Assembly (NCBI RefSeq): GCF_003330725.1 | Contig: NZ_CP030840.1 | Location: 5,022,001 to 5,086,000 of the forward strand | DNA: 64,000 bases | Origin: Acidisarcina polymorpha | Lineage (GTDB): Bacteria; Acidobacteriota; Terriglobia; Terriglobales; Acidobacteriaceae | Direction: 5' to 3' | Part shown: piece by piece, positions 1-64,000 of the stretch | Layout of the letters: the number at the start of each line of letters is the position of its first letter | How positions within the stretch are numbered: the stretch's first letter is position 1 | Notes under the pieces: model-generated | What the model saw: the letters and a program-made list of their open reading frames with translations, nothing else | What the model was told of the DNA's origin: nothing | The model's database searches: none | Program-made: the position numbers and the translations under genes

Positions 1-1299
1 GGTCAAATCGCCAGCGCAGATAAATTCCTTGCCCACTACCTTACCAAGTACATTTTGCCGAATGGAGATTTTGCTTATAATTCACAGGATCAGGTAGAGG
101 GACCACTCAATGTCGGATTCTTCCTGTCGAACTCCGCACGGTCGTTCCGGTACGGCCGCGATGTACAAGCTTTAGAAGAGCGCCTTCCCACCCTTCGCAG
201 AATGACCGAATTTGTCGCTGAACGGATCTCGTACTCCCGTCGCACCTTTGACATTGAAGACCGTCGTTACGGGCTAATTTGGGGCTCGCCGGAAGCTGAC
301 TTGACCGCCCCCAACCACGACACACCGGATGCCAACCCCTACTATTTTCAGAACGCAGCTTGTGTTTGGCGTGGTCTTCGGGACCATGCGGACGCTCTCA
401 GCGAAGCTGCCAAAGCGCAGCCAAGTGCTACCCTTGCGCAAGAAGCAGAATATTACGAAGGCTTGGCGAGTAAACTCCGCCAAGACCTCGCACGCTCCCT
501 GGCAGCCACGCTGCAGGTGAGCAGCACTCGCGTTCGAAAAGCCAACATTACGCCCTTCCACCCGAACGACACGGATCGTGATCCGACCGAGCTCAGCAGT
601 TACGAAAATCACCGATTCATGCAGGACTGGTTCCTATCTGATTTCGGTGTGCCATCGTTCGATCAAGGTCATCTCCACCATCGGGAACTGGCTGGTCAGC
701 AGATTTGCGGACTCCACACTGATGGTAATGCCCCGAGGACCAGCAACTTCATGGAACACGGAACGCTGGCAGTGCGCATTCGCCAAGAGGATTACCGCCC
801 CTTTTTGCTTACTCTTTATGCACTCGTGTGCTTCGCCGCCGACAGTGGCAATCGCTATGCACCGGAGGACGCCTACATCCCCGGAGGACATCCCGAACAG
901 CAGAGTCGGTATGGATGGTCTGCAGTAGTGAACAGCACCTTGCAACCAACGATGGGGTTGCGTTGGCTTCTCTGTTACGAAGATTCAAACAGTCCGGTTT
1001 GTCACCTGCAGAAGGCGGCACCGAAGCACTGGTTTGAAAATGGATTGAAAATCGGTGTCAAAAACTGCCCGACCAGGTTTGGTATGGTCACATGGCAGAC
1101 GGAAGCACTTTCCAATGGTCGGTGGAGAGTGAGCGGATTCGTAGCACCTAAGTTTAGCGCGGAGTTAGTCGTGCATATACACAGGCCAAATGGGCAACGC
1201 TGTCGAACCACAACTTCTGGCAAGATCCTAGGCAGTGCTGTCCAACTGAGTGTCGAGGAGCTCCAACTGAAGCCGGCCTTCGATTTCATAGTGTCCTAA
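1..1299 (+). CDS. Six-hairpin glycosidase-like protein, 3' part only
   Basis: The frame is open from the first base of the window, so the true start lies upstream; the TTG at 55 is only the first in-window start-like codon. About 432 residues are visible. The stretch with EGPLNVGFFL, YGLIWGSPEADLT and PYYFQNAACVWRGL is aromatic and helix-rich, with RYGWSAVVNSTLQP and MGLRWLL near the end of the barrel, in the style of bacterial (alpha/alpha)6-barrel glycosidases. The last 90 residues look like a short beta domain. The gene ends 28 bp before a converging two-component operon and lies in a sugar-use neighbourhood, which supports a glycan-degrading role. The exact glycoside hydrolase family and the catalytic acids cannot be assigned; superfamily placement is inference. 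Confidence 0.5.
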   Translation, partial: GQIASADKFLAHYLTKYILPNGDFAYNSQDQVEGPLNVGFFLSNSARSFRYGRDVQALEERLPTLRRMTEFVAERISYSRRTFDIEDRRYGLIWGSPEADLTAPNHDTPDANPYYFQNAACVWRGLRDHADALSEAAKAQPSATLAQEAEYYEGLASKLRQDLARSLAATLQVSSTRVRKANITPFHPNDTDRDPTELSSYENHRFMQDWFLSDFGVPSFDQGHLHHRELAGQQICGLHTDGNAPRTSNFMEHGTLAVRIRQEDYRPFLLTLYALVCFAADSGNRYAPEDAYIPGGHPEQQSRYGWSAVVNSTLQPTMGLRWLLCYEDSNSPVCHLQKAAPKHWFENGLKIGVKNCPTRFGMVTWQTEALSNGRWRVSGFVAPKFSAELVVHIHRPNGQRCRTTTSGKILGSAVQLSVEELQLKPAFDFIVS

Positions 1300-1326
1300 A
1301 GCTTCTTCTAAGGAAGCCTAACCCAA

Positions 1327-2001
1327 TTAATCCGGAAGTCTGATGAGACCCTGCTGTATGGCAGTTGTACTTGCCTCGGTTCGATCCGACACGTCAAGCT
1401 TACGGAGGATGCTATCTACATGGTTTCGGATCGTATGGACGCTCACCTCGAGAACTCTCGCGAGTTGTCGATTCGTCAGACCCTTGACCATAAGTTCGAG
1501 AACCTCCAACTCGCGCGCCGTGAGTTGTGTGCGCATCATGCGCTCCGCTAACTTTGCCGCTACGCGATCTGGAATATGCCGTTTTCCAGTGAGTACAATT
1601 CGAACTGCTTTGATGATTTCCTCATCAGGCGTGTTCTTGAGCAAATAGCCATCTGCCCCCGCGCTCACAGCTTGATAGATGTCTTCATCCAACTCAAAAC
1701 TAGTCAGGATCAAGACGCGGACCTTGCTTTGTTGACTCTTCAGGGAGCGCAATACATCTAGGCCGCTTAGGCCCGGCATCCGGAGATCTAGGAGAACCAC
1801 GTCGGTCGTATTAAGACGAAGAAACTCAAGAGCCTCTTCCCCGGAGGCTAGCGCATTAAGAACTTCGACCTCGGCGTAGCTCTCGAACATGCTTCGAAGT
1901 CCAGTCCGCACCACCGGATGATCATCTACAATGAGCAGCCGAATAGGGCCCTGGTGTTCTAACCCGAATTCTTCCTGTGAATGCTTATGCGTCGCCATCA
2001 A
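1327..2001 (-). CDS. NarL/FixJ-family response regulator
   Basis: A 224-residue two-domain regulator. The receiver domain (about 20-140) has the acidic pair D26-D27, the phospho-acceptor D72 in VVLLDLRMPG, T100 and the conserved lysine K122. A LuxR-type helix-turn-helix (about 157-222) begins with LTARELEVLELM and includes the recognition helix VSVHTIRNHVDSILRKL. It is the last gene of a three-gene operon and overlaps the 3' end of the kinase gene by 17 bp, so the pair is co-translated. Its likely job is transcriptional control of the divergent receptor/TPR/hydrolase cluster in response to a sugar signal; that target is inferred from position only. Confidence 0.94.
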   Translation of the reverse strand: MMATHKHSQEEFGLEHQGPIRLLIVDDHPVVRTGLRSMFESYAEVEVLNALASGEEALEFLRLNTTDVVLLDLRMPGLSGLDVLRSLKSQQSKVRVLILTSFELDEDIYQAVSAGADGYLLKNTPDEEIIKAVRIVLTGKRHIPDRVAAKLAERMMRTQLTARELEVLELMVKGLTNRQLARVLEVSVHTIRNHVDSILRKLDVSDRTEASTTAIQQGLIRLPD

Positions 2002-4126
2002 TACTTCCCTTCGCGAATCTCCTTCGCATGCTCGTTACTAGCCACAATTGCCGCCGGGGCAGGGGGATGGACGCCCGGACACGGGTTCCTTTTTCTCCTG
2101 TTGCCTCAATTGAAAAGTGTCCCGAGAGACTTCGCGCTCGCTTCTCCATGCCGATAACGCCGAATCCGCGTGAGGGGAGGTCCTCACGGTAACCTATCCC
2201 ATCGTCCTCAATCTGAAGCAGGATAGAAGATGTTCCGTATCCCACGTGAATTCCAACGGTGCTCGCGCGGGCATGGCGAACGCAGTTTGCGAGTGCTTCG
2301 TGGCCAATCCGGAACAAAGTGTCTTTCACTCTTAACGGGAGCTCACGTTCGACGCCGGTCACGTGAGTCAGCAATTGGATTGCTCCTCCGTCCACCATGC
2401 GCTCTGCGCTGCTTTCGAGGGCCGCGGACAAACTTACATTCTGAAGCGATTCCGGTCGCAGTGTCGCAATGTTGCGCCGGGCCTCATCGTGTATATGGCG
2501 AACCATCTCGGTTGCGACATTCAGCTGTCGTTGCAGCTTCGGAGCGTTTTCCGGAAGGTTTTTGCGGACGGCGCTTAGTTGATACCCTATGCCTGCAATG
2601 CTCTGCGCCAATGTGTCATGCATCTCATGCGCAAGCCGTTCGCGCTCATCCATAATCGCCTGCAGCTTTGCATGTCTGATTCGCAACCGAAGAGCGTAAA
2701 CTCCTGCAACCGCAGTAATGAGGCCGCAGAATAGCAGTAGAATGTGAACCGGTGACCACCATGAGGGCCCAGCAAGAATTACGAGATCATCAGCAGATGT
2801 GATAGAGACGGCAAAAGGGAATTGGCCTTTCGTCGTCTTGAGGTCATTCCGACATACGCCTCGCACACGCAGTTTGCTTCCGGGACGCACCAGATTCACT
2901 GCGTCGCCTAAAACCGAGTCGGGCGAGAAGACACGGAAGGTTTGGAAACCGTTGACCATAGTGAGGCTGGCCACCCCCATTGACTTTTCCGGGCCTCCTA
3001 CATCAAACCCTTCCACTTCCACATATCGAGAGTCGTAACGACCACTTGCTGCTTGTGCCACAGAGATTGCAAGCGGCGGCAGAGGATTCCCAGGCCATAG
3101 CGTCGTCACCTCAGCACTCCGAATTGTCACCGTTTGGTCAATAATGGCAAGATGCCCAGTTACTTCGACTTCGTCCCCAACTTTCAGTGGCGAAGGCACA
3201 GAGAACGACTCGATAGCCACTCCGCCCGTGGCATCTTGGACGAATAGCGTCGGGTCGCTTGCGATTACAGTTCCGCGAATACTGGCTTCGTCCGATCCCG
3301 AAGTGATCCACCGAAGCTGGTCGATTGGGGTTGTTGGGGATGTACGAACCGAAGTATGAGGTTGCGGTGTGATCTGCTTGCCAGCCCAAGCGTCAGTGGA
3401 TAGGTCACCCGCGATAATGGGACCTGATGATTCTACCTGGGCGCTCGATGCCGTATTCGAACCTCTCGTGACAAGACTATTGGGAAGGACGGATACATTT
3501 CTCCAGCGACCACCTGAAGCGTAAGAGCGGAGACCAATTCGACCGCTCCGCTGACAATTTGGGTTTTCATGCGAAAGCGTGGCGATTGGACCATCTGGTA
3601 GCGCCTGAGAAGAACCTTGTATGCTGCAGCCCGAGAATCGCATAATGAGCCGATACCATCGAAAGGGCTGAACGCCACCAGGCATCGGCACGGTTGGGAA
3701 CTCCAACCATGCGAAGTTGGATCTGCCCAGAATGAGCCGATTGTCCACTGTTCGTAGGCCTAAATAGTATCCGTCGTACGCGTCGACCCCCTCTTCTTCG
3801 TTTATGGACCTCGCGACCAAGCCCGCGTCCCCCTGCCCTAACAACTGCACGTCGGCGCTGAATGTGTAGTCCTGCCATTCAGTGGAACCACCGATCAGTT
3901 TTGCTCCACGTTCGTCGGAGGTGTTCTCAACCGTGCCACCATGGAAACTCCAAGTTCCCCCCAGTGACTTCCAGCCGTGCGGAATGCCGACTGCAAATAT
4001 GTTTGCGTTCTTCGGCATGGAACCTCTTCTGCTGCTTAGGGAGAGCGTCAGGGTGAATGCCACAATAAGCAGGGACATTGAGGCGCCCGTCAGAAGCAAT
4101 CGAGTTGTTCGATCGGTGTTCTTCAC
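1985..4126 (-). CDS. Membrane sensor histidine kinase (HisKA_3) with lectin-like and OB-like ectodomain
   Basis: A 713-residue kinase. Residues 8-30 form an N-terminal membrane segment. Residues 45-215 read like a concanavalin/DUF1080-type beta-sandwich (GWKSLGGTWSF, DYTFSADVQLLG, YYLGLR), and about 280-450 hold two OB-fold-like repeats (IRGTVIASD, GDEVEVTGHL, VRGVCRNDL). A second membrane helix at 456-480 leads into the cytoplasmic part. The dimerisation box RERLAHEMHDTLAQ carries the phospho-acceptor H503. The ATPase has an N box around HEALANCVRHAR, DDGIGY (641-646) and GFGVIGM. It overlaps the binding-protein gene upstream by 4 bp and the regulator gene by 17 bp. Many periplasmic kinases of this class read a sugar-loaded binding protein; here the ectodomain itself also looks glycan-binding (inference). 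Confidence 0.93.
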   Translation of the reverse strand: MKNTDRTTRLLLTGASMSLLIVAFTLTLSLSSRRGSMPKNANIFAVGIPHGWKSLGGTWSFHGGTVENTSDERGAKLIGGSTEWQDYTFSADVQLLGQGDAGLVARSINEEEGVDAYDGYYLGLRTVDNRLILGRSNFAWLEFPTVPMPGGVQPFRWYRLIMRFSGCSIQGSSQALPDGPIATLSHENPNCQRSGRIGLRSYASGGRWRNVSVLPNSLVTRGSNTASSAQVESSGPIIAGDLSTDAWAGKQITPQPHTSVRTSPTTPIDQLRWITSGSDEASIRGTVIASDPTLFVQDATGGVAIESFSVPSPLKVGDEVEVTGHLAIIDQTVTIRSAEVTTLWPGNPLPPLAISVAQAASGRYDSRYVEVEGFDVGGPEKSMGVASLTMVNGFQTFRVFSPDSVLGDAVNLVRPGSKLRVRGVCRNDLKTTKGQFPFAVSITSADDLVILAGPSWWSPVHILLLFCGLITAVAGVYALRLRIRHAKLQAIMDERERLAHEMHDTLAQSIAGIGYQLSAVRKNLPENAPKLQRQLNVATEMVRHIHDEARRNIATLRPESLQNVSLSAALESSAERMVDGGAIQLLTHVTGVERELPLRVKDTLFRIGHEALANCVRHARASTVGIHVGYGTSSILLQIEDDGIGYREDLPSRGFGVIGMEKRARSLSGHFSIEATGEKGTRVRASIPLPRRQLWLVTSMRRRFAKGSIDGDA

Positions 4127-5100
4127 TCCTGTTTCCAGTAAAACGCTAACATCTGCTGTACATCTTTCTGATGAAGGTTATCTTTCGTTACGAGAAGTGG
4201 CTTCAACTCCACATCCGAATTGTTGGAGTCTCCCGGCTCCATAATCCATTGGATAGCTTGATATCCCATGCCAACCGTATCTTCGACAATAAGAGAGTCC
4301 ATCTCCTTGGAAGTCACGGAGATCGCAAAGTCCTGTTCGCACCCGACAAGGATGAGGCCACTTCCGCTGTTTTGCACAGCGGCGAAAGACCCCTGCGTAG
4401 CTTCCGAGGTTAGAGCAAAAATCGCCTGAACTCTAGGTTGAGTCCTGATGATGTCGGCCGCGGTTTTTTCGACATGAGCCCGGTTGAATGCTCCAGCCTC
4501 CTCGTCAACAATGTGCACATCTGGCGAATTGCTGGCAAGTTCAAGGCGAAACGCACGTTCGCGTCGAACGAGCGAACTCAGATCGCCATCAACCCCTAAA
4601 ACTGCGACCTCCCCGTGTCCGTGGAGTTGCGCTCCAATGCGTCGAGCTGCCAAACGACCGGATTCACTGTCGTCATTAACGATCTGTTTGAGCCCAGGAT
4701 GAGCGGCGAGCGGCATGGGCGATCCCACGACCACCACTCGCAGACCATGCGCAAGAGCGCGGTTTACTGAAGACAGCAGCGACAGAGGTTGATCAGGCGA
4801 GAGCACGATTGCGTCGTAGCCCTGGTCGATAGCACGTTCGAACATCGCAATCTGTCGCTCGACATCATCCTCGCGGGTTGGTGCATTCCAGTAGAGCGTT
4901 ACATTCCAACGCTTCGCGCCAGCTTCTACGCCCGCGTGTTCCGCTTCCCATAACTGTGTCCCCGTGGTTCTTGGGATCACGGCGATCCGCATCACATGAC
5001 GTCCGGAACAGCCAAGGTGCGCGGAACAACCCAACATCGAACACATCAACAGGTTCGTCCACTTCCGTCGACTCCACATGGCTTCACGACTGTCCTTCAC
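4123..5100 (-). CDS. Periplasmic sugar-binding lipoprotein (Peripla_BP_4/LacI-fold)
   Basis: A 325-residue type I periplasmic binding protein. The N-terminus is basic and then hydrophobic with candidate lipobox cysteines C25 and C31, so it is probably membrane-anchored. The fold starts at MRIAVIPRTTGTQLWEAEHAG, followed by GYDAIVLSPDQP, RVVVVGSPMP, GRLAARRIG and the C-terminal lobe AIFALTSEATQG. No ABC permease or ATPase is adjacent; instead its stop overlaps the kinase start (4 bp, ATGA type). That arrangement indicates a signalling receptor handing ligand status to the kinase rather than a transporter subunit. It is the first gene of the operon. The ligand is likely a monosaccharide or short glycan, inferred from family and neighbours. 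Confidence 0.86.
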   Translation of the reverse strand: MKDSREAMWSRRKWTNLLMCSMLGCSAHLGCSGRHVMRIAVIPRTTGTQLWEAEHAGVEAGAKRWNVTLYWNAPTREDDVERQIAMFERAIDQGYDAIVLSPDQPLSLLSSVNRALAHGLRVVVVGSPMPLAAHPGLKQIVNDDSESGRLAARRIGAQLHGHGEVAVLGVDGDLSSLVRRERAFRLELASNSPDVHIVDEEAGAFNRAHVEKTAADIIRTQPRVQAIFALTSEATQGSFAAVQNSGSGLILVGCEQDFAISVTSKEMDSLIVEDTVGMGYQAIQWIMEPGDSNNSDVELKPLLVTKDNLHQKDVQQMLAFYWKQE

Positions 5101-5153
5101 CGCGAAAGTCTAGGCTCGAACGCGCAGCATTTGCAAGCGCTGTCCATAGGCAT

Positions 5154-5180
5154 GGGGCATGTGTACTAGACCCATGCCCC
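5154..5180. promoter_or_regulatory. Inverted repeat between divergent operons
   Basis: GGGGCATG (5154-5161) and CATGCCCC (5173-5180) form a perfect 8-bp inverted repeat with an 11-bp spacer. It lies in the 197-bp gap between the binding-protein/kinase/regulator operon and the receptor operon. It could be an operator for the NarL-type regulator or a transcript hairpin; no T-run follows, so a terminator is less likely. Confidence 0.35.
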
Positions 5181-5297
5181 CACGGTGCCCTATGGCTTGT
5201 TGTGCTATGCGTTCAATACGATTCGTGCCGGTTGTGAATCGTCGAAGCGCACGTAGCGAATCAGAGATTGCGGCGTAGCTGAAGCTCCGGAGGCATC

Positions 5298-8200
5298 ATG
5301 AAATTGAAAGCAGCATTGAAATACGGGACGTTCTCCTTTGTTTACACTTTTCTTTGCATCACGCAGGCTTTTGGTCAATTCGCCGGTTCCGTACAGGGCA
5401 GCGTACAAGATCCCACCGGTGCTCTGATTTCCCGCGCAACCGTCTCACTTGTAAACCTCGACACAGGTGTTTCGGCGACAGTTTCCGCTGACAGCAACGG
5501 AGTCTATAGGTTTCCCAGTTTGGGAGCAGGGCGATATGAAGTAACGGGCTCAGCGTCGGGGTACGCGATTGCCAAGGCTCAAATCATCCTCCAAACAGAT
5601 GAGAACCGGGATGTGAAACTGGTGTTGGCTGTTGGATCTGTGACGCAATCAGTAGAAGTCACGAATCAGCAGCCGCTCTTGAACAGTTCGGAAACGCGTC
5701 TCCAACTGACTCTAGATACACAAGCATTTGATGACCTCCCTCTCAACGGACGAAATTTTGGGACGCTGATTGCACTTGCACCTGGCGTCACTGGACGGGG
5801 TAATGTAGGCAATTCGGGAAACGACAACTTCAACATCGAAACCAACAACGAAGTTGGGTCAAACGGGCGTGGGGAAAATGGAAATCTTTACGTTCTGGAC
5901 GGCCTAGACATCACTAGCAACATCCGTCCTGGAGTCCTCAACTTGAGTCCAAACCCTGACGCGGTTGCGGAAGTGTCGATCCAACCTAATACCTTCACCG
6001 TTGACTATGGGCGGGCTAGTTCTATCCAAACTGCTATAACCACGCGAGGAGGTACCAATCAGTTCCATGGCTTTGCTAGCGATTATTTTACAAATCAGAA
6101 TTTTCAAGCACTGACACACTTCACCCGCAAATACCTGCCTTATCACAGTGACAATATTTCGGCAGGGGTTGGTGGTCCGATTTTCAAGAACAAGACGTTC
6201 TTCTTCTTCTCGGTCGAGCCCCTCCGGTCGCTAGCTTCGAACGGCGGCGGCAGCGTGACGTTTGAAGATCCCGCGTTCGTTGCTTTCGCGAAGATGAATT
6301 TCCCAACCTCGATTGGAACTCAGCTGCTTTCTAAGTATGCTGTCAGCGGTGTCAGTCAGATTGCTCTTCAGCAGACCGCCGCTCAAGTCTTTCCTGTGAC
6401 AACCACCGGAGCTACGACAACAGGATGCGGAACATCAAGCACCAGCTTCCTTCCGTGCGCGACGCCAGTCTTCGATTCAGGCGATTTCAATAGTTCCAGC
6501 TATCGCAATGGCTTGCAGATCGGCATACGGCTGGATCAGAACTTTAAGAACGATAGAGTTTATGGAACTTATTTTCGGACAACCACCAATTTTGGTAGTC
6601 CGTCGGTCAGACCTGCATTTACCAGTTCCAACAAGTACACCGGCGATGCTGTGCAAGCCAATGAAACGCATACCTTCTCGCCTAACACCCTGAACGAAGT
6701 CGCGGGCTCCTTCTTGAGGATCAACGGACTCCTTGACTCGACAGGGGACTTTAGCGTCCCCGTCGTCAATGTTGGTGGCGGTGAAGCTGGTTTTGGCGTT
6801 GGTTTCGCGCAAGGTGACTTTGAGCAGAAGAACTACCATTGGCGCGATGTGCTGACGCACATCATCGGTAATCACAGTATTCGCGTCGGATACGAAGGAT
6901 CATACGGCCAGGATCTGGCGCTGTTCGCTCCGGTTTACGATCAGCCGAGCTTCTACTTCAACACTGTTATCGATCTTATCCACGATAGCCCGGCGGTACA
7001 GGACCAGTATGGATCGGGACTTGCCTACAACCCGGTAACGGGACAACCAACTGCGGGACAATATGAATACGGCCTTCTCACCTACGGCATTCTCGCCGAG
7101 GACACCTGGAAGGTATCGAAAAAGCTCACCGCAAATTACGGTATTCGCTTCGACAGCTTCGGCAATCCGCACCCACTTAGTGGAACCATCCTGGCAAACT
7201 TTCATCTTGGTGCGGGGTCAACCACCGCACAGCAGATTGCGGCGGGCTATCTGAAGACGCAGTCTCAGGGTTTTAACAGCAGTATCAAGGCACTAAGTCC
7301 CCGAGTGGGGGTCGCGTACGATCCGTTTGGGACGGGCAAGACGGTGCTCCATGCCGGTTTTGGGGTTTACCACGACGCACCGACCTTAGGAAATGACGAG
7401 AACGGTCTCCGAGGCAATCCTCCAAGTTTCACTGTTCCGACCTTCTACAATGATGGGACAACATCTGCGCCGATCTTCGCGCTCGGTACCAGCGCTTCGA
7501 CACCGAGCGGCTTCCCATATCCAAAGTTTGGTGGCACCCCTCTCAATTCGCAAGGAGGATTTGTAGGCCAAGCTTTTGCGATAGGCGGCATAGATGTCAA
7601 CTTGAAGAGCCCGTACACATTGAACTACATAGCGGTTGTAGAACAACAGCTTATCCCGTCGATTGTTGCGAAAATCGGTTACCAAGGCTCACATTCTGAC
7701 AATCTACTGACGGCGGGTGGATCCACCTATGAGCAGAACACTACTGCCTATGGTCTCAACATAAACAAGTTCAGTGGAGATTTGTTTCAACAGGGATATA
7801 ATCCTACGCCTGGTAACTCCAATGGTTATCGAACGAATCCCACGCGACTGAATCAGAGTTTTGGGTCCATTACATATGCTCAAAACGGAGCGCGCGCCAA
7901 CTACGACGCACTTGTTACATCACTTCAGGGCCGGTGGGGAACAAGAGCATTCATGACCGCTTCCTACACCTGGGGACACGCGATGGACAACGAGCAGTCG
8001 TATCCAACTAATGACTTGGAACGATGGTACAGCCGATCCCCATATGACATCGCGAATGCCTTTTCATTCGGTGGCAGCTATCGGATTCCAGGTTTTAACA
8101 AGGGCTCAGGATTAATTGGCCGGGTTACAGACGGCTTTACACTTGCCGGCACGATCTTGCTACAGTCTGGAACTCCGTTCAGTGTTGCAACCTTCAATGG

Positions 8201-8666
8201 CTTCCAGCCGATCTTCCAATCCAACACTCCGGGATCGCCGATCATCGGGTTGCAGCCGTCGAGCGGTGATTATAACGGTGACGGCGACAACTTCGATTAT
8301 CCAAATGTGAAGAGCTATGTCGCGTCGCACACTCGCAAAGCATTTCTCAATGGATTGTTCCCCAATTGTGCAGGAAGTTTGACATCAAGCTGCGCATCGT
8401 TCGCTCAGCCTGGGTTGGGTCAGGAAGGCAATGAGTCCCCGAACAGTTTCAGAAATCCAGGCTTTGCGCAAGCCGATCTAAACGTCAAAAAGATCACAAA
8501 GATCAATGAACGCTTGAGTATGGAGCTTCGGTTGGATATCTACAATGTTCTGAACCGAGTCAACCTTTACGGAGTAGACGGTAATCTCGGCGATTCAAAT
8601 CTGGGCAGATCTACAAGCCAGTACACACCACGCAACATGGATATTGGTGGCAAGATCAGCTTCTAG
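5298..8666 (+). CDS. Oar-like TonB-dependent outer-membrane receptor
   Basis: 1122 residues. The ATG is preceded by a good GGAGG site, and residues 1-27 are a signal peptide ending TQAFG. Residues 28-115 form a carboxypeptidase-regulatory-like beta-sandwich (GSVQGSVQDPTGA, GVYRFPSLGAGRYEV). The plug begins near DDLPLNGRNFGTLIALAPGV and contains YVLDGLDIT. The rest is a long 22-strand-type barrel ending in IGGKISF with a terminal aromatic residue, as expected for outer-membrane insertion. No classical TonB box is evident, which is common in this acidobacterial subgroup. Position beside a sugar-sensing operon and before an SGNH hydrolase suggests oligosaccharide import; the substrate is not visible from sequence. 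Confidence 0.92.
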   Translation: MKLKAALKYGTFSFVYTFLCITQAFGQFAGSVQGSVQDPTGALISRATVSLVNLDTGVSATVSADSNGVYRFPSLGAGRYEVTGSASGYAIAKAQIILQTDENRDVKLVLAVGSVTQSVEVTNQQPLLNSSETRLQLTLDTQAFDDLPLNGRNFGTLIALAPGVTGRGNVGNSGNDNFNIETNNEVGSNGRGENGNLYVLDGLDITSNIRPGVLNLSPNPDAVAEVSIQPNTFTVDYGRASSIQTAITTRGGTNQFHGFASDYFTNQNFQALTHFTRKYLPYHSDNISAGVGGPIFKNKTFFFFSVEPLRSLASNGGGSVTFEDPAFVAFAKMNFPTSIGTQLLSKYAVSGVSQIALQQTAAQVFPVTTTGATTTGCGTSSTSFLPCATPVFDSGDFNSSSYRNGLQIGIRLDQNFKNDRVYGTYFRTTTNFGSPSVRPAFTSSNKYTGDAVQANETHTFSPNTLNEVAGSFLRINGLLDSTGDFSVPVVNVGGGEAGFGVGFAQGDFEQKNYHWRDVLTHIIGNHSIRVGYEGSYGQDLALFAPVYDQPSFYFNTVIDLIHDSPAVQDQYGSGLAYNPVTGQPTAGQYEYGLLTYGILAEDTWKVSKKLTANYGIRFDSFGNPHPLSGTILANFHLGAGSTTAQQIAAGYLKTQSQGFNSSIKALSPRVGVAYDPFGTGKTVLHAGFGVYHDAPTLGNDENGLRGNPPSFTVPTFYNDGTTSAPIFALGTSASTPSGFPYPKFGGTPLNSQGGFVGQAFAIGGIDVNLKSPYTLNYIAVVEQQLIPSIVAKIGYQGSHSDNLLTAGGSTYEQNTTAYGLNINKFSGDLFQQGYNPTPGNSNGYRTNPTRLNQSFGSITYAQNGARANYDALVTSLQGRWGTRAFMTASYTWGHAMDNEQSYPTNDLERWYSRSPYDIANAFSFGGSYRIPGFNKGSGLIGRVTDGFTLAGTILLQSGTPFSVATFNGFQPIFQSNTPGSPIIGLQPSSGDYNGDGDNFDYPNVKSYVASHTRKAFLNGLFPNCAGSLTSSCASFAQPGLGQEGNESPNSFRNPGFAQADLNVKKITKINERLSMELRLDIYNVLNRVNLYGVDGNLGDSNLGRSTSQYTPRNMDIGGKISF

Positions 8667-8673
8667 GTATCAC

Positions 8674-8695
8674 GGATAGGTTAATCTGCCTATCC
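8674..8695. other. Intercistronic hairpin
   Basis: GGATAGG (8674-8680) and CCTATCC (8689-8695) form a 7-bp stem with an 8-nt loop directly after the receptor stop codon. There is no T-tract, so it may be an mRNA-stabilising or processing hairpin, or a weak terminator that sets the receptor/TPR expression ratio. Confidence 0.4.
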
Positions 8696-8728
8696 GGCCA
8701 ATCAGCGCAATAGCGAATCAATCCGCAA

Positions 8729-8746
8729 TAACGTGAGGTCACGTTA
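8729..8746 (+). promoter_or_regulatory. Perfect palindrome covering the ribosome-binding site of the TPR gene
   Basis: TAACGTGA-GG-TCACGTTA is a perfect 8-bp inverted repeat with a 2-nt centre. Its last base is the A of the start codon. The only Shine-Dalgarno-like bases (GAGG, 8735-8738) sit in the centre of the palindrome. It could be a DNA-binding operator or a structure that hides the ribosome site. Confidence 0.45.
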
Positions 8747-10218
8747 TGTCTAACCTTCTCCTAAGGAGGGCCGCAGTGATGCCCTCCTTTTTCCTTATAT
8801 TTGTCGGCTCAATATTTCCGCTCGCCGCGCAATCGTCCCGTTCGACCTCAACATTGGATCAGATCGTCGGATTACTCCACGCGGGCCGCTATCAGGAGGT
8901 TGTTGCCCGATCAAAGGCTGCGTTAAAGAGAAATCCTACCGAGGCGCGCCTATGGACAACCCTTGGCGTTGCATATGCACAGCTTCAGGAGCCAGGTCCT
9001 GCTAAAGAAGCTTTTTATCAGGCAGGAAAACTAGATCCTTCTGATTTGACCGTCCTCGAAGACGCGGCGCAGGTCTCATATAAAGCCAGACTTGCTGGCG
9101 CAGAGCAAGATGTTTTGGCTCTCGTCGCTCGGGATCCAGATGATTCGAATGGGAACGCGATGATGGGAGTGTTCGCTGCGCGAAGAGGAGACTGTCAGCA
9201 GGCAGTGGCTGCATTTGAAAGGGGGCGGAGCGCAGTGGAGCATGACTCCGAAGCACTCGACAGATTCGGTCAGTGTCTCTTGATACAGGGCAACGCGAAG
9301 GAAGCTGCTGATATATACCGCAAAGAGCTTGAGCTATCGGACATTCGTCCCTCTACTCGCTACTACCTTGCACTGTCGCTCCTAGCTCTAAAGCGCTACG
9401 CAGAGGCGCTAGAAGTTGTGCAACCTCTAATCGCCCAAGATGACCAATCGGCTCTCCTGATCGAAGCAAAGATTGACGAAGCACAAGGCCACCTCACTTC
9501 AGCCGTCGAGATTCTTCGCCACGCTATCGCTCTCAACCCACATGAAGTCAAAAACTACCTCGAGATAGCCACCGTCTGTTTTGACACCCGATCGTATAGA
9601 GACGGTGTGAAGATGCTCGATTTCGCGATAAAAGAAAACCCTGATTCGGCCGCGCTTAGGACTGCCCGTGGAATCCTCCACGTGCAGCTTTCAGAGGAAG
9701 GCCTGGCAGCCGTTGATTTTGATGAGGCTGCACGAATGGACGCTCAGCAGACCTCACAGAAGGAAGCTCATGTATTGTTTGCGCTCCAGCGTAACGATCT
9801 GAGCACTGCGGAGACCCAGGTTGAGCAGGAACTGCGCGGCGCACCCCATGACAGCGCCTTGAACTATCTTGCCGCTCAAATAATCTACAAGCAAGGTACC
9901 GACAACAGGCCGGATCGACTGAACAGAGCAGTTCAATATGCTGAAGCTGCCGTTACGCTAGATCAGACAAATTTCGATGCGCGCGACCTTTTGGCCGAGC
10001 TCTACTTCGAACAACACGACTATCAAAAGTCCATCAAGCAAAGCAGGGCCGCTCTTAATATCAACCAGTTCGATCAAGCGGCAATGTATCGCCTACTGCT
10101 GAGCTTGAAGCGAAGCGGAGATCCGGAGCACGAGGCCGCAGAGTTGACACATCGCTTGGGGCAAATGCACTCAGAAAGTCATGAATTAGAGCAGACTGGG
10201 CAGGAAAAACTTCCGTAA
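8746..10218 (+). CDS. Periplasmic TPR-repeat protein
   Basis: 490 residues with a signal peptide (about 1-28, ending PLAAQ). About ten tetratricopeptide-like helix pairs follow, for example ARLWTTLGVAYAQL, AKEAFYQAGKLDPSD, AVAAFERGRSA, AEALEVVQPLIAQ and SAVEILRHAIALNPHE. It sits 79 bp after the receptor, on the same strand. TPR lipoproteins or secreted TPR proteins frequently accompany Oar-like receptors in Acidobacteria, and their likely role is a scaffold in the periplasm. No catalytic motif is visible. The palindrome overlapping its start suggests separate control. Confidence 0.88.
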   Translation: MSNLLLRRAAVMPSFFLIFVGSIFPLAAQSSRSTSTLDQIVGLLHAGRYQEVVARSKAALKRNPTEARLWTTLGVAYAQLQEPGPAKEAFYQAGKLDPSDLTVLEDAAQVSYKARLAGAEQDVLALVARDPDDSNGNAMMGVFAARRGDCQQAVAAFERGRSAVEHDSEALDRFGQCLLIQGNAKEAADIYRKELELSDIRPSTRYYLALSLLALKRYAEALEVVQPLIAQDDQSALLIEAKIDEAQGHLTSAVEILRHAIALNPHEVKNYLEIATVCFDTRSYRDGVKMLDFAIKENPDSAALRTARGILHVQLSEEGLAAVDFDEAARMDAQQTSQKEAHVLFALQRNDLSTAETQVEQELRGAPHDSALNYLAAQIIYKQGTDNRPDRLNRAVQYAEAAVTLDQTNFDARDLLAELYFEQHDYQKSIKQSRAALNINQFDQAAMYRLLLSLKRSGDPEHEAAELTHRLGQMHSESHELEQTGQEKLP

Positions 10219-10370
10219 GTCCCATGCTTTACAGGCGAGCAAATCAATCGAAGGCATCCGATGCAGAACTTCAGACATCTTCCGTCGGCATTTCCGTCTT
10301 CGGTCGCCGGCCGCTATCTTACGCATTCTCTATATAAACATCATCAGCACTGACCGTAAAGGACAAGTCC

Positions 10371-12032
10371 ATGTCATCAAGTAGCTACAAACTATTTCGA
10401 AAGCCATTGATTGCCATTGGTTTTGTGTTCACTTTGTTTCTAAATCAGGCGTTCGCTCAAACCTGGGTCTCAGCTTGGGGAACGTCTATCACCGGCACAT
10501 CATCGCTTTCTGCTTCGAACTTTAGTTGCCGCTGGATTGCTCGGGCCACCCTCGGCGGATCGGGCGTTCGGTTGCGCTTATCCAATGTTTTCGGTGACGC
10601 TCCGATCACCTTTGCTGCTGTTACCGTTGGTATTCGAACCAACAGCGCTAACGTAAACAGCACTAGCACCGTCACGTTCGCGGGATCCAACTCGGTGACT
10701 ATTAACACTGGGCAGGAAATAAGCAGTGATTACATTGATCTTCCCATCTCAGCGCAAACTGATCTTGCAGTGACGCTTTATGTCCCCGGCTCCATCGATA
10801 GCTTCCCTTACCACACAGAGTTCACCAGTCAGTATTGCAGCACCTTCGACGGATCTGCGGGTGATCATACAGAGGATTCATCTGGGTCGGCCTTCACGAG
10901 TGTCGCAACGACAATCGGATGGTTAACTGCCATTGATGTTGTTGCACCAGATTCAACTTCCGCAGCTATTTCTGCCATAGGCGATTCCATCACTGATGGC
11001 TACAACGTAGCTACAGACAGCTACGGTGGTTGGACTGATGTCCTCTCCCAGCGACTCAATGGTGCATCCAGCGATAGATCTATCTTGAATGCCGGTATCT
11101 CCGGCAACACTGTGTTTCAGAACGGAGGTAACGGTGTTCCGGCCGTCTCTCGTTTCGGTCGCGACGTTCTGGAACAGTCAGGCCTTGCATACGTCATCCT
11201 GTTTGAGGGAACTAATGACATCAACCTCGGGGCGTCAGCAGCAGATCTGGAATCCAACCTGACATCTCTAGCTAATACCGCCCATGCCGAAGGGCTTGGA
11301 GTTATCGGTGCAACGATAACTCCGCGTCACAATGGGTGGTCCGGCGATCAGGACAGTAAAGACTCCATCAGAGATGCAGTAAATCAATGGATTCGAGCGA
11401 CTTCTGTGTATGACAAATATATTGACTTTGATGCCGTGATTCGGGATCCGAACGCTCCAGAACAAATGAATTCTACCTACTTGAACGCAGCAATGGACTG
11501 GATACATCCGAACGTCCAAGGTTATGCGGCCATGGCAAACGCCATCGATTTGTCGATCTTTTCCGCAAACAAAATAATCGTGAGAGACCCGAGTTTTGAG
11601 CAGAGCTCCAGTGGGAGCTTCGCAAACGGCTGGTTCCATTACGGAGCGTCTGGATCAGGGGGTGTCGACGTAAATGCGAGCAAAGCTCACACTGGGAATA
11701 ACGACGGCTGGATCTTCACGACCTCGCCGAACTGGACAGGAGCAGCTCAAAACGTCATGGTTACCGCGAACACGAACTACACTCTTTCAGCATGGTTCAC
11801 CTGCTCGCAGAATTTCGGTAAGAATGCCTACTTGGGAATCTCCGACCAGAACGGCGGAAGCAAATCAGAAGTGAATTGGGGAGACGCATGCTCGTCCACC
11901 CAGTACAACCAATACTCCGTCCAGTTTAACTCGGGCTCCCTAACGCAGATGCAAGTGTACATGGGCTTCAACAATGGACAGAGTGGCGGTTCCTGGATCT
12001 TGATAGACGACGTGCAAGTTACACCTAGATAA
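10371..12032 (+). CDS. Secreted SGNH/GDSL hydrolase with C-terminal carbohydrate-binding-like domain
   Basis: 553 residues. The signal peptide ends at QAFAQ (about residue 30). Residues 31-190 form an N-terminal beta domain typical of long secreted SGNH esterases (WVSAWGTS). The catalytic domain shows block I GDSITDG with nucleophile S206, block II AGISGN, block III GTND (280-283) and block V MDWIHPN with D376 and H379. Residues 398-553 resemble a CBM4/9-type jelly roll starting IIVRDPSFEQ and ending SWILIDDVQVTP. The likely role is removal of acetyl or other ester groups from plant or microbial polysaccharides outside the cytoplasm. A TATATAA-like element and AAAGGA precede the start. It is probably co-regulated with the receptor cluster. 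Confidence 0.9.
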   Translation: MSSSSYKLFRKPLIAIGFVFTLFLNQAFAQTWVSAWGTSITGTSSLSASNFSCRWIARATLGGSGVRLRLSNVFGDAPITFAAVTVGIRTNSANVNSTSTVTFAGSNSVTINTGQEISSDYIDLPISAQTDLAVTLYVPGSIDSFPYHTEFTSQYCSTFDGSAGDHTEDSSGSAFTSVATTIGWLTAIDVVAPDSTSAAISAIGDSITDGYNVATDSYGGWTDVLSQRLNGASSDRSILNAGISGNTVFQNGGNGVPAVSRFGRDVLEQSGLAYVILFEGTNDINLGASAADLESNLTSLANTAHAEGLGVIGATITPRHNGWSGDQDSKDSIRDAVNQWIRATSVYDKYIDFDAVIRDPNAPEQMNSTYLNAAMDWIHPNVQGYAAMANAIDLSIFSANKIIVRDPSFEQSSSGSFANGWFHYGASGSGGVDVNASKAHTGNNDGWIFTTSPNWTGAAQNVMVTANTNYTLSAWFTCSQNFGKNAYLGISDQNGGSKSEVNWGDACSSTQYNQYSVQFNSGSLTQMQVYMGFNNGQSGGSWILIDDVQVTPR

Positions 12033-12156
12033 GCAGGCCGCAAAACCTCGCGGTCCGTGTAGACACGCCCCCACGGTTCACCGGCGGTCACGAACCCTAA
12101 CCGGTCCGGTAAACTCGCAGATTCAATGGTCGACGCCTGCCATTCAGAGGAGAAGA

Positions 12157-12333
12157 ATGAAACGTCATTCTAGAGTTGCTGCGATGATCTGTTTTGGCCT
12201 GCTCTCTATCAGTGCTCAGTCACAAGAGCAGGGGCGATGGTCTGAACAGCGCGCGAACGAGTGGTATGCGAAGCAGCCCTGGCTGGTCGGCGCAAATTAC
12301 ATTCCGTCTAACGCGATTGACCTGACCCCCTGA
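12157..12333 (+). pseudogene. Glycosidase-like gene truncated after 58 codons by the IS
   Basis: A good GAGGAG site precedes the ATG at 12157. The product starts with a signal peptide (RVAAMICFGLLSISAQSQ) followed by WSEQRANEWYAKQPWL and VGANYIPSNAI, which resembles the mature N-terminus of secreted glycoside hydrolases (cellulase/beta-mannosidase-like clan A barrels). The last few codons and the TGA at 12331 come from the left end of the IS. The remainder of the gene is not found in the window, so the insertion was accompanied by loss or displacement of the 3' part. The family assignment rests on a short stretch and is tentative. Confidence 0.6.
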
Positions 12334-12381
12334 ATTCGTCCAGTTCGGAATACGATTTGGACGAAGGAAAGGGGAAGTGCG

Positions 12382-12657
12382 ATGAGCAAGAGTCGTCATA
12401 CGGAGGCGCAGATCATCACCGCGCTGAAGCAGGTTGAGGCGGGGCGCACCGCCGAGGATGTTGCGCGGGAACAAGGTGTGAGTAAGCACACGATCTATGC
12501 CTGGAAGGCCAAGTACGGGGGCATGGAGGTGAGCGAGGCGGAAGAGGTCAAGCACCTGCGCGATGAGAACTCGCGGTTGAAGAAGCTGGTCGCCGATCTC
12601 AGCCTCGACAAGGACATGCTGCAATCGGTGATAAGAAAAAACTCCCTGGGCTCGTAG
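12382..12657 (+). CDS. IS3-family transposase OrfA
   Basis: 91 residues. An N-terminal helix-turn-helix (RHTEAQIITALKQVEAG, AREQGVSKHTIYAWKAKYGG) binds the IS ends. A leucine-zipper-like helix (VKHLRDENSRLKKLVADLSLD) mediates oligomerisation and is shared with the OrfAB fusion. It ends shortly after a programmed-frameshift heptamer. Length and motifs are normal for the family, and the gene appears functional. Confidence 0.95.
   Translation: MSKSRHTEAQIITALKQVEAGRTAEDVAREQGVSKHTIYAWKAKYGGMEVSEAEEVKHLRDENSRLKKLVADLSLDKDMLQSVIRKNSLGS
12636..12642 (+). other. Programmed -1 frameshift site (A AAA AAC)
   Basis: A AAA AAC is in exact X-XXY-YYZ register with the orfA frame. A -1 shift here enters the orfB frame, which has no stop between 12642 and the OrfB ATG at 12672, giving one continuous OrfAB transposase. 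IS3 elements use this mechanism. Confidence 0.75.
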
Positions 12658-12671
12658 AACGAAGGGCAGAA

Positions 12672-13574
12672 GTGAGGCGCTTGCTGGCAGAGTTCAAGGC
12701 CAGCGAGCGCCAGGTCTGCGAGCTGATGGCGGTGCCGAGATCGAGTGGCCGTTATCGAAGCCAGAGAGATGACAGCCCGCTTCAGGAACGGCTGCGGGAA
12801 CTGGCGCGGGAGCATCCGCGCTTTGGCTACCGGCGTCTGCATTTGTACTTGCATGAGGAGATGGGCGTGAACCACAAGAAGGTGCAGCGCGTGTATCGCG
12901 AGCTGGGTCTTACCGTGAAGCGGACACGGCGCAAGCATCTGCGGCGGACGCTTCAGCCACGGCCCGTGCTGACGGTGCCCAACCAGGAGTGGGCTCTGGA
13001 CTTTGCCAGCGACGTTACGGCGGCGGGCCAGCGCATCCGCGTCTTGGGTGTCCTCGACAGCTTCACCCGGCAGTGTCTGGCGTTGGAGGTCGCTACCAGC
13101 TTCCCCAGCCGGCGCGTCACCCGCGTGCTCGAACGGGCGATCGCGGCATACGGAAAGCCGCAATCGATTCGCAGTGACAATGGACCCGAACTAACCTCTC
13201 GCCACTACCTGGCGTGGGCCATCGAATGGAAGATCGATCTGCTGCACATCCAGCCGGGCAAGCCGACGCAGAACGGAGCCATGGAGAGCTTCAACGGAAA
13301 GCTGCGCGACGAATGCCTCAACACAAGCTGGTTCTGGAACCTGTTCGATGCCAGGAGGAAGATCACGGCTTGGAGGACGGAATATAACTCGCGCCGCCCC
13401 CACAGCTCGCTTGGCTACAGAACGCCGGACGAGTTCGCGCGGCAGTGGCAGGCTGCTTCGCTTTCAGAAGCAAAGAGTATGGCTGTGGACCAGCCGTATC
13501 AAGGCGACCCTGACGGGCTCCGCTTCGCTCCGGCCCTGACACGGCTGCTCCACAGCCAAGAGATCTCTACCTAA
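12672..13574 (+). CDS. IS3-family transposase OrfB (DDE integrase domain)
   Basis: 300 residues with an HTH_21-like region (REHPRFGYRRLHLYL) followed by an RNase-H-fold rve domain. The catalytic triad is D110 (WALDFASD), D169 (RSDNGPE) and E205 (NGAMESFNG), with 35 residues between D169 and E205, the canonical DD(35)E. Also seen are the C-terminal YNSRRPHSSLGYRTP block and its usual tail. The frame is open upstream to the slippery site, so the active enzyme is the OrfAB fusion. No damage is seen. Confidence 0.96.
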   Translation: MRRLLAEFKASERQVCELMAVPRSSGRYRSQRDDSPLQERLRELAREHPRFGYRRLHLYLHEEMGVNHKKVQRVYRELGLTVKRTRRKHLRRTLQPRPVLTVPNQEWALDFASDVTAAGQRIRVLGVLDSFTRQCLALEVATSFPSRRVTRVLERAIAAYGKPQSIRSDNGPELTSRHYLAWAIEWKIDLLHIQPGKPTQNGAMESFNGKLRDECLNTSWFWNLFDARRKITAWRTEYNSRRPHSSLGYRTPDEFARQWQAASLSEAKSMAVDQPYQGDPDGLRFAPALTRLLHSQEIST

Positions 13575-13784
13575 GAAAGAAAAGCAGAAAAATGTGAGTT
13601 ATGATTTCGTACACCAAACTGGACGAAGAATGGGGGCAGGTCACAACGACTGCTTGAGTTCCTAAGGGAAAAGATCGATCCGACTGACAAGGATTGCAAG
13701 TTTCGGGCCTCGCTGGTCGAAATTTTAGCGCTTGCACCGCTTTCCAATGACGACTGGAAGGCAATTGACTTTAGCCGTCCGGCG

Positions 13785-15203
13785 ATGGAATGGCCAAAAT
13801 TCGTAGAGATAACCAAGAGTCTCATTCTCCAGTATGCGAGAGTGCTGGACATCGCGCCGGCGGGCGTAGAGGCTGACTATCTGGTCTGGGAAGCCATCGA
13901 TGTGGCAAAAACCTACGGCGATCCCACGACGGAACCGGACATCGAACACCTTTGCATCGCCATCCTGATGATGGAGGGGCTGGCATCCGATATTGTAAGT
14001 GCAAACTGGGATGGTCTGGTCGAGAAAGCTGTTGAACAGCTGGCGGGCGGTCTGCCAGTCCTCCGTGTATGCGTCCTTGACGAAGACACCAGGACCGACG
14101 GACAAAGAGGGAACCTCTACAAATTCCATGGCTGCGCCGTGCTGGCCGCGCGAGACGAAGCGACGTATCGGCCGAAGCTTGTCGGACGCGCTTCACAGAT
14201 CAATGGATGGGCGAACCAACGAAGTAATGAGGTCATGCTCTCCAAGCTGATCGAGATTGTCACAACTAAGCCTACATTGATGCTGGGCCTGTCGGCGCAA
14301 GACAGTAACATTCAAGGCGTCTTTGTGGCCGCCCAAAACCGAATGGCGTGGCCCTGGCCTTCTCATCCGCCAGCCTTCGTTTTTTCCAACGACAAACTCG
14401 GCCCAGACCATAAGACGCTGCTCCAGAACGTCTACAAAGACGCATATAGCGCCGCAAACCGTGAGCCAATCGAACTGTCAGCCCTGCTTCGAGCTTACGG
14501 AAAGTCCCTGCTACCAGCCCTCTGCCTTCATGTGGCCGCCACGAAGCTGTGCAGGCTCATCGATTTGCTCTTTGAGCACTTTTCCCAGCTGGAACGGGCG
14601 AAACTACATGCGGGAGTGACTGCCCTCCGCAACCAGGTTGCCGCAACCGCAGTGACCCTGGGCAAAGAGCCCTTTGTGCGCTCAATGATTAGCTTTTCCG
14701 GACGGACGATGTCACTGTTCCTTGCCGGAAAGGAGCCACATTCCGTCGGGCCGCAATATCGGCCGATCTCAGTGACCCCTGTGCAACACCTTAAAGCCGA
14801 TCCATTTCTCACTATTTCAGGCACGAAAGAACTCTCGGTTGGCATTGGCCTTTTCGGTATCTGTGTCCTCGGCGCAGGCTGGACGGCAGAGGGACCTGCG
14901 GCCGGGACAGTCCGGCCTGGTGCGTTTCAAGTCCGGACAGGTACAACGGTTCTTCAAGTGTTTTTTGCTGCGAGTGCGCAAAGCGCCGAGCAACTCGTTG
15001 GCAACAGCTTGGTCGGTCTCACAGACGAGGCCATCGTTATCCATAGCCATGCAATACCCTCGCCGATGGCCCGCGCGGCCCGGCGGGCGCCGGGAAGGAC
15101 GGGACTACCTGGTCTGCAGGAAGTGAGCATCGCCAAAGTATGTGAAGGCATCACCAATGCCGACGACTTGGTTCGAAGGTTTCGGGAAGAGGTAGCGCTA
15201 TGA
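13785..15203 (+). CDS. SIR2-like effector protein, 5'-truncated by the IS
   Basis: 472 residues from the only ATG, but the same frame is open and coding-like back to 13644, the first base after the IS (LLEFLREKIDPTDKD...). The original start and probably the NAD-binding GAG(V/F)S loop are therefore lost. Retained SIR2 features are SANWDGLVEKA (N74, D76, the usual TTNYD block), YKFHGC with H115, and PTLMLGLSAQDSNIQGV near residue 165-180. The C-terminal 250 residues are unassigned. It overlaps the next gene by 4 bp. SIR2 proteins in such operons deplete NAD during phage attack. Here the loss of the N-terminus makes activity doubtful. Confidence 0.75.
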   Translation: MEWPKFVEITKSLILQYARVLDIAPAGVEADYLVWEAIDVAKTYGDPTTEPDIEHLCIAILMMEGLASDIVSANWDGLVEKAVEQLAGGLPVLRVCVLDEDTRTDGQRGNLYKFHGCAVLAARDEATYRPKLVGRASQINGWANQRSNEVMLSKLIEIVTTKPTLMLGLSAQDSNIQGVFVAAQNRMAWPWPSHPPAFVFSNDKLGPDHKTLLQNVYKDAYSAANREPIELSALLRAYGKSLLPALCLHVAATKLCRLIDLLFEHFSQLERAKLHAGVTALRNQVAATAVTLGKEPFVRSMISFSGRTMSLFLAGKEPHSVGPQYRPISVTPVQHLKADPFLTISGTKELSVGIGLFGICVLGAGWTAEGPAAGTVRPGAFQVRTGTTVLQVFFAASAQSAEQLVGNSLVGLTDEAIVIHSHAIPSPMARAARRAPGRTGLPGLQEVSIAKVCEGITNADDLVRRFREEVAL

Positions 15204-15775
15204 CCGCCACAACTCCGGTAGAACGGGTCGCCGAGATCCTCGAAAACGTGAACTACAGACGAATACCAGTTCCTGTCACCATCGGCGGTATTGAATTTAC
15301 ATTTCCTGCTCTCTTCGTCGGGACTGGACTATCCCAGGACCTCATCGTGGTGGTCGACGGAACGGTCGAAAAAGAAGAACGGATACTGCAAAAGATCGAA
15401 GGCCTCGCTCGTGTATTGGATCGGTTGCGATCACGTCGTCCTTTGACAACGGTCGTTGTCGGTCGACGTCCTTCGAGTGCAACGATCGATGGAATGTTTC
15501 GGGTCAGCAGGGTCCTTCCGGTAGGAACAGCCAGCGATACTGCAAACCTTAGAGACTGGCTTTCTGTGTTGCTTCCACTGACCCTTCCCGATCCGAAAGA
15601 CGCAGGCATAGCTATCAACCAGATGGATCGAGACGGCCAACCGGATCGAGACCCGATCGCAGAGCAATTACTGGCCTCAGCCCGCATCAGTGAAGAAGCC
15701 GCTCGTGAAGTCCTCCATCGGCTGCTTGCCGAACCTTTTAAGACAGTCAATGGCGAACCCACGGAGACCGTATGA
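15200..15775 (+). CDS. Small unknown protein, middle gene of a SIR2-ATPase operon
   Basis: 191 residues, no membrane segment or signal. Coding is tightly packed: a 4-bp overlap with the SIR2-like gene upstream and a 4-bp overlap with the ATPase downstream. Residues 25-110 look like an alpha/beta fold (PALFVGTGLSQDLIVVVDGT, RPLTTVVVGRRP), followed by helices. I do not recognise a family. Position and size match the middle component of ABC-three-component conflict systems (effector, middle component, ABC ATPase), which is inference from gene order rather than a sequence match. Confidence 0.6.
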   Translation: MTATTPVERVAEILENVNYRRIPVPVTIGGIEFTFPALFVGTGLSQDLIVVVDGTVEKEERILQKIEGLARVLDRLRSRRPLTTVVVGRRPSSATIDGMFRVSRVLPVGTASDTANLRDWLSVLLPLTLPDPKDAGIAINQMDRDGQPDRDPIAEQLLASARISEEAAREVLHRLLAEPFKTVNGEPTETV

Positions 15776-17007
15776 GTTTTAGGCTGAAGACGCTTTCCGT
15801 AGAAGACTTTCGTAGTATCCGCGGACCGGTCTCGGTCTCTCTGGACGCCCCCGTGGTCTTGATCCACGGCCCAAATGGCACTGGGAAGACGAGCCTGCTC
15901 TCCGCGATTGAATTTGCCCTCACGGGTGCCGTGCCGTCTTTGCAACGCATGGACCCCAACTATATCCACTACCTTCCGCACAAAGACGCTACCAATGGGC
16001 GTGGAAAGATCCGTCTTGAGGTCTCGGGGCTTCCGGTAACGAATGAATGTGAGATCGTCGTCGACGGGAAGAACGTCCACCCTACCCCGTTGCTGTCTGC
16101 AGAGCTCGCCAAGTTCTTCAATGAGCGATGCTTCCTTCCTCAATCCACGCTTGGTCGACTCCTTGAGCTTTACCAACACCAGGAAAAGAAAGCCGATACG
16201 CCGTTGACATTGTTCGTAAAGGACCTGCTGGGATTGGACCACTTCGATGCTGTAATCCAGGGGTTGCACACAGCCGGTGATGTCCGCAGGACGCGCGAGA
16301 CTGTGCCCGAATATTGGTTCGCAAGAGAAGAAATTCCGGAACTCGAGAAGACGGTCGCCGAAAGAGAAGAGCAAGAGAAGATCCTTGATACGGAGGTCAC
16401 GAACTCAGAGCTGCGGGCAAACGAACTACTGGGTGTGTTGAGCCCACCCCAAACATTCGAGTCAGCCAACGTACAGGACCTTCGCAGCGCACTCAATTCA
16501 TCCGAACTCAGTGCGCTGGCCCGGTCAAGAAGAGACCTGATTGCTCTTGACGAGCAGTGGCAAAAGTCCACGAGCGACCTCGAGACGATGAACATCGGAG
16601 AACTCGAACGGCAAGACCACACCGTCCAGGAAGCGCTCACTTCTTGGCGGTCGAGCGACGGGAAACTCCTGGCACAATATCTCCTCGAACTTCAATCATT
16701 CTTCCCCAGCCTTCCGGCGATCGAGGACGATGGTGTATTACCTGCACACAAACAAGCTTCGGACGCAGTATCACGCGAACTCAATCGCCTCAACGAAGTG
16801 TTCGACCGAGAAGATCTGGATGCCCAGCGAAGTGTGACTTTAGCTGAGTCGGTAGAACAAGGCAATCTGCGTCTCAAGCTCCTCGATACCGAGATTGCGC
16901 AGATCGCCCCCGCCAACGAGACTCTGGCGCAACTTCTCGCTCAAATCGTGCCTTTTGTCCAAAGCAATATTCAACGGCAACACTCAGACTTTGCAGATGG
17001 CCTCTGA
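15772..17007 (+). CDS. SMC/RecF-like ABC ATPase, N-terminal half (interrupted)
   Basis: 411 residues to the first stop. The N-terminal lobe has Walker A GPNGTGKT (33-40) in the SMC/Rad50/RecF style, preceded by LKTLSVEDFRSIRGPV. A Q-loop-like FLPQSTLG and a long coiled coil (about 185-400) follow. The frame terminates inside the coil because the next about 178 bp (16984-17161) are inverted; residues after about 404 are artefactual. The C-terminal lobe with signature and Walker B resumes at 17162 in another frame. Proteins of this type power ABC-three-component and related nuclease/SIR2 defence systems. As sequenced the protein would be incomplete. Confidence 0.85.
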   Translation: MSFRLKTLSVEDFRSIRGPVSVSLDAPVVLIHGPNGTGKTSLLSAIEFALTGAVPSLQRMDPNYIHYLPHKDATNGRGKIRLEVSGLPVTNECEIVVDGKNVHPTPLLSAELAKFFNERCFLPQSTLGRLLELYQHQEKKADTPLTLFVKDLLGLDHFDAVIQGLHTAGDVRRTRETVPEYWFAREEIPELEKTVAEREEQEKILDTEVTNSELRANELLGVLSPPQTFESANVQDLRSALNSSELSALARSRRDLIALDEQWQKSTSDLETMNIGELERQDHTVQEALTSWRSSDGKLLAQYLLELQSFFPSLPAIEDDGVLPAHKQASDAVSRELNRLNEVFDREDLDAQRSVTLAESVEQGNLRLKLLDTEIAQIAPANETLAQLLAQIVPFVQSNIQRQHSDFADGL

Positions 17008-17161
17008 GTTCGGTCAGCCGCGCGCGCCTGGTCTTGAGCTCATCGAGTTGGGGTGAAGGTAGCCGGCGAGCATTCAGCCCCTGTAATTCGCGCGTGGCCG
17101 TGCTGATCGCTGCTGTCGTCGTCGATTTATCGGCAACGATGGCTTGTAGTCGACCGGATGA
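16984..17161 (-). other. Inverted coding segment inside the ATPase gene
   Basis: On the minus strand, codons running from 17161 down to 16985 encode a coiled-coil stretch (GRLQAIVADKSTTTAAIS, RELQGLNARRL, LDELKTRRARLTELRG). On plus, all three frames there are interrupted or non-coding-like. Turning the segment round joins QRQHS on the left to LDKHGADLERQ on the right, with only a 1-nt frame discrepancy. Its ends share only the 3-bp inverted repeat TCA (16984-16986) / TGA (17159-17161). Confidence 0.7.
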
Positions 17162-17266
17162 CTCGACAAGCACGGCGCCGACCTTGAACGACAGGCGGCA
17201 GCGGCTGCAAGACAACTGGGAAACTTCCGCAGCAAGGAACATATTGCGACAACCTTACGGACCAAC

Positions 17267-18115
17267 TTGGACAATCTCGCTCTATCGCTGTCGCAACCTA
17301 TGCTCGAAAAGTCTGAGCCAAGCAGTAGCGGCATTGAGAGATTGCGTAATTACATTGAAGCCAACGAACGTCGTCTATCGGCCCAGAACGCAAACCGCAC
17401 CGAAGCGATCTCGGTGGTAGAACAGCTTACAGACCAGCGCAAAAGGCTAGGATTGGTCCATAGTGAACTCCAGACCAAACGGGCCAGGCTCTTGCTCCTT
17501 TATGTTGCGAAAGAAGAGGCAGACCGCAGGATGGGCATTGCGAAAGGCCTCATCGATGAGGCACGAGAGACCCGGGGCAAGATTGTGCGTAAGGTCTTCA
17601 ACGAGGACCTGAACCGGGTCTGGCGTGACCTTTTCGTTCGTCTCGCGCCTGAAGAACCTTTCGTCCCGGCATTTGCATTGCCAGACTCTGCCAAAGCCAA
17701 TGTCGAAGCTGTGCTGGAGACGTTGTACCGAGACGGTGGCAAAGGTGGAAACCCCAGAGCGATGTTGAGTGCTGGCAATCTCAATACGGCCGCACTCACA
17801 CTGTTCCTCGCGCTCCACCTGTCGGTAAAACGCGAACTCCCTTGTCTGCTTATCGATGACCCCGTGCAGAGTATGGACGAAGTACACATCGCGCAGTTCG
17901 CGGCCCTCCTCCGGACCCTCTCGAAGCAGAAGGAGCGGCAAATCATCGTCGCGGTCCACGAAAAACAGCTCTTTGATTACCTGTCTCTTGAGCTCAGTCC
18001 GACCTACATGGACGACCGGCTGATCACCATCGAATTGCGAAAGACGCTTGAAGGCAGAACAACAGCCTCTTGGTTGCCTAAGGTATACGAGGTCGACCAA
18101 GCTATCGCGGTTTAG
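17267..18115 (+). CDS. SMC/RecF-like ABC ATPase, C-terminal half
   Basis: 282 residues from the first ATG; coding-like sequence in the same frame extends upstream to 17162 (LDKHGADLERQ, GNFRSKEHIATTLRTN). It carries the returning coiled coil, the ABC signature-like LSAGNLNTAALTLFLAL, Walker B CLLIDDPVQSMD and the H-loop region IIVAVHEKQLFDYL. With the 15772 half and the inverted segment it rebuilds one ATPase of roughly 780 residues. It ends 4 bp inside the convergent STAND gene. Expression as an independent protein would lack Walker A, so function as sequenced is unlikely unless the segment re-inverts or the assembly is wrong. Confidence 0.82.
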   Translation: MDNLALSLSQPMLEKSEPSSSGIERLRNYIEANERRLSAQNANRTEAISVVEQLTDQRKRLGLVHSELQTKRARLLLLYVAKEEADRRMGIAKGLIDEARETRGKIVRKVFNEDLNRVWRDLFVRLAPEEPFVPAFALPDSAKANVEAVLETLYRDGGKGGNPRAMLSAGNLNTAALTLFLALHLSVKRELPCLLIDDPVQSMDEVHIAQFAALLRTLSKQKERQIIVAVHEKQLFDYLSLELSPTYMDDRLITIELRKTLEGRTTASWLPKVYEVDQAIAV

Positions 18116-20445
18116 ACCGACTGAGCATCATCTGGGGTGCTGACATCATCAGCTTCGTCGAGGTTCTCGATCTCGTATGAGAGCCCGCGGAACATCTCGT
18201 CCATATCAAAGGACTGGGACGGCTCCTGGTCCCAATCCTTTTCGGGCTCTGGCGTTTCCTCTTCCTCGGGGTCCATCAGCGTTGCCGTCTTCAGCATTTC
18301 TGTAGTAAACAATGAAGTCCGGTCTTCGACTTCGTAACGCTTTGCTGTGAACTCCAAGGAATGGGCCTGTGTCCGAATGTGGTCAGCATCGGTCTGAAGG
18401 AATATCTCATCAGCTTCCTTTTCACAGAAAGAGACAAATGAGTCTTTGAAGAAGCCGACCTCGTCAGGTGAAAAAAACGAGTTTCCGCGTTCCGTTAGGA
18501 GAAGCACAGCCTGATGACATATCATCTCCGACGCACGTTTTTCCAGGTGAGACTTCAGCGAACGCAGATACGACTCATCTACTTCATCTCGGATCTTTCT
18601 GTTCATCAGAGTCTCTCCAATCCGAGCATACGCAACGACGTCAAGGCGCAAACTCTCAAAATGCTTCTCGGTCTGCTGGAGTAGCTGCCTCGCAAATGTG
18701 CGTAGCTCAGGGCTGTCCAGTTGTTCAGTCAGTTGGACGACTGCTGACACTCGATCGATCGAATTTACCTCGTTGCGTGTCATTCCAACGAGGCCCGCGT
18801 CAGTGCTCCATTGTTGCAAGTGGGCGGACGATGATTGAAAGAGACGGCGGAGCGACCTTTCCATGTTCTGTTTCAGCTTCGCTGCCGATTTTGAAGGCTC
18901 TCCCTTCGGACCGTCGGCCAATGCTTCACACTGTTCGAAGAAGACCGCCGAATCCAGGAGATCCATGACGTCTTTTTCATTTGCATCCAGGTGATGCGCA
19001 AGGAAGTCGCCGACTGAGGGGTTGTGAAAACTGACAAGCCGGTCGTCTCCGACCATCGACGTCGAGATGAAGTTTCCGTCTAATTCTCTCAGGGCTTTCG
19101 AGAACTCGTGAGGCTGACGGGTGAAACCACCCCTCTTTGCTCGTAGCTTAAGGAAGCTCTCGAAGACGTCTTCCAAATCCTTCACGAGACAGTCAGTCGG
19201 CATAGAAGCAAGGGCGAGAAGCAAGTACTGCGCACCCTCAGTCAGTTGTTCTTCAAATGCGTGCTTCCAAATCCGGCTCGGATTATCGAGGGACGCGATG
19301 AAGTCTTGGGCGTACTCGCCAGCAACTACACTACGTAGATTGCGAGGGTCGGTCATATGCTCGACAATGCGTGGATTGTAGTTCCTGTGATTCGCTATCC
19401 GGCGATAGGTCCAATTCTTTAGAAGAGCAAGCTTGTGCTCCCTAGAAAGCCCCGAAAAGAAGATATGGTTGTAGAGGATAGCCGCACGTGCCGACTCGCT
19501 ATAGTCATCAAGATCGAGCACGCATGTCTCAGCATCGAGGTTCGCATTCGCGAGCCTTTCAAGCCGCAGGCGCGCCTGGTTTAGGATGTACTCGCGTGTG
19601 GTCATAATGAAACGCCAACGGGGGTTGCGCGCGGCGTCTTCCATGAACTCGATGATGCGAGCATCTTCGTTCCGTAACAGCTTGTCGAACTTCGTCGTTC
19701 CAAGGAAGTCATCGAAATAAAAGACAAGTTTCTCTTGGTATCGGGCCGATTGCGTCACTTGAGAGAAATCGAAAGAGATACGAACAGGTTGGAAATCGTG
19801 TCGATCGACGTAGTGGACCATAAGCATTTCAGCCAAAGTCGTCTTGCCAATACCCGGAATACCGGCGATGACGCAGGAATGGTGCTCTTCCAAGATATCC
19901 AGAGCCTTTCGAAAAGCCGGAGTCTGGACGTATCGTTGATTCTTGGCCCGGGCACGTTCGACCGCCCGCTCGGAGTATTCGAGTAGACCTGCGAATACCA
20001 GCCTTCGGAGCACTACCTCGCTCGTTAGCCAAAGCTTGAAATTGTTCTCTTCAATGCGCGGGAAGGCAGTCAGAAGACGGTTCAGGTCGTCCCTGCCGTA
20101 AACATCTTCGTCCGTAATGCAATACGGGTCGAATATCCCCCGTATCTCAGACTTCCTGTTTGGAGTGAGCCCGAGAGAGGTACACAAAATGTATCGTTCC
20201 GGACTCAGTGCGGCTACCTTCGACACTTCCGACTTTGCAAGGACACTCTTAAGCTTCTCGTACCGAGAACCGGCGTAATGCTTACACTGGACAACGATGT
20301 CCGCGTCAAGGCAGCGTAGGTCAACACCCCCATCTGGCCCTGAGGTGAAGCTCTCGAATGTCTCTCTCAGCTCTGCCTGAAGGAGATCGCGGCACATTAG
20401 CTGGAAGTCATACGGCGATAAAGAACGGAAATCGTAATCAGGCAT
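18112..20445 (-). CDS. Mrr-type nuclease fused to STAND NTPase (Avs4-like architecture, short)
   Basis: 777 residues. Residues 1-125 are a restriction-endonuclease-like Mrr domain: FQLMCRDLL, GPDGGVDLRC with D42, and VQCKHY with Q53 and K55. Residues 170-480 are an nSTAND3-type NTPase: Walker A GIPGIGKTT (195-203), Walker B KLVFYFDDFLG and sensor-like RFIMTTREYIL. The helical C-terminal 300 residues are a candidate sensor, ending in an acidic tail. STAND NTPases fused to Mrr nucleases act as phage-protein sensors that degrade DNA when triggered, though classical Avs proteins are much longer. It is tail-to-tail with the SIR2-ATPase operon, overlapping by 4 bp, and lies downstream of a DUF4365-like gene. 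Confidence 0.9.
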   Translation of the reverse strand: MPDYDFRSLSPYDFQLMCRDLLQAELRETFESFTSGPDGGVDLRCLDADIVVQCKHYAGSRYEKLKSVLAKSEVSKVAALSPERYILCTSLGLTPNRKSEIRGIFDPYCITDEDVYGRDDLNRLLTAFPRIEENNFKLWLTSEVVLRRLVFAGLLEYSERAVERARAKNQRYVQTPAFRKALDILEEHHSCVIAGIPGIGKTTLAEMLMVHYVDRHDFQPVRISFDFSQVTQSARYQEKLVFYFDDFLGTTKFDKLLRNEDARIIEFMEDAARNPRWRFIMTTREYILNQARLRLERLANANLDAETCVLDLDDYSESARAAILYNHIFFSGLSREHKLALLKNWTYRRIANHRNYNPRIVEHMTDPRNLRSVVAGEYAQDFIASLDNPSRIWKHAFEEQLTEGAQYLLLALASMPTDCLVKDLEDVFESFLKLRAKRGGFTRQPHEFSKALRELDGNFISTSMVGDDRLVSFHNPSVGDFLAHHLDANEKDVMDLLDSAVFFEQCEALADGPKGEPSKSAAKLKQNMERSLRRLFQSSSAHLQQWSTDAGLVGMTRNEVNSIDRVSAVVQLTEQLDSPELRTFARQLLQQTEKHFESLRLDVVAYARIGETLMNRKIRDEVDESYLRSLKSHLEKRASEMICHQAVLLLTERGNSFFSPDEVGFFKDSFVSFCEKEADEIFLQTDADHIRTQAHSLEFTAKRYEVEDRTSLFTTEMLKTATLMDPEEEETPEPEKDWDQEPSQSFDMDEMFRGLSYEIENLDEADDVSTPDDAQSV

Positions 20446-20521
20446 GAGGGATATTGTTGCTTACCAGGAGTCGAAGAGAGAAATCGCGGTACACAGGCAG
20501 GCACTCAAAGCCGGTGGGCAA

Positions 20522-20668
20522 TCAAAGACCGAAGCGGTCTGTAAGTACCCTTTCTAGTATGCTAAGAACCATACCTTGTACGACCTCCTGAATCCTTTCA
20601 GCCCACGTCCCGGGCGTATCGACCATCTTAATGTCTTCCCAGTTACTAATCCGTGACCATCTCAGGTC
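20522..20668 (-). other. In-frame coding-like extension after the DUF4365-like stop codon
   Basis: Directly after the TAA of the upstream gene the same frame continues for 48 sense codons (DLRWSRISNWEDIKMVDTPG, TWAERIQEVVQGMVLSILERV) to a TGA. The composition looks like real protein. It may be the original C-terminus cut off by a nonsense mutation, a read-through extension, or a short ORF starting at the internal ATG (MVDTPGTWAERI). Confidence 0.45.
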
Positions 20669-21838
20669 TTAAGCGGGTACCTGATAGCTGTATCTGCCAG
20701 GGGCCAGGTAAGCGCGGACCATTCCATCTTTCGCGTCTAAGACGCCTACAGGATTCGGCATCTCACGAAGTCCACCAAATATCTCATCCTCTACGGGCAC
20801 GGGCCATAGCGACCCTGGCTTGACAAACTGACTTTCATGTACGACGTTCACAAAAGCTTGCCGGTCGTAGCGAGTCGTGAGTAAGTAAACCATGTCTCGG
20901 GCCATAGGCATTTGAGGTGCAATATCGCTTATGATCCTTTCCGTCACGGAACGGCGAAGAGCTGCGTGCGCGCCAAGCAGTCCCGCAGCGTCGAGTTGTT
21001 CATATCGCTTCTTATGCAGATCGACAGCTGCTAGCAAGCCATCATCGAAAAGGTCCTCAGGCAGATCGATGTGCTTCCCCCACTCACGTTTCAGCTGCTT
21101 TGCCAATTCAACCGCGCGTTCAGGGTCACGAGTCTCCTGAATATCACATAGTTGACGATATGCATCTTCTAGCTGATACGACGCATCTTTGGCTCGTTCC
21201 CGAATGCGTTCGAATTCTGTTGGAATATCCGCCCATCGGTTATCGATCTTCTCCTCATACATCGCGAGGATCGGAGGTGCCTCATTCTTGACCGTTGGGA
21301 GCGCCCATGCGGCAAAGGCACGATTTGTGTCAAAATCTGCATCGTGAAGCGCACGCTCAATACGGTCTAGGACAGTTCCTCTGTCAAGGATCTGAAACCG
21401 ATGCGTAAGGACCGCCCGGCCTGGCAGAACGAATCTGCCTGGCTTGCTGTGCTCCGACGATGTCAGTTTGAAGCGCTCGCAGATCTCCTCTGCGGACAAT
21501 AGAAACGACTGCGCCCGGTCTTCTATTCCTGAATGGCAAATCACGAAGAACTCACTTCGGGGCCTGCCCTCGGGGCTTCTCACATACTCGCTGTGGACAT
21601 AGTGGGTCGTAGTTGGATCAGCGTAGAACTTTGCCTGGATGAACCCAACCCGTGGTGGCGTCCGGTCTAAGAGTGACCGATGGGTCAGTCGGCGCTGAAT
21701 AATCAGATCTGCACCGTCAATGTCCGCAGAGCGCTCCAATATCCAAAACCTGTCTAGCAAAATGGCGCGAGTTCGCGCTTCAGCAAGCGTTCCGTGTTCC
21801 TGTCGGATCAGCCAAAGAGGACGCGGTTCGCTCTTCAT
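20669..21838 (-). CDS. DUF4365-like PD-(D/E)XK nuclease-fold protein
   Basis: 389 residues. The N-terminal 160 residues match the pattern of DUF4365: GTLAEARTRAILL with E20, DGADLIIQRR with D44, and GFIQAKFY with Q68 and K70, a PD-(D/E)XK-type active site. The rest is helical (RERAKDASYQLEDAYRQL), with VYLLTTRYDRQ near the end. It precedes the Mrr-STAND gene on the same strand by about 220 bp, which contain an in-frame 48-codon extension. Such proteins are common in defence islands and mobile elements; the substrate is unknown. The call rests on the motif pattern. Confidence 0.72.
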   Translation of the reverse strand: MKSEPRPLWLIRQEHGTLAEARTRAILLDRFWILERSADIDGADLIIQRRLTHRSLLDRTPPRVGFIQAKFYADPTTTHYVHSEYVRSPEGRPRSEFFVICHSGIEDRAQSFLLSAEEICERFKLTSSEHSKPGRFVLPGRAVLTHRFQILDRGTVLDRIERALHDADFDTNRAFAAWALPTVKNEAPPILAMYEEKIDNRWADIPTEFERIRERAKDASYQLEDAYRQLCDIQETRDPERAVELAKQLKREWGKHIDLPEDLFDDGLLAAVDLHKKRYEQLDAAGLLGAHAALRRSVTERIISDIAPQMPMARDMVYLLTTRYDRQAFVNVVHESQFVKPGSLWPVPVEDEIFGGLREMPNPVGVLDAKDGMVRAYLAPGRYSYQVPA

Positions 21839-22052
21839 CTCTCCATAATATGCGGACGAGAAAGATGAGGCCCTATAGCTTTATCCATCTCGGGGACCGG
21901 TCACTTCCGATTATGGGCGAGGTTAAAAAGAAAGCGCGTGAAGCCGGAACAGGAAGAAACTGCTGGCCGTTGGTCAGCTTGATTTCTTTTTAGATCGCGA
22001 TTCAGGGCTTGAACTGCAGAAGTCTCTCGGGACGATCTGCTGACCGGATCGG

Positions 22053-25000
22053 CTAAATCTCGATGGCATACCCCTCAACCTCGATGAAAGGAGCCTCGAT
22101 CCCCGGCATGGGAATTTCCGCGACAGCCAGAACGGCAAACTCTTTCTGCGCGGCAAGGTCAGGCGACGCGGGGTGGTAACCGTCCGACGTGAACACGGTC
22201 AGCTCGTGGAGCTTTGCGGGAAGCTGGGAGAGGGCTTCGCGCTGCGCTGTTATCTGCTCGGCCTCGCCACTCAGGATGACGCGATCTACAGCCAGGCGTT
22301 TCGTCGATTCGATGGCATAGCCATACTCGACGTGCTGCGCCTGTTCGGGTGTGAGCTGCAGGCTGGCTCCCGAATCGACTTTGACGGAGAGGCCGCCGTC
22401 CTCGTGGATTTGCTCGATGGTGGCAAGATTGCCGACGCGGATACCTTGATCCCACTCGGAGCGGGTGAACTGGATGCGCTCCCCCTCTCCCAGCTCGCGC
22501 TCCTCGGGGCTGTAGACCGTCGCTTTAAGGCGCATCTGCCACTCGGTTGCAGGGTTGTAGACGCGGGGGCTGTCATCCGCTCCGGTGACGGTGATGAGGT
22601 TCTTTTCGGCGTCTACGCCGGTCACTGTTCGATAGGTGTTCGGGGAGATGCCCAGCTCATCGCTGCCCTTGCTGCCATAACGAATCACGTCGCCGACTTC
22701 ATAGACCGCGGCGATCTTGGCATCTTTGTCTGACAGGAGTTTGTCGGTGAGGACGTTGGCGCTGAAGGTTTCGCCCAACCGTCCCTGCTCGTGAAGATCC
22801 GCACGGATGAGCCGTGTCAGCTCTTCACGCTCCGCCTTATCAGGAGCGAAGATGACGGCGCGATCTTCTCTGGAAACGTAATCCTGCACCACGGCAGCCA
22901 AGCGGTGTTCCGGGTCGCTGTAGACCTGGATACGATTGGTATCCCGCAGGAGCGCGGTTCCCGACTGTGGGTCATCGCGCCGGAAGCTGTCCACCGCCTG
23001 CCGCACATCGTTGAGGTCAAGGGCCGAGCTCTTCGAAACATCGGTTGCCAGCCGCTCGCTCAGGTTGGCGGCGTTATTTGTGTAAATACGGGCGTCGTAG
23101 GCGGCACGGGAGATGGCGACATAGGCTAGCCGGTCATTGATAAGGGAGCGGCTGGAATCGGTGTCGATATTGGCGATCACGCGATCGGCGGTGAGTCCCT
23201 GCGAGCTGTGGGACGTGACCGCGTAACCATGGTCGAGCTGCCGGAACTCGGTCGGGTCGAATGTTACTTCGCGCCCACTCTTGCCATCCATGCGGATGGT
23301 GATGGAGCGCTCCTCAAGTGCCGTGATGGTGCCAAGGTCGCGATTGGCGATGCCGAGATCGCGGTTTCCGGCGGTGAATTGAATGCGCTCGCCTAAGCTG
23401 AAATCCCGGCTGCGTTCTTCAAAGACGTTCACGCCATAGAGCCGCTTGGGGTCGTAGGAGATCTGCTCGCCGTCCTGCTTCTGAACGGTGAGGGCGTTGG
23501 TCCGGGCGTCCACATCGATCACACGGGCCTTGGAATTCCGCTCGAAGCCGAGAGCCTTGCTGCCGGACTCGTAGCGGATCACATCGCCGGGATTGTAGAG
23601 CGCCGCCCAGGTGCGGCCCGCGCCGGTGAGGTCGGAGCGATGCGCGAGTGTCTGGAACGCGCGACTATCCGGGGAAAGCTGGCCGGTGCTTCGCAGCTCG
23701 GCGCAAATGGCCTCGTTGATCTGCTGACGGCTGCGGTTGTCCGGGGAGACGACGATGGTGTTTTCCGGTTGGGCGGCATAGTCCCTGGCGATGGCCGCGA
23801 TACGATCCACGCCGTTGTTTACCTCGATCACGCGGCGCTGCTGGGCCAGCAACTCGACGCCCTTCTCTGTCTCTCCGGTGGCAAGGTGCTGGACCGCCTT
23901 TAGCAGCTCCGCATCCTTCTGCCGCATGATCTGATCCAGTTGCGAGGTCTGCATCCCGGCCTGCTGCATCTGCTCGAAGGGCTTGCCGGCCTCCACGCCC
24001 TGATGCTGGCCGATGTCTCCGATGACCAAAACCCGGTCCTCGGGCAAGACCTTCTGAAGAAAATCCCGCATTTGCTTCGAAGAGGCGAGCGAGGCTTCGT
24101 CGAGCATGTAGAGATGTCGGTTGGTAGGTTTGGTTTCTGTTTTGCGGGCGAGAAAACTCTGTAAGGTGTTCGCCTCAATTCCGGCCTCGCGGAGCTGGGC
24201 AGCAGCGCGGGACGTGGGCGCCAAACCCTCCACCTTATATCCCTTCGCTTCCGCCCCTTCCCGGATGGTTTCAAGGCTCGCGGTCTTGCCTGAACCGGCT
24301 AACCCCTGAAGCCCATGAACGCGGTCCGTCGAGGTCAGTACCTCATGAACAACGCGCCGCTGGGAGTCATTGAGAAAGCTCCTCGTATCGGCCTGAGCGA
24401 AGGCTTCGCGCTCGGTCATCATGGGCGCAAGAGCATGTCTGCCTTCCCTGACCTGCTGGATATTGGCACGCTCGGCGGCCAAGGTTTCAGGCGTCGTAAA
24501 CCGCTGCGCGGAGTCATAGGTCCGCTGGCCGAGAGTTTGAAACTGGCCTTGCTCACGGCGCGCCGAGAACTGGTCGCGGACCTCGGAAAAGGTCGCCTCG
24601 CCCATGCTGCGTCGAAGCGCGGCCGTCATGATCGCACGCTCGTCGGCAACAGCCTCGCGTTCGAAAAGATGGTCGCGAGCGAAGGTCATCGCCTCCTGTG
24701 CGCGGACAGGCGACGGTTGTCGTACACCCTGCTCGATGGATCGCTGCCGCGCCTCTGCAACGACCCGGCTGGCCTGGTTGCCGAACTCGGCGGCGACCTC
24801 CCGGTGCGCCTGCAGCACCTGCTCTTTGGTGAGGTCTTGTTTCTTTTCGCGCGTGGAGTGCGCGGCGATCTCCGCAGCCTCGGGTCCCTTAAATCCGTTC
24901 CGCTCCAGATGCTCCCGGATCTTCTCGGAACGTGGGCTGGACGCATCCAGATATTCCTGCGAAAAGCCTTTGATCGTCGGGGCGCCGGAACGCCCACGCT

Positions 25001-25685
25001 CTAACTCATAGCCCAGCTCGCGGAGCCTGTACATCAGGTGTGATTGGTACACCGCCGTCGCGTATCTCTGGCTTTCAAAGAACGCTCGCTCCTGGAGGGC
25101 ACGGGGCGAGCCGTCCTCCCGTTCGGTCACGTTGAAGATAACGGCATGGGTGTGGAGCTGGGGAGCGGCGTATTCATCGACCGGGCGGGCAGTATCGTGT
25201 TCGAACTTGGCTGCGACAAACCGCCCGGTCTGCTCGCCAGGGTTGTTGCCGCCGATCCGTGCCTGTGTGTACTGTTCCAGTTCGGAGAGTGCAGCGGTCA
25301 CCGCCTCCCGGTGAGCCAAGCGCACGCGCTCATCGCCGCCCACCAGAGCGGTCAGGGACACGGACTTGGGCGCGGAAAAGGTAGCATCCCAACCGGCCCG
25401 GTGCTCCACCGTCTTGGTGATGGAACCATCCGGGTTGGTCTGTTCGCTGGCGATGCGATGCTTCACCATCTGCTCGCCGGTTTGCGGGTTCTGACCATTG
25501 GCGAGAGCCATGAAGTCGGCTTTACTGACGGCTCCCGAGAGGCCGAACCTGTCGGCCAAGTCGCCCTGCCACTCGCCTAGCGGGGCGTCGTCTTTCGCGT
25601 AGTAGCTCTGTGTCTCGGACACAAAATCCTTGGTGTGATACGTCCCCGCCTGCGAGGAGTTGAGTGCCTTTGAAATCGTCAGCAT
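22053..25685 (-). CDS. MOB-F conjugative relaxase/helicase (TrwC/TraI-like)
   Basis: 1210 residues. The N-terminal relaxase domain (1-300) has the tyrosine pair Y28-Y29, KFEHDTARPVDEYAAPQLHTH with metal-binding H163, H178 and H180, and WDATFSAPKSVSL. A RecD-like helicase follows, with Walker A GLAGSGKT (461-468), HLYMLDEASL and later GYAVTSHSSQGLT. An SH3-like repeat unit (GDVIRYESGSKALG and GDVIRYGSKGSDELG) occurs twice, and a second relic helicase-like segment fills the C-terminus. It nicks oriT, stays covalently bound, and unwinds the strand for transfer through the VirD4 channel encoded just upstream (5-bp gap). It is the last gene of the transfer module and appears intact. Confidence 0.96.
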   Translation of the reverse strand: MLTISKALNSSQAGTYHTKDFVSETQSYYAKDDAPLGEWQGDLADRFGLSGAVSKADFMALANGQNPQTGEQMVKHRIASEQTNPDGSITKTVEHRAGWDATFSAPKSVSLTALVGGDERVRLAHREAVTAALSELEQYTQARIGGNNPGEQTGRFVAAKFEHDTARPVDEYAAPQLHTHAVIFNVTEREDGSPRALQERAFFESQRYATAVYQSHLMYRLRELGYELERGRSGAPTIKGFSQEYLDASSPRSEKIREHLERNGFKGPEAAEIAAHSTREKKQDLTKEQVLQAHREVAAEFGNQASRVVAEARQRSIEQGVRQPSPVRAQEAMTFARDHLFEREAVADERAIMTAALRRSMGEATFSEVRDQFSARREQGQFQTLGQRTYDSAQRFTTPETLAAERANIQQVREGRHALAPMMTEREAFAQADTRSFLNDSQRRVVHEVLTSTDRVHGLQGLAGSGKTASLETIREGAEAKGYKVEGLAPTSRAAAQLREAGIEANTLQSFLARKTETKPTNRHLYMLDEASLASSKQMRDFLQKVLPEDRVLVIGDIGQHQGVEAGKPFEQMQQAGMQTSQLDQIMRQKDAELLKAVQHLATGETEKGVELLAQQRRVIEVNNGVDRIAAIARDYAAQPENTIVVSPDNRSRQQINEAICAELRSTGQLSPDSRAFQTLAHRSDLTGAGRTWAALYNPGDVIRYESGSKALGFERNSKARVIDVDARTNALTVQKQDGEQISYDPKRLYGVNVFEERSRDFSLGERIQFTAGNRDLGIANRDLGTITALEERSITIRMDGKSGREVTFDPTEFRQLDHGYAVTSHSSQGLTADRVIANIDTDSSRSLINDRLAYVAISRAAYDARIYTNNAANLSERLATDVSKSSALDLNDVRQAVDSFRRDDPQSGTALLRDTNRIQVYSDPEHRLAAVVQDYVSREDRAVIFAPDKAEREELTRLIRADLHEQGRLGETFSANVLTDKLLSDKDAKIAAVYEVGDVIRYGSKGSDELGISPNTYRTVTGVDAEKNLITVTGADDSPRVYNPATEWQMRLKATVYSPEERELGEGERIQFTRSEWDQGIRVGNLATIEQIHEDGGLSVKVDSGASLQLTPEQAQHVEYGYAIESTKRLAVDRVILSGEAEQITAQREALSQLPAKLHELTVFTSDGYHPASPDLAAQKEFAVLAVAEIPMPGIEAPFIEVEGYAIEI

Positions 25686-25690
25686 CGGGG

Positions 25691-28105
25691 CTACTCCAGA
25701 GAGAGGCTGAACTGCTCATCGTCGTAAGGCGGCAGGATATGGGTTTGGTGCTGAGGATCATGAAGGGGGATAAGGTAAGGGTCTAAATCTGTGAGCATGA
25801 TCGGGTCGGAAGTGGTCTGCTCCGGTTGCTCTTCGGCTCGGTTGACGATATCGGCCCATTCCTCTCTGACCGCCTTCAACTCGTCTTCCGAAACGTCGCG
25901 GCCCTGCTCCTCCAGTGATTCGCGGAACTGTTGCAGCTCCTGAAGAAACTCGGATGCGACGGCAGCAATGCCGCTGGGTTCCGGGGCTGACTGCCCAATT
26001 GTCTGCGCCTTGGCCTTTTCCGCGGGTCCATCCCCGGACATCGTAATAGCACGGCGGTGCTGCGCCCCTCCTTTTCGCTTAGGTACCTGCGGTTCTTTCG
26101 CTTCCGGTTTGGGCTCTGTCACCGACAGAGGCTGCGTCTGAGCTTCAGCACTGGCGGGCGCGGCTGGTGGGGCCAGCGGCTCAAGTGTGCGTCGATCAAA
26201 CTTCAGCTTGTCGTCGGCGTTTTCGCGGGGAATAAACGCATCCGTCATCGTCGGCAGGCCGTGGTAGTCGAAATCGAAGCGGGCGATCCGATTGCCAAGT
26301 TTCAGATACGCGCGGCGGTCCTCCAGGCCAGAGATTTCAGACGCCATGACCAGAGGCTCAATCTGCCTGTCGATGGTGTAGTTCTTGCCCGCGCGGGAGC
26401 CGTCGAAGTGCGTCTCCTTCAGGCGCTCGATCTCGACCTTGCCGAGCGTATCCGAGATCCATTCGGCGGCTTTACCCTCCGTGGTTCTCATGAAGATTTT
26501 GGTGGCGGGCTGGCTCAACATGACCTCGGCGATCTTGCCGTAGATGTCCTCCAGTTGGGCGCGGCCCTGAAAGCCGACCACGAGCGGATTTTTCGACTTC
26601 CTGCTCTCTGTCATAGCGCTGTGGAGCTGTGGAAGTTTCTGCAGGCTGGCCAGTTCGTCAATCACAAACCAGACCTGCTTTTGCCCCGGCTTGGGAATCT
26701 CCATCAAGCGCATCACGAGGATGTCAATCCAGAGTGAGATGAGTGGGCGCAGCACCTCGCGCTGAGACTTCTTGGAAGTAATAAAGATCCAACCTTCGCG
26801 CTGCTTAGCCCAATCGGTGGCGTTCCACATCGACGTGGTTTCTTCCTTGCGCGGGAGCAACCGGAGACTCTGCGCGACTAGTCCGAGGCTGGCAAGAACG
26901 CCCGCCGCCTGAGGGCCAGCCTTGCGGTCGATGTAGAACGCCATCTCCGTCCCCTTGACCTTCTTTTGTAGGAGAGTTTCATCGGCCATCCATTCGGCCA
27001 GCGTGTGGGGCGTGGGTCCTTCGCGGAGCAGATGGGCGAAGATTTGGGCGGGCGTTCGGTAGAAGAACTCCTTGTTCGAACTGTTGGAGCTGCCGCCCGA
27101 TGGTTGGTATAAGGATTCGGAAATCGTTGTGGCTTCCTGGTTGCTCTCGATCTCCATGGCGGGCGACCAGAACGGGCAACGCGCGTCGAGCGGATTGAGG
27201 ATGATGTCGCCGCGTTTCTTATCGTAGAATCGCTGCACGAACTCCGAAGCCGGGTCATACACAATCGCCACATCTCCACGGTCCCGGATCTGTCGAAGTA
27301 GCTGCATGATGAGCGTCGTCTTGCCCGCGCCGGTGTCGCCCATCATCTGAAAGTGCTGGGACTCCTTGCCGGGCGGAATCCGCATCAGGCCGGTCATCTC
27401 CGTGGTCTTGAAACCAAGTCCCAGATGAGCTTGGTTGCCACCCTCCTTACTGGCTCTCCATGCACGGAACTCGCCCAGGGGATTACGCCAAAACTCACGC
27501 ATGACGGCGCGGTGGAACTCGCGTGGGCTCATCATTTCGGGGCCACGGAGGACGCGGCCATACTTTAGAACTTTGAGCCGCTTGATGTCGGCTGGGACCG
27601 CAAACCAAAGCATGATGGCCAGCAGTACCCCAGCTTCGATGTAGGTCAGGAGAAACAGGTGCGGAAGGCTTTCGCCTTTGAAAAACGTGAGGCGAAGCCA
27701 GCCATATAGAGATGCGTCCTGTAACCTCTTCGGAAGACCCCGCCCAAACCACCGATAGCCCTGTGCCTGCGGAAGCGCAGTGAGCTGGATGGGTACGGTC
27801 TTCCCGTTCGGCAGCGTCGTTTGGCCATCCTCGAAATCAAATGGAAGGGCAAGACGCGGCTGTCTCTTCGTCGCACCGTAGAGATAGAACAGTCGGTACT
27901 CACCGGCTTGGTGGAAGGCCGAGCCAGCGGCTGCGCGGACGTATTCCGTCAAGTAGCTCCGTTGCATGATGGACATGGAAAACGCGACCCTCTGCCATGC
28001 AAAAAAGCATAGACACATGAGCGCTACTCCAATTGCCGTGAAGGTGTACACCGGCACGGTCGGCGGTGTGATAAGCGTCTCTTTTCTGCCCCAGGTCGAT
28101 GCCAT
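25691..28105 (-). CDS. virD4: Type IV coupling protein (VirD4/TrwB-like)
   Basis: 804 residues. Two N-terminal membrane segments (about 20-40 and 150-172) anchor the protein. Walker A is GDTGAGKT (256-263); Walker B is QVWFVIDELASL, followed by the LPQLHSAMTESRKSKN helix typical of TraG/TrwB proteins. The C-terminal about 150 residues are proline- and charge-rich and probably contact the relaxosome. It docks the relaxase-DNA complex to the type IV channel and is encoded 5 bp upstream of the relaxase and 3 bp after the MobC-like gene. Confidence 0.96.
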   Translation of the reverse strand: MASTWGRKETLITPPTVPVYTFTAIGVALMCLCFFAWQRVAFSMSIMQRSYLTEYVRAAAGSAFHQAGEYRLFYLYGATKRQPRLALPFDFEDGQTTLPNGKTVPIQLTALPQAQGYRWFGRGLPKRLQDASLYGWLRLTFFKGESLPHLFLLTYIEAGVLLAIMLWFAVPADIKRLKVLKYGRVLRGPEMMSPREFHRAVMREFWRNPLGEFRAWRASKEGGNQAHLGLGFKTTEMTGLMRIPPGKESQHFQMMGDTGAGKTTLIMQLLRQIRDRGDVAIVYDPASEFVQRFYDKKRGDIILNPLDARCPFWSPAMEIESNQEATTISESLYQPSGGSSNSSNKEFFYRTPAQIFAHLLREGPTPHTLAEWMADETLLQKKVKGTEMAFYIDRKAGPQAAGVLASLGLVAQSLRLLPRKEETTSMWNATDWAKQREGWIFITSKKSQREVLRPLISLWIDILVMRLMEIPKPGQKQVWFVIDELASLQKLPQLHSAMTESRKSKNPLVVGFQGRAQLEDIYGKIAEVMLSQPATKIFMRTTEGKAAEWISDTLGKVEIERLKETHFDGSRAGKNYTIDRQIEPLVMASEISGLEDRRAYLKLGNRIARFDFDYHGLPTMTDAFIPRENADDKLKFDRRTLEPLAPPAAPASAEAQTQPLSVTEPKPEAKEPQVPKRKGGAQHRRAITMSGDGPAEKAKAQTIGQSAPEPSGIAAVASEFLQELQQFRESLEEQGRDVSEDELKAVREEWADIVNRAEEQPEQTTSDPIMLTDLDPYLIPLHDPQHQTHILPPYDDEQFSLSLE

Positions 28106-28108
28106 GGT

Positions 28109-28507
28109 TTAGCTCTCCTTTGTGCTGTTCAACCGTTCTGTTTGCTCTGCCAGCTCACGGGCGATCTTCCGCTTCACTTTCTGCACCTCCGTGTGAATTT
28201 TCGTGTACTCGGCCTCGGGGAGCGCGCGGGTCTGCCCGATCATCTTCAGCATGTTGACCAGCAACATGCGTGTAGCCACGAGTTCCACCAGAACCACGTC
28301 AGGACCGCTGCGCTGCGCTGCTTCGATCAGAATCTCGCGCGCCCATTCGCTCACAGCCTTGCCGTTGTGAGCGGCGGCGGATTCAAGCAGCCGCAACTCC
28401 GGTTCAGTCAGTTTGGAGTTGACGGAGAACACCCTGCCGCTACGCCCGCGCGAGCGGCGAAGCCGGGTGCCAAGGTCGAGATCATCGGGAGATGTTGTGC
28501 AGCTCAT
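28109..28507 (-). CDS. MobC-like relaxosome accessory protein
   Basis: 132 residues with a ribbon-helix-helix-like start (RVFSVNSKLTEPELRLLESAAA, SVSEWAREILIEAAQR style) and a long C-terminal helix (YTKIHTEVQKVKRKIARELAEQ). Size, position directly before the coupling-protein gene and the RHH pattern fit a MobC/TraJ-type protein that bends oriT DNA for the relaxase. Three identical palindromes lie immediately upstream and are obvious candidate binding sites, so it may be autoregulatory. Confidence 0.68.
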   Translation of the reverse strand: MSCTTSPDDLDLGTRLRRSRGRSGRVFSVNSKLTEPELRLLESAAAHNGKAVSEWAREILIEAAQRSGPDVVLVELVATRMLLVNMLKMIGQTRALPEAEYTKIHTEVQKVKRKIARELAEQTERLNSTKES

Positions 28508-28526
28508 AGCTACCTCGGAAATGCTG

Positions 28527-28609
28527 GATTCCTATAGGAATCTGCGAGTTCCTATAGGAATCCAATGCCTGGTAAGTGATTCATTAGAAGGCGGATTCCT
28601 ATAGGAATC
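28527..28609. repeat. Three copies of a TTCCTATAGGAA palindrome: oriT/operator candidate
   Basis: The 12-bp perfect palindrome occurs at 28529-28540, 28549-28560 and 28596-28607. Copies 1 and 3 extend to GATTCCTATAGGAATC. Centre spacings are 20 and 47 bp. The array sits just upstream of the mobC-like start codon, in the only gap between the primase/RHH genes and the mobilisation genes, where an origin of transfer or an RHH operator would be expected. Confidence 0.82.
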
Positions 28610-28706
28610 CACTTTCGGCTGAGACGACATCCTTCGAGGGATGGAGTGTCAACCTTCTTCCGGTGCGCAGCACCGTAGTGGCTCTGCCACTGCATTAGCA
28701 GCGGGA

Positions 28707-29045
28707 TCATGCTTTCGATCCCGCCACAAATGCCGCTGGTTGTGCGGGTGCATGTGCTGGCGATGAGGCAGCGGATACTGACTTCCTTGCTGGGGGCTCC
28801 GCGGCATCATTAGCTGGCGCTCTGCGAATGCGAAGCGTCGAAGAGGCCTGCTTCGCTTGTGGTGTCTTCAGAAAGTCCTGGAAGTCGCGATCTTTCAGGA
28901 ACACATAAGCGAGCGCCTGTTCCACCACATCATCCGCCGATGCGTGGATGAAAGCGGCGTACTGATCGACCTGCGTAGCGGTTGAGTCAGTGAGCCGGAT
29001 AGAGGCGCTGACCTGGCGGGTTTGAATGACTTCGAGTAATGGCAT
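28707..29045 (-). CDS. Small plasmid-type DNA-binding protein (putative)
   Basis: 112 residues from the ATG at 29045, chosen because AAAGGAGA lies 5 bp upstream; a longer reading frame without such a site exists. The N-terminal 60 residues (VSASIRLTDSTATQVDQYAAF, ADDVVEQALAYVFLKDRDF) suggest a ribbon-helix-helix-type fold. The C-terminus is low-complexity and Ala/Pro-rich. It lies between the primase gene (25-bp gap) and the palindrome array. A role in partition, copy control or relaxosome assembly is inferred from context. Confidence 0.6.
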   Translation of the reverse strand: MPLLEVIQTRQVSASIRLTDSTATQVDQYAAFIHASADDVVEQALAYVFLKDRDFQDFLKTPQAKQASSTLRIRRAPANDAAEPPARKSVSAASSPAHAPAQPAAFVAGSKA

Positions 29046-29070
29046 TGCTGTTCTCCTTTGGGTGATAAAT

Positions 29071-30015
29071 TCAGGCGACTTTGTTGCGTGCAATCATGCG
29101 TTGCGCCGTGGCCGCAATCTCCCGCGCCCGAGCGGAGCAAAGTGCTGCGGGAATCTCAGGCTGTCTGCGGCTCTCAAGCATGGTGATTACGTCCGCGATG
29201 GATGTACCTTCCATCAGCCAGAGACGGGCCGAGGACATATCGACTGTGCGCTGGGCGTAGTAGGCGGGATTGGGCTTGTCGGAGCGCCGCGAAGCAAGCT
29301 CCAGAGTGAGCGTCACGGCATCTTTTCCGCGAGCAAGCTCGCGCGAGACCCAAGCCCAATCGTGCTCGGAGTTGGTCTGCATATCTCGGCGAATCGGCTG
29401 CTGCGGGATGGGCGGAATCACGCAGGCTTCGCGCAGGACATACAGGTGAAAGTCATCCGGCTGGTAGGTTGCATCGGAGAGGTATTCGACGGTGACGAAC
29501 TGGGCGGGATCGTACTTGCAATTCTTGAATCCGGGGATACGAAGAACCCGGTTGCAGTCCGTGCAGGAGATGTCGCCGTGGAAGGCCATCGCGAGGAGCT
29601 TGAGCGTCATCTCCTGCGTGTAAAAGTCGAAATCCTCCACACGCCACAACACCTGGTATTTGCCGGCTGATGTGGAGACGATCACGTTCGGCTCCGGTAC
29701 AAGCTCTGAGGCCCGGAGCGCAGCGAGCCGGGACTCTCCATTCACGTCGATGTCGATGTACAGGTGGCGAATCGAAGCGATGCAATCCTTGGTGCGCTTC
29801 CGGCTGCCGGAAAGCAGCGGATTGGCAGCCACATAGATATTCGCTCCATGGTGGTTTTCATGAGCGAGCCAGCCACGGTAACGGGGCGCGAGCGCACGTT
29901 CCAAAGGAACGATGCGTTGCTGTGTTTTTGCGGTGCTCTCGTTGCGAAGCAAGAGAGCGATCGTGTCGCCCGGAGCGAAGCAACGGGTAAGAAAGTCCTG
30001 GGCTGTTCCATTCAT
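29071..30015 (-). CDS. RepB-type DNA primase-like protein
   Basis: 314 residues. The core (1-215) matches the RepB primase pattern: RIVPLERALAPRYRGWLAHEN, the metal-binding acidic motif LYIDIDVNGE, NVIVSTSAGKYQVLWRVEDF and RVLRIPGFKNCKY. These enzymes make primers for replication or for second-strand synthesis after conjugative transfer. It follows ssb by about 105 bp on the same strand and belongs to the same transfer/replication module. Confidence 0.82.
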   Translation of the reverse strand: MNGTAQDFLTRCFAPGDTIALLLRNESTAKTQQRIVPLERALAPRYRGWLAHENHHGANIYVAANPLLSGSRKRTKDCIASIRHLYIDIDVNGESRLAALRASELVPEPNVIVSTSAGKYQVLWRVEDFDFYTQEMTLKLLAMAFHGDISCTDCNRVLRIPGFKNCKYDPAQFVTVEYLSDATYQPDDFHLYVLREACVIPPIPQQPIRRDMQTNSEHDWAWVSRELARGKDAVTLTLELASRRSDKPNPAYYAQRTVDMSSARLWLMEGTSIADVITMLESRRQPEIPAALCSARAREIAATAQRMIARNKVA

Positions 30016-30119
30016 CTCGATACCTCCAATCCGACCTGCACTGCGAGCGCGATGCCACGGGCCTTTAGCAGCCGAAGAAGTCCGGCTCGATGCCGGACCC
30101 TTCGGACAGGAGGAAGGGC

Positions 30120-30494
30120 CTATGCGGCCTCTTCCTCGGTGGATTCATCCTCGTCTTCCGCCGCCGCTTTCTGAGCCCGATCCAGCTTGAGAATCGAGTT
30201 CACCCGGATCTCCCAGATGGTCTGCTCCGAGTTCGTCTTCTTGCTGTCATACTTCCGGCTGCGCAGCTCGCCCTCGACCTGGATATGAGCGCCCTTCTTG
30301 AGCGTGGCTGCAAACTCTCCGAGCTTGCCGAAGACCACGCAACGGTGCCATTCGGTGTGCTCGATGTACTTGCCGTCCTTCTTGTAGGAGGACTTGGTTG
30401 CCAGCGAGAGAGTGGTGAGGCTGCGGTCGTTGTTGGTGCGAACTTCTGCATCAGCGCCGGTGAATCCGATGAGGGTGACTTTGTTTGAGTACAT
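30120..30494 (-). CDS. ssb: Single-stranded DNA-binding protein
   Basis: 124 residues beginning MYSNKVTLIGFTGADAE. The OB fold includes LSLATKSSYKKDGKYIEHTEWHR, GKLGEFAATLKKGAHIQVEG and LRSRKYDSK, and the protein ends in an acidic tail (EDEDESTEEEAA) lacking the classical DDDIPF tip. The start at 30494 follows GGAG; an open frame extends further upstream, but its composition there is non-coding-like. An element-borne SSB protects incoming single strands after conjugation. Confidence 0.95.
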   Translation of the reverse strand: MYSNKVTLIGFTGADAEVRTNNDRSLTTLSLATKSSYKKDGKYIEHTEWHRCVVFGKLGEFAATLKKGAHIQVEGELRSRKYDSKKTNSEQTIWEIRVNSILKLDRAQKAAAEDEDESTEEEAA

Positions 30495-31025
30495 GGTGGT
30501 GATCTCCGTTTCGTTGAATTTCCCGTATCCTGCTCGGGTCACACTTGGCAAAGCCAGCGAGTGGGCCCGGCTCCCAAGTGCCAAGGAGTGCTTTCTTGGT
30601 GGGGCCCGAAAGAAGTTTGAGCAGCGTTCGTTGCTGCGGCTTTCAAACTTCTTTTGGGAGGAACCGAGACCCCGCAGGGGCGACATAGTCGAAGCAGAAC
30701 GACGCCGAGCCGCAGGGCGCCGGTTTGGCCCCGAAGCGTGACCCCGAGCAGAGGACGGGATACGAGGCGGAAGGCTCCCCGATGCACCTAGGTCAAACTC
30801 TCGATCTCGGCGCTGAATGTTCGCCCAGACCGCAGCTCCTCTCATCGCTCCAAAGGCTCCATAGAAGGGGGGCTCAGAGCACCCTCCGTTGCGTTCTCGG
30901 CTATGCCGAAATGCCACACTGGGCGCTTTTAGAGACGAGTTGGGCTGTGCAGCCGATTTGGCAGCATGACGGTACATCGAAGTGACCTCGATTCGGGTTC
31001 GGTTCTTTAGCTGTTTGCCCGATGC
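30495..31025. other. Gene-free stretch upstream of ssb with a strong nested stem-loop
   Basis: About 530 bp without a supportable gene; open frames here have shuffled, Arg/Ser-rich composition. The only clear structure is the nested inverted repeat at 30609-30654. The stretch separates virB11 from ssb and must hold the promoter for the ssb-primase-mobilisation block; a replication origin is possible. Confidence 0.5.
30609..30654. repeat. Nested perfect inverted repeats (stem-loop)
   Basis: The outer arms AAAGAAGTTTGA (30609-30620) and TCAAACTTCTTT (30643-30654) are a perfect 12-bp inverted repeat. Directly inside, GCAGC (30621-30625) pairs with GCTGC (30633-30637) around GTTCGTT. A weak T-run follows on plus. 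It may be a bidirectional terminator after virB11, an attenuator of ssb, or part of an origin. Confidence 0.65.
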
Positions 31026-31994
31026 TCAGGCGGCGGGAGCACGATAGATGTCCTCCGTCTGGAAGCTCTGGTCCGCGTGGGTGTATCCGTTCACGGTAAT
31101 CAGCTCGCGCACCCGGCGGCGGCCCGTGGCATCGCGCTCGCAGTACAGAACGAAGTCGATGGCCTCTGCTGTCTCCGAGCGTATGAATGCGTGGTTGAGA
31201 TTGGCCCTGGCACTCAGGGCCAAATCAGAAAGCCTATTCAGGGCATCCCATGCGGACTTTGCATGGATGGTGGAGAGCGTTCCACCATGCCCGGTGTTCA
31301 TGGCTTGCAGCAAGTCATAGCCGCACTCATCACGTATCTCACCCATGATGATGCGGTCGGGGCGATGACGCAGAGCGGCGGCGAGAAGCTGGCTCGGTGT
31401 GATGGCAACCTGGCCTGGAATCGCCTCCACAGCCTCCCAGCGGACGGCGTTGGGATGGGAAACCTTGAGCTCTGCCGGCTGCTCGATGACAACCAGGCGT
31501 TCATTCGCAGGAACGTGATCAAGGAGCGCTTTCATGAGCGTCGACTTACCCGAGCCAGTTCCCCCGCTGATCATGCCGTTTTTCTTATCGTTCATGAGGC
31601 CGACTACGGTGTCCCGCACGGTTCGTGGTAAGCTCCCAGACGCAATCAACTCGTCGGATGTGTACCAGCGGTTGAATTTGCGGATTGTCATCGTGATGCC
31701 ATGGATCGAGGGAGGCGGTCCGACGACGGCGACCCGGGAGCCATCAGGGAGTCGCGTGTTGAGGATAGGGTTCTGATCGGACAGGTTCTGCCCCAGCTTT
31801 CGCGCGATCTGCTGGGTCGCTGCAAGCAGAGTCTCCGTCGTCAATCCACCGGTGAGCGGGATGTGCTCCATCAATCCATTCCGGTCGGCATAGACCCCAG
31901 TCGTTCCATTGATCATGAGGTCAGAGATCGAAGGGTCGAGGATGAGCGCCTGCATCTCTTCCGGAAAGAAGCCAAGCACGAGATCCCAACTCAT
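31026..31994 (-). CDS. trbB: VirB11/TrbB secretion ATPase
   Basis: 322 residues. An N-terminal domain (ISDLMINGTTGVYAD) is followed by Walker A GGTGSGKST (144-152), the Asp box region LVVIEQPAEL, Walker B RIIMGEIRDE and the His box MNTGHGGTLSTIHA. It forms the cytoplasmic hexamer that drives pilus assembly and transfer. Its start overlaps the virB8-like gene by 4 bp. In classical trb operons this ATPase is the first gene; here it is the last channel gene. Confidence 0.95.
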   Translation of the reverse strand: MSWDLVLGFFPEEMQALILDPSISDLMINGTTGVYADRNGLMEHIPLTGGLTTETLLAATQQIARKLGQNLSDQNPILNTRLPDGSRVAVVGPPPSIHGITMTIRKFNRWYTSDELIASGSLPRTVRDTVVGLMNDKKNGMISGGTGSGKSTLMKALLDHVPANERLVVIEQPAELKVSHPNAVRWEAVEAIPGQVAITPSQLLAAALRHRPDRIIMGEIRDECGYDLLQAMNTGHGGTLSTIHAKSAWDALNRLSDLALSARANLNHAFIRSETAEAIDFVLYCERDATGRRRVRELITVNGYTHADQSFQTEDIYRAPAA

Positions 31995-32800
31995 CGGCTT
32001 ACCCCTGTCGAGCGTGCAGCGGTAGGTGAAACTCCCATCGCCGGAGCCGTTGCGATCTGCGGAGAGGCCGCAGGATCGATCGGTTCTACCGACAGCCTGT
32101 TCTCATGGAACTCGGTAATCGTAAGGCCCAGCGGATTGATTGTCTCGAATTGAGGGAAGGTCTGCGCTGCAGCACTGACTTGGGAAGGATTGAGGTAGTA
32201 CGTCACGGACAGCACCCAGTGCTCTTTGCGAGGTTGCCGTGAGTTGCGGGGAGAGTAGATTTTTGTAATGTTCACGAGGGCTGTACCACGCGCAATTGGA
32301 GAGTCCTTGACCGTCTCCTGAGACATCGACGTGATGGTGACCCCGTCGATCTCGACGTCGCTCTGCTCGATCTGGTTGCCCAAAACCTGCGAGACCAAAT
32401 GGACCGCGTTGTCCTCAGCCATGTATTGATTTGCAAGCTGCGTCGACAGGAAGTAATAGTTCATCGGATACTTTTTCGAGATCGTCTCCCGATTGATGGT
32501 GTACCGGTAATTCGCCCAATCCGTTAGGTAGGTACGAACCTCGCCTTCGCGCGGGGAATACGCCAGGTCGGAATACTGGATCGCAGTTGCCTTACCCATT
32601 TCATCGATTCTTATGTAGCGCGTCAGAACCGGTCGGTGCGCAAGCGAAACGATGACGCCAAACGATCCGAGGAGCAGCAAGCTTCCGGCCGTGATAACCA
32701 GCCGACTCAGCTTGCGTTCGGCATAAAAGCCGACGTACTTCTCGTTTGCAATCTCGTCGACGAGCAAGACCTGGTTGGGACTTAGACTTTCAGTCTTCAC
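31991..32800 (-). CDS. trbF: VirB8/TrbF inner-membrane channel protein
   Basis: 269 residues. A short cytoplasmic N-terminus, one membrane helix (about 33-52: LVITAGSLLLLGSFGVIVSLA) and a periplasmic NTF2-like domain (WANYRYTINRETISKKYPMNYYFL, LNPSQVSAAAQTFP) with a Pro/Ala-rich tail. It nucleates the inner-membrane complex of the type IV secretion channel. It overlaps trbB by 4 bp and the small membrane-protein gene by 11 bp. Confidence 0.9.
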   Translation of the reverse strand: MKTESLSPNQVLLVDEIANEKYVGFYAERKLSRLVITAGSLLLLGSFGVIVSLAHRPVLTRYIRIDEMGKATAIQYSDLAYSPREGEVRTYLTDWANYRYTINRETISKKYPMNYYFLSTQLANQYMAEDNAVHLVSQVLGNQIEQSDVEIDGVTITSMSQETVKDSPIARGTALVNITKIYSPRNSRQPRKEHWVLSVTYYLNPSQVSAAAQTFPQFETINPLGLTITEFHENRLSVEPIDPAASPQIATAPAMGVSPTAARSTGVSR

Positions 32801-33038
32801 GTACCCTCCTCAAAGTGACAACGTGATGCGGATGGTAGCGGATAGAGTCCGGCGACATCGGTGAGTGTGAGTCCCGACGGAAGAATCCGTCCGGGTGATC
32901 CGGCATCGTGATGAGTATCCGGTAGAACAGGAGGCACACCAGACCAAAGACGGCGATGACAAAGAGCATAGCGAGCCATCGAACGATGAACTTCAGGCCG
33001 CGAGGTACACAGAGGTAGGCATAGATCAGTGCAAGCAT
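32790..33038 (-). CDS. Small membrane protein of the transfer operon
   Basis: 82 residues from the ATG at 33038, which shares one base with the stop of the VirB6 gene (TGATG), so translation is probably coupled. Two hydrophobic stretches (LALIYAYL and FIVRWLAMLFVIAVFGLVCLLFY) predict a short inner-membrane protein with a His/Pro-rich tail. I do not recognise a family. Its fixed place between virB6 and virB8 implies a channel or entry-exclusion role. Confidence 0.6.
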   Translation of the reverse strand: MLALIYAYLCVPRGLKFIVRWLAMLFVIAVFGLVCLLFYRILITMPDHPDGFFRRDSHSPMSPDSIRYHPHHVVTLRRVRED

Positions 33039-33967
33039 CAGGCCGCTCCTATCGCCGCCGCCCTGATGAGCAAGGCTTCGGCCACTTGCATCACTCTTCC
33101 GGCAGCACCCGATCCGCCGCCGAAGAGGGTTTGTGTGATTGTTGGCACCATCGTCATGTTGAGGATGAAGGCGATGAATACAGCGATCACTCCGTACAGG
33201 TTCGCGATCCACATCGGGAGCGAATAATCGCCGTTGAACGTTTGTTGAAGAAAGGCCACGATGAACCCCGACCAGACGAATATAAAGGCAGCCGCGACAG
33301 CCCGAATCATCGCGAAACTGAGCAGCACATCGACGAAGTTGTAGAACTTGCCCCGGAAGGTACGGGACATTAGAAGAGGTACGAAGATTGGTCCAAAGAG
33401 TGCCGCCACGCCATAAAAGATGAAGGACGAGCAGTTGATAAGAAAAAGGATTCCGCCGGCAAGTCCAACGAAGACATATACGAGCAGATAGGTCAGGATC
33501 TCCAAGGGCGCCAGGTAGCTGGGCTGAGGTGTGCTGTTGAGCGCATTGCTGAGCGCCTGCTGCAACTGATTCAGCGAGTTCTGATCGAGTGCCGCAACGA
33601 TGACCTGCGCGAAGTACGAGAACAAGTGGTTGAAGCCGAAGCTCGCCCCTGGGAATGGTGTCGTCCAGTAGTTGATGATGAGCAGGCAGATGATGAGCTG
33701 AAGCAAGAATTCCACTAGATCGCCGATGCGAACAGGCTGGGCACTCATGCTGATTGTCATCGTCGAGGTGTTCCAGTGAATTACCATGCGAACGAGCTTC
33801 ATGAGGCTCACAAAGGCTAAGAGAGACATACCTACAGAGGAAAGCGCGTCTCCATTTTGAGTGGTCAGATTTGTGAGGTTGTTGGTGAACTGGTATAGCC
33901 AGTCAACGCCCGGGGCGGTGCCGGTCTGCAAGAAAAAAGCAGAGGAGGCCATCGTCTGGAGGATCAT
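33038..33967 (-). CDS. trbL: VirB6/TrbL polytopic membrane channel protein
   Basis: 309 residues with six to seven hydrophobic helices (for example LVEFLLQLIICLLIINYW, ILTYLLVYVFVGLAGGILFLI, VAAAFIFVWSGFIVAFL, LYGVIAVFIAFILNMTM) and a Gly/Ala-rich C-terminus (LFGGGSGAAGRVM) as in TrbL. It forms the inner-membrane passage for the DNA-protein substrate. It lies 35 bp after the TrbK-position peptide. Confidence 0.9.
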   Translation of the reverse strand: MILQTMASSAFFLQTGTAPGVDWLYQFTNNLTNLTTQNGDALSSVGMSLLAFVSLMKLVRMVIHWNTSTMTISMSAQPVRIGDLVEFLLQLIICLLIINYWTTPFPGASFGFNHLFSYFAQVIVAALDQNSLNQLQQALSNALNSTPQPSYLAPLEILTYLLVYVFVGLAGGILFLINCSSFIFYGVAALFGPIFVPLLMSRTFRGKFYNFVDVLLSFAMIRAVAAAFIFVWSGFIVAFLQQTFNGDYSLPMWIANLYGVIAVFIAFILNMTMVPTITQTLFGGGSGAAGRVMQVAEALLIRAAAIGAA

Positions 33968-34002
33968 TTGTGGTTACTCCTCTGTTCCAAGATGCGTAGC
34001 GA

Positions 34003-34233
34003 TTAGTGATTCGGGGCCGTGGCCGCTTTCTGTGCATTGCGCTCACGGATCCGCTGAATGGCCGCTTTGTCGTCGCGATCGATCTGTGCTGCCTTCTCGC
34101 GTTCGGCTGCGGTCTTGGCTGTCGATGCGGCCGTCTCCTTGCTCACCTGAAGCTCATGGGCTAGAAGTGTGCCTATCGCTGTCAGAACTGCAAGGATGCC
34201 GATCAAGAGCTTTGTTCGAAGTGCTTGCTGCAT
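34003..34233 (-). CDS. Small membrane-anchored protein in the trbK position
   Basis: 76 residues. An N-terminal membrane or signal segment (KLLIGILAVLTAIGTLLA) is followed by a charged helix (TAKTAAEREKAAQIDRDDKAA). There is no lipobox cysteine. Location between the virB5-like and virB6-like genes equals that of trbK (entry exclusion) in IncP trb operons, but sequence similarity cannot be judged by eye; it could equally be a VirB7-like structural peptide. Confidence 0.55.
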   Translation of the reverse strand: MQQALRTKLLIGILAVLTAIGTLLAHELQVSKETAASTAKTAAEREKAAQIDRDDKAAIQRIRERNAQKAATAPNH

Positions 34234-34245
34234 GGCCCCTCCTTG

Positions 34246-35112
34246 TTAGGGCAGGTACGTGTCCCAAGTATGGGAGCTATTGGCTGGCGCCGAAGAGAAG
34301 ACGGAACGCTGTTGTTGAACGAACGCAGCATTGTTGATCTCATCCGCTGCGGCTGTTCGCTGCGCCATGTTCTGCACCGCCGCCTGAGCGGCTTCGCAGG
34401 CATGGAGCGCACCTTGCGCTTGGGACTCATTGAGATGGTGAGCGTTCGCCATGTTCAGGAGATTGAGCTGTTCAAGCTCCGTCGTCGTGAAGGATGTGGT
34501 ATCGAACTGCGACTGCGTAAGCGAACTCTGAGGCAGCAAGTTTCCATTACGCATCATGTTGTAATTGCCTACCGACCCAAGGCATTGGCTGGAGACCCCG
34601 TCCATGGCTTCCATTCGCGAGAGAGTTGCCAGAGCATGACTCGACCCGAGAACCTGTCCGCGAAGGAAGGACGACGAAGTCGAGTTCAGGCCAAGATTCA
34701 TGAGCCGCCACACCAAACTCGACGTGCCCGGCGCTTGACCGTTCATGGCAGCCTGAAGTCCACTCGTCTCCCCGTACTGGTTGGCGAAGCTTGATAGAGT
34801 CAGCTGCGACTGGATGGTTTGCCAGATCGACTTGCTGCTGAAGTTTTTCAGGTTGCCATGGATCATGTTGTAGGTCGTGATGGCCTGCTGGTAGTCCTTG
34901 TCAGCCGTCGCCAGCAATTGAATCGTATTGGCGAGTTGCTGCTGCCACGTAACACTGTTCTGCACGTTCTGGTAGATCTGTTGCAGGGCATGGGCAGACT
35001 GCGTAGGGTCGAAGACAACGCCACCAAATTGCGCATGGCCGGGCAGTGCGGTAAGCGTGAGGAAGAGGGCCGCGAGGGCTCCGCTGCGGTACTTAGTCAG
35101 AAGTAGCTGCAT
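34246..35112 (-). CDS. trbJ: VirB5/TrbJ minor pilus protein
   Basis: 288 residues from the ATG at 35112, chosen because AAAGGAG lies 6 bp upstream and a signal peptide follows at once (GALAALFLTLTALPGHAQFG). The mature protein is a helical TrbJ/VirB5-type adhesin: QIYQNVQNSVTWQQQLANT, ATADKDYQQAITTYN and a C-terminal AAVQNMAQRTAAADEINNAA. It is secreted to the periplasm and pilus tip. A much longer open frame upstream overlaps virB10 and is not used. Confidence 0.88.
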   Translation of the reverse strand: MQLLLTKYRSGALAALFLTLTALPGHAQFGGVVFDPTQSAHALQQIYQNVQNSVTWQQQLANTIQLLATADKDYQQAITTYNMIHGNLKNFSSKSIWQTIQSQLTLSSFANQYGETSGLQAAMNGQAPGTSSLVWRLMNLGLNSTSSSFLRGQVLGSSHALATLSRMEAMDGVSSQCLGSVGNYNMMRNGNLLPQSSLTQSQFDTTSFTTTELEQLNLLNMANAHHLNESQAQGALHACEAAQAAVQNMAQRTAAADEINNAAFVQQQRSVFSSAPANSSHTWDTYLP

Positions 35113-35128
35113 GGTTAGCTCCTTTACG

Positions 35129-36406
35129 TCACATTGCTGGTTCCACGCGGTGTTCTGCGTAAGAGGGGATGAGGAGATCACGGCCGATGTAGACCCGAGC
35201 TCGGGAACCTTCCTTGAGGGTGATGATTGGAAGGCGATTGAGGAAGTGGTTGAGGATCTGTTCGGCTTCCTCGCTGGATTGTGAGGAGATTCCGTTCCGA
35301 ATCTGAGCCGACGGATCGAGGATGTTGGTGTTGCCGACCTGGGCGAGGCCACCCAAACCGCCGATTGTGGCGGCGACGGCAAACGTTTGTAGATAACGAT
35401 TATCTACCTTGGTCGCGAGGCCGGTTGTGCCAAGCGGGTCAAGACCAGCGAACTTGTCGAGGTCGATGGAGAACCCATCGGGGCATATTGCCCGGTGAAA
35501 CGAGACCACCATCTTGCGCGCTTGGCTGCTGTTCACGGCCTGGACGCTTCCTACCAGTCGTGTCCCTTGTGGCAACAATAGCTGTTGGTGATCATGCGAA
35601 TAGTAGTCGGTGGTGAGCATGAGGAGGATCGGCCCGGACAGGCCTCCGTCGATGTGGTTGGTGACGACGCCTTCGAAGACACTTCCTTCGAACACTCGAT
35701 AGAGCTTGCCGTCGAAGGTATCGAAGTCGTATTTGCTGATCGCGGCGTCTTTCGGCTGCGGCTTGCCGTTTGCGGCGTCCTCGACTCCCTCAACTGTGCC
35801 GGGCTTCTCAAGATGCTCACTGAGCGCTGCCGAAGGCAACTGGGCTGAGGCAGGATGTGTCTGGGTCGGAGCATTCTCGGCTGCTGGCCGGGCGAAGTCA
35901 ACGGCGACGGTGTCGCTGTCGAGCGCATCCTGGTGCTGCTTCTCACGGGCTAGTGCAGCTTGCTTCGCCTGGGCTTGACGCTCGGACATCTGCGAGGTCG
36001 CCTGTGGCGCGTTCGGGTTGTTCGGTCCGTAAAGGGCTGCTCGCTGTGCCGCGGTCATCGGCGGAGCATTCGGAGACTCCGGTCCGGGCGCCTCTGCACC
36101 CTGAATCTGTGCGAGCAGAGCGGCAGTTGCGAGACGCTGCTGCTGCTCTTCCTGATCCTTCTTTGCGGTTTGCTCCTGCTGGGTCTCAAAGCTATTCACT
36201 TGCTGCGGATTCGCGGCAGCCGGCCGAGCAGCCATCAGGCTCTTTGCCGGAGCAGCCCTCTTTCCAGCGTTTACGACGCTCGATACCACAAAGATCAGCA
36301 AGATGATGAACAACAGGATTAGCAAGGGCTGTTTCTTGTTGAGAGGAGTCCCGGCCTCTGGTTGCTCGGGGACGGTTGCAGGAGGACTAACAGGTGTCTC
36401 GGTCAT
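35129..36406 (-). CDS. trbI: VirB10/TrbI outer-membrane-core protein
   Basis: 425 residues. A short cytoplasmic N-terminus, one membrane helix (LLILLFIILLIFVVSSVV), a long Pro/Gln/Ala-rich periplasmic linker and the conserved C-terminal beta barrel (YRVFEGSVFEGVVTNHIDGGLSG, LLLPQGTRLVGSV, LDKFAGLDPLGTTGLATKVDN). It spans the envelope and gates the channel. It is 2 bp after virB9 and 16 bp before virB5. Confidence 0.94.
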   Translation of the reverse strand: MTETPVSPPATVPEQPEAGTPLNKKQPLLILLFIILLIFVVSSVVNAGKRAAPAKSLMAARPAAANPQQVNSFETQQEQTAKKDQEEQQQRLATAALLAQIQGAEAPGPESPNAPPMTAAQRAALYGPNNPNAPQATSQMSERQAQAKQAALAREKQHQDALDSDTVAVDFARPAAENAPTQTHPASAQLPSAALSEHLEKPGTVEGVEDAANGKPQPKDAAISKYDFDTFDGKLYRVFEGSVFEGVVTNHIDGGLSGPILLMLTTDYYSHDHQQLLLPQGTRLVGSVQAVNSSQARKMVVSFHRAICPDGFSIDLDKFAGLDPLGTTGLATKVDNRYLQTFAVAATIGGLGGLAQVGNTNILDPSAQIRNGISSQSSEEAEQILNHFLNRLPIITLKEGSRARVYIGRDLLIPSYAEHRVEPAM

Positions 36407-36408
36407 GA

Positions 36409-37245
36409 CTAGCTCCCCGCCTTGATCTGCCGAAAGTCGACGCGCTGCTTGCCAATGGAGAGGTATCCCTGAGCAACGGTCTTTGGAATCGTATAGAGGC
36501 CATTGGCGAAGTCGTAGTTGATGAGCGAGCCCTTGCCATCCTTTAGCTCATAGAGCGCAGGGGTCTCCTGAAACTTGCCTCGTAAATAGGTGAACTTGTC
36601 ATCGCGCCATATCTGCTCGACGCCAAGTGCCGCGCCCTTCTTTTGGTCCCAGGTGTAGTCGAAGTGCAACGTGCCGGGATAGGTGGCCTTATAGCTCTCG
36701 GCTGCCGTCGCGACTGCCTTATGGTCGGCCTCCAAAGCCTTGCGGGCATCGTCAGCCTCCTTCTTCAGCTGTGCTTCCTTCGCGTCAGCCTCAGCGGCGG
36801 GTACGAAGACAGGTGACTTCGCTATATTCTCCGCGGCTCTTGGGTCGCTCGATGTGACGTAAACCTTCGAATCAAAATGAGGATTGTCTTTCTCGGTGGA
36901 GATCTCCTTCAGTTCGATCGTGTACTCATTGCCGTGATCAGAAACGATGTGGAGGTCCGTGGTGCTATCGGCAACCTTGGGCTTGATGGAGATATAACGA
37001 CTGGCCACATGCCCGGCGTCGAAGACCCAACTGACCGTGTCGCCTCCGAAGACGGTCGCGACCTTCTCCTCGGCAGGCAATTCGATCAGTGTTGATTGGA
37101 GAAGGGCGGCGCGGACCACTGGGGGTGCGGCGGCATCCGCCGTGACGATAGTGCGAGGCGCACTTGGCTGAAGATGCGGAGTCTGTGCATTCCCCGCAGC
37201 GCCGATGGCGGCCGCGGTCACAAAGGTAAAGAGCTTTGAAGTCAT
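36409..37245 (-). CDS. trbG: VirB9/TrbG outer-membrane-core protein
   Basis: 278 residues from the ATG at 37245 (AAGGAG 5 bp upstream; signal peptide LFTFVTAAAIGAAGNAQ). A longer frame with further upstream starts has no ribosome site. The N-terminal beta domain includes STLIELPAEEKVATVFGGD and VSWVFDAGHVASRYISIKP; a helical Lys/Ala-rich insert precedes the C-terminal domain FDYTWDQKKGAALGVEQIWRD. It pairs with VirB10 in the core complex. Confidence 0.92.
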   Translation of the reverse strand: MTSKLFTFVTAAAIGAAGNAQTPHLQPSAPRTIVTADAAAPPVVRAALLQSTLIELPAEEKVATVFGGDTVSWVFDAGHVASRYISIKPKVADSTTDLHIVSDHGNEYTIELKEISTEKDNPHFDSKVYVTSSDPRAAENIAKSPVFVPAAEADAKEAQLKKEADDARKALEADHKAVATAAESYKATYPGTLHFDYTWDQKKGAALGVEQIWRDDKFTYLRGKFQETPALYELKDGKGSLINYDFANGLYTIPKTVAQGYLSIGKQRVDFRQIKAGS

Positions 37246-37282
37246 AACGTCTCCTTTGAACGGGTTTGTGTTGCCTAGCCTG

Positions 37283-39637
37283 CTATGCCGACTCGCCCTG
37301 CGCAAAACGCTCAATGCCCTCATGAAGTCCGTACATCTCGATCAGCTTCGAACGCCGCACCTTGTCCTTCGGCTTCGTCGAAAACTTTGCGTAACTCCGG
37401 CTGTCGAGATTGAGGGTGATGACTTTGGTGATGCCGTCACGCCGGACGTAAAGCCCTTCGCGCGGACGCAGGCTCTCAAAGAGATCCAACTGCTGCTCGC
37501 TGAGCTTGAAGAGCTCGCCATAGAACTTGCGGTTGAAGGTCGCGTCGGGTAGGAACAGGAACGAAGTACACGAGTTCACGATGGAGTCAGCGTTCTCGCC
37601 TAAATCATTCGCAGACTGCCCGATCATGGTCACGCCACCGAGGTTCTTCCGCACCGTCTTGATGGAAGCAAGTGCCCCTTCAAGCAAATGCTTGTTCTTC
37701 ATGTTGGAAAAGATCTCTTCAATGAGCACATGCTTGGGAACACCTAGGTTCCTCGGGTCGTAGAGAATATCGTCGATACGGCGCAAGATCCAGACCATCA
37801 ACGGTTCGATGAGGTCGGCATACTGCTTGTTGTTGACACCTTGGAAGTCAAAGCACTGCAAACGCGCCATGCGCAGGCTATCCTCCGCGTTGTCAAAGAC
37901 CGCGTGGTAAACGCCCTGATCCTTCCACTTCGCCATGTAACGATCGAGGTGTTTGGGCAGTGTCAGATTGGCGAGCCTACGCATGGCCTGCGGCAGGTTG
38001 TAAATGCCTCTTACTGATTTGAAGACATCGTCATCGTCCTCAGGGCCAAGCGTCGCCCCCGAGTTGGTGAGCAGCAACTTAACGAAGGAATGAAGGAACG
38101 CGATATTCGTTTCGGTTGGCTCAAGTGCAAACGGATTAATCCTTGGACCGTCTTTGCCGACCCGATCGATCCGACCTCCGTAGAGTTCGACCACGCTCTC
38201 GTAGCTGCCGCCGATATCAAAAATGAAGGTAAAGCCGCCATACTTTTGCTCCAGGCTGAGCATCTGGCAGGCATGGACGCTCTTGCCGGTTCCTGTTGGG
38301 CCGATGATGAGCTGAACGCGTACACCGTTCACATAGGTGTCCTGGAAAAAGGGTGTCCGGGTCCGGGTCTCGAAGATGTTCAGGTACTCAGCGTCGAGGT
38401 CATCAGAATGCGTGTGACCCAAGTGGGGCGCGAAAATGCTGGACAGCCGTGCGTGATGATCTTCCCGCAGCCAGAGTGGATACACGTTGAACTGCCGATT
38501 GCCCGGAAACATCGCGTAGAAGGCGGAGAGATTGCCGTAGGTCTCTTCCATGATGGGAGCACGGGCGTCCACGAAGAGCCGATGGACAGCAGGCGTTGCA
38601 GCGCGTAGCTCTGAGGCGGACCCCGCCGAAAGCAACAGCCGCAAGGCGTAATCGCCCTGACCAAGCTTGTCGAGCGATGAAACGACTTCGCTGAGGTTGT
38701 CGACATTGCTGGAAACAGCTTTCGCTGTAGCCGTGGTCTCGAGCGGGGCAGCATTTCTTCCGCTCATCAGACGTTGTAAAGGAGAAAGCTTGAAGAATTC
38801 TAGAAACTTCTCTTGGCTTGTCACTTCCTTACGTGTGGCACTGTCCGACTGGGGCCGCCACACAGAACATAGAATGCTGTCGCAATCGAGCTCCATGAGG
38901 CCCATAAACAGACAGGGACGAGAGATCTCCGGCGTACCGGTCAACGGGAACATCTGGACAAAGCGGCGTCCGATGCGGAGGTGCTCGCTGTGCCACTCAA
39001 CTGGGGACCTCACGATCTGCCGGTCTGCACCAGCATCCGAGCGCAGATGGACATCGGATGCCCATTCTTCAAGGTTGAAGAGATAGCTGAAAAACTGAAA
39101 GGCTTGCTCCTTGCCAAGGAGCTTCAGGCCGACTGATTCGCTCAGGTGCGACTCAAGGATTGTTGCCGCTTTTTCGAGTTCAAAGAGCTGTCGGTCAGTC
39201 GCGATGCTTTGATCTTTCGGCTTGCGGCTTAGCGGGTTGCTGACATCAGGCTCGATTGTGAGGCACCAGTGCAAGTCGATCCGACGGAACCGGGCTGCCC
39301 GGTTCAGAAAGTTGATGCGGTCATCCGCGAATGCTTGGGTGACGGCGTCCGGATACTTTGTTTGCCGAGGGAGAGAGAAACCCGCCCGGACGCGAGTGTA
39401 CTGATATAGGCAGGCTCCTTGAGGAAGCCCTCGGAGCGAACCTTCCACGCCGCGCACCCTGGCGTATAAGTCTTCATCCGTCCGGCTTTCCGCATCGATA
39501 CCATCAAGCGAGAAAAGGCATCCGTAGCCTCCGGCTTTGAGCGCGAAAATGCTATTGCCGACAAAGTGCGAGATTGGCACAATGCTGCTCGCTGCGCCAG
39601 CCTTGGTAAACCACGGTGCGTTATTTGCGAGGGTCAT
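37283..39637 (-). CDS. trbE: VirB4/TrbE transfer ATPase
   Basis: 784 residues. The N-terminal VirB4 domain is followed by a RecA-like motor with Walker A GPTGTGKS (446-453), FTFIFDIGGSYES, INPFALEPTE and a Walker B region HVLIEEIFSNMKNK. Walker B has Glu-Glu rather than the usual Asp-Glu, worth noting although TrbE-type proteins vary here. ILLxxGQSANDLG-type sensor residues (GGVTMIGQSANDL) follow. It energises pilus biogenesis and substrate entry. It overlaps the virB3 gene by 17 bp and is separated from virB9 by 37 bp. Confidence 0.95.
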   Translation of the reverse strand: MTLANNAPWFTKAGAASSIVPISHFVGNSIFALKAGGYGCLFSLDGIDAESRTDEDLYARVRGVEGSLRGLPQGACLYQYTRVRAGFSLPRQTKYPDAVTQAFADDRINFLNRAARFRRIDLHWCLTIEPDVSNPLSRKPKDQSIATDRQLFELEKAATILESHLSESVGLKLLGKEQAFQFFSYLFNLEEWASDVHLRSDAGADRQIVRSPVEWHSEHLRIGRRFVQMFPLTGTPEISRPCLFMGLMELDCDSILCSVWRPQSDSATRKEVTSQEKFLEFFKLSPLQRLMSGRNAAPLETTATAKAVSSNVDNLSEVVSSLDKLGQGDYALRLLLSAGSASELRAATPAVHRLFVDARAPIMEETYGNLSAFYAMFPGNRQFNVYPLWLREDHHARLSSIFAPHLGHTHSDDLDAEYLNIFETRTRTPFFQDTYVNGVRVQLIIGPTGTGKSVHACQMLSLEQKYGGFTFIFDIGGSYESVVELYGGRIDRVGKDGPRINPFALEPTETNIAFLHSFVKLLLTNSGATLGPEDDDDVFKSVRGIYNLPQAMRRLANLTLPKHLDRYMAKWKDQGVYHAVFDNAEDSLRMARLQCFDFQGVNNKQYADLIEPLMVWILRRIDDILYDPRNLGVPKHVLIEEIFSNMKNKHLLEGALASIKTVRKNLGGVTMIGQSANDLGENADSIVNSCTSFLFLPDATFNRKFYGELFKLSEQQLDLFESLRPREGLYVRRDGITKVITLNLDSRSYAKFSTKPKDKVRRSKLIEMYGLHEGIERFAQGESA

Positions 39638-39887
39638 AGTAGCTCCTCTGTTTTAGGCTCAGAGACCAAAGTTGAAACATCTTGGGGTGCTTGCGAACGA
39701 TGAGCCACGCTCCAAGTAACAGCGCCGGAAAGCTGAAGATAGCGAGCCATTTGAAACCGGCGAGGAAAACCGTCACCGTGACGAAAACAATGGACATCCA
39801 CGCTGACAGTTCGAGACCTAATTTGGTCCTGGGTCGATTCAGTGCGCCATTGATTGGTAACGGTTCTCCCCGCTTCGTAGTGTGCAT
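39621..39887 (-). CDS. trbD: VirB3/TrbD channel protein
   Basis: 88 residues. The short N-terminus PINGALNRPRTKLGLE is followed by two adjacent membrane helices (AWMSIVFVTVTVFLAG and LAIFSFPALLLGAWLIV) and a KHPKMFQLW tail, the normal VirB3/TrbD layout. It partners VirB4 at the inner membrane and overlaps that gene by 17 bp. It is 7 bp after the pilin gene. Confidence 0.88.
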   Translation of the reverse strand: MHTTKRGEPLPINGALNRPRTKLGLELSAWMSIVFVTVTVFLAGFKWLAIFSFPALLLGAWLIVRKHPKMFQLWSLSLKQRSYYDPRK

Positions 39888-39894
39888 GGCTACG

Positions 39895-40293
39895 TCACAT
39901 CGATTGGCCGGTCAGTGAACCAATCCAGCCAGCACCCCATCCGAGTACGCCTGCACCGAATAGCGCACCGAATAAGCCTGGAATTGCATCTTGGAAACGT
40001 CCACTCAACATCCGGATTCCAGCGAAGATCAAACCGCCGAAACAGATGACGGCACCCGCATAAATCGCAAAAGTTTTGAACGTTCCCATGAGCGTCTGAG
40101 CACCTGAGAAGTCCATCGTTCCCTGAGCATGAGCTACGCTCGCGAATGTGAGCGCAAAGAGGGTCGGAGCCATCACGCGAGTGGCCTGGGCGAGGCGTGA
40201 CTTGAAAGAGGGTTGGACCTGCCGGACGGCGGTCTGGCAAGACAACCGATTGGAACTCTTGGCCAATCGGACTCGACGGTGGGATTCGTTCAC
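39895..40293 (-). CDS. trbC: VirB2/TrbC conjugative pilin
   Basis: 132 residues. A long basic N-terminus leads to a signal-like segment ending SVAHAQG (about residue 57). The mature pilin has two hydrophobic helices, FAIYAGAVICFGGLIFAGIR and IPGLFGALFGAGVLGWGAG, separated by a basic loop (MLSGRF), as in TrbC/VirB2. It is the first structural gene of the channel operon; its promoter must lie in 40294-40430. Confidence 0.9.
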   Translation of the reverse strand: MNESHRRVRLAKSSNRLSCQTAVRQVQPSFKSRLAQATRVMAPTLFALTFASVAHAQGTMDFSGAQTLMGTFKTFAIYAGAVICFGGLIFAGIRMLSGRFQDAIPGLFGALFGAGVLGWGAGWIGSLTGQSM

Positions 40294-40430
40294 TTTGCAC
40301 CTCCGCTGACTTGGCGTTCGTCAGCTATGGCGCAAAGTTAATTCCGTTTCAAACCGCCCGTCCAATTCCTTGGAGGATGAGCATTATTCCGTGGGGTTAT
40401 ACAGTCATCGTTGCGGAGGACTATCCGAAG

Positions 40431-40658
40431 TTAATCCAAGGGCAAACGATGGAGCACTTCTGGCTCTCCAGCGCCACCAAGAATCATCAGACTTGCCTCG
40501 GTTGTCTGGCGGCCGACAACACAGCACGAGAGGCTCGTGCCATCCTCGAAATCGATCTGGATTTCGGTGCCCTCCGTGGGGTCGCGAAAGATCCTTAGTG
40601 CCTGGATCGTCTTGCCAATGACTTGAGGACACTCGACAGGATCTCTATCTGAACTCAT
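40431..40658 (-). CDS. Small hypothetical protein before the transfer operon
   Basis: 75 residues from the ATG at 40658, preceded by GGAGGGG; a longer frame upstream lacks such a site. The sequence (IGKTIQALRIFRDPTEGTEI, IDFEDGTSLSCCVVG) suggests a small beta-rich domain. No family recognised. It is transcribed toward the pilin gene and divergently from an XRE regulator, so it may belong to the element's control region. Confidence 0.5.
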   Translation of the reverse strand: MSSDRDPVECPQVIGKTIQALRIFRDPTEGTEIQIDFEDGTSLSCCVVGRQTTEASLMILGGAGEPEVLHRLPLD

Positions 40659-40734
40659 ACCGCTTTCACCCCTCCGGCAACTACCACTTTGTCCCTTATT
40701 AGGGAAATCGTCAAGGCTTCCACAGACTTGAAGG

Positions 40735-40998
40735 GTGAGCAAGCCGAATCCTGCCGAAACCCGCAAATCACGGAAGGCCAGGACGGCTGCCCATCAAGAA
40801 ACATACGACATTTTCCTACAGCGGCTCATTATAGCGAGAGAAGAATTGGGATTGAGTCAGCGTGACGTGTGTGAGCGCATGGGAATGCCGCACTCCTTTC
40901 TCTCGAAGTGTGAAATTGGCGATCGTCGGGTGGACGTAATGGAATTTTTACAGCTTGCCCAAATCTACGGCAAGCCTCTTCAATTCTTTCTGGATTGA
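40735..40998 (+). CDS. XRE-family transcriptional regulator
   Basis: 87 residues, GTG start at 40735. A single HTH_3 domain: RLIIAREELGLSQRDVCERMG, then MPHSFLSKCEIGDRRVDVMEF with LAQIYGKPLQFF. It diverges from the small gene and the transfer operon, with 76 bp between starts, a typical place for a repressor that controls an integrative or conjugative element. Confidence 0.9.
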   Translation: MSKPNPAETRKSRKARTAAHQETYDIFLQRLIIAREELGLSQRDVCERMGMPHSFLSKCEIGDRRVDVMEFLQLAQIYGKPLQFFLD

Positions 40999-41016
40999 AG
41001 GGGCTGCGAACTGCTT

Positions 41017-41664
41017 TCACACCAGCACAACGTCCAGACGATCCGCCAAATTCAAGACCTCCGGCCGGGCACTGCCGTCTGCTAACAGGAGTGATTCAGG
41101 TCCGCTGACCGGGATGAAGGACAATCCCTTGAGGCGCGGCTCGAATAGAACAACCGCCTGAGCCCGATCGTCCTGGCGTGATGTCCAAAGCAATCCATCC
41201 GCGTTTGAGTGGTCACCGTAGAAACGAGCTGCCCACTTCCTGGTGATCGGATACTCGGCAGCCTCGGTATCGATTAGATCGCACCGACGCACGCCAAGTT
41301 TCTTCAAAGCAATCGAAGTGAGGTCTATCAAACGGAGGTGCCGGGGAGAACGGATAGCCGAAGACACCTGGCCATCAACGTGGGAAACCTTCGACAGAGT
41401 CTTGAATCCGGCATGGAATGGAACATCATGGAAGACAGTCTCCATCAGAGCGCAGTCCAGAGTGGTTCCTGCATAGAGCGTAGGGACCAAAGTGCCGCTG
41501 TTATCCAATAGAGGACTGAAGCGGGCGTCGCCCGTATTGGAGGGATTGAACTGGTCTGGTTGATAGAGCGACGAATGAACCCGGTGGAGCGTCTGACCTT
41601 CGCCCCATTGGATCAGTGTCGTCCGAAGCGTTCCTGTGGAAGGAGGCTGAGCACCCTTAGCCAT
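41017..41664 (-). CDS. RES-domain toxin (NAD+-degrading)
   Basis: 215 residues. RES-family pattern: TLHRVHSSLYQPDQFNPS with R28, GDARFSPL with R48, YAGTTLDCALMETVFHDV with Y64 and E75, and a C-terminal LLWTSRQDD block. Members of the family break down NAD+ and stop growth until neutralised by the partner antitoxin. It overlaps the antitoxin gene by 8 bp and is the second gene of the pair, the usual order. It probably stabilises the mobile region. Confidence 0.9.
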   Translation of the reverse strand: MAKGAQPPSTGTLRTTLIQWGEGQTLHRVHSSLYQPDQFNPSNTGDARFSPLLDNSGTLVPTLYAGTTLDCALMETVFHDVPFHAGFKTLSKVSHVDGQVSSAIRSPRHLRLIDLTSIALKKLGVRRCDLIDTEAAEYPITRKWAARFYGDHSNADGLLWTSRQDDRAQAVVLFEPRLKGLSFIPVSGPESLLLADGSARPEVLNLADRLDVVLV

Positions 41665-42325
41665 GCTGCAGACCAGTCGCCTCGGTCATCGCAGCCCTTA
41701 GAACAGCCTCTGGTTGGCTCCCAACAATCTCTTTCGGCGCGTGCCCACCCAGATAGCTGTTCACGCCGGCAAACCAAAACGCGATCTCCCATCCACTCCT
41801 CGCTTCAAGGACATGCAGTATTTCCGCGATAACAGGTAACGGTCGGACTGCGTCCCGTGTGCTTAGGGCGTACAACGGATAGAGGTCGATGCCCTTATTG
41901 GTAATGGCGAAGATCAGTCGCCCCTGTTTCCAACGATTCGGCTGGGAACTCGGATTCTTGACGCTGAATGAGCCTAATTCTGCGATAGCCGTCGCTGGCG
42001 CGAAGTCGCCGCTCTCAAGAACCATCGAGCGGGCTGCGCTCATCATTTTGGCTTCTCGGAGCTTTGTCGGGGAAAGTTCGAGTTCCGGCGTCAACGCCTC
42101 TACTACCGCGTTCCACTTTTCAGTTCGCCGCACGTCAATGAGATCGTCCATCAAGACCGCTACCTGTTTAAGCATTGCAAACTTCTTCTGTCTGGTTACG
42201 TCGTCTTCACCCGCGACGACGAAGGCAAGTACCTGGGCATGCTCGGTTTGGAGGCCCGATGCGATGTCAGCGGAACTTCCTTCTCTGACATCCCATGCCA
42301 CGCTGCGCTTCTGCTGAACCATCAT
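41657..42325 (-). CDS. Xre/MbcA/ParS-type antitoxin of the RES toxin
   Basis: 222 residues from the ATG at 42325 (a TTG one codon earlier and an ATG one codon later are alternatives). The C-terminal 60 residues (VLEARSGWEIAFWFAGVNSYLGGHAPKEIVGSQPEAV) match the MbcA/ParS toxin-binding segment, with the W(F/L)xxxNxxLGGxxPxE pattern. The N-terminal part is longer than usual and not clearly HTH. It binds the RES toxin and represses the operon; nested inverted repeats lie just upstream of its start. Confidence 0.78.
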   Translation of the reverse strand: MMVQQKRSVAWDVREGSSADIASGLQTEHAQVLAFVVAGEDDVTRQKKFAMLKQVAVLMDDLIDVRRTEKWNAVVEALTPELELSPTKLREAKMMSAARSMVLESGDFAPATAIAELGSFSVKNPSSQPNRWKQGRLIFAITNKGIDLYPLYALSTRDAVRPLPVIAEILHVLEARSGWEIAFWFAGVNSYLGGHAPKEIVGSQPEAVLRAAMTEATGLQHG

Positions 42326-42335
42326 CAAGAACCTC

Positions 42336-42379
42336 TGCGATATACATTATCACGCATGCACTCTTGCGTATCGCATAAT
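42336..42379. promoter_or_regulatory. Nested inverted repeats upstream of the RES toxin-antitoxin operon
   Basis: TGCGATA (42336-42342) pairs with TATCGCA (42369-42375). ACGCA (42352-42356) pairs with TGCGT (42365-42369), and ATTAT (42346-42350) with ATAAT (42375-42379). The cluster starts 10 bp upstream of the antitoxin start, where autorepressing antitoxins bind. Confidence 0.5.
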
Positions 42380-42418
42380 CAATGGGAAGTTTCGCTCGTC
42401 GGAACTCGCCGTCCGCTA

Positions 42419-42456
42419 GGAGGTCTCCAAAAAACGCACAACAGAGCATGTTAGCG
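42419..42456. repeat. Candidate Tn3-family terminal inverted repeat
   Basis: A 38-bp stretch beginning GGAGGTCTCCAAAAAACG and ending GCATGTTAGCG resembles the Tn3-family end pattern (GGGG..GTCTC.GAAAACG ... GC.CGCTAAG). It lies 22 bp beyond the stop of the tnpA remnant, the right place for the transposon end. No partner repeat was found on the other side. Confidence 0.42.
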
Positions 42457-42478
42457 AGGGTTTGGAGACCGGAGAGGC

Positions 42479-43035
42479 CTAAATCTGCCTTGTTTGAGCC
42501 TGAATCGTTTCCATTGGGTCTCCGATGAGGTCGATGTGCTCCCAAGCGAGCGAGGAAAGGCACCTCAACAGCGCAGGAGCGAGGATTAGTCCTTTTCGGG
42601 TGAGGCTTGGACCGCCCTCTCCATGTAGACGGTATTCCAGAGCGGGATCATGGCTGTGCCGAGAGCCAGGCCGCTTGCCCGGTATCGCTGCTGCTCGAAG
42701 CTGCGGTCTGATCTCTCCGAAAGCGGCAGAGGGAGATGGCTCTGGCGAGCGCGTTTTGGGCTTCCCCTTGTTGAGACCTGCGTGAACGCGGCGGCTCTAA
42801 TTGCCTCGCGGACACGTTCGATTACGTAAAATTAGGAAAGAAGAATCACGTGTTGCCGCACTTTCTCGATCAGGCTGCTCACAAGCACAACGCCTTTGTC
42901 GGTCTGCATTGCGGTCCGTGTCGGCTCCTGGACAGCGTGCTTGTGGTGAGGAGTCGTGAAAAGCGCGAAGCCGAAGTCTGGCAGAGCCAATAAAGTCTCG
43001 CGTTCGGCGGGAGAAAAGATCGAAAGACGGGGCAT
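42479..43035 (-). pseudogene. Tn3-family transposase (tnpA) remnant, internally deleted
   Basis: Only the two ends of a Tn3 transposase survive. The N-terminal start (MPRLSIFSPAERETLLALPD, from 43035) is typical of the DUF4158 domain. C-terminal blocks read [20 protein letters not shown] (about 42603-42681) and SLAWEHIDLIGD (about 42518-42544), the family's LWNTVYLERAV and LGWEHINLTGD motifs. The intact enzyme is near 1000 residues; here the middle is missing and frames are broken. The remnant diverges from a resolvase gene, as in Tn3. Confidence 0.8.
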
Positions 43036-43112
43036 GATGCTGCTCTTGCAAACGGATAATATGAAAACGACGGTTCGCTTGATTGGTACATCACCGGACC
43101 TGAGTTTTTTTC

Positions 43113-43163
43113 GTTCTCGCAAACAGTTCTCAAAGGGTATTCGCTATGCTCGGTTCCGAGAAC
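43113..43163. promoter_or_regulatory. Putative resolution (res) site
   Basis: GTTCTC (43113-43118), GTTCTC (43126-43131) and GAGAAC (43158-43163) lie between the divergent tnpA remnant and resolvase gene, as expected for resolvase-binding half sites. Exact subsites are not resolved. Confidence 0.4.
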
Positions 43164-43180
43164 ACAGGAGAAGCCTTTCC

Positions 43181-43739
43181 ATGCTAATCGGCTCCGCTCG
43201 GGTGTCCACCCAGGATCAGAACCTCGAACTCCAAACCGAAGCGCTCACCAGAGCTGGGGGCAGGAAGATCTTCTCCGATAAGCTCAGTGACAGTCGTGCC
43301 GAACAGCCCGGCCTGACCCAAGCGCAGGAAGTTTTACGGGAGGGCGACACCGTGGTCGTCTGGAAGCTCGGTCGGTTAGGCCGTAGCTTCAAGCATCTCG
43401 TGAACCTGGTTGGCGAAATTCACCATCTGGGCGTGCAGTTCAAAAGCCTCGCCGACGCACTCGAGACTGGAACACCCCAGGGACGCTTCTTCTTCCACGT
43501 GATTGCCAATCTTGCCGAGATGGAACGGGAAGTCACCGTTGAACGTACCCGCGCCGGTCTCGAAGTTGCTCGACAGCTCGGACGTAAGTGCGGACGCAAA
43601 CGCCAGATGACCGAAAGAAGGATTAAGTTTTGCCAAGAAACTGCTCGCCAGCGGTGTTCCGCCTCGCGAGGTGGCCGGCAATCTCGGAGTTCCCGTCCCT
43701 ACTCTGTATCGGTGGGTTCCCGCCTCGACCCGCCCTTAG
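43181..43739 (+). pseudogene. tnpR: Tn3-family serine resolvase with C-terminal frameshift
   Basis: The start MLIGSARVSTQDQNLELQ includes catalytic S9. FSDKLSDSRAEQPGL, VVWKLGRLGRSFKHL and FFFHVIANLAEMEREVTVERT follow normally. After MTERRIKF the frame goes wrong: one extra T in a TTTT run (about 43627) shifts reading. The neighbouring frame gives the expected DNA-binding end (AKKLLASGVPPREVAGNLGV, PTLYRWVPASTRP) with TAG at 43737. As sequenced, the helix-turn-helix is lost and the resolvase should be inactive. Confidence 0.85.
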
Positions 43740-43782
43740 CATGATTCATTTGCTTCTGACGGAAACTTCAAAGGAGGACACA

Positions 43783-44775
43783 GTGAGTAGCTATACTCGC
43801 CTAGTTTTGACACTGATCGGCTTTGTCCTCCTCATTTTGCTTTGTTTGTCTGTGGGGGCAAGGCCGATTGGCTTAGATGGGCTTATTCACGGAATCTTTC
43901 ACTTCAATGGTTCAGCGAACGATGTAGTGGTGATCTATCTGCGGTTTCCTCGTGTTCTGCAAGGCTTGCTGGTGGGTGCGGCTCTGGGGGTTGGAGGCGC
44001 TGTGATCCAGGGGCTCACGCGGAATCCGCTGGCGGATCCGGCCGTACTCGGCATCAACGGAGGCGCCTCGCTGGCGTTGGTGATCACGTCCACTTGCTTT
44101 CATGGCACCTCCCTTGCGTGGCGCTGCCCGATCGCTTTCGTTGGATCAGCAACAGCGCTGCTGATGGTTTACAGCATGAGCACTCTACTCTCTGCCGGAG
44201 GTCTTTCTTCACTGGTCATTCTCGGGGCAGTCGTCGCCGGCTTGACGGCATCGCTCACGACGACTCTTCTGCTGTCCACAGGTCACGATGTCACTAACAT
44301 TATGTATTGGCTGGTAGGATCGTTGAACGGCTCTGACTGGCCAAACGTGCTGATGGTTCTGCCTTTGATTCTTGCTGGCCTGGCACTCAGCCTCACACTC
44401 GCCGGCAGACTTAACGCTCTACGCTTAGGAGAGGATGTCGCCCAGGCACTCGGTGTTGATATGACGCGCACGCGAGCGTGGGGAACGCTGGCGATCCTTC
44501 TATTGACGGCTGCGGCGGTGGCGTCAACTGGACCGATAGGGTTTGTTGGGCTGCTTGTGGCGCACATCGTGAGGAGCGTTGTCGGGCTTGATTATCGCAA
44601 GGTACTTCCAGGATCAGCGATCGCTGGTTCGTCATTCCTGCTGCTCTGTGATTTCCTGGCACGCACACGTCTCTGGGTTTCCTATGACGAAGTTCCGGTG
44701 GGCTTGGTAACTGCTTGTTTCGGCGCACCCCTGCTGCTGTTTCTCCTACAGCGCAGAAGGGTGTACGCAACGTGA
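43783..44775 (+). CDS. FecCD-family iron-siderophore permease (first copy)
   Basis: 330 residues from the GTG at 43783, chosen because AAGGAGG lies 7 bp upstream; an in-frame ATG at 43741 has no such site. Nine to ten membrane helices, LRFPRVLQGLLVGAALGVGGAVIQGLTRNPLADP (the FecCD signature), and the GPIGFVGLLVAHIVR block that docks the ATPase. It heads a three-gene uptake operon and overlaps the second permease by 4 bp (GTGA). It starts only 43 bp after the Tn3 resolvase. Confidence 0.94.
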   Translation: MSSYTRLVLTLIGFVLLILLCLSVGARPIGLDGLIHGIFHFNGSANDVVVIYLRFPRVLQGLLVGAALGVGGAVIQGLTRNPLADPAVLGINGGASLALVITSTCFHGTSLAWRCPIAFVGSATALLMVYSMSTLLSAGGLSSLVILGAVVAGLTASLTTTLLLSTGHDVTNIMYWLVGSLNGSDWPNVLMVLPLILAGLALSLTLAGRLNALRLGEDVAQALGVDMTRTRAWGTLAILLLTAAAVASTGPIGFVGLLVAHIVRSVVGLDYRKVLPGSAIAGSSFLLLCDFLARTRLWVSYDEVPVGLVTACFGAPLLLFLLQRRRVYAT

Positions 44776-45812
44776 GGGACCGACCGCTGAACCACCTGTA
44801 TCAACATGAAAAGCAGCTTCTCAAGTTCGTCGGCTTGGGCGGACTTGTGCTCCTGCTCGCGGTGGCTGCTGCTTTAGTGGGCTACTATCCTGTTCATCTC
44901 CGCGACCTGACCTCAGCCGCCTTGCACACTCAGAACGCCGACCCGCTTGCAACGTATGTAATTCTTGTGCTTCGTTTGCCCCGCCTGCTTGCGGCGCTTT
45001 CGGTGGGCGCCGCTATGGCTTTGGCGGGTAGCGTAACTCAATCGCTGCTCCAGAATCCCCTCGCCGAACCCAGCGTGCTCGGCATTAGTGCAGGTGCTTC
45101 TTTTATGGCGCTATTTTCGCTGACCGTGCTGCACATATCGCAGACTCTGCTACCGCTGGCAGCTTTTCTGGGCGCCCTGGGGACTGGCGTAGCTGTAATG
45201 AGCTTGGCGCGCGGGTTTCGGCGTCGGGAAGCGCTCGATTACAACTCCATGCGGTTGGTGCTGAGCGGCGTGATGGTGAGCGTGGTCTTCTCAGCAGGCA
45301 CTTTGGCCGTAGTGAATTATGGGCAAATGTTTCAGCTCAATGAGGTAATGCGCTGGACAACCGGCAGCCTGGCCGATGTGGGCTGGGGGCGGGCTTGGCC
45401 GATCCTTGTGATCCTTCCTCTGCTGATGCCTGTCGTGCTTCTGTCCGCCCGTACGCTGCGCGTCCACACTATGGGCGAAGAGCGCGCGCGGAGCCTAGGT
45501 GCCCACGCCGCGCGCGAACGAGGATGGCTACTGCTAACTAGCGCCGCACTAGTAGGCACGGCGGTCGCCGTTGCTGGTCCTGTTGCCTTTATAGGATTGC
45601 TCGTGCCGAATATTATGCGAAGGTGGCACGGCACCATGAGCGTTAGTTCGCTGCTGCAATCAGGCATGCTTGGCGGCGCATTGGTACTAGGTGCCGATTT
45701 GCTGGGTCGGAGCATTGTCGCCCCGCTTGAGATTCCGTACGGTCTCATTACGATTATCCTGGGTGCGCCCTACCTGCTGTATTTTCTGATACGAAGACGG
45801 CGAATCGCATGA
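44772..45812 (+). CDS. FecCD-family iron-siderophore permease (second copy)
   Basis: 346 residues from the GTG at 44772, which overlaps the preceding stop. Polytopic, with LRLPRLLAALSVGAAMALAG, SLLQNPLAEPSVLGISAGAS, YGQMFQLNEVMRWTTGSLADV and GPVAFIGLLVPNIMRRW. It pairs with the first permease as a heterodimer. It overlaps the ATPase gene by 4 bp. Confidence 0.94.
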   Translation: MRDRPLNHLYQHEKQLLKFVGLGGLVLLLAVAAALVGYYPVHLRDLTSAALHTQNADPLATYVILVLRLPRLLAALSVGAAMALAGSVTQSLLQNPLAEPSVLGISAGASFMALFSLTVLHISQTLLPLAAFLGALGTGVAVMSLARGFRRREALDYNSMRLVLSGVMVSVVFSAGTLAVVNYGQMFQLNEVMRWTTGSLADVGWGRAWPILVILPLLMPVVLLSARTLRVHTMGEERARSLGAHAARERGWLLLTSAALVGTAVAVAGPVAFIGLLVPNIMRRWHGTMSVSSLLQSGMLGGALVLGADLLGRSIVAPLEIPYGLITIILGAPYLLYFLIRRRRIA

Positions 45813-46621
45813 TTAAGAAGCCAACTGTTTCGAAGCGACTTGTCGCGGCGGACTTGTCCGTGGGCTTTCCAAGCCGGCCCGCCGCATTGAAATCGCTTTC
45901 AATTTCCATTCCTGATGGCAAGATCGTCGTTATCGCTGGCCCGAATGGATGCGGCAAATCGACGCTGCTGCGCGCACTCGCACGATTGATAAGACCTGCA
46001 AATGGGGCTGTGCTGCTGGATGGAACCGATGTTCAGCAGCTGACCTCGATTGAAATGGCACAACGTCTTGGGATGCTTCCGCAGGGAGCAGCGGCACCGG
46101 AGGGTATGTTGGTGCGGGAACTGGTTGCGTTAGGACGCTACCCCTTCCAACACTGGTGGCAGACCGCCTCGGCTGAAGACGGGTCGCTTGTACTCGATGC
46201 TATGAGACTCGCCGGCGTGCTCGCATTAGCCGAGCGCACAGCCGAATCGCTCTCCGGCGGCGAACGCCAGCGTGCTTGGATAGGTATGGTTCTGGCACAA
46301 CAGACCTCTATCCTCTTATTGGATGAGCCCACGACGTATCTTGATATGGCTCATCAACTCGATGTGCTAGAGCTGTTGGAGCAATTGAATCGTCAACAAG
46401 GGAAAACTATCGTGATTGTGCTGCACGATCTAAACCACGCAGCGAGATTGGCCGATCACCTCGTGTTGATGCGAGATGGAGTGATCGTGGTTGAGGGCAG
46501 CCCAGCGGAGATCATGACTGTCGAGCGAATCGCGCAGGTCTTTGACGTAGAAGTAGAGCTGCGGCTTGACACGGAGAATGGTAAGCCAACATGTGTCCCT
46601 CTTCGCGTAATAAGGCCGTGA
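45809..46621 (+). CDS. FecE-type ABC transporter ATP-binding protein
   Basis: 270 residues. Walker A GPNGCGKST, Q-loop LGMLPQG, signature LSGGERQRAWIGMVLAQ, Walker B LLLDEPTTYLD and the switch histidine in VLHDLNHAAR are all present. It powers the two permeases. The gene ends one base before the convergent binding-protein gene ends. Confidence 0.96.
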   Translation: MIKKPTVSKRLVAADLSVGFPSRPAALKSLSISIPDGKIVVIAGPNGCGKSTLLRALARLIRPANGAVLLDGTDVQQLTSIEMAQRLGMLPQGAAAPEGMLVRELVALGRYPFQHWWQTASAEDGSLVLDAMRLAGVLALAERTAESLSGGERQRAWIGMVLAQQTSILLLDEPTTYLDMAHQLDVLELLEQLNRQQGKTIVIVLHDLNHAARLADHLVLMRDGVIVVEGSPAEIMTVERIAQVFDVEVELRLDTENGKPTCVPLRVIRP

Positions 46622-47569
46622 TTACGAGCCAGAGCTGCTACTTAGGGGAAGACGTATATGCCACTGGGAATCGAGATCGCGTCCAAGCAGATCGCGCTCC
46701 AGGTCCTCCATAACTCGATCAGCCGTGATGGGCGTAATCATCTGCCAGTAGCTATCCATGTAGAAGACGTGGCCAGCCTTGACGAACGACAGCCGGTTCC
46801 ACAATGGCTGGGCCGCCAGCAAGGCCAGTTGCTGCGCCACTTTATCGCGTTCCGCTAAGTTCTCATACGGAGCGGGTGTCACAAAGAAGGCATCGCAATC
46901 CAGGTCATCGACCCGCTCCCATGAGACGGTGGTCCCGTGCGAGTCGGAGAGATTCTGGTTGTGCAGCTTTCCATATCGAAGGCCGATAGCCTTCATCAGT
47001 TTCGCTGTGTTCTGATTGTCGGGGAAGATGACCATGGATCGGGTGTTGGCCGACACGTGGCCCATGAGAACGCGGAAAGGATGTCTCGCGAAATCTGCGC
47101 GCACCTGGTCTATTTTGCGATCCGTATCGGCGATCCCTGCCTCGGCTTGGGGTTCGCGATGAAGCAGCCTGGCAACTTCACGGTGACGCGTGCGCCAATC
47201 GGAGAAGTTTGTGAAATCTTTGATGTTGATCGTCGGCGCGATCCGACTCAAAGACTCAGCCGCATTCGGTCCTACCGTAAAGATCACATCCGGCCTGAGC
47301 GAGAGCACCTGCTCCACGTTCGGGGGGGCGGTCAGCGGATGGATCGACTGCCAGGTATCCGCGGACATCAGCGCCTGGTCGGTGTAGACCCGGTAAGCGC
47401 CTACCGGAGCAATGCCGAGTGCGACGATATCTTCGAAAGTTTGCGGCGCCACTGAGACGACCCGGTACGGGTTCTGCGGAAGCCCGTGTTCCACGGCCGG
47501 GGTAGTCGGTAACTTGCAGGCACAGAGCGCAAGCAGCAGCAGAGAGCTCACGATTGCGCTACGCTCCAT
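46622..47569 (-). CDS. Siderophore-type ABC substrate-binding lipoprotein
   Basis: 315 residues. The signal with lipobox LCAC gives a lipidated C18. Type III binding fold: YRVVSVAPQTFEDIVALGIAPVGA, LRPDVIFTVG, the long connecting helix and RVDDLDCDAFFVTPAP. It delivers ferric chelate to the permeases encoded convergently. Its ATG shares one base with the stop of the receptor gene (TGATG), so receptor and binding protein are translationally coupled even though the permease genes are on the other strand. Confidence 0.88.
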   Translation of the reverse strand: MERSAIVSSLLLLALCACKLPTTPAVEHGLPQNPYRVVSVAPQTFEDIVALGIAPVGAYRVYTDQALMSADTWQSIHPLTAPPNVEQVLSLRPDVIFTVGPNAAESLSRIAPTINIKDFTNFSDWRTRHREVARLLHREPQAEAGIADTDRKIDQVRADFARHPFRVLMGHVSANTRSMVIFPDNQNTAKLMKAIGLRYGKLHNQNLSDSHGTTVSWERVDDLDCDAFFVTPAPYENLAERDKVAQQLALLAAQPLWNRLSFVKAGHVFYMDSYWQMITPITADRVMEDLERDLLGRDLDSQWHIRLPLSSSSGS

Positions 47570-50500
47570 CAGAACTCCAGCTTCAAGGCGACCTGCAAGG
47601 ACCGTGGACCCCCTGCGTGGTAGAGGGGGATCAGGTTGCCGAAGGTGTTGGTCGCGTTGCCGATCACGGTAGATGTTGATGTGCCGAAGAACGGCGCGTT
47701 GAGCTGCGAGTTAGGCTGGGCAAAGTTGGGATGGTTGGCGAGATTGAACGAATCGGCCCGGAACAGAAGATGGAGATTCTCATGGATCGGAAAGCGGCGC
47801 GCAACAGACAGGTCCGGCTCAATCAGGTTGTAACCGCGAAAGGTATTTCGGCCGAGCGTACCCTGGCGGACCGCGCTGAGCGGCGTAGTGGAGTCATAAG
47901 CCGCGGCGAAGTTGGACAGGGCCGCCGCGTTCAACTCAAAGCCTCGCGGCACGCCTGGAGCACGGATCGTGAGAGATTGGCCGGGAACGCGATCCGGCCG
48001 GAGCGTTGTGCGTTGGCCCTGTACCGTCACGATCACAGAAGCATCCACCGGCGGCGCGCTTTGTAGGTACACCAGCGGGTCGAGGGACCATCCTTCCGCA
48101 ATGGTACGGACGACCGCCGAGGAATTGGGCAGCGTAGGAACTTCATAGTGCCCCCCCAGAGAGAATGTATTGCGTACATCGAAGTCCGATGGACCTCGAT
48201 CCAGAAACGGATTGTAATTCGATACGGGCCCGGTGCTGTAAAGATAGCTTGAGGCGTTGTCGAGTGAATGCGCCCAAGTATAAGACGACAGCACCTGCAG
48301 TCCATGACTTAGGCGCCGGTTGTACTTCACCTGCAAAGCCTGGTAATTAGAGCTGCTTTGATTGTTGAGCACCTGCGTGACGCCCTGAAAGGTCGGGCTA
48401 AGGTTGGGAATTAGGAGGGTGCGCAGCAGCTGCCTTCCTTCAGACCCAACGTAGGTTGCGGTGAGAGACTGCTCGATGCCAAGCTGCTGTTCCACAGCAG
48501 CCGACCACTGATAGGTGCGCGGCGACAGCAGACCGGGATCGACGATGGTCTGATTGGTGTAGGGTGCAATGGGCGCAGCGGGGTTGGGAAAAACAGCCTC
48601 AGCAGCGGTGAGGGGAAACTTCAGTCCGGCTGTCGTCGTAGCACTGCGGTTCCCCAGCGAGAGGGTGTTTTGCGCCGAACCCTGAACGTCATAGAAGCTG
48701 CCAAAGCCGAGCCGCAAAACCGTGGCAGCTCTCGAATCAGGGCGTGTTGTGTAAGCGAGACCGACTCGCGGAGACACGTTCATTTTCTGCGATGAGTAGA
48801 GTGGTGTGCCTGCGGGTGCGAGTGCGATCGTGGCGGGGCTAGAAAAGCCGGTGACGGCAAAAGGGCTGGGCCCCGAGATGAAGTCCGGGGCACCCGCATA
48901 ATCCCAGCGCGCTCCATAGGTCAACACCAACGCTGGGAATGCTCGCCATGTGTCTTCGGCATAGAGACCAAGTGCCGGAAATCGGAAGACATTCCCCGCA
49001 CTAGCAAGCAATTCCGTTGAGGAGAGAGTGCCGGAAGTGAGGTCGTTGAGGCTGGTGATAGTGAAACCTTCCAAACCGGGGGTGCCGATCTCGTTGCTTG
49101 TCAGACTGCGGTAATCCACACCAAACCCGAACTGGTGCTTGCCTGCGGACCACGTCAACTTATCGACTGCGTTCCATTGCGTTTGCTCGTTTGCCGAGTT
49201 TGTTCCCCAGACGACGTAGGTAAACTGATTGTTGAAGGAGAGGATCGTCTGGACATAACCGTTTGCTGTCGTGCGGCCCGGCAGGAAGCTGCCGAACTGA
49301 CTGTCAGGCACGCTGACGCCGGTGGGCAGCAATTCGAGCGTCGTGGCAGCGCTCCTGCTGTAGTTGTATCGCAGGTCGTTGGTGATATTTGACCGGACAA
49401 GGTACGTTGCTCCAGCTGTAAGGCTATCGAGCTTATATTGACGCGCTTGCGGCGATAGTCCGTTGGGATTGGTGCCACTGTTGGGCGCGTAATCGTAACG
49501 CACAAAGATGCGGAGCTTATCGCCGAACTGGTGGTCAACCCGAAGGGCGGAGGTATCGATTTTGCTCGGGTTGGAACTGACGCTGTTCAACTGCGCGAAG
49601 CCCGATGCAACGCAGTTCGGAGCCGCGCCGCAAGAGGAAAGTGGTACACCCGTGGTGCTCAGTTCGGGTCCGTTCGGCAAGGGAAAGAGAGAGAGCAGTG
49701 GCTGGATGCTGCGGACCGCTTGTGCGCGCGTCGCGACCGAGGGTGTGGACGTGACCGTAGTCTCCGGTTGCACCAAACGAAGACCCTCGTAAGAAAAGAA
49801 GAAAAAGGAATGGTTGCGCCAGAGAGGACCACCCAGCACGCCGCCGAAGTCGTTCTGTCGTTCCGGCTGACGCGCGATACCGAGGTTGTTGTTAATCCAG
49901 TTGTTCGCGTCCAGCGCGTTATTACGAAGATAGTCGTAGGCCGTTCCATGAAAGCGGTTGGTGCCGCTGCGAGACGTAATCTCGAACTCGCCGCCGGGTG
50001 TTCGGCCATACTCTGGAGCATAGGTGGCTGTTTGCACTTGGAACTCTTGTAGGGCGTCGGTGGAAAGAAGAGCGTTCGTACCGCCTGTTGAACTCGTGCC
50101 GCCCAGCCCGAAGATCCCTCCGGAGCGATTTGCTGCGGTGTTGCTGGCGGAGATGTTCGCGCTGACGCCGTCGATGTAATACTGATTGCCTTCAGTGCGC
50201 TGACCGTTGACGGCATAGCTCCCTTGGTTGTTCGTCGGCGATGGCGTAACACCGGGCGTGAGTAGAAAGAGAGTATCGAAGCTGCGTCCGTTAAGTGGGA
50301 GATTATTCGCGAAAGCGCGATCGATGACGGTACTTACCGCAGCCGACTGCGTCTGTACCAATTCCGCATTCCCCGAGACGTTCACTGTCTCGGTAGCCTG
50401 ACCCACTCTAAGCGTGAAGTTTACCCGTATCTGCTGTCCTGTTTGAACCGCGATATGCAATTGCTGGCTGTTGGCGAATCCGGCTGCGCTGACCTTCGCG

Positions 50501-50739
50501 TCATACGATCCGATAGGCAGGAAGGTTGCCGTGTACTCGCCGCTGCCATTGGTGAGTACGTCGCGGGACAGATTGGTGCTCTCTTGCGTTAGGTATACAG
50601 AAGCCCTAGGCACCACGCGCCCCTGTTGGTCTGTAACCACACCGGAGATTCGGCCCTCCTGCGCTTGTACCACAGCCGCGCAGATCACTAGATAAGCCGG
50701 ACAGAAGCCACCATAAAGCAGTTTCGAGGGTCGCATCAT
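47569..50739 (-). CDS. Oar-like TonB-dependent receptor coupled to the siderophore transporter
   Basis: 1056 residues. A signal peptide (ends VVQAQ), a carboxypeptidase-regulatory-like domain (GRISGVVTDQQGRVVPRA, GEYTATFLPIGSYDAKVSAAGF), the plug with NNLPLNGRSFDTLFLLTPGV and YYIDGVSANIS, and a large barrel ending VALKLEF. The domain plan is that of the sugar-type Oar receptor at 5298-8666, not the compact FecA/FepA plan, yet the gene is coupled to an iron-type binding protein. Substrate is therefore either a siderophore taken up by an Oar-like receptor or another metal complex. Confidence 0.9.
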   Translation of the reverse strand: MMRPSKLLYGGFCPAYLVICAAVVQAQEGRISGVVTDQQGRVVPRASVYLTQESTNLSRDVLTNGSGEYTATFLPIGSYDAKVSAAGFANSQQLHIAVQTGQQIRVNFTLRVGQATETVNVSGNAELVQTQSAAVSTVIDRAFANNLPLNGRSFDTLFLLTPGVTPSPTNNQGSYAVNGQRTEGNQYYIDGVSANISASNTAANRSGGIFGLGGTSSTGGTNALLSTDALQEFQVQTATYAPEYGRTPGGEFEITSRSGTNRFHGTAYDYLRNNALDANNWINNNLGIARQPERQNDFGGVLGGPLWRNHSFFFFSYEGLRLVQPETTVTSTPSVATRAQAVRSIQPLLSLFPLPNGPELSTTGVPLSSCGAAPNCVASGFAQLNSVSSNPSKIDTSALRVDHQFGDKLRIFVRYDYAPNSGTNPNGLSPQARQYKLDSLTAGATYLVRSNITNDLRYNYSRSAATTLELLPTGVSVPDSQFGSFLPGRTTANGYVQTILSFNNQFTYVVWGTNSANEQTQWNAVDKLTWSAGKHQFGFGVDYRSLTSNEIGTPGLEGFTITSLNDLTSGTLSSTELLASAGNVFRFPALGLYAEDTWRAFPALVLTYGARWDYAGAPDFISGPSPFAVTGFSSPATIALAPAGTPLYSSQKMNVSPRVGLAYTTRPDSRAATVLRLGFGSFYDVQGSAQNTLSLGNRSATTTAGLKFPLTAAEAVFPNPAAPIAPYTNQTIVDPGLLSPRTYQWSAAVEQQLGIEQSLTATYVGSEGRQLLRTLLIPNLSPTFQGVTQVLNNQSSSNYQALQVKYNRRLSHGLQVLSSYTWAHSLDNASSYLYSTGPVSNYNPFLDRGPSDFDVRNTFSLGGHYEVPTLPNSSAVVRTIAEGWSLDPLVYLQSAPPVDASVIVTVQGQRTTLRPDRVPGQSLTIRAPGVPRGFELNAAALSNFAAAYDSTTPLSAVRQGTLGRNTFRGYNLIEPDLSVARRFPIHENLHLLFRADSFNLANHPNFAQPNSQLNAPFFGTSTSTVIGNATNTFGNLIPLYHAGGPRSLQVALKLEF

Positions 50740-51029
50740 ACGATTTTAGGCGATTGAGATCGTTAGCCAACATTAATAAACGGCTTGGAAGCAACCTTAC
50801 CTGCGGCGGCCGATGAAACCATTTCAAGGTCGCATCAGGCGAAATGCAACCCCTCCAAACTTTTAAGCGGCTCTTCCGATCGTGGTCCCTACTGCACAAA
50901 TCACTGCTGTGACTGGCCATGTACCGACCGCAGGGATTAAAAAAAAATGTCACTCGCTACAGGGTTGGTCAGTTTGCTACGAGCGGGGAGTGGTGAGCGC
51001 GTGGGTGCGATGACGGATGTGATGCACTC

Positions 51030-51499
51030 TTGATGCATGGATTCCGAGAAGAACGTATCGCCATCCACCGGCTTGACGCTGAAGGTGGTTCTAAAGCGCC
51101 GGACATCTCTTCCAGCGAGCCCGAGAATTTTCTCGCAGCACTGCGCGATTGGCTCGCGCAAGCTGAACAACTCTACGCACCGACGTTGACGGACGAGCCA
51201 ACGCGCTTGTTTCAGGCCGAGATTACCGCGCTTCCCTGATCGCCGCCGTCACGCTCCTGGAGGCCACGCTGCGAGAGCGATACAAGACGCAGACCTCAGC
51301 ATCCTATTCGAGGCCAATGCAGCTGTGAGAGATGGTAGAGAAGGCACAAGCGGAAGGGCTGCTGAATAACGTCAGCACGCCGAACATCATGGGCTGGCTT
51401 CGCATCCGAAACGAGGCTGTTCATACGAACCAGCCAGTCACACGCGCCCAGGCCACCGAGATCGTTCGGGGCATAACGCAGCTCGTGCAGATACCCTAA
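51030..51499 (+). pseudogene. HEPN-like protein, degraded
   Basis: A 69-codon frame (DAEGGSKAPDISSSEPENFL, WLAQAEQLYAP) ends at a TGA at 51237. Protein-like sequence continues in a shifted frame (LIAAVTLLEATLRERYKTQT), is interrupted by a TGA, and ends with MVEKAQAEGLLNNVSTPNIM, GWLRIRNEAVHTN and VRGITQLVQIP. RNEAVH fits the RX4-6H motif of HEPN ribonuclease/toxin domains. At least one frameshift and one nonsense mutation make it inactive. Family placement is tentative. Confidence 0.55.
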
Positions 51500-51928
51500 A
51501 GTGCGAGCGCTCCTAAGCAAGGCATTTACACGCGCCTCTGCTACTAAGGAAGCTTTTACCAATACGCTAATCGAGGACCTTGTAGTTTCCATTCCTTTCC
51601 TTCGCTGGCTGAGGTGTCCAATGGTCGTGTAGGGGTACCTACACCAAACGTCAACAATCGTACGCTAGTTAGTCGAGGCAGAACGGGCAAACTGGCGTGG
51701 GAGGCGTTTCTCACGACCTATGTTGCGGGAGGGCGACGAAAAAACCCAGTTCGATGAGTGCATTGGCCTGGAGGCAACATCTGAAGTCCCGAACGGGTAC
51801 GGATCACTAGAGGCTAGCCGACATTTGAGGACCGTTCGTCTTCTACGAGCGCATTGCTGATGATACGTCTATTCAGACCCAGGAGGTTCTCAGATGCGGC
51901 CCGCAGGCGGAATCAGCATGGAGTCGGG
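51500..51928. other. No gene seen
   Basis: About 430 bp between the HEPN-like pseudogene and lysE. No frame with coding character, no clear repeat or RNA gene. Probably decayed sequence. Confidence 0.4.
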
Positions 51929-52549
51929 CTATTTTTCGCCGAAGGCTAAAAAAGCACCGAGCCCGATCATGCCGACGCCGGAGGCTACTCGCTGATTGCG
52001 GCGGAAACGGGTACTGGATCGGAGGCGTGCGCCGAGCGGGGCAGCGAAGGCGACGACGAGGAGGTCGGCAGTCGTGTTCAACGAGACAGACATGGCGCCT
52101 AGTAGCACAAACTGCACCACGACATGTCCAAGAGCCGGGTTAACAAACTGGGGAAGGAAGGAGAGGAAAAAGAGCGCCGTCTTTGGGTTTAGAACCTCGG
52201 TCACAATACCTTGTCGGAATCCATGATTCAACGTGCCGGTCTCAGAGAGTTCGTCCGGCACGTTGCGGGCGCGAATCATACGGAATCCCAACCAGACGAG
52301 GTAAATGGCTCCGGCATACTTTACCAGGGAGAATGCCGTGGCGGATGCAGCCAACACGGCGGAAAGGCCGAAACCGGCCGCGAGAACGTGGATCGATCCT
52401 CCGACGAGGGTGCCAAGGGCCGAAAGCACGCCCTCTCGCTTGCCTCCGGAGAGAGTGCGCGCGAGGACATAGAGTATGCCGGGGCCGGGAGTGATAGCGA
52501 GCAGCGTCGCAGCTGCGAGGAAGAGAGCCAGGAGATGTCTGTCCAGCAT
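51929..52549 (-). CDS. LysE-family amino-acid exporter
   Basis: 206 residues, six membrane helices. Family hallmarks: the ITPGPGILYVLARTLSGGKREG start, VKYAGAIYLVWLGFRMIRAR and FRQGIVTEVLNPKTALFFLSFLPQFV. It exports amino acids or homoserine-lactone-like compounds. A single gene with no regulator next to it; the region upstream (52550-52719) leads directly into a group II intron. Confidence 0.93.
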   Translation of the reverse strand: MLDRHLLALFLAAATLLAITPGPGILYVLARTLSGGKREGVLSALGTLVGGSIHVLAAGFGLSAVLAASATAFSLVKYAGAIYLVWLGFRMIRARNVPDELSETGTLNHGFRQGIVTEVLNPKTALFFLSFLPQFVNPALGHVVVQFVLLGAMSVSLNTTADLLVVAFAAPLGARLRSSTRFRRNQRVASGVGMIGLGAFLAFGEK

Positions 52550-52719
52550 TTGCTTATTGTAGCGGTGAACTCTATTGCAATTAAGATAGCTCTGAGATCC
52601 CCTTGGCGGCGCCTGCAGTCAAATGCTTTGTTTGAATAGAGGTTAAGCAATGCTCTTGCCCAAATTGCTCGGCCATAGTGCCCCGAATGCTTCTGAATTT
52701 ATGCCAAACCGCCAATGCA

Positions 52720-54627
52720 GTGCGCCGGGATAAACCGGCATGAAGCAGGGAATGCAAGAGTCCTACGAGAAAGGAGTAGCGAACCGCTCGGCCCCGAGTT
52801 TTGCGTTGCGCACCGCGAGGTGCTCGGCGAAGCGTAAACAGGGGTACAGGTGGGCTGGGTATTGAGCTTCGAAAAGATGCAATCAGGACGCTGACGCTTT
52901 TGCATTGGCGGAAGGCAACACGGGAGGGAGCGATATCGCGAGTTCCTGACCGATCCTGCGTAGTCGTAGACCCCAGACACGCCTGGAAGCTTCATGCACG
53001 AGAACCGGGAGACCTCGGAGGCTCCTGCTGGCAACAGTAGCAGGACGGCGGGTAAAGGCTCAGGCCGTAAGGCCCGCATGAACGTCCCCGAGGAGTCGGA
53101 CAGCGGCGTATTACCTATGAATCATTCGAACAAAATCGAGCAGTCGATGGCGGAGAGTGAGGAGGGAAGGCCGCTGATCAAGGAGAACATCCATCAGTCC
53201 AGCACGCGCCCGACACAGAGCGGGGCACGCGTGTCACAGGGGCTGGCGGGTGTGCGGAAAGCAGCAAGGGAACACAAGGAGAGGAAGTTCACCACTCTGC
53301 TTCACCACGTCACAGTCGATCTGCTAAGGGACAGCTTCGGTTCTCTGAAGCGCAAGGCTGCACCCGGCGTGGATGGGATGACGTGGCAGGAGTATGAAGC
53401 TGGGCTGGAGGGTCGGCTTGCCGATCTGCACAGCCGGGTGCATCGCGGCGCGTATCGGGCGCTTCCATCGAGAAGGGTTTACATCGAGAAAGGCGACGGA
53501 CGGAAACGTCCGCTCGGGATCGCGGCAGTGGAGGACAAGATCGTCCAGCACGCAGTGGTCACCATCCTCAACCAGATTTATGAGGAGGACTTCCTCGGCT
53601 TCTCGTACGGTTTTCGTCCGGGACGCAGCCAGCATAAGGCGCTGGATGCGTTGTTTTATGCGCTCGTGAAGAGGAAGGTGAACTACGTACTTGATGCCGA
53701 CATCCAGGGCTTCTTCGATAACCTCGACAAAGCGTGGATGATCAAGTTCGTCGAGCATCGCGTCGCCGACCGACGCATCCTGCGCCTGATCCAGAAATGG
53801 CTCAAGGCCGGGGTGATGGAGGACGGGAAATGGTCGGACACGGAGACAGGTACTCCGCAGGGGTCGGTGATCTCACCGCTCCTTGCCAACATCTATCTCC
53901 ACTATGTGTTCGATCTCTGGGTGGACGTCTGGCGCAAGAAGTGTGCGCGAGGCGAGGTGATCGTTCTCCGCTATGCGGACGACATCGTCCTCGGCTTCCA
54001 GTGGGGTACGGACGCAGACCGTTTCCGCAAGAGCTTGGAAGAACGGCTGGGGAAGTTCAGACTGGAGCTGCACCCGGAAAAGACGCGCCGGATCGAATTC
54101 GGGCGGTATGCCGAACAGAACCGGAAACGAAGAGGAGAAGGCAAGCCGGAGACCTTCGACTTCCTTGGCTTCACGCATATCAGCGGGAAGAATGGGAACG
54201 GGTCTTATGCCGTGCGGCGCATGACGATCCGCAAGCGCATGCGAAAGAAGCTGCAAGAGATCAAGCAGCAACTCAGGATGCGCATGCATGATCCCGTGCC
54301 TGAGACCGGCGCGTGGCTCAGGTCAGTTGTACAGGGGTACTTCCACTACTACGCTGTGCCCGGAAATCTCGATAGCCTCGGGCTTTTCCGGGAACGCGTG
54401 CTCCGCTACTGGGGGCAAGCGCTGAAGCGCCGTAGTCAGAGACACCGGTACGCCTGGGCGCGTCGTCTCAAACTGGCCGCACAATGGCTTCCTACACCTC
54501 GCGTGATGCATCCTTGGCCCCTTGACCGCTTCGCCGCCACTCATCCGAGATAGGAGCCGCATGCGCTAAGGAGCGCTCGTGCGGATCTGTGCGGGGGGCG
54601 ATCAGTAATGATCGTCCCTACCGCGAC
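52720..54627 (+). mobile_element. Group II intron, apparently full length (bacterial class C-like)
   Basis: The 5' end GTGCG starts at 52720 and is followed by a typical structured leader. The reverse-transcriptase gene fills the middle. Downstream, a domain V-like hairpin (from GAGCCGCATGCGC at about 54554, pairing with GCGCTCGTGCGG) and a domain VI hairpin (GGGCGATCA / TGATCGTCCC with a bulged A in CCCTACCG) end near CGCGAC at 54627. The boundaries are inferred from consensus ends. Confidence 0.8.
53078..54553 (+). CDS. ltrA: Group II intron reverse transcriptase/maturase
   Basis: 491 residues from the ATG at 53078 (MNVPEESDSGVLPMNHSN), the usual start of this family; the frame is open 28 codons further. 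RT blocks: KRKAAPGVDGMTWQEYE, DGRKRPLGIAAVEDKIVQ, FSYGFRPGRSQHKAL, DADIQGFFDNLD, GTPQGSVISPLLANIYLHY and the catalytic RYADDIVLGF, then the thumb and a maturase X domain (YFHYYAVPGNLDSLG). There is no HNH endonuclease, as in class C introns. All catalytic aspartates are present, so it looks active. Confidence 0.95.
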   Translation: MNVPEESDSGVLPMNHSNKIEQSMAESEEGRPLIKENIHQSSTRPTQSGARVSQGLAGVRKAAREHKERKFTTLLHHVTVDLLRDSFGSLKRKAAPGVDGMTWQEYEAGLEGRLADLHSRVHRGAYRALPSRRVYIEKGDGRKRPLGIAAVEDKIVQHAVVTILNQIYEEDFLGFSYGFRPGRSQHKALDALFYALVKRKVNYVLDADIQGFFDNLDKAWMIKFVEHRVADRRILRLIQKWLKAGVMEDGKWSDTETGTPQGSVISPLLANIYLHYVFDLWVDVWRKKCARGEVIVLRYADDIVLGFQWGTDADRFRKSLEERLGKFRLELHPEKTRRIEFGRYAEQNRKRRGEGKPETFDFLGFTHISGKNGNGSYAVRRMTIRKRMRKKLQEIKQQLRMRMHDPVPETGAWLRSVVQGYFHYYAVPGNLDSLGLFRERVLRYWGQALKRRSQRHRYAWARRLKLAAQWLPTPRVMHPWPLDRFAATHPR

Positions 54628-54857
54628 CTCACCGACGCCGAACGAGTCCCGATATGTCGCATTAGCGGAAGTCATCGGTTCAGACCTTTCTCAACTGGTG
54701 ACAACAGGCTAATGCGCGTTTCCACATCGTGGTCTTCGAAAACGTGCGTTGGCGAATACGCGCTCATCGATACTACATACGGGCGAAGCTTTGCCATGTC
54801 AGGATACCTGCTCTGCGGTGCCGTGAATGTCTGAACTCTAGTTTATAATTTCTGCCG

Positions 54858-55619
54858 ATGTCAGATCAACAAAAAGCCTGCAGGTTTGGACTCATAGCTG
54901 GTTTAGGCGTTGGTGCAGGGATCTTCTACTACCGATCCCTGGTCAAAGCTCACCTCGCTGCGGGCTTATCGCCCAGTATTCTCATGGTTCACGCGGATGT
55001 TCGTAAGGTTATGGCACATGCTGCCGCCCGCGAGACTGAGGAACTCGCGGCGTACCTTTGCTTACTGCTCCGCCAACTTGCCGACGGCGGAGCAGACACC
55101 GCAGCCATCCCGGCGTTTTCGCCTCAGATATGCGCCCGGGAACTGGCTGAGATTACTCCACTTCCGCTTATCGATCTTCTGGATGCCATCGTCGCCGAAG
55201 TTGATCGCAGAAAGATCCAGCGTCTTTCCATCTTCGGTGCCCGCGTAACGATGGAAACCGCTCTGTTCGGCAAACTAAAGGACAGGGACGTCGTCGCGCC
55301 CAAACCAAGCGAGATTGACGCAGTGAGCGGCATCTACCAGCGGATTGTGGAAGAGGAGGGGGCCTCTTCCGAGGAGTACGCAAAGTTGCGCGCCTTGGCT
55401 CACAACTTGATCGAGCGAGAACAGCTGGATGCGATTCTCCTTGCTGGAACCGATCTCTCGTTTGTTTTTACTCCCGAGAACACTGATTTCCCTCATATCG
55501 ACGGAGCACGTACACATATCGACGCCATTATGCACAGACTTGTCCGTGGGTCTGTCCAGGCCCGTCCCACGGAAGGACTCACGGAGGCCGGTGAGCCGCA
55601 CCTTTCCAGGCTCGGCTGA
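54858..55619 (+). CDS. Aspartate/glutamate racemase-family protein lacking the catalytic cysteines
   Basis: 253 residues. Fold markers: FGLIAGLGVGAGIFYYRSLV, ILMVHADVRKVMAHAAA, GADTAAIPAFSPQICARELAE and the second half LDAILLAGTDLSFVFTPENTDFPHIDGARTHIDAI. Where active racemases have cysteines (ACNTxH-like and LGCTEL-like), this protein has IPAFSP and LAGTDL. The only cysteines are C8, C67 and C91, none in the canonical positions. It may have another enzymatic or binding role. A TATAAT-like box (TTTATAATTT) lies just upstream. Confidence 0.75.
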   Translation: MSDQQKACRFGLIAGLGVGAGIFYYRSLVKAHLAAGLSPSILMVHADVRKVMAHAAARETEELAAYLCLLLRQLADGGADTAAIPAFSPQICARELAEITPLPLIDLLDAIVAEVDRRKIQRLSIFGARVTMETALFGKLKDRDVVAPKPSEIDAVSGIYQRIVEEEGASSEEYAKLRALAHNLIEREQLDAILLAGTDLSFVFTPENTDFPHIDGARTHIDAIMHRLVRGSVQARPTEGLTEAGEPHLSRLG

Positions 55620-56214
55620 TGCCACCAGGCCAGAGCAGTCAGCCAAATGATTCATTCAGTCTGAGTGATTCTGTGACACGTAGCTACATCGATTCGTGCT
55701 AAAAGGCAACCTTGGATCCGATGGTCAAGACCCAAGAGGCGAAAGAAGTTACAGATAGACTCTCAATAACCTGCGATATGGGCATTGCGGGAGGAAGCAC
55801 CGCTTTGTAGCTGGCGATAGTAGGCCAGTGCCCTTGGCACTGATAAACCAATGGTTGACAGTGGTACGGGCGCGATTCAGCTAGCAACGACGAGGATGCC
55901 AGAGATCGGACGCGGTGCGACAAACTCCCAAATACTCCCGATAAGAATGCACTCCCGACAGACTCCCAGCTCTCTTGCGACATGGAAGCGCAGCCCCTTG
56001 GGTTTTTTACCCAACGGTGAGCGCGGTCTAGGGAGTCTGAATTTCGTATTTTCATCGCTTTCACATTCGCCCGGTATTCGCCTCTAGACGCTTTTGGAAG
56101 TCTGTTCTCACAAACTCCCAATAGACTCCCAACAGGCTGTCTGGGCCGTACTTTTCCGTACTCCGGGGTGGCTAGAAGTGCTGCAAAGTCTGTAACTTAC
56201 GCGAGCGCCCGGTC
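55620..56214. other. Gene-free stretch with CTCCC repeats
   Basis: About 600 bp without a credible gene; the longest frame, on minus, lacks protein-like character. It carries six of the CTCCC-type repeats described separately and a hairpin TTGGG/CCCAA around 56000. It is probably the outer flank of an integrated element. Confidence 0.45.
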
Positions 56215-56327
56215 GCTCATAACCCAAAGGTCGCTGGTTCAAATCCAGCCCCCGCAACCAATCAAATTACGACTTGCCAGAGTTTTTCGATTGGCTTCTC
56301 CTCCAGATTCGCTCCCACTGACTCCCA
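55923..56327 (+). repeat. Dispersed ACTCCC(A/G) repeats around the tRNA fragment
   Basis: Copies with core CTCCC(A/G) occur at about 55924, 55934, 55951, 55962, 56114, 56125, 56312 and 56322, all on plus. Two carry the longer CAAACTCCCAA. They flank the tRNA 3' fragment on both sides, as arm-type integrase-binding sites would. Confidence 0.5.
56215..56260 (+). tRNA. 3' fragment of a tRNA-Met (CAT) gene; probable attachment-site scar
   Basis: GCTCATAACCCAAAGGTCGC contains the CAT anticodon loop. GCTGG-TTCAAAT-CCAGC is a perfect T arm, followed by CCCCGCA-ACCA as acceptor 3' strand with discriminator and encoded CCA. No D arm or paired 5' acceptor precedes it at the right distance, so this is not a whole gene. 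Tyrosine integrases commonly use exactly this part of tRNA genes and leave such copies at the element's end. Confidence 0.7.
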
Positions 56328-56396
56328 AGACCAAAATCTGCGGTCGGCCCTCGCCAAGCGCTGGTTTGAGCATGCCGGAACCGCGGCGACTTTGTC

Positions 56397-56846
56397 CGTA
56401 TCGAGGGTGACAAGTACGATTCAGGACCCAAATTTACTACGCCAGAGACCATCGCCAGCGAACGCGCGAACGTGGCCTATGTCATGCGCGGCCAGCAACT
56501 GGTAGAACCGATGATGGACGAGGATGGAGCACTTGCCCAGGCCTCCCGCAAGAGCTTCCTCAACTCTTCGCAGCGGGCCGTGATTCAGGAGGTGCTCACC
56601 TCTCCCGACCGCATCCACGGCCTGCAGGGGCTCGCCGGTACGGGCAAGACAACCGTTCTTTCAAGTATCCGCGAGGGCGCCGAGAGTGCAGGATATGCGG
56701 TTGTTGGCTTCGCTCCCTCGTCGCGGTCGGCGGCCCAACTCCGCGAGGCCGGAATCTCCGCGACCACGCTACAAAGCTTTCTCGCTCGAAGCAATCGGGG
56801 TCACGCTGCGGGCGATCCTGCCAGCCAACATCTCTATATGTGGTGA
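56397..56846 (+). pseudogene. Fragment of a second MOB-F relaxase/helicase
   Basis: From GDKYDSGPKFTTPETIASER through FLNSSQRAVIQEVLTSPDRI, Walker A GLAGTGKT, GFAPSSRSAAQLREAGI, TLQSFLARS and HLYMW* it parallels residues about 388-523 of the intact relaxase at 22053-25685 (FTTPETLAAERAN, FLNDSQRRVVHEVLTS, GLAGSGKT, GLAPTSRAAAQLREAGI). It is related but not identical, on the opposite strand, and both ends are missing. It is the only trace of a second conjugative element, next to the tRNA scar. Confidence 0.88.
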
Positions 56847-56868
56847 GCGCACTCACGCGCTCACCACA
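56839..56868. repeat. Perfect 12-bp inverted repeat at the end of the relaxase fragment
   Basis: TGTGGTGAGCGC (56839-56850) and GCGCTCACCACA (56857-56868) form a perfect 12-bp stem with loop ACTCAC. It starts within the codons where homology to the relaxase ends. No T-run follows, so it may be a recombination or deletion junction, or a protein site, rather than a terminator. Confidence 0.6.
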
Positions 56869-57108
56869 CTAGGAGTCGTCGCGGTTAAACGCATGCATGA
56901 TCCTGAAGAGCTGACACGTGATATCTCCACCAAACCACTTCAGGTGTCCTGCACCCTTAAGCTCACCGGTAGCAAACCATATCTTGTAGCCGCTGCCTCT
57001 ATGAATGAGCTCTACTTTTGCCATTCCAATATTTTTAAGATTTATCCGCGGAACCAGAAGGATTTGGGTTCCCTTCGTGTGGATCTCTCCCGACACCGAT
57101 AATTCCAT
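56869..57108 (-). CDS. Possible partial conserved protein
   Basis: From the ATG at 57108 the minus frame reads ELSVSGEIHTKGTQILLVPR, NLKNIGMAKVELIHRGSGYK and WFATGELKGAGHLKWFG. This has beta-rich, protein-like character, unlike the other frames here. It continues to the edge of the inverted repeat at 56868, so the 3' end may be lost. No family recognised; it may be a gene remnant. Confidence 0.35.
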   Translation of the reverse strand: MELSVSGEIHTKGTQILLVPRINLKNIGMAKVELIHRGSGYKIWFATGELKGAGHLKWFGGDITCQLFRIMHAFNRDDS

Positions 57109-57123
57109 GCGTGGGCAATACAC

Positions 57124-57482
57124 TCTGCTCTTAACAAAATTGAAGTAGCCTCAGATGCCTGCGGCGACTAGGGCTATGACGTTACCGATAAAATGGGTGA
57201 CAATGTCCTAAACGTCCTTTGCCTGAGCCAGCACTCCCTGCGATAGATGATCCGGCATGACAAAAGCATATACCGTTGTTTTTGTAGCCCATACAGGTCT
57301 CGTGTCAATCTCGGCACCTAACAATCCCATTTGTGCCGCCGATCTGGAGGCTAATCTCAAGCGACACCACGCTCGGCCGGCTGCACAAGGTCCTTCAGGG
57401 CGGGTCGTACAGTAATCGGCAGCCGTCATTCGCCGCACTCGTCGCGGAAGTGCCGTGAGAACCGCAGGGGCAATTACTCAAC
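57124..57482. other. No gene seen
   Basis: About 360 bp downstream of the prenyltransferase-cyclase gene. No convincing frame, hairpin or RNA gene. A terminator for the operon is expected here but none stands out. Confidence 0.4.
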
Positions 57483-59519
57483 TCAGGAGCTCCGACGATC
57501 CAGGCCCTGAAGTCTTCCATGCACGCTAAGCGCCTTGCATACTGTGGCCGTAGTGAACAAGCCACTGTCCGCATACACAGCACTACTGCCCCCATCGATC
57601 CATGGTTGTTCACAATCGGTTTGTGGCACCCTCAGCATCGCGCTTCTTGCCCAGCTGCCATCTGGAAGCTGAGACTGAAGGAGTTCTGTAACCAGACCAG
57701 TGGAGGCCTCTATAATGTCGCGATTTCTCTTGAAGTGCTGAAGCGCCTGCAGGCAAAGGGCCTTCTCAAATGCGCCAAAGGACTGCCCGGTCTGTAAAAG
57801 GACCCAAGATTCCGTCTGCTGAATCTCCGGATATTGAGAGCAAGCGGCGAAGTAATCCAGCGCCGCAAGTGTAGCGTAGAGATCGGTTTCCCACCAGTAA
57901 CTTCTCCAGGCTCCGGCCGAGTCTCTTAGCTTCAGGACTCTTTCAAAGGCGGTCGGACTATAGCTTCCCAGCGCACGCAAGACCGTCGGAAATACGTCGG
58001 CATGCGCATGGCTCCAGCAATTTGGGTAATCTGCGACTTGAAAGGTCCCGTACTCCCCACTCTCGATTGCATAGGCCCGCAGCGTTGCCCGGTATGGCGT
58101 TATATCGATCCCGAGTTGGCGAAGCAGGAGAAGGCTCATTGCAGTCGAGTCGGCATCGGTTTGCGCTCTCTCGTTAAAGCTCCAGCCACTGTGCCGAGTC
58201 TTCGATAATAGCCACGGGATGGCGGTCGCGATCGCCGAGTGAATAGATGCTTCGGCCTCAGAAGAACATAAAGTCTTGAACAGCGCGTCCCCAACGACAG
58301 CTGTCACCCAAACGTTTGAGGCCCCGACGATCGGCAAGGAAAAATCGGTCCACTCACCGCTTTTATGCTGCTGGTTAAGAATGTACCCAACCGCGCCTTC
58401 CAGCGCAGCGGCAGAATCGTAAGTGCGAGTGCCTCTATTTGCCTGCTTCGGAACCGCAGAAGGTCGTGTATTGTCCCTCAGATAAATGTTCAACCGGGGA
58501 CCGCTTGGTCCTGTGCCCATACCAATGAAGTCATGCGAAGGGCTAAGACTTGCTGGCGCGGCCGGGTCTATCAGTGCCAACGCCTCATGATATTTTTGGG
58601 GACTCACGCCAATCTCCGACGCCAGGGTTTCGATGGCGGCGGTAGCTTCCGTGTTCGACTGGAACAGGTAGCGAGCATTGATATCTACCTTGATCGAAAG
58701 TGTCTCAGCCGTCGCGCTTTGTGCAATTGAAAACAGCAAAGCGCGGTCGGGTAGGGTGGATAATGCTGGCGATAGGAGTTGCTCGAGGACACTCATCGGG
58801 CCAAGGAACTCAGGCTCTATTACACTCACTAACTCCCGAGTGGCCTCCCATGCGGCGCCGCGCTTCGGGCGAAAATACACCTTCAGTAAAGGTTGCTCCT
58901 TAAACGTAACTGCAATTCCGGCCGGGCTGAAGAATGGCGCCAGCAGCGGAGCGAGATCGCGAAGACGGGCGGCCAGACCGAGCGCCCTCGATTCGCGCAG
59001 TACGGATGTCAAACGGACCCACTTCTGGAGCTCCTCTCCCCAATCATTATTTGCGTACACCTGAATGATGGGAGCAGAATCGCCCGCACAGCCCACAGAA
59101 ATCCAAAAGCCGGCTGGGAGCTGATCAAGGACCTCGGCCGAATCGGGCAACGACTTGAGCAGACAAGTGATAAAAGCCTCCGCTGATGGGGGGAGGCCCA
59201 CTACTTGAAGGGCCTGTTTAATTCTGATGAGGCTCAGATCCGTTCGCGACGACAGCGAATTGAAAGGGGAGCCGACTTCCGTTAGATATCGAACATCTCC
59301 CGAACCGCCTGGGCCTAAGGAAACGCAATACTCCCAGGGGGACCCGTCATCGCAGATAGAGGAAAACCTGGGGGGGGTACCTTCGACCGGATACTGCAGG
59401 GACTCTTGGGTGAATAGATTGAATAAGCACCAAAACTGCGTCCTGCGTTCACCAACGATCCGATCGTCCGCTAACATTCGTTCAAGTACTGGAACTACCG
59501 AGTCATGTAAAGTGCGCAT
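57483..59519 (-). CDS. ABBA/DMATS-like prenyltransferase fused to a class II terpene-cyclase-like domain
   Basis: 678 residues. Residues about 20-350 match the pattern of DMATS-type aromatic prenyltransferases: DDGSPWEYCVSLG (57-69), DVRYLTEVGSP, repeated basic/Tyr strand motifs IIQVYANN (151-158), LLKVYFRP (211-218), SIKVDIN (275-281) and PRLNIYLR (341-348), each opening a beta-beta-alpha-alpha unit. Residues 365-670 are squalene/prenyltransferase repeats: QW motifs QQHKSGEW (383-390) and QLPDGSW (617-623), SGWSFN, and DADSTA (455-460) at the DXDD acid position. The middle acid D457 is kept while the fourth residue is Ser. There is no signal peptide. A fused enzyme could prenylate an aromatic or peptide substrate and cyclise the prenyl chain (inference). 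Last gene of a three-gene operon. Confidence 0.65.
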   Translation of the reverse strand: MRTLHDSVVPVLERMLADDRIVGERRTQFWCLFNLFTQESLQYPVEGTPPRFSSICDDGSPWEYCVSLGPGGSGDVRYLTEVGSPFNSLSSRTDLSLIRIKQALQVVGLPPSAEAFITCLLKSLPDSAEVLDQLPAGFWISVGCAGDSAPIIQVYANNDWGEELQKWVRLTSVLRESRALGLAARLRDLAPLLAPFFSPAGIAVTFKEQPLLKVYFRPKRGAAWEATRELVSVIEPEFLGPMSVLEQLLSPALSTLPDRALLFSIAQSATAETLSIKVDINARYLFQSNTEATAAIETLASEIGVSPQKYHEALALIDPAAPASLSPSHDFIGMGTGPSGPRLNIYLRDNTRPSAVPKQANRGTRTYDSAAALEGAVGYILNQQHKSGEWTDFSLPIVGASNVWVTAVVGDALFKTLCSSEAEASIHSAIATAIPWLLSKTRHSGWSFNERAQTDADSTAMSLLLLRQLGIDITPYRATLRAYAIESGEYGTFQVADYPNCWSHAHADVFPTVLRALGSYSPTAFERVLKLRDSAGAWRSYWWETDLYATLAALDYFAACSQYPEIQQTESWVLLQTGQSFGAFEKALCLQALQHFKRNRDIIEASTGLVTELLQSQLPDGSWARSAMLRVPQTDCEQPWIDGGSSAVYADSGLFTTATVCKALSVHGRLQGLDRRSS

Positions 59520-59562
59520 TTAGAGGCACGCAAGTTCTGCGATTCCACGCTCTCTTCCTGGG

Positions 59563-60237
59563 CTACATCGCCTTCGCAACTGTGATACCCCCGGGTGTGC
59601 CCGAAGGTCCGATTGCGCCCGGTAGACCATTTCCTCCCACCGCGCCGGCGCTTCCCCCGCCGCCGTCACCGCCGCCCCCGCCCGGCCCTCCAATGCCGCC
59701 GACGCCGCCAACGCCGCCCGCTCCTCCCTGGCCGCCATTGGACTTATAGGAACTGGGACTGCCAAGAGTGATGCTCGTATAGGTAACGACTACGTCTCCT
59801 CCCGGCCCACCAGGTCCGCCTGCCCCGCCGTCGCCACCCCGGCCTCCCGGCCCCCCTGGGCCACCGTCGGAAGGCGCTAGTTCGTCATCGCCGTTGCCCC
59901 CGGTACCGCCCGGTCCACCTACGCCACCATTTCCGCCATTGCCACCCGTTCCACCTGTTCCACCTGAACAGTCGATATTGAGGCCGCCCAGCAACTCGGT
60001 GACTTGTAATACCAGGTCCACACCGCCACCCCCCGGCTGACCCACATTTCCCGGTGATGCATCGCCGCCGGCCGGTCCGGGTCCCCCAGGCTCGGAGGAC
60101 ACATCGCTCGACCAGGTATTGTCCTGCGCGTTCCTTCCGCTAAAACCAACGCCAACGGCTCCCGTGCCGTCGCGCCCATTTTGGCCAGCACCGCCCACCA
60201 GCGACCCGGGAGTAGGCATAATATTGACGCTAGACAT
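59563..60237 (-). CDS. Collagen-like glycine-rich protein
   Basis: 224 residues, dominated by GGxGGx runs (for example TGGTGGNGGNGGVGGPGG, PGGPGGRGGDGGAGGPGG). Two non-repetitive beta-like islands interrupt them: GVDLVLQVTELLGGLNIDC (about 74-92) and DVVVTYTSITLGSPSSYKSN (about 146-165). There is no signal peptide. It overlaps the upstream 243-residue gene by 8 bp and lies 43 bp before the fusion-enzyme gene, so the three are co-expressed. It could be a scaffold or a substrate; its N-terminus MSSVNIMPTPGSLVGGAGQ resembles no leader peptide I recognise. Confidence 0.75.
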   Translation of the reverse strand: MSSVNIMPTPGSLVGGAGQNGRDGTGAVGVGFSGRNAQDNTWSSDVSSEPGGPGPAGGDASPGNVGQPGGGGVDLVLQVTELLGGLNIDCSGGTGGTGGNGGNGGVGGPGGTGGNGDDELAPSDGGPGGPGGRGGDGGAGGPGGPGGDVVVTYTSITLGSPSSYKSNGGQGGAGGVGGVGGIGGPGGGGGDGGGGSAGAVGGNGLPGAIGPSGTPGGITVAKAM

Positions 60238-60961
60238 GGGAGCCCTCCGCTACTACTTCGGTCTTACCCAAGTAGTTCAGCAGCGAAGCGCTGCTTACTT
60301 GGGGGATATGAATTTCGTGATAGTTGCCTACGATACTTGCGCAATCAATTTTGGTCGAACTGTCCAGATAGATCGCGCCACCTCGCCATATGCGAATCTT
60401 GTCGGCGAACAAGACCTTGATACTCGCTGAGATTTGCAGAATTCCCCTGGGAAGGACATCGATATCGTGGCCTACAAACAGTCCTGCGAGGCCGTATCTA
60501 TTAAATTTCGCGATCAAATGGTTGATTGAGGGAAGATAGCTGCTAACGGTCGTTGAATCCCCATAAACATAGGTCCTCGCGATGTTGAACAGCGTCTGGC
60601 GTTGGCTAGGGCTTAGATCCTTCACGGCCTGGGGCGAATCTACGAATGCAACATCGGACAAACTTTGGCAGCAATTCTTGGACAGCCGGCCCACCTCATC
60701 CGAAACTCCCACCCAACGTTTCACGTCTTCCATGCTCTTCGGGAACAAGCGGTTGTATCCCGAGCCGTGCTGCTCGTTGCCTTCGCGGGCGTGCTCATGG
60801 TGACTCGGAGCATACAGCGTAAGCTTTACGCCGGAGGGCACAACGATCCGATCGGTTAAAAGTTGCTTTTCTGTCAGGTCGTAGACTGCAAGACGCTGTT
60901 CTATATCCAAGGCACTCACCTCTGAAAGGCCGAAATCGCCTCTCCAATCGTTGCCGCTCAA
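60230..60961 (-). CDS. Unknown 243-residue protein, first gene of the operon
   Basis: No recognised family. The N-terminal half is mixed (SALDIEQRLAVYDLTEKQLL, SGVKLTLYAPSHHEHA, QTLFNIARTYVYGDSTTVSS). The C-terminal 80 residues have regular short beta repeats (IKVLFADKIRIWRGGAIYLD, STKIDCASIVGNYHEIHI), like a right-handed beta-helix turn set; similar elements (LNIDC, VVVTYTSITL) appear in the glycine-rich partner, which suggests a structural relation. No signal or membrane segment. It overlaps the next gene by 8 bp. Confidence 0.65.
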   Translation of the reverse strand: MSGNDWRGDFGLSEVSALDIEQRLAVYDLTEKQLLTDRIVVPSGVKLTLYAPSHHEHAREGNEQHGSGYNRLFPKSMEDVKRWVGVSDEVGRLSKNCCQSLSDVAFVDSPQAVKDLSPSQRQTLFNIARTYVYGDSTTVSSYLPSINHLIAKFNRYGLAGLFVGHDIDVLPRGILQISASIKVLFADKIRIWRGGAIYLDSSTKIDCASIVGNYHEIHIPQVSSASLLNYLGKTEVVAEGSHV

Positions 60962-61423
60962 AACTTGGCGCGAAGCGTGAGAAAGACGTCACATATATAG
61001 CAGCTTTCGGCTCCCAAAGGTACATTAAATACAACTTTGGCAGCGTCAACGTCTGTCTGTCGGGCGCTACCCTAGGCCGCGCCCTGCAGCAAGACGTTAC
61101 CGCGAGGCCTCTGGGAGAGTTGTGATGGAGCCAACCGTGTCGGGCAGTAAAGTGGAAGGTGGCGGCGGACTTCCTTTTGGTCGAGAGCGCTCACACGGAC
61201 GTAGCCCACCTGGAGGCCCTTCCTTGCAGGCACCTCCTCAGCTTTCGTCCTAATAGATTAAGACTTCTCTTCACTACCCGTCATAATATTCCAGAAGTGA
61301 TCCTATTAGGACGCTAAAGAGCTGCAATCAACATGTACTAATTGCGTATACCCAAATGCGACGATGTTCCTCGGCGCCTTACCTATACGTCTGAAAAAGC
61401 GAAAACTCTGAGGGACTTGGCAA
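60962..61423. other. Intergenic region upstream of divergent genes, no gene seen
   Basis: 460 bp between the starts of the 243-residue gene (minus) and the OsmC gene (plus). It must contain both promoters. A TATATA element near 60993-60999, read on minus, is a plausible -10 region for the prenyltransferase operon. No repeat or RNA structure is evident. Confidence 0.4.
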
Positions 61424-61828
61424 GTGAGCGAAACAACTGTGGAGTACGAGGGTTTTTTACGCTGCAGCGCTAAACATAGGGAGTCAGGCGTCATTGTTGT
61501 AACGGATGCCCCTAAAGACAATCATGGGGACGGTACGAGCTTCTCGCCGAGTGAATTGTTGTCTGTGTCTCTAGGAAGTTGCATTTTGAGCATTATGGGC
61601 ATCATGGCGCGTTCGCTTGATATCGACCTCACTGGAGCGACGGCTAGCATAGAGAAGGAAATGGCGAACGCACCGCGCAGGATCGTCAAGATTTCAGTTC
61701 ATGTGAACGTCCCCCGTGTCTTTGAGGACGATCACCAGCGCAAGTTGGAAACAGCAGCTCATGCTTGTCCTGTCCACAACATTCTTAACGTAGACGCACC
61801 AATCTCGTTCAGCTGGGGTCCCTCGTAG
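61424..61828 (+). CDS. OsmC/Ohr-family protein
   Basis: 134 residues, GTG start. Family features: TSFSPSELLSVSLGSCILSIMGIMA with the first redox cysteine C53, and AAHACPVHNIL with the second, C114. Such proteins reduce organic hydroperoxides or act in sulfur/redox stress. There is no linked OhrR regulator. The two-cysteine layout is complete, so it should be active. Confidence 0.9.
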   Translation: MSETTVEYEGFLRCSAKHRESGVIVVTDAPKDNHGDGTSFSPSELLSVSLGSCILSIMGIMARSLDIDLTGATASIEKEMANAPRRIVKISVHVNVPRVFEDDHQRKLETAAHACPVHNILNVDAPISFSWGPS

Positions 61829-62163
61829 GCTTGCGGGTAATCCTTTCTGACGTTTGGGTCTCTATAAATGCCTTCCTCGCCAGTTTGCCCGCTTTGCCTC
61901 AATTGGGGACGCCTCAAGATAGGGAATTTTATGTACGTTTAGGTCTGCCGAGGGAACGAAGCGCGATCCTGGAAGGCTCCCTTATCCGGACATTGAATTT
62001 CGGATGGGTTATGGGACGCTTTTGGGCCAAAAATTGTCATCCTAAGGGTATTTGAGGTTCGTCCTGAAAACTCTCGTTTTGGCTACAACAGCAGGAAGAT
62101 GAACACTGTAAGCTGTTTAGGTTCAGCGCGGGCAAATCCTTAGAGTACGTAAATTTCCCTTTC
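61829..62163. other. No certain gene
   Basis: 335 bp. A 74-codon frame starting TTG at 61831 has no homologue-like features. The frame of the following membrane-protein gene is open and fairly protein-like back to about 62075 (QEDEHCKLFRFSAGKS), so that gene may have lost its real start. Confidence 0.4.
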
Positions 62164-62514
62164 TTGAAGTGTCCCCAAAGGGGAGTACATGCGTCCATCA
62201 AAGAAGACCTCAAGTGGCCCGTCGAGGATGCATTTAAGAAGCCGATCGAGGATCTACGTTACGCGACCATTCAGGCTCAGAGTGTCATGAGGGAGGTACG
62301 CAGCACGGCAAAGCTTCAAGGCTGGACCACGGTCGCAGTCGTGCTCGTCATGGGGATTGCCCTCGGCGTGACCGGCAGCTACTTCTTGTTTATTCGGGAT
62401 CTCGGCAACATCGATGATCGACTGGAAACTATTCAGCAGCAGATCGCCACACCCGCTCCGGCTCCCGAGACCAAACCGGCCGGCAAGCCGGGCAAGGCTC
62501 ATCCTAGCCATTAG
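62164..62514 (+). CDS. Small single-pass membrane protein
   Basis: 116 residues from TTG at 62164; no better start is visible and the frame is open further upstream, so the N-terminus may be truncated. A helical segment (KKPIEDLRYATIQAQSVMRE) precedes one membrane helix (TVAVVLVMGIALGVTGSYFLF), then a coiled-coil-like stretch (GNIDDRLETIQQQIA) and a Pro/Lys-rich tail. The layout resembles small membrane accessory proteins of mobilisation operons, but no family is recognised. Confidence 0.5.
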   Translation: MKCPQRGVHASIKEDLKWPVEDAFKKPIEDLRYATIQAQSVMREVRSTAKLQGWTTVAVVLVMGIALGVTGSYFLFIRDLGNIDDRLETIQQQIATPAPAPETKPAGKPGKAHPSH

Positions 62515-62604
62515 AGCGTAGCTTGGTACAACCATGACCAACGATTTTAAGACGCTCGAACCGGTACTAGGCTTAGCCTGCGGCAACACTGTAGGGATGA
62601 ACCA

Positions 62605-62796
62605 ATGTTTCTGTTCCCGGAGGTTTTGGATGCTCTCGTTTTGTGTACTCAGCACGAGATTTCAGTTCTGGGGGTCGAGTTGATGAATGTTTCTCCTCAG
62701 GGCTACCTCACCGAAGGAATATCCATCTACGACGTGCTATTGGAAGGACAGTCTTGGCACGAGTTCGTGTTGTTGAATAATAGTTTTGGCGACTGA
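62605..62796 (+). CDS. Small hypothetical protein
   Basis: 63 residues (VLCTQHEISVLGVELMNVSP, GYLTEGISIYDVLLEG, SWHEFVLLNN). The composition is protein-like, with an immunity- or effector-like small alpha/beta pattern, but there is no recognised domain. It overlaps the start of the methyltransferase frame by 11 bp, which fits a two-gene unit. There is no strong ribosome site, so the start is uncertain. Confidence 0.4.
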   Translation: MFLFPEVLDALVLCTQHEISVLGVELMNVSPQGYLTEGISIYDVLLEGQSWHEFVLLNNSFGD

Positions 62797-63520
62797 GTTC
62801 ATAAAGCAAAATCGTGGAGGTAACGACCACTTTTATCTGCTTACCGCGCTGGTCGCCGGGGCCGGGATCGTCCTTACGATAGTACCGCCCTTTATAAAAA
62901 GGTATGAAGGGCTGCGCATATTGGAGCGGGTAGCGGATGATGAACAATTTACGCAGCCTGAATACACGCCGGCGACACCTGAGTGTCCGCAGCCGGAGTT
63001 GTGGAAGATGCTGGACTCGCAAACGACGGAAGTCGAGGTGCTGGAACTTCTAAAGACACTGGTCACGACGCTGAAGCCGAAGCTGGTAGTTGAAACCGGT
63101 ACCTTCCTGGGGCATGGGACGGTCAAACTTGCTGAGGGCGTGAAGGAAAATGGCTTTGGAAAAGTGATTACAGTCGAGTTTGACGCGTCAATTCATGCGC
63201 GGGCCGTGAAGCGGTTTGAGGATTCCGGTTTGGCGCCTTGGATTGAATCGCGGCTGGAATCGAGCTTGGAAACCGTCATCGACGGGAGCATCGATCTGCT
63301 CTACAGCGACAGCCATCTGGCGAATCGCGAGGCGGAGATACAACGACTGTTGCCGCAACTCGATCCACGCGGGGTGTTGGTGATCCATGACGCAAGTTCG
63401 CATTTCAAGCTGGTGCCCGAAGCAGCACTGCGGATGGAAGCGGAAGGGCTGATTTCGGCGGTACTTCTCTCAACGCCCCGTGGAGTGGTGATAGCGCAGC
63501 GTCGAGATGGACGGCAGTAA
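62786..63520 (+). CDS. Class I SAM-dependent methyltransferase with N-terminal membrane segment
   Basis: 244 residues from TTG at 62786. A short hydrophobic segment (LLTALVAGAGIVLTIVPPFI) is followed by a Methyltransf_24-type fold: motif I KLVVETGTFLGHGTVKLAEG, VITVEFDASIHARAV with the acidic end of strand 2, DGSIDLLYSDSHLANRE, and GVLVIHDASSHF. The target is unknown; relatives act on sugars or small molecules and often sit in polysaccharide clusters. The last 116 bp overlap the convergent HNH reading frame. Confidence 0.82.
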   Translation: MATEFIKQNRGGNDHFYLLTALVAGAGIVLTIVPPFIKRYEGLRILERVADDEQFTQPEYTPATPECPQPELWKMLDSQTTEVEVLELLKTLVTTLKPKLVVETGTFLGHGTVKLAEGVKENGFGKVITVEFDASIHARAVKRFEDSGLAPWIESRLESSLETVIDGSIDLLYSDSHLANREAEIQRLLPQLDPRGVLVIHDASSHFKLVPEAALRMEAEGLISAVLLSTPRGVVIAQRRDGRQ

Positions 63521-64000
63521 TTTTGTTGAGGGCCTGACAGCAGTGCAACTCATTTCGGGAAACTGCGCCACCACGCTCGCAAATGATGCGCAGCATTGAA
63601 AACAGGGCAGGATGCGATGGGTCAAAACTTACCCTTTGTGGGACACCAATTTCGAGAGCAGGGATGCGGCGGATTAGAGCCTTTCTAAAGTTGGCGATAG
63701 AAACCAAGCTACGCATCGGGCAAGACAGAAAATGAGTGATCCCGCGAGGAGCGCACAGCTCCAACAGCAGCGGCGTCATCCCGCTGAGTACGATCTGTGT
63801 GCGCTCCACTTTCGCATGACAGCTCGGACAAAGAGAAATCATCAGGTCCAGCTCTGAGATCCCCGGTTTACGATGGTGCACAACAATAGAGCGCTTCCGC
63901 CTTCCCGACGCCCCGCAGCCCGGCACCGGTAGTCGTCCCGCTGCAGTACCTGTTCACGGAGACCGCCGAAGTATTCGGCATCTTGCCGCTTCAGCGTGTA
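63405..64000 (-). pseudogene. HNH endonuclease, frameshifted and cut by the window edge
   Basis: The start lies beyond 64000. From the edge the frame reads LKRQDAEYFGGLREQVLQRD, then DYRC. Near 63920-63935 coding shifts to another frame (PGCGASGRRKRSIVVHHRKP, GISELDLMISLCPSCHAKVE), completing the HNH motif with HH, N-equivalent and CPSCH. A short deletion in a GC-rich run explains the shift. The C-terminus (VLLELCAPRG-like and RISFDPSHP-like segments) overlaps the methyltransferase gene. It resembles mobile HNH nucleases found in Acidobacteria. Confidence 0.7.

Follow-up and report, generated by a model that had tools for sequence, protein, structure and literature searches.

Does the single polypeptide that joins two enzyme-like halves at this locus catalyze two coupled steps, and do the genes beside it belong to the same system? 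The question is raised by three minus-strand open reading frames of 243, 224 and 678 aa, lying where the original prediction had placed them in a stretch of 64,000 nucleotides of the Acidisarcina polymorpha genome (the whole stretch analyzed, hereafter the window). We consider it likely that the 678-aa protein works in two steps as a meroterpenoid synthase, which would first attach a long prenyl chain to an indole or a comparable ring and then cyclize it. The features on which this reading draws are given below in window coordinates.

57483..59519, minus strand: 678-aa fusion of a DMATS-like aromatic prenyltransferase and an MstE-type class II terpene cyclase, ATG start, from profile and structure comparison
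58464..59519, minus strand: N domain, residues 1-352, predicted ABBA (DMATS-like) prenyltransferase, from AlphaFold2 model, Foldseek, VIA and profile A2
59331..59333, minus strand: codon of Glu63, at the DMATS-type catalytic glutamate position by alignment with the PVEF glutamate of 6zrz
57510..58427, minus strand: C domain, residues ~365-670, probable MstE-type class II terpene cyclase of one domain, from phmmer and profile A3
58146..58157, minus strand: DADS at residues 455-458, equivalent to the class II acid motif, aligned to MstE DADT
59563..60237, minus strand: Gly-rich collagen-like protein, 224 aa, with a single Trp (42), a possible operon partner; judged by composition, no Pfam family
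60230..60961, minus strand: orf3, 243 aa, TTG start, without known family; ORF call

The motifs claimed for the fusion (SPWEY, KVY-like strands, DADSTA and two QW-like stretches) are at their positions. The claimed operon overlaps hold for orf3 and the Gly-rich gene, which share 8 bases, and fail for the fusion; its start lies 43 bases past the Gly-rich stop, a spacing that lends no support to translational linkage of the enzyme.

The N-terminal half resembles DMATS-type prenyltransferases

The N-terminal half had been read as a DMATS/ABBA-type prenyltransferase from its motif pattern (SPWEY 60-64, IQVYAN 152-157, LKVYF 212-216, SIKVD 275-279 and RLNIY 342-346), and folding as an ABBA barrel was the check proposed for it. 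An AlphaFold2 model of residues 1-352 (pLDDT 71.4, pTM 0.78) alternates strand pairs with helix pairs in the style of such a barrel, and Foldseek returned 92 PDB chains for it at E <= 0.001, the best being 5-DMATS (6zs0, E 4.4e-15, TM 0.78). Comparison by VIA aligned 335 of the 352 residues with 5-DMATS 6zrz at Z 31.1 and rmsd 3.1, and the best structural matches were enzymes of tryptophan and indolactam. The prediction for this half is thereby supported.

Sequence comparison points the same way. Profile A2 of the N domain reached CymD at E 8e-8, TleC at E 4e-4 and the DMATS-type aromatic prenyltransferase chains 6zrz, 6zs0, 6zrx and 6zry at E values from 2.1e-6 (6zrz) to 4.2e-5 (3.7e-5 for 6zrx), while the single sequence reached 6zrz only at E 0.007. 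The proposed PF11991 check did match the fusion (20.3 bits), though under the cut-off of 25, and the N domain scored 21.1 bits with TIGR03429 (cut-off 163.85); we therefore label the domain DMATS-like, without membership in a curated family. A PF11991 search of the own genome at E <= 0.001 came back empty, as it did in the control genomes, which makes that result uninformative. These comparisons support the N half as a modeled ABBA barrel closest to DMATS-type enzymes. It has in common with the bacterial DMATS-type prenyltransferases (5-DMATS 6zrz/6zs0, 6-DMATS, CymD, TleC, MpnD and PriB) the fold across the entire domain and the position of the catalytic Glu, and differs from them in its low identity (14-18% in VIA rows), in altered counterparts of TleC Lys187, Arg248 and Tyr317, and in the cyclase fused behind it.

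The C-terminal half resembles the cyclase MstE

The second half, claimed as a class II terpene cyclase, matched MstE (6sbf) across the domain (residues 372-635, phmmer E 1.9e-13), and its profile A3 reached 8pak at E 4.1e-35 and 6sbf at E 5e-24. DADSTA occupies residues 455-460, with DADS (455-458) aligned to MstE DADT as the DxD acid motif, and QW-like stretches lie at residues 383-390 and 617-623. Its length, ~305 residues in the fusion and 313-315 in the split genes described below, fits a single domain (~310-370). The whole-protein alignment A1 with all rows, in which stand-alone N domains are misplaced, was used for cyclase motifs only. Like MstE (6sbb-6sbg) and the 8paj/8pak cyclases, which are one-domain class II enzymes with a DAD[ST] motif, the C half is supported by sequence as a probable class II cyclase of MstE type, as had been claimed; those enzymes are stand-alone PDB chains of 361-367 residues, whereas the C domain here is fused behind a prenyltransferase. 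We take Asp457 of DADS to be the protonating acid, a role transferred from class II cyclases.

The two halves recur as overlapping neighbor genes

The two families that are fused here recur as separate, overlapping genes in six other genomes, four acidobacterial and two Nitrosomonas MAGs (all six titled split-pair records are MAGs), with overlaps of 8, 8, 8, 11, 4 and 4 bases. Both genes are complete ORFs at all six loci, and the stops within two G258 matches fall where the matches extend beyond the ORF ends. Among 398 family genomes searched, an adjacent-ORF pair was present in 4 of the 11 others that matched. Because six other genomes also contain the two halves side by side, their association is more than chance and, judged from these gene arrangements, is not accidental; the proposed coupling of the two activities gains backing from the same relatives.

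PF11991 scored 18.8 and 19.7 bits in the two Nitrosomonas relatives, under the 25-bit cut-off, and gave no match in three acidobacterial ones (L020, L021 and L023), and the cyclase tree grouped the fusion with the split relatives at a support of only 71/65. A pattern scan of genome contigs for relatives of the whole fusion matched five stretches, none a true relative; when the scan was repeated from the alignment of the N domain, 6 of 84 were confirmed. Across the phylum, the N domain was matched in one of 396 genomes, its own, in a sample that missed four family genomes carrying the split pair. One of 72,556 plasmid records matched the fusion; the match was a Deinococcus cyclase, adjoined by no recognized prenyltransferase gene.

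Active-site residues are partly retained

For the DMATS-type enzyme TleC, Glu106 is described as the catalytic glutamate near the indole nitrogen, and further residues are assigned to diphosphate binding and to a tyrosine shield (PMC4786772). By pairing through 6zrz alignments and motif spacing, without superposition, the putative counterparts of TleC Glu106, Arg119, Arg378, Tyr252 and Tyr382 are Glu63 (aligned to the Glu of PVEF in 6zrz), Arg77, Arg342, Tyr215 and Tyr346. The basic residues for diphosphate binding and the tyrosine shield would thus be partly retained in this alignment, with three positions changed: Gln153 for Lys187, Leu211 for Arg248 (Lys213 being nearby) and Asp279 for Tyr317. 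In all six split relatives both the catalytic Glu and the first Arg are replaced by Gln, and the split group may therefore use a different acceptor.

These replacements, together with the altered basic and tyrosine positions of the barrel itself, are what would be expected if one or both sites were inactive, the barrel serving as a ligand binder or the cyclase working alone on a supplied chain. We regard this as improbable, since the fusion retains Glu63, Arg77, Lys213, Arg342 and two shield tyrosines, and since neither gene is interrupted at any of the six split loci.

Comparison with known prenyltransferase-cyclase systems and a proposed mechanism

Prenyltransferase and cyclase have been found in one chain before, in NctPC, which was reportedly studied by Hubrich et al. 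in 2024. According to a review (PMC13290415), NctPC unites an ABBA prenyltransferase P domain with an MstE-like C domain, attaches a C20 chain to a peptide tryptophan and then cyclizes it; NctPC and ChrPC both act on Trp of ribosomal peptides, the ChrPC P domain being trans-isoprenyl-diphosphate-synthase-like, not ABBA. These two overturn the claim that no system with this combination had been described. The fusion resembles NctPC, as described there, in carrying an ABBA prenyltransferase and an MstE-like cyclase on a single chain, with the same order of prenylation and cyclization proposed. It differs in that it is adjoined by no recognized RiPP genes, where NctPC has the tryptophan of a ribosomal peptide as substrate, and in a P domain that is closest to DMATS-type enzymes and may be of another lineage. 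With ChrPC it shares P and C domains and, for a product that is predicted, a cyclized isoprenoid on Trp; the P domain is ABBA in the fusion and trans-isoprenyl-diphosphate-synthase-like in ChrPC. The literature searched, so far as its text was available, yielded no DMATS-type prenyltransferase fused to a class II cyclase. What seems new is the kind of prenyltransferase and the gene neighbors, a prenyltransferase-cyclase fusion as such being already known, and this suggests that a lineage other than the one known from ribosomal-peptide clusters has also coupled a prenyltransferase with a cyclase of MstE type.

In the two-step synthase that we favor, the N-terminal DMATS-like barrel would take a polyprenyl chain (C10-C20) off its diphosphate and join it to an electron-rich aromatic ring, the likeliest being an indole as in tryptophan or a tryptophan derivative, after which Asp457 of the MstE-type domain would, by analogy, protonate the attached chain and trigger ring closure. 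The range C10-C20 is assumed because a C5 chain has nothing left to cyclize. We infer that both sites are active, that the steps follow in this order on a chain of this length, and that the aromatic acceptor is a small molecule, not an operon protein. Aromatic meroterpenoids would be conveniently accessible through a soluble single chain that both attaches and cyclizes a terpene, and the split relatives offer each half as a protein of its own.

Alternatively, the enzyme could be a maturase like NctPC, prenylating and cyclizing a Trp in the Gly-rich protein, orf3 or a small ribosomal peptide. NctPC and ChrPC give this reading a precedent on ribosomal-peptide Trp (PMC13290415), and within the family three further genomes carry an MstE-like cyclase fused to a different N domain in clusters with lasso-type genes. 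By contrast, the P domain scored an hhalign probability of 0.6% against six P-type domains taken from RiPP-type clusters or their vicinity (shallow profiles, without positive control), and tryptophan and indolactam enzymes are its best structural matches. We consider maturation of a peptide or protein unlikely. A grouping of the fusion with the lasso-cluster fusions was rejected because no resemblance between the N domains could be seen (hhalign 0.4% and 0.6%, with 0.2% for the N domain against the cyclase as negative control).

Genes flanking the enzyme

The Gly-rich protein has 87 Gly among 224 residues and runs through 17 consecutive GXX triplets (residues 168-218); its collagen-like character stands in this respect, and no Pfam family matched it at E <= 1. 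For orf3, searches of Pfam, NCBIfam and PHROGs within the limits applied gave no match that would support the proposed beta-helix-like repeats, and the best PDB sequence match was at chance level (E 2.1). Matches to orf3 were confined to the own genome among 300 family genomes and absent from 72,556 plasmid records, and tblastn at E <= 1e-3 recovered neither orf3 nor the Gly-rich gene from 13 other loci, with a low-complexity filter on that could conceal a Gly-rich relative. The expected conservation of three genes together fails in the sampled genomes and holds for the two-domain unit, leaving a role of these two proteins with the enzyme unsupported by sequence.

Both proteins could offer a maturase its target, the Gly-rich protein having one Trp and orf3 three, and the genes adjoining the enzyme, in the window and in the split cassettes alike, encode no recognized enzyme family. 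Against this, orf3 and the Gly-rich protein were not found in the relatives, and inspection by eye of the 84 ORFs of at least 25 aa overlapping 56800-62200, where small peptides are possible, recognized no precursor carrying a known leader. A regular-expression scan of seven loci found no lasso precursor, with a pattern so strict that the result is uninformative.

In the split cassettes, the pair is preceded at all five non-truncated loci by three genes that belong to no Pfam family. PDB sequence searches with their products gave best E values of 0.98 (303 aa) and 0.2 (286 aa) and none up to E 5 (255 aa). The model of the 303-aa protein (pLDDT 65.7) had no Foldseek match at E <= 0.001; in VIA its best match was BPI (Z 9.8 across 164 residues), Z exceeded 8 in four rows, and the top rows were BPI, LBP and CETP, with juvenile-hormone-binding proteins lower. 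We take the first 35 of 50 VIA rows to be TULIP or SMP proteins. The model thereby weakly points to a TULIP-like lipid-binding protein. Its gene was matched in three of 398 family genomes, all three of which also carry the split pair; because it travels with the pair, a hydrophobic product would fit. The fusion's own genome gave no match for this gene, nor for its 286-aa neighbor, the latter in a search without positive control. These arrangements suggest that the pair occurs in two phyla as a cassette that includes a protein of possible lipid-binding function.

Five Trp of the 303-aa protein are identical between the phyla, which favors a maturase. Still broader, the DMATS-like prenyltransferase-cyclase lineage might decorate whole operon proteins with a polycyclic terpene, at Trp42 of the Gly-rich protein in the window and, where the pair is split, on the 303-aa protein of TULIP-like type. 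We give this very little credence; if true, the TULIP-like protein would hold its own terpene anchor, and folded proteins, instead of small peptides, would be the target of terpene modification. At L021, by coordinates, five genes follow in succession with little space for another, which speaks against a separate precursor gene there.

A prenyltransferase-cyclase fusion is encoded behind two small genes

Three minus-strand ORFs were found where the original prediction had placed them:

60230-60961, minus strand, orf3
59563-60237, minus strand, Gly-rich gene
57483-59519, minus strand, fusion gene (678 amino acids)

Their order is consistent with an operon. The proposed gene overlaps hold for orf3 and the Gly-rich gene, which share 8 bases, and not for the fusion gene, which is free of overlap with the Gly-rich gene and starts 43 bases past the Gly-rich stop, its ATG being immediately 3' of an in-frame stop.

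The N-terminal half of the fusion, proposed to be an ABBA barrel, matched PF11991 (Trp_DMAT; E 3.9e-4, below cut-off) and TIGR03429 (E 1.6e-4, far below cut-off) weakly. An AlphaFold2 model (mean pLDDT 71.4, pTM 0.78) was built from A2, an alignment of this domain with four relatives, 19-21% identical to it, from genomes in which the two domains are separate genes (the split pair). The barrel was borne out by this model, in which strand pairs and helix pairs alternate in the ABBA pattern: Foldseek returned 92 chains at E <= 0.001 with 5-DMATS of Streptomyces coelicolor at the top (E 4.4e-15, TM 0.78), and VIA-align gave a Z of 31.1 (rmsd 3.1, 335 residues). In sequence searches the A2 profile reached CymD (8e-8) and 6zrz (2.1e-6), the window domain alone matching 6zrz at 0.007. 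When residues were paired by motif spacing, a pairing of our own based on the 6zrz alignment and on the TleC active site as described in PMC4786772, Glu63 would take the place of the catalytic Glu, Arg77 and Arg342 those of two diphosphate-binding Arg, and Tyr215 and Tyr346 those of two shield Tyr. By contrast, Lys187, Arg248 and Tyr317 of TleC would be replaced by Gln153, Leu211 and Asp279.

For the C-terminal half, the sequence likewise argues for the class II terpene cyclase that had been proposed. Residues 372-635 matched MstE (phmmer, E 1.9e-13), a profile of this domain and four relatives (A3) reached 8pak at 4.1e-35 and MstE at 5e-24, and the acid motif DADS (residues 455-458) aligned to DADT of MstE.

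Probable activity of the fusion, and the genes beside it

We consider it probable that the fusion would transfer a prenyl group onto indole or a similar small aromatic, and that class II cyclisation would follow. The original claim that no such combination had been described does not stand: PMC13290415 describes NctPC, in which a prenyltransferase domain of ABBA type and an MstE-like cyclase share one chain; the enzyme adds C20 onto tryptophan with subsequent cyclisation. Because NctPC and ChrPC, whose P fold differs from that of NctPC, are described there, the prenyltransferase-cyclase architecture is already known.

The main rival, that the fusion modifies a protein or peptide, appears unlikely to us. 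The three-gene unit of the original claim was not recovered elsewhere: among 300 genomes of the family orf3 was found in its own alone, and in 0 of 72,556 plasmid records, while tblastn searches of 13 further loci (11 + 2), run with the low-complexity filter on, gave nothing at E <= 1e-3 for either orf3 or the Gly-rich protein. Both genes may belong to the operon of the fusion, yet they cannot be counted in a conserved system.

The enzyme pair in other genomes

At E <= 0.001 the fusion matched 12 of 398 same-family genomes, including its own. The 11 others comprise four with both halves as two adjacent ORFs (G137, G195, G258, G285), three in which the cyclase shares its chain with an N domain of another kind (G031, G151, G331) and four in which the cyclase part only was matched (G074, G157, G176, G221). 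An A2 scan of genome contigs confirmed 6 of 84 stretches, from four Acidobacteria or Terriglobia MAGs, presumably the four genomes with adjacent ORFs, and two Nitrosomonas MAGs. At each of these six loci the gene for the prenyltransferase runs into that for the cyclase, with 8, 8, 8, 11, 4 and 4 bases in common. Since A2 matched the window genome alone in a 396-genome phylum sample, which evidently missed four split-pair family genomes, the prenyltransferase family seems rare. In the cyclase tree the window protein groups with the split pair at 71/65 support only; therefore, a common origin of fusion and split pair is plausible, the tree being no proof.

Genes for proteins of ~286, 303 and 255 residues precede the split pair in constant order in five loci (L020, L021, L023, L030, L033), while the contig of the sixth (L022) starts within the third of them. 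No Pfam family above cut-off was found for the cassette proteins tested; identities between L021, the acidobacterial reference, and Nitrosomonas are 46-47, 64 and 52%, respectively. Of 398 family genomes, three (G137, G195, G285) gave a match to the 303-residue protein; all of them carry the split pair, and the window genome is not among them. Its modest model (pLDDT 65.7, pTM 0.58) found nothing at E 0.001 in Foldseek. BPI came first in the VIA list (Z 9.8, rmsd 3.1, 164 aligned), with LBP and CETP at the head and YceB, juvenile-hormone-binding proteins and Der p 7 below CETP; Z exceeded 8 in four of 50 rows only, and rows 1-35 are what we take to be TULIP or SMP lipid-binding proteins. A TULIP-like protein, as modelled, would agree with a hydrophobic product without proving one.

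Possible traces of mobility

Conjugation genes occupy parts of the 22-40 kb region of the window, and further elements lie nearer the fusion:

22053-28105 and 37283-39637, conjugation genes (TrwC relaxase, TrwB-like coupling protein, VirB4-like gene)
52757-54627, group II intron parts (Rfam)
52994-54553, reverse transcriptase ORF amid the intron parts
56472-56846, relaxase fragment, 60% identical to part of the window TrwC relaxase, adjoining the fusion operon

Combined with occurrence in two phyla, the conjugation genes, relaxase fragment and intron parts suggest that the enzyme genes moved horizontally. A short minus-strand ORF (61072-61233), without a Pfam match at E <= 0.01, presumably resembles the start of a serine resolvase, judging by motif.

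Other MstE-like proteins

A search of plasmids for the different N domain of the three other acidobacterial fusions gave relatives in four records, from Nostoc, Pseudanabaena, Acaryochloris and Azospirillum. A Nif11-like precursor is annotated nearby in Pseudanabaena and Acaryochloris, and precursor-like ORFs were judged by eye in Nostoc and Azospirillum. We infer that this domain is a prenyltransferase. When six such domains were aligned and compared with the window P domain, no similarity emerged (hhalign probability 0.6%, from shallow profiles and without a positive control).

Fusions of this type lie with lasso-type genes in three clusters (L004:5677-11879, L024:7980-14551, L025:8930-13382), which possibly make terpene-modified lasso peptides. 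Pfam identified Transglut_core3, Asn_synthase and HPr-kinase-like genes in L004; BLAST relatives of all three occur in L024, and of the latter two in L025. In the Pseudanabaena plasmid (L039:5755-7548) this N domain is instead combined with a domain of the 2OG-Fe(II) oxygenase type, close to a Nif11-like precursor and a LanM gene.

MstE-like proteins also adjoin a sigma-70-type factor, zf-HC2 and CHAT-TPR at five loci (L026:937-6833, L027:9577-15506, L028:9584-15532, L029:4542-10488, L020:702-5363), as assigned by Pfam on L027 and by BLAST for the others. Because those of L027 and L028 carry DAE instead of DAD, the MstE-like proteins of this gene set may not be cyclases. In L020 the set adjoins the split cassette.
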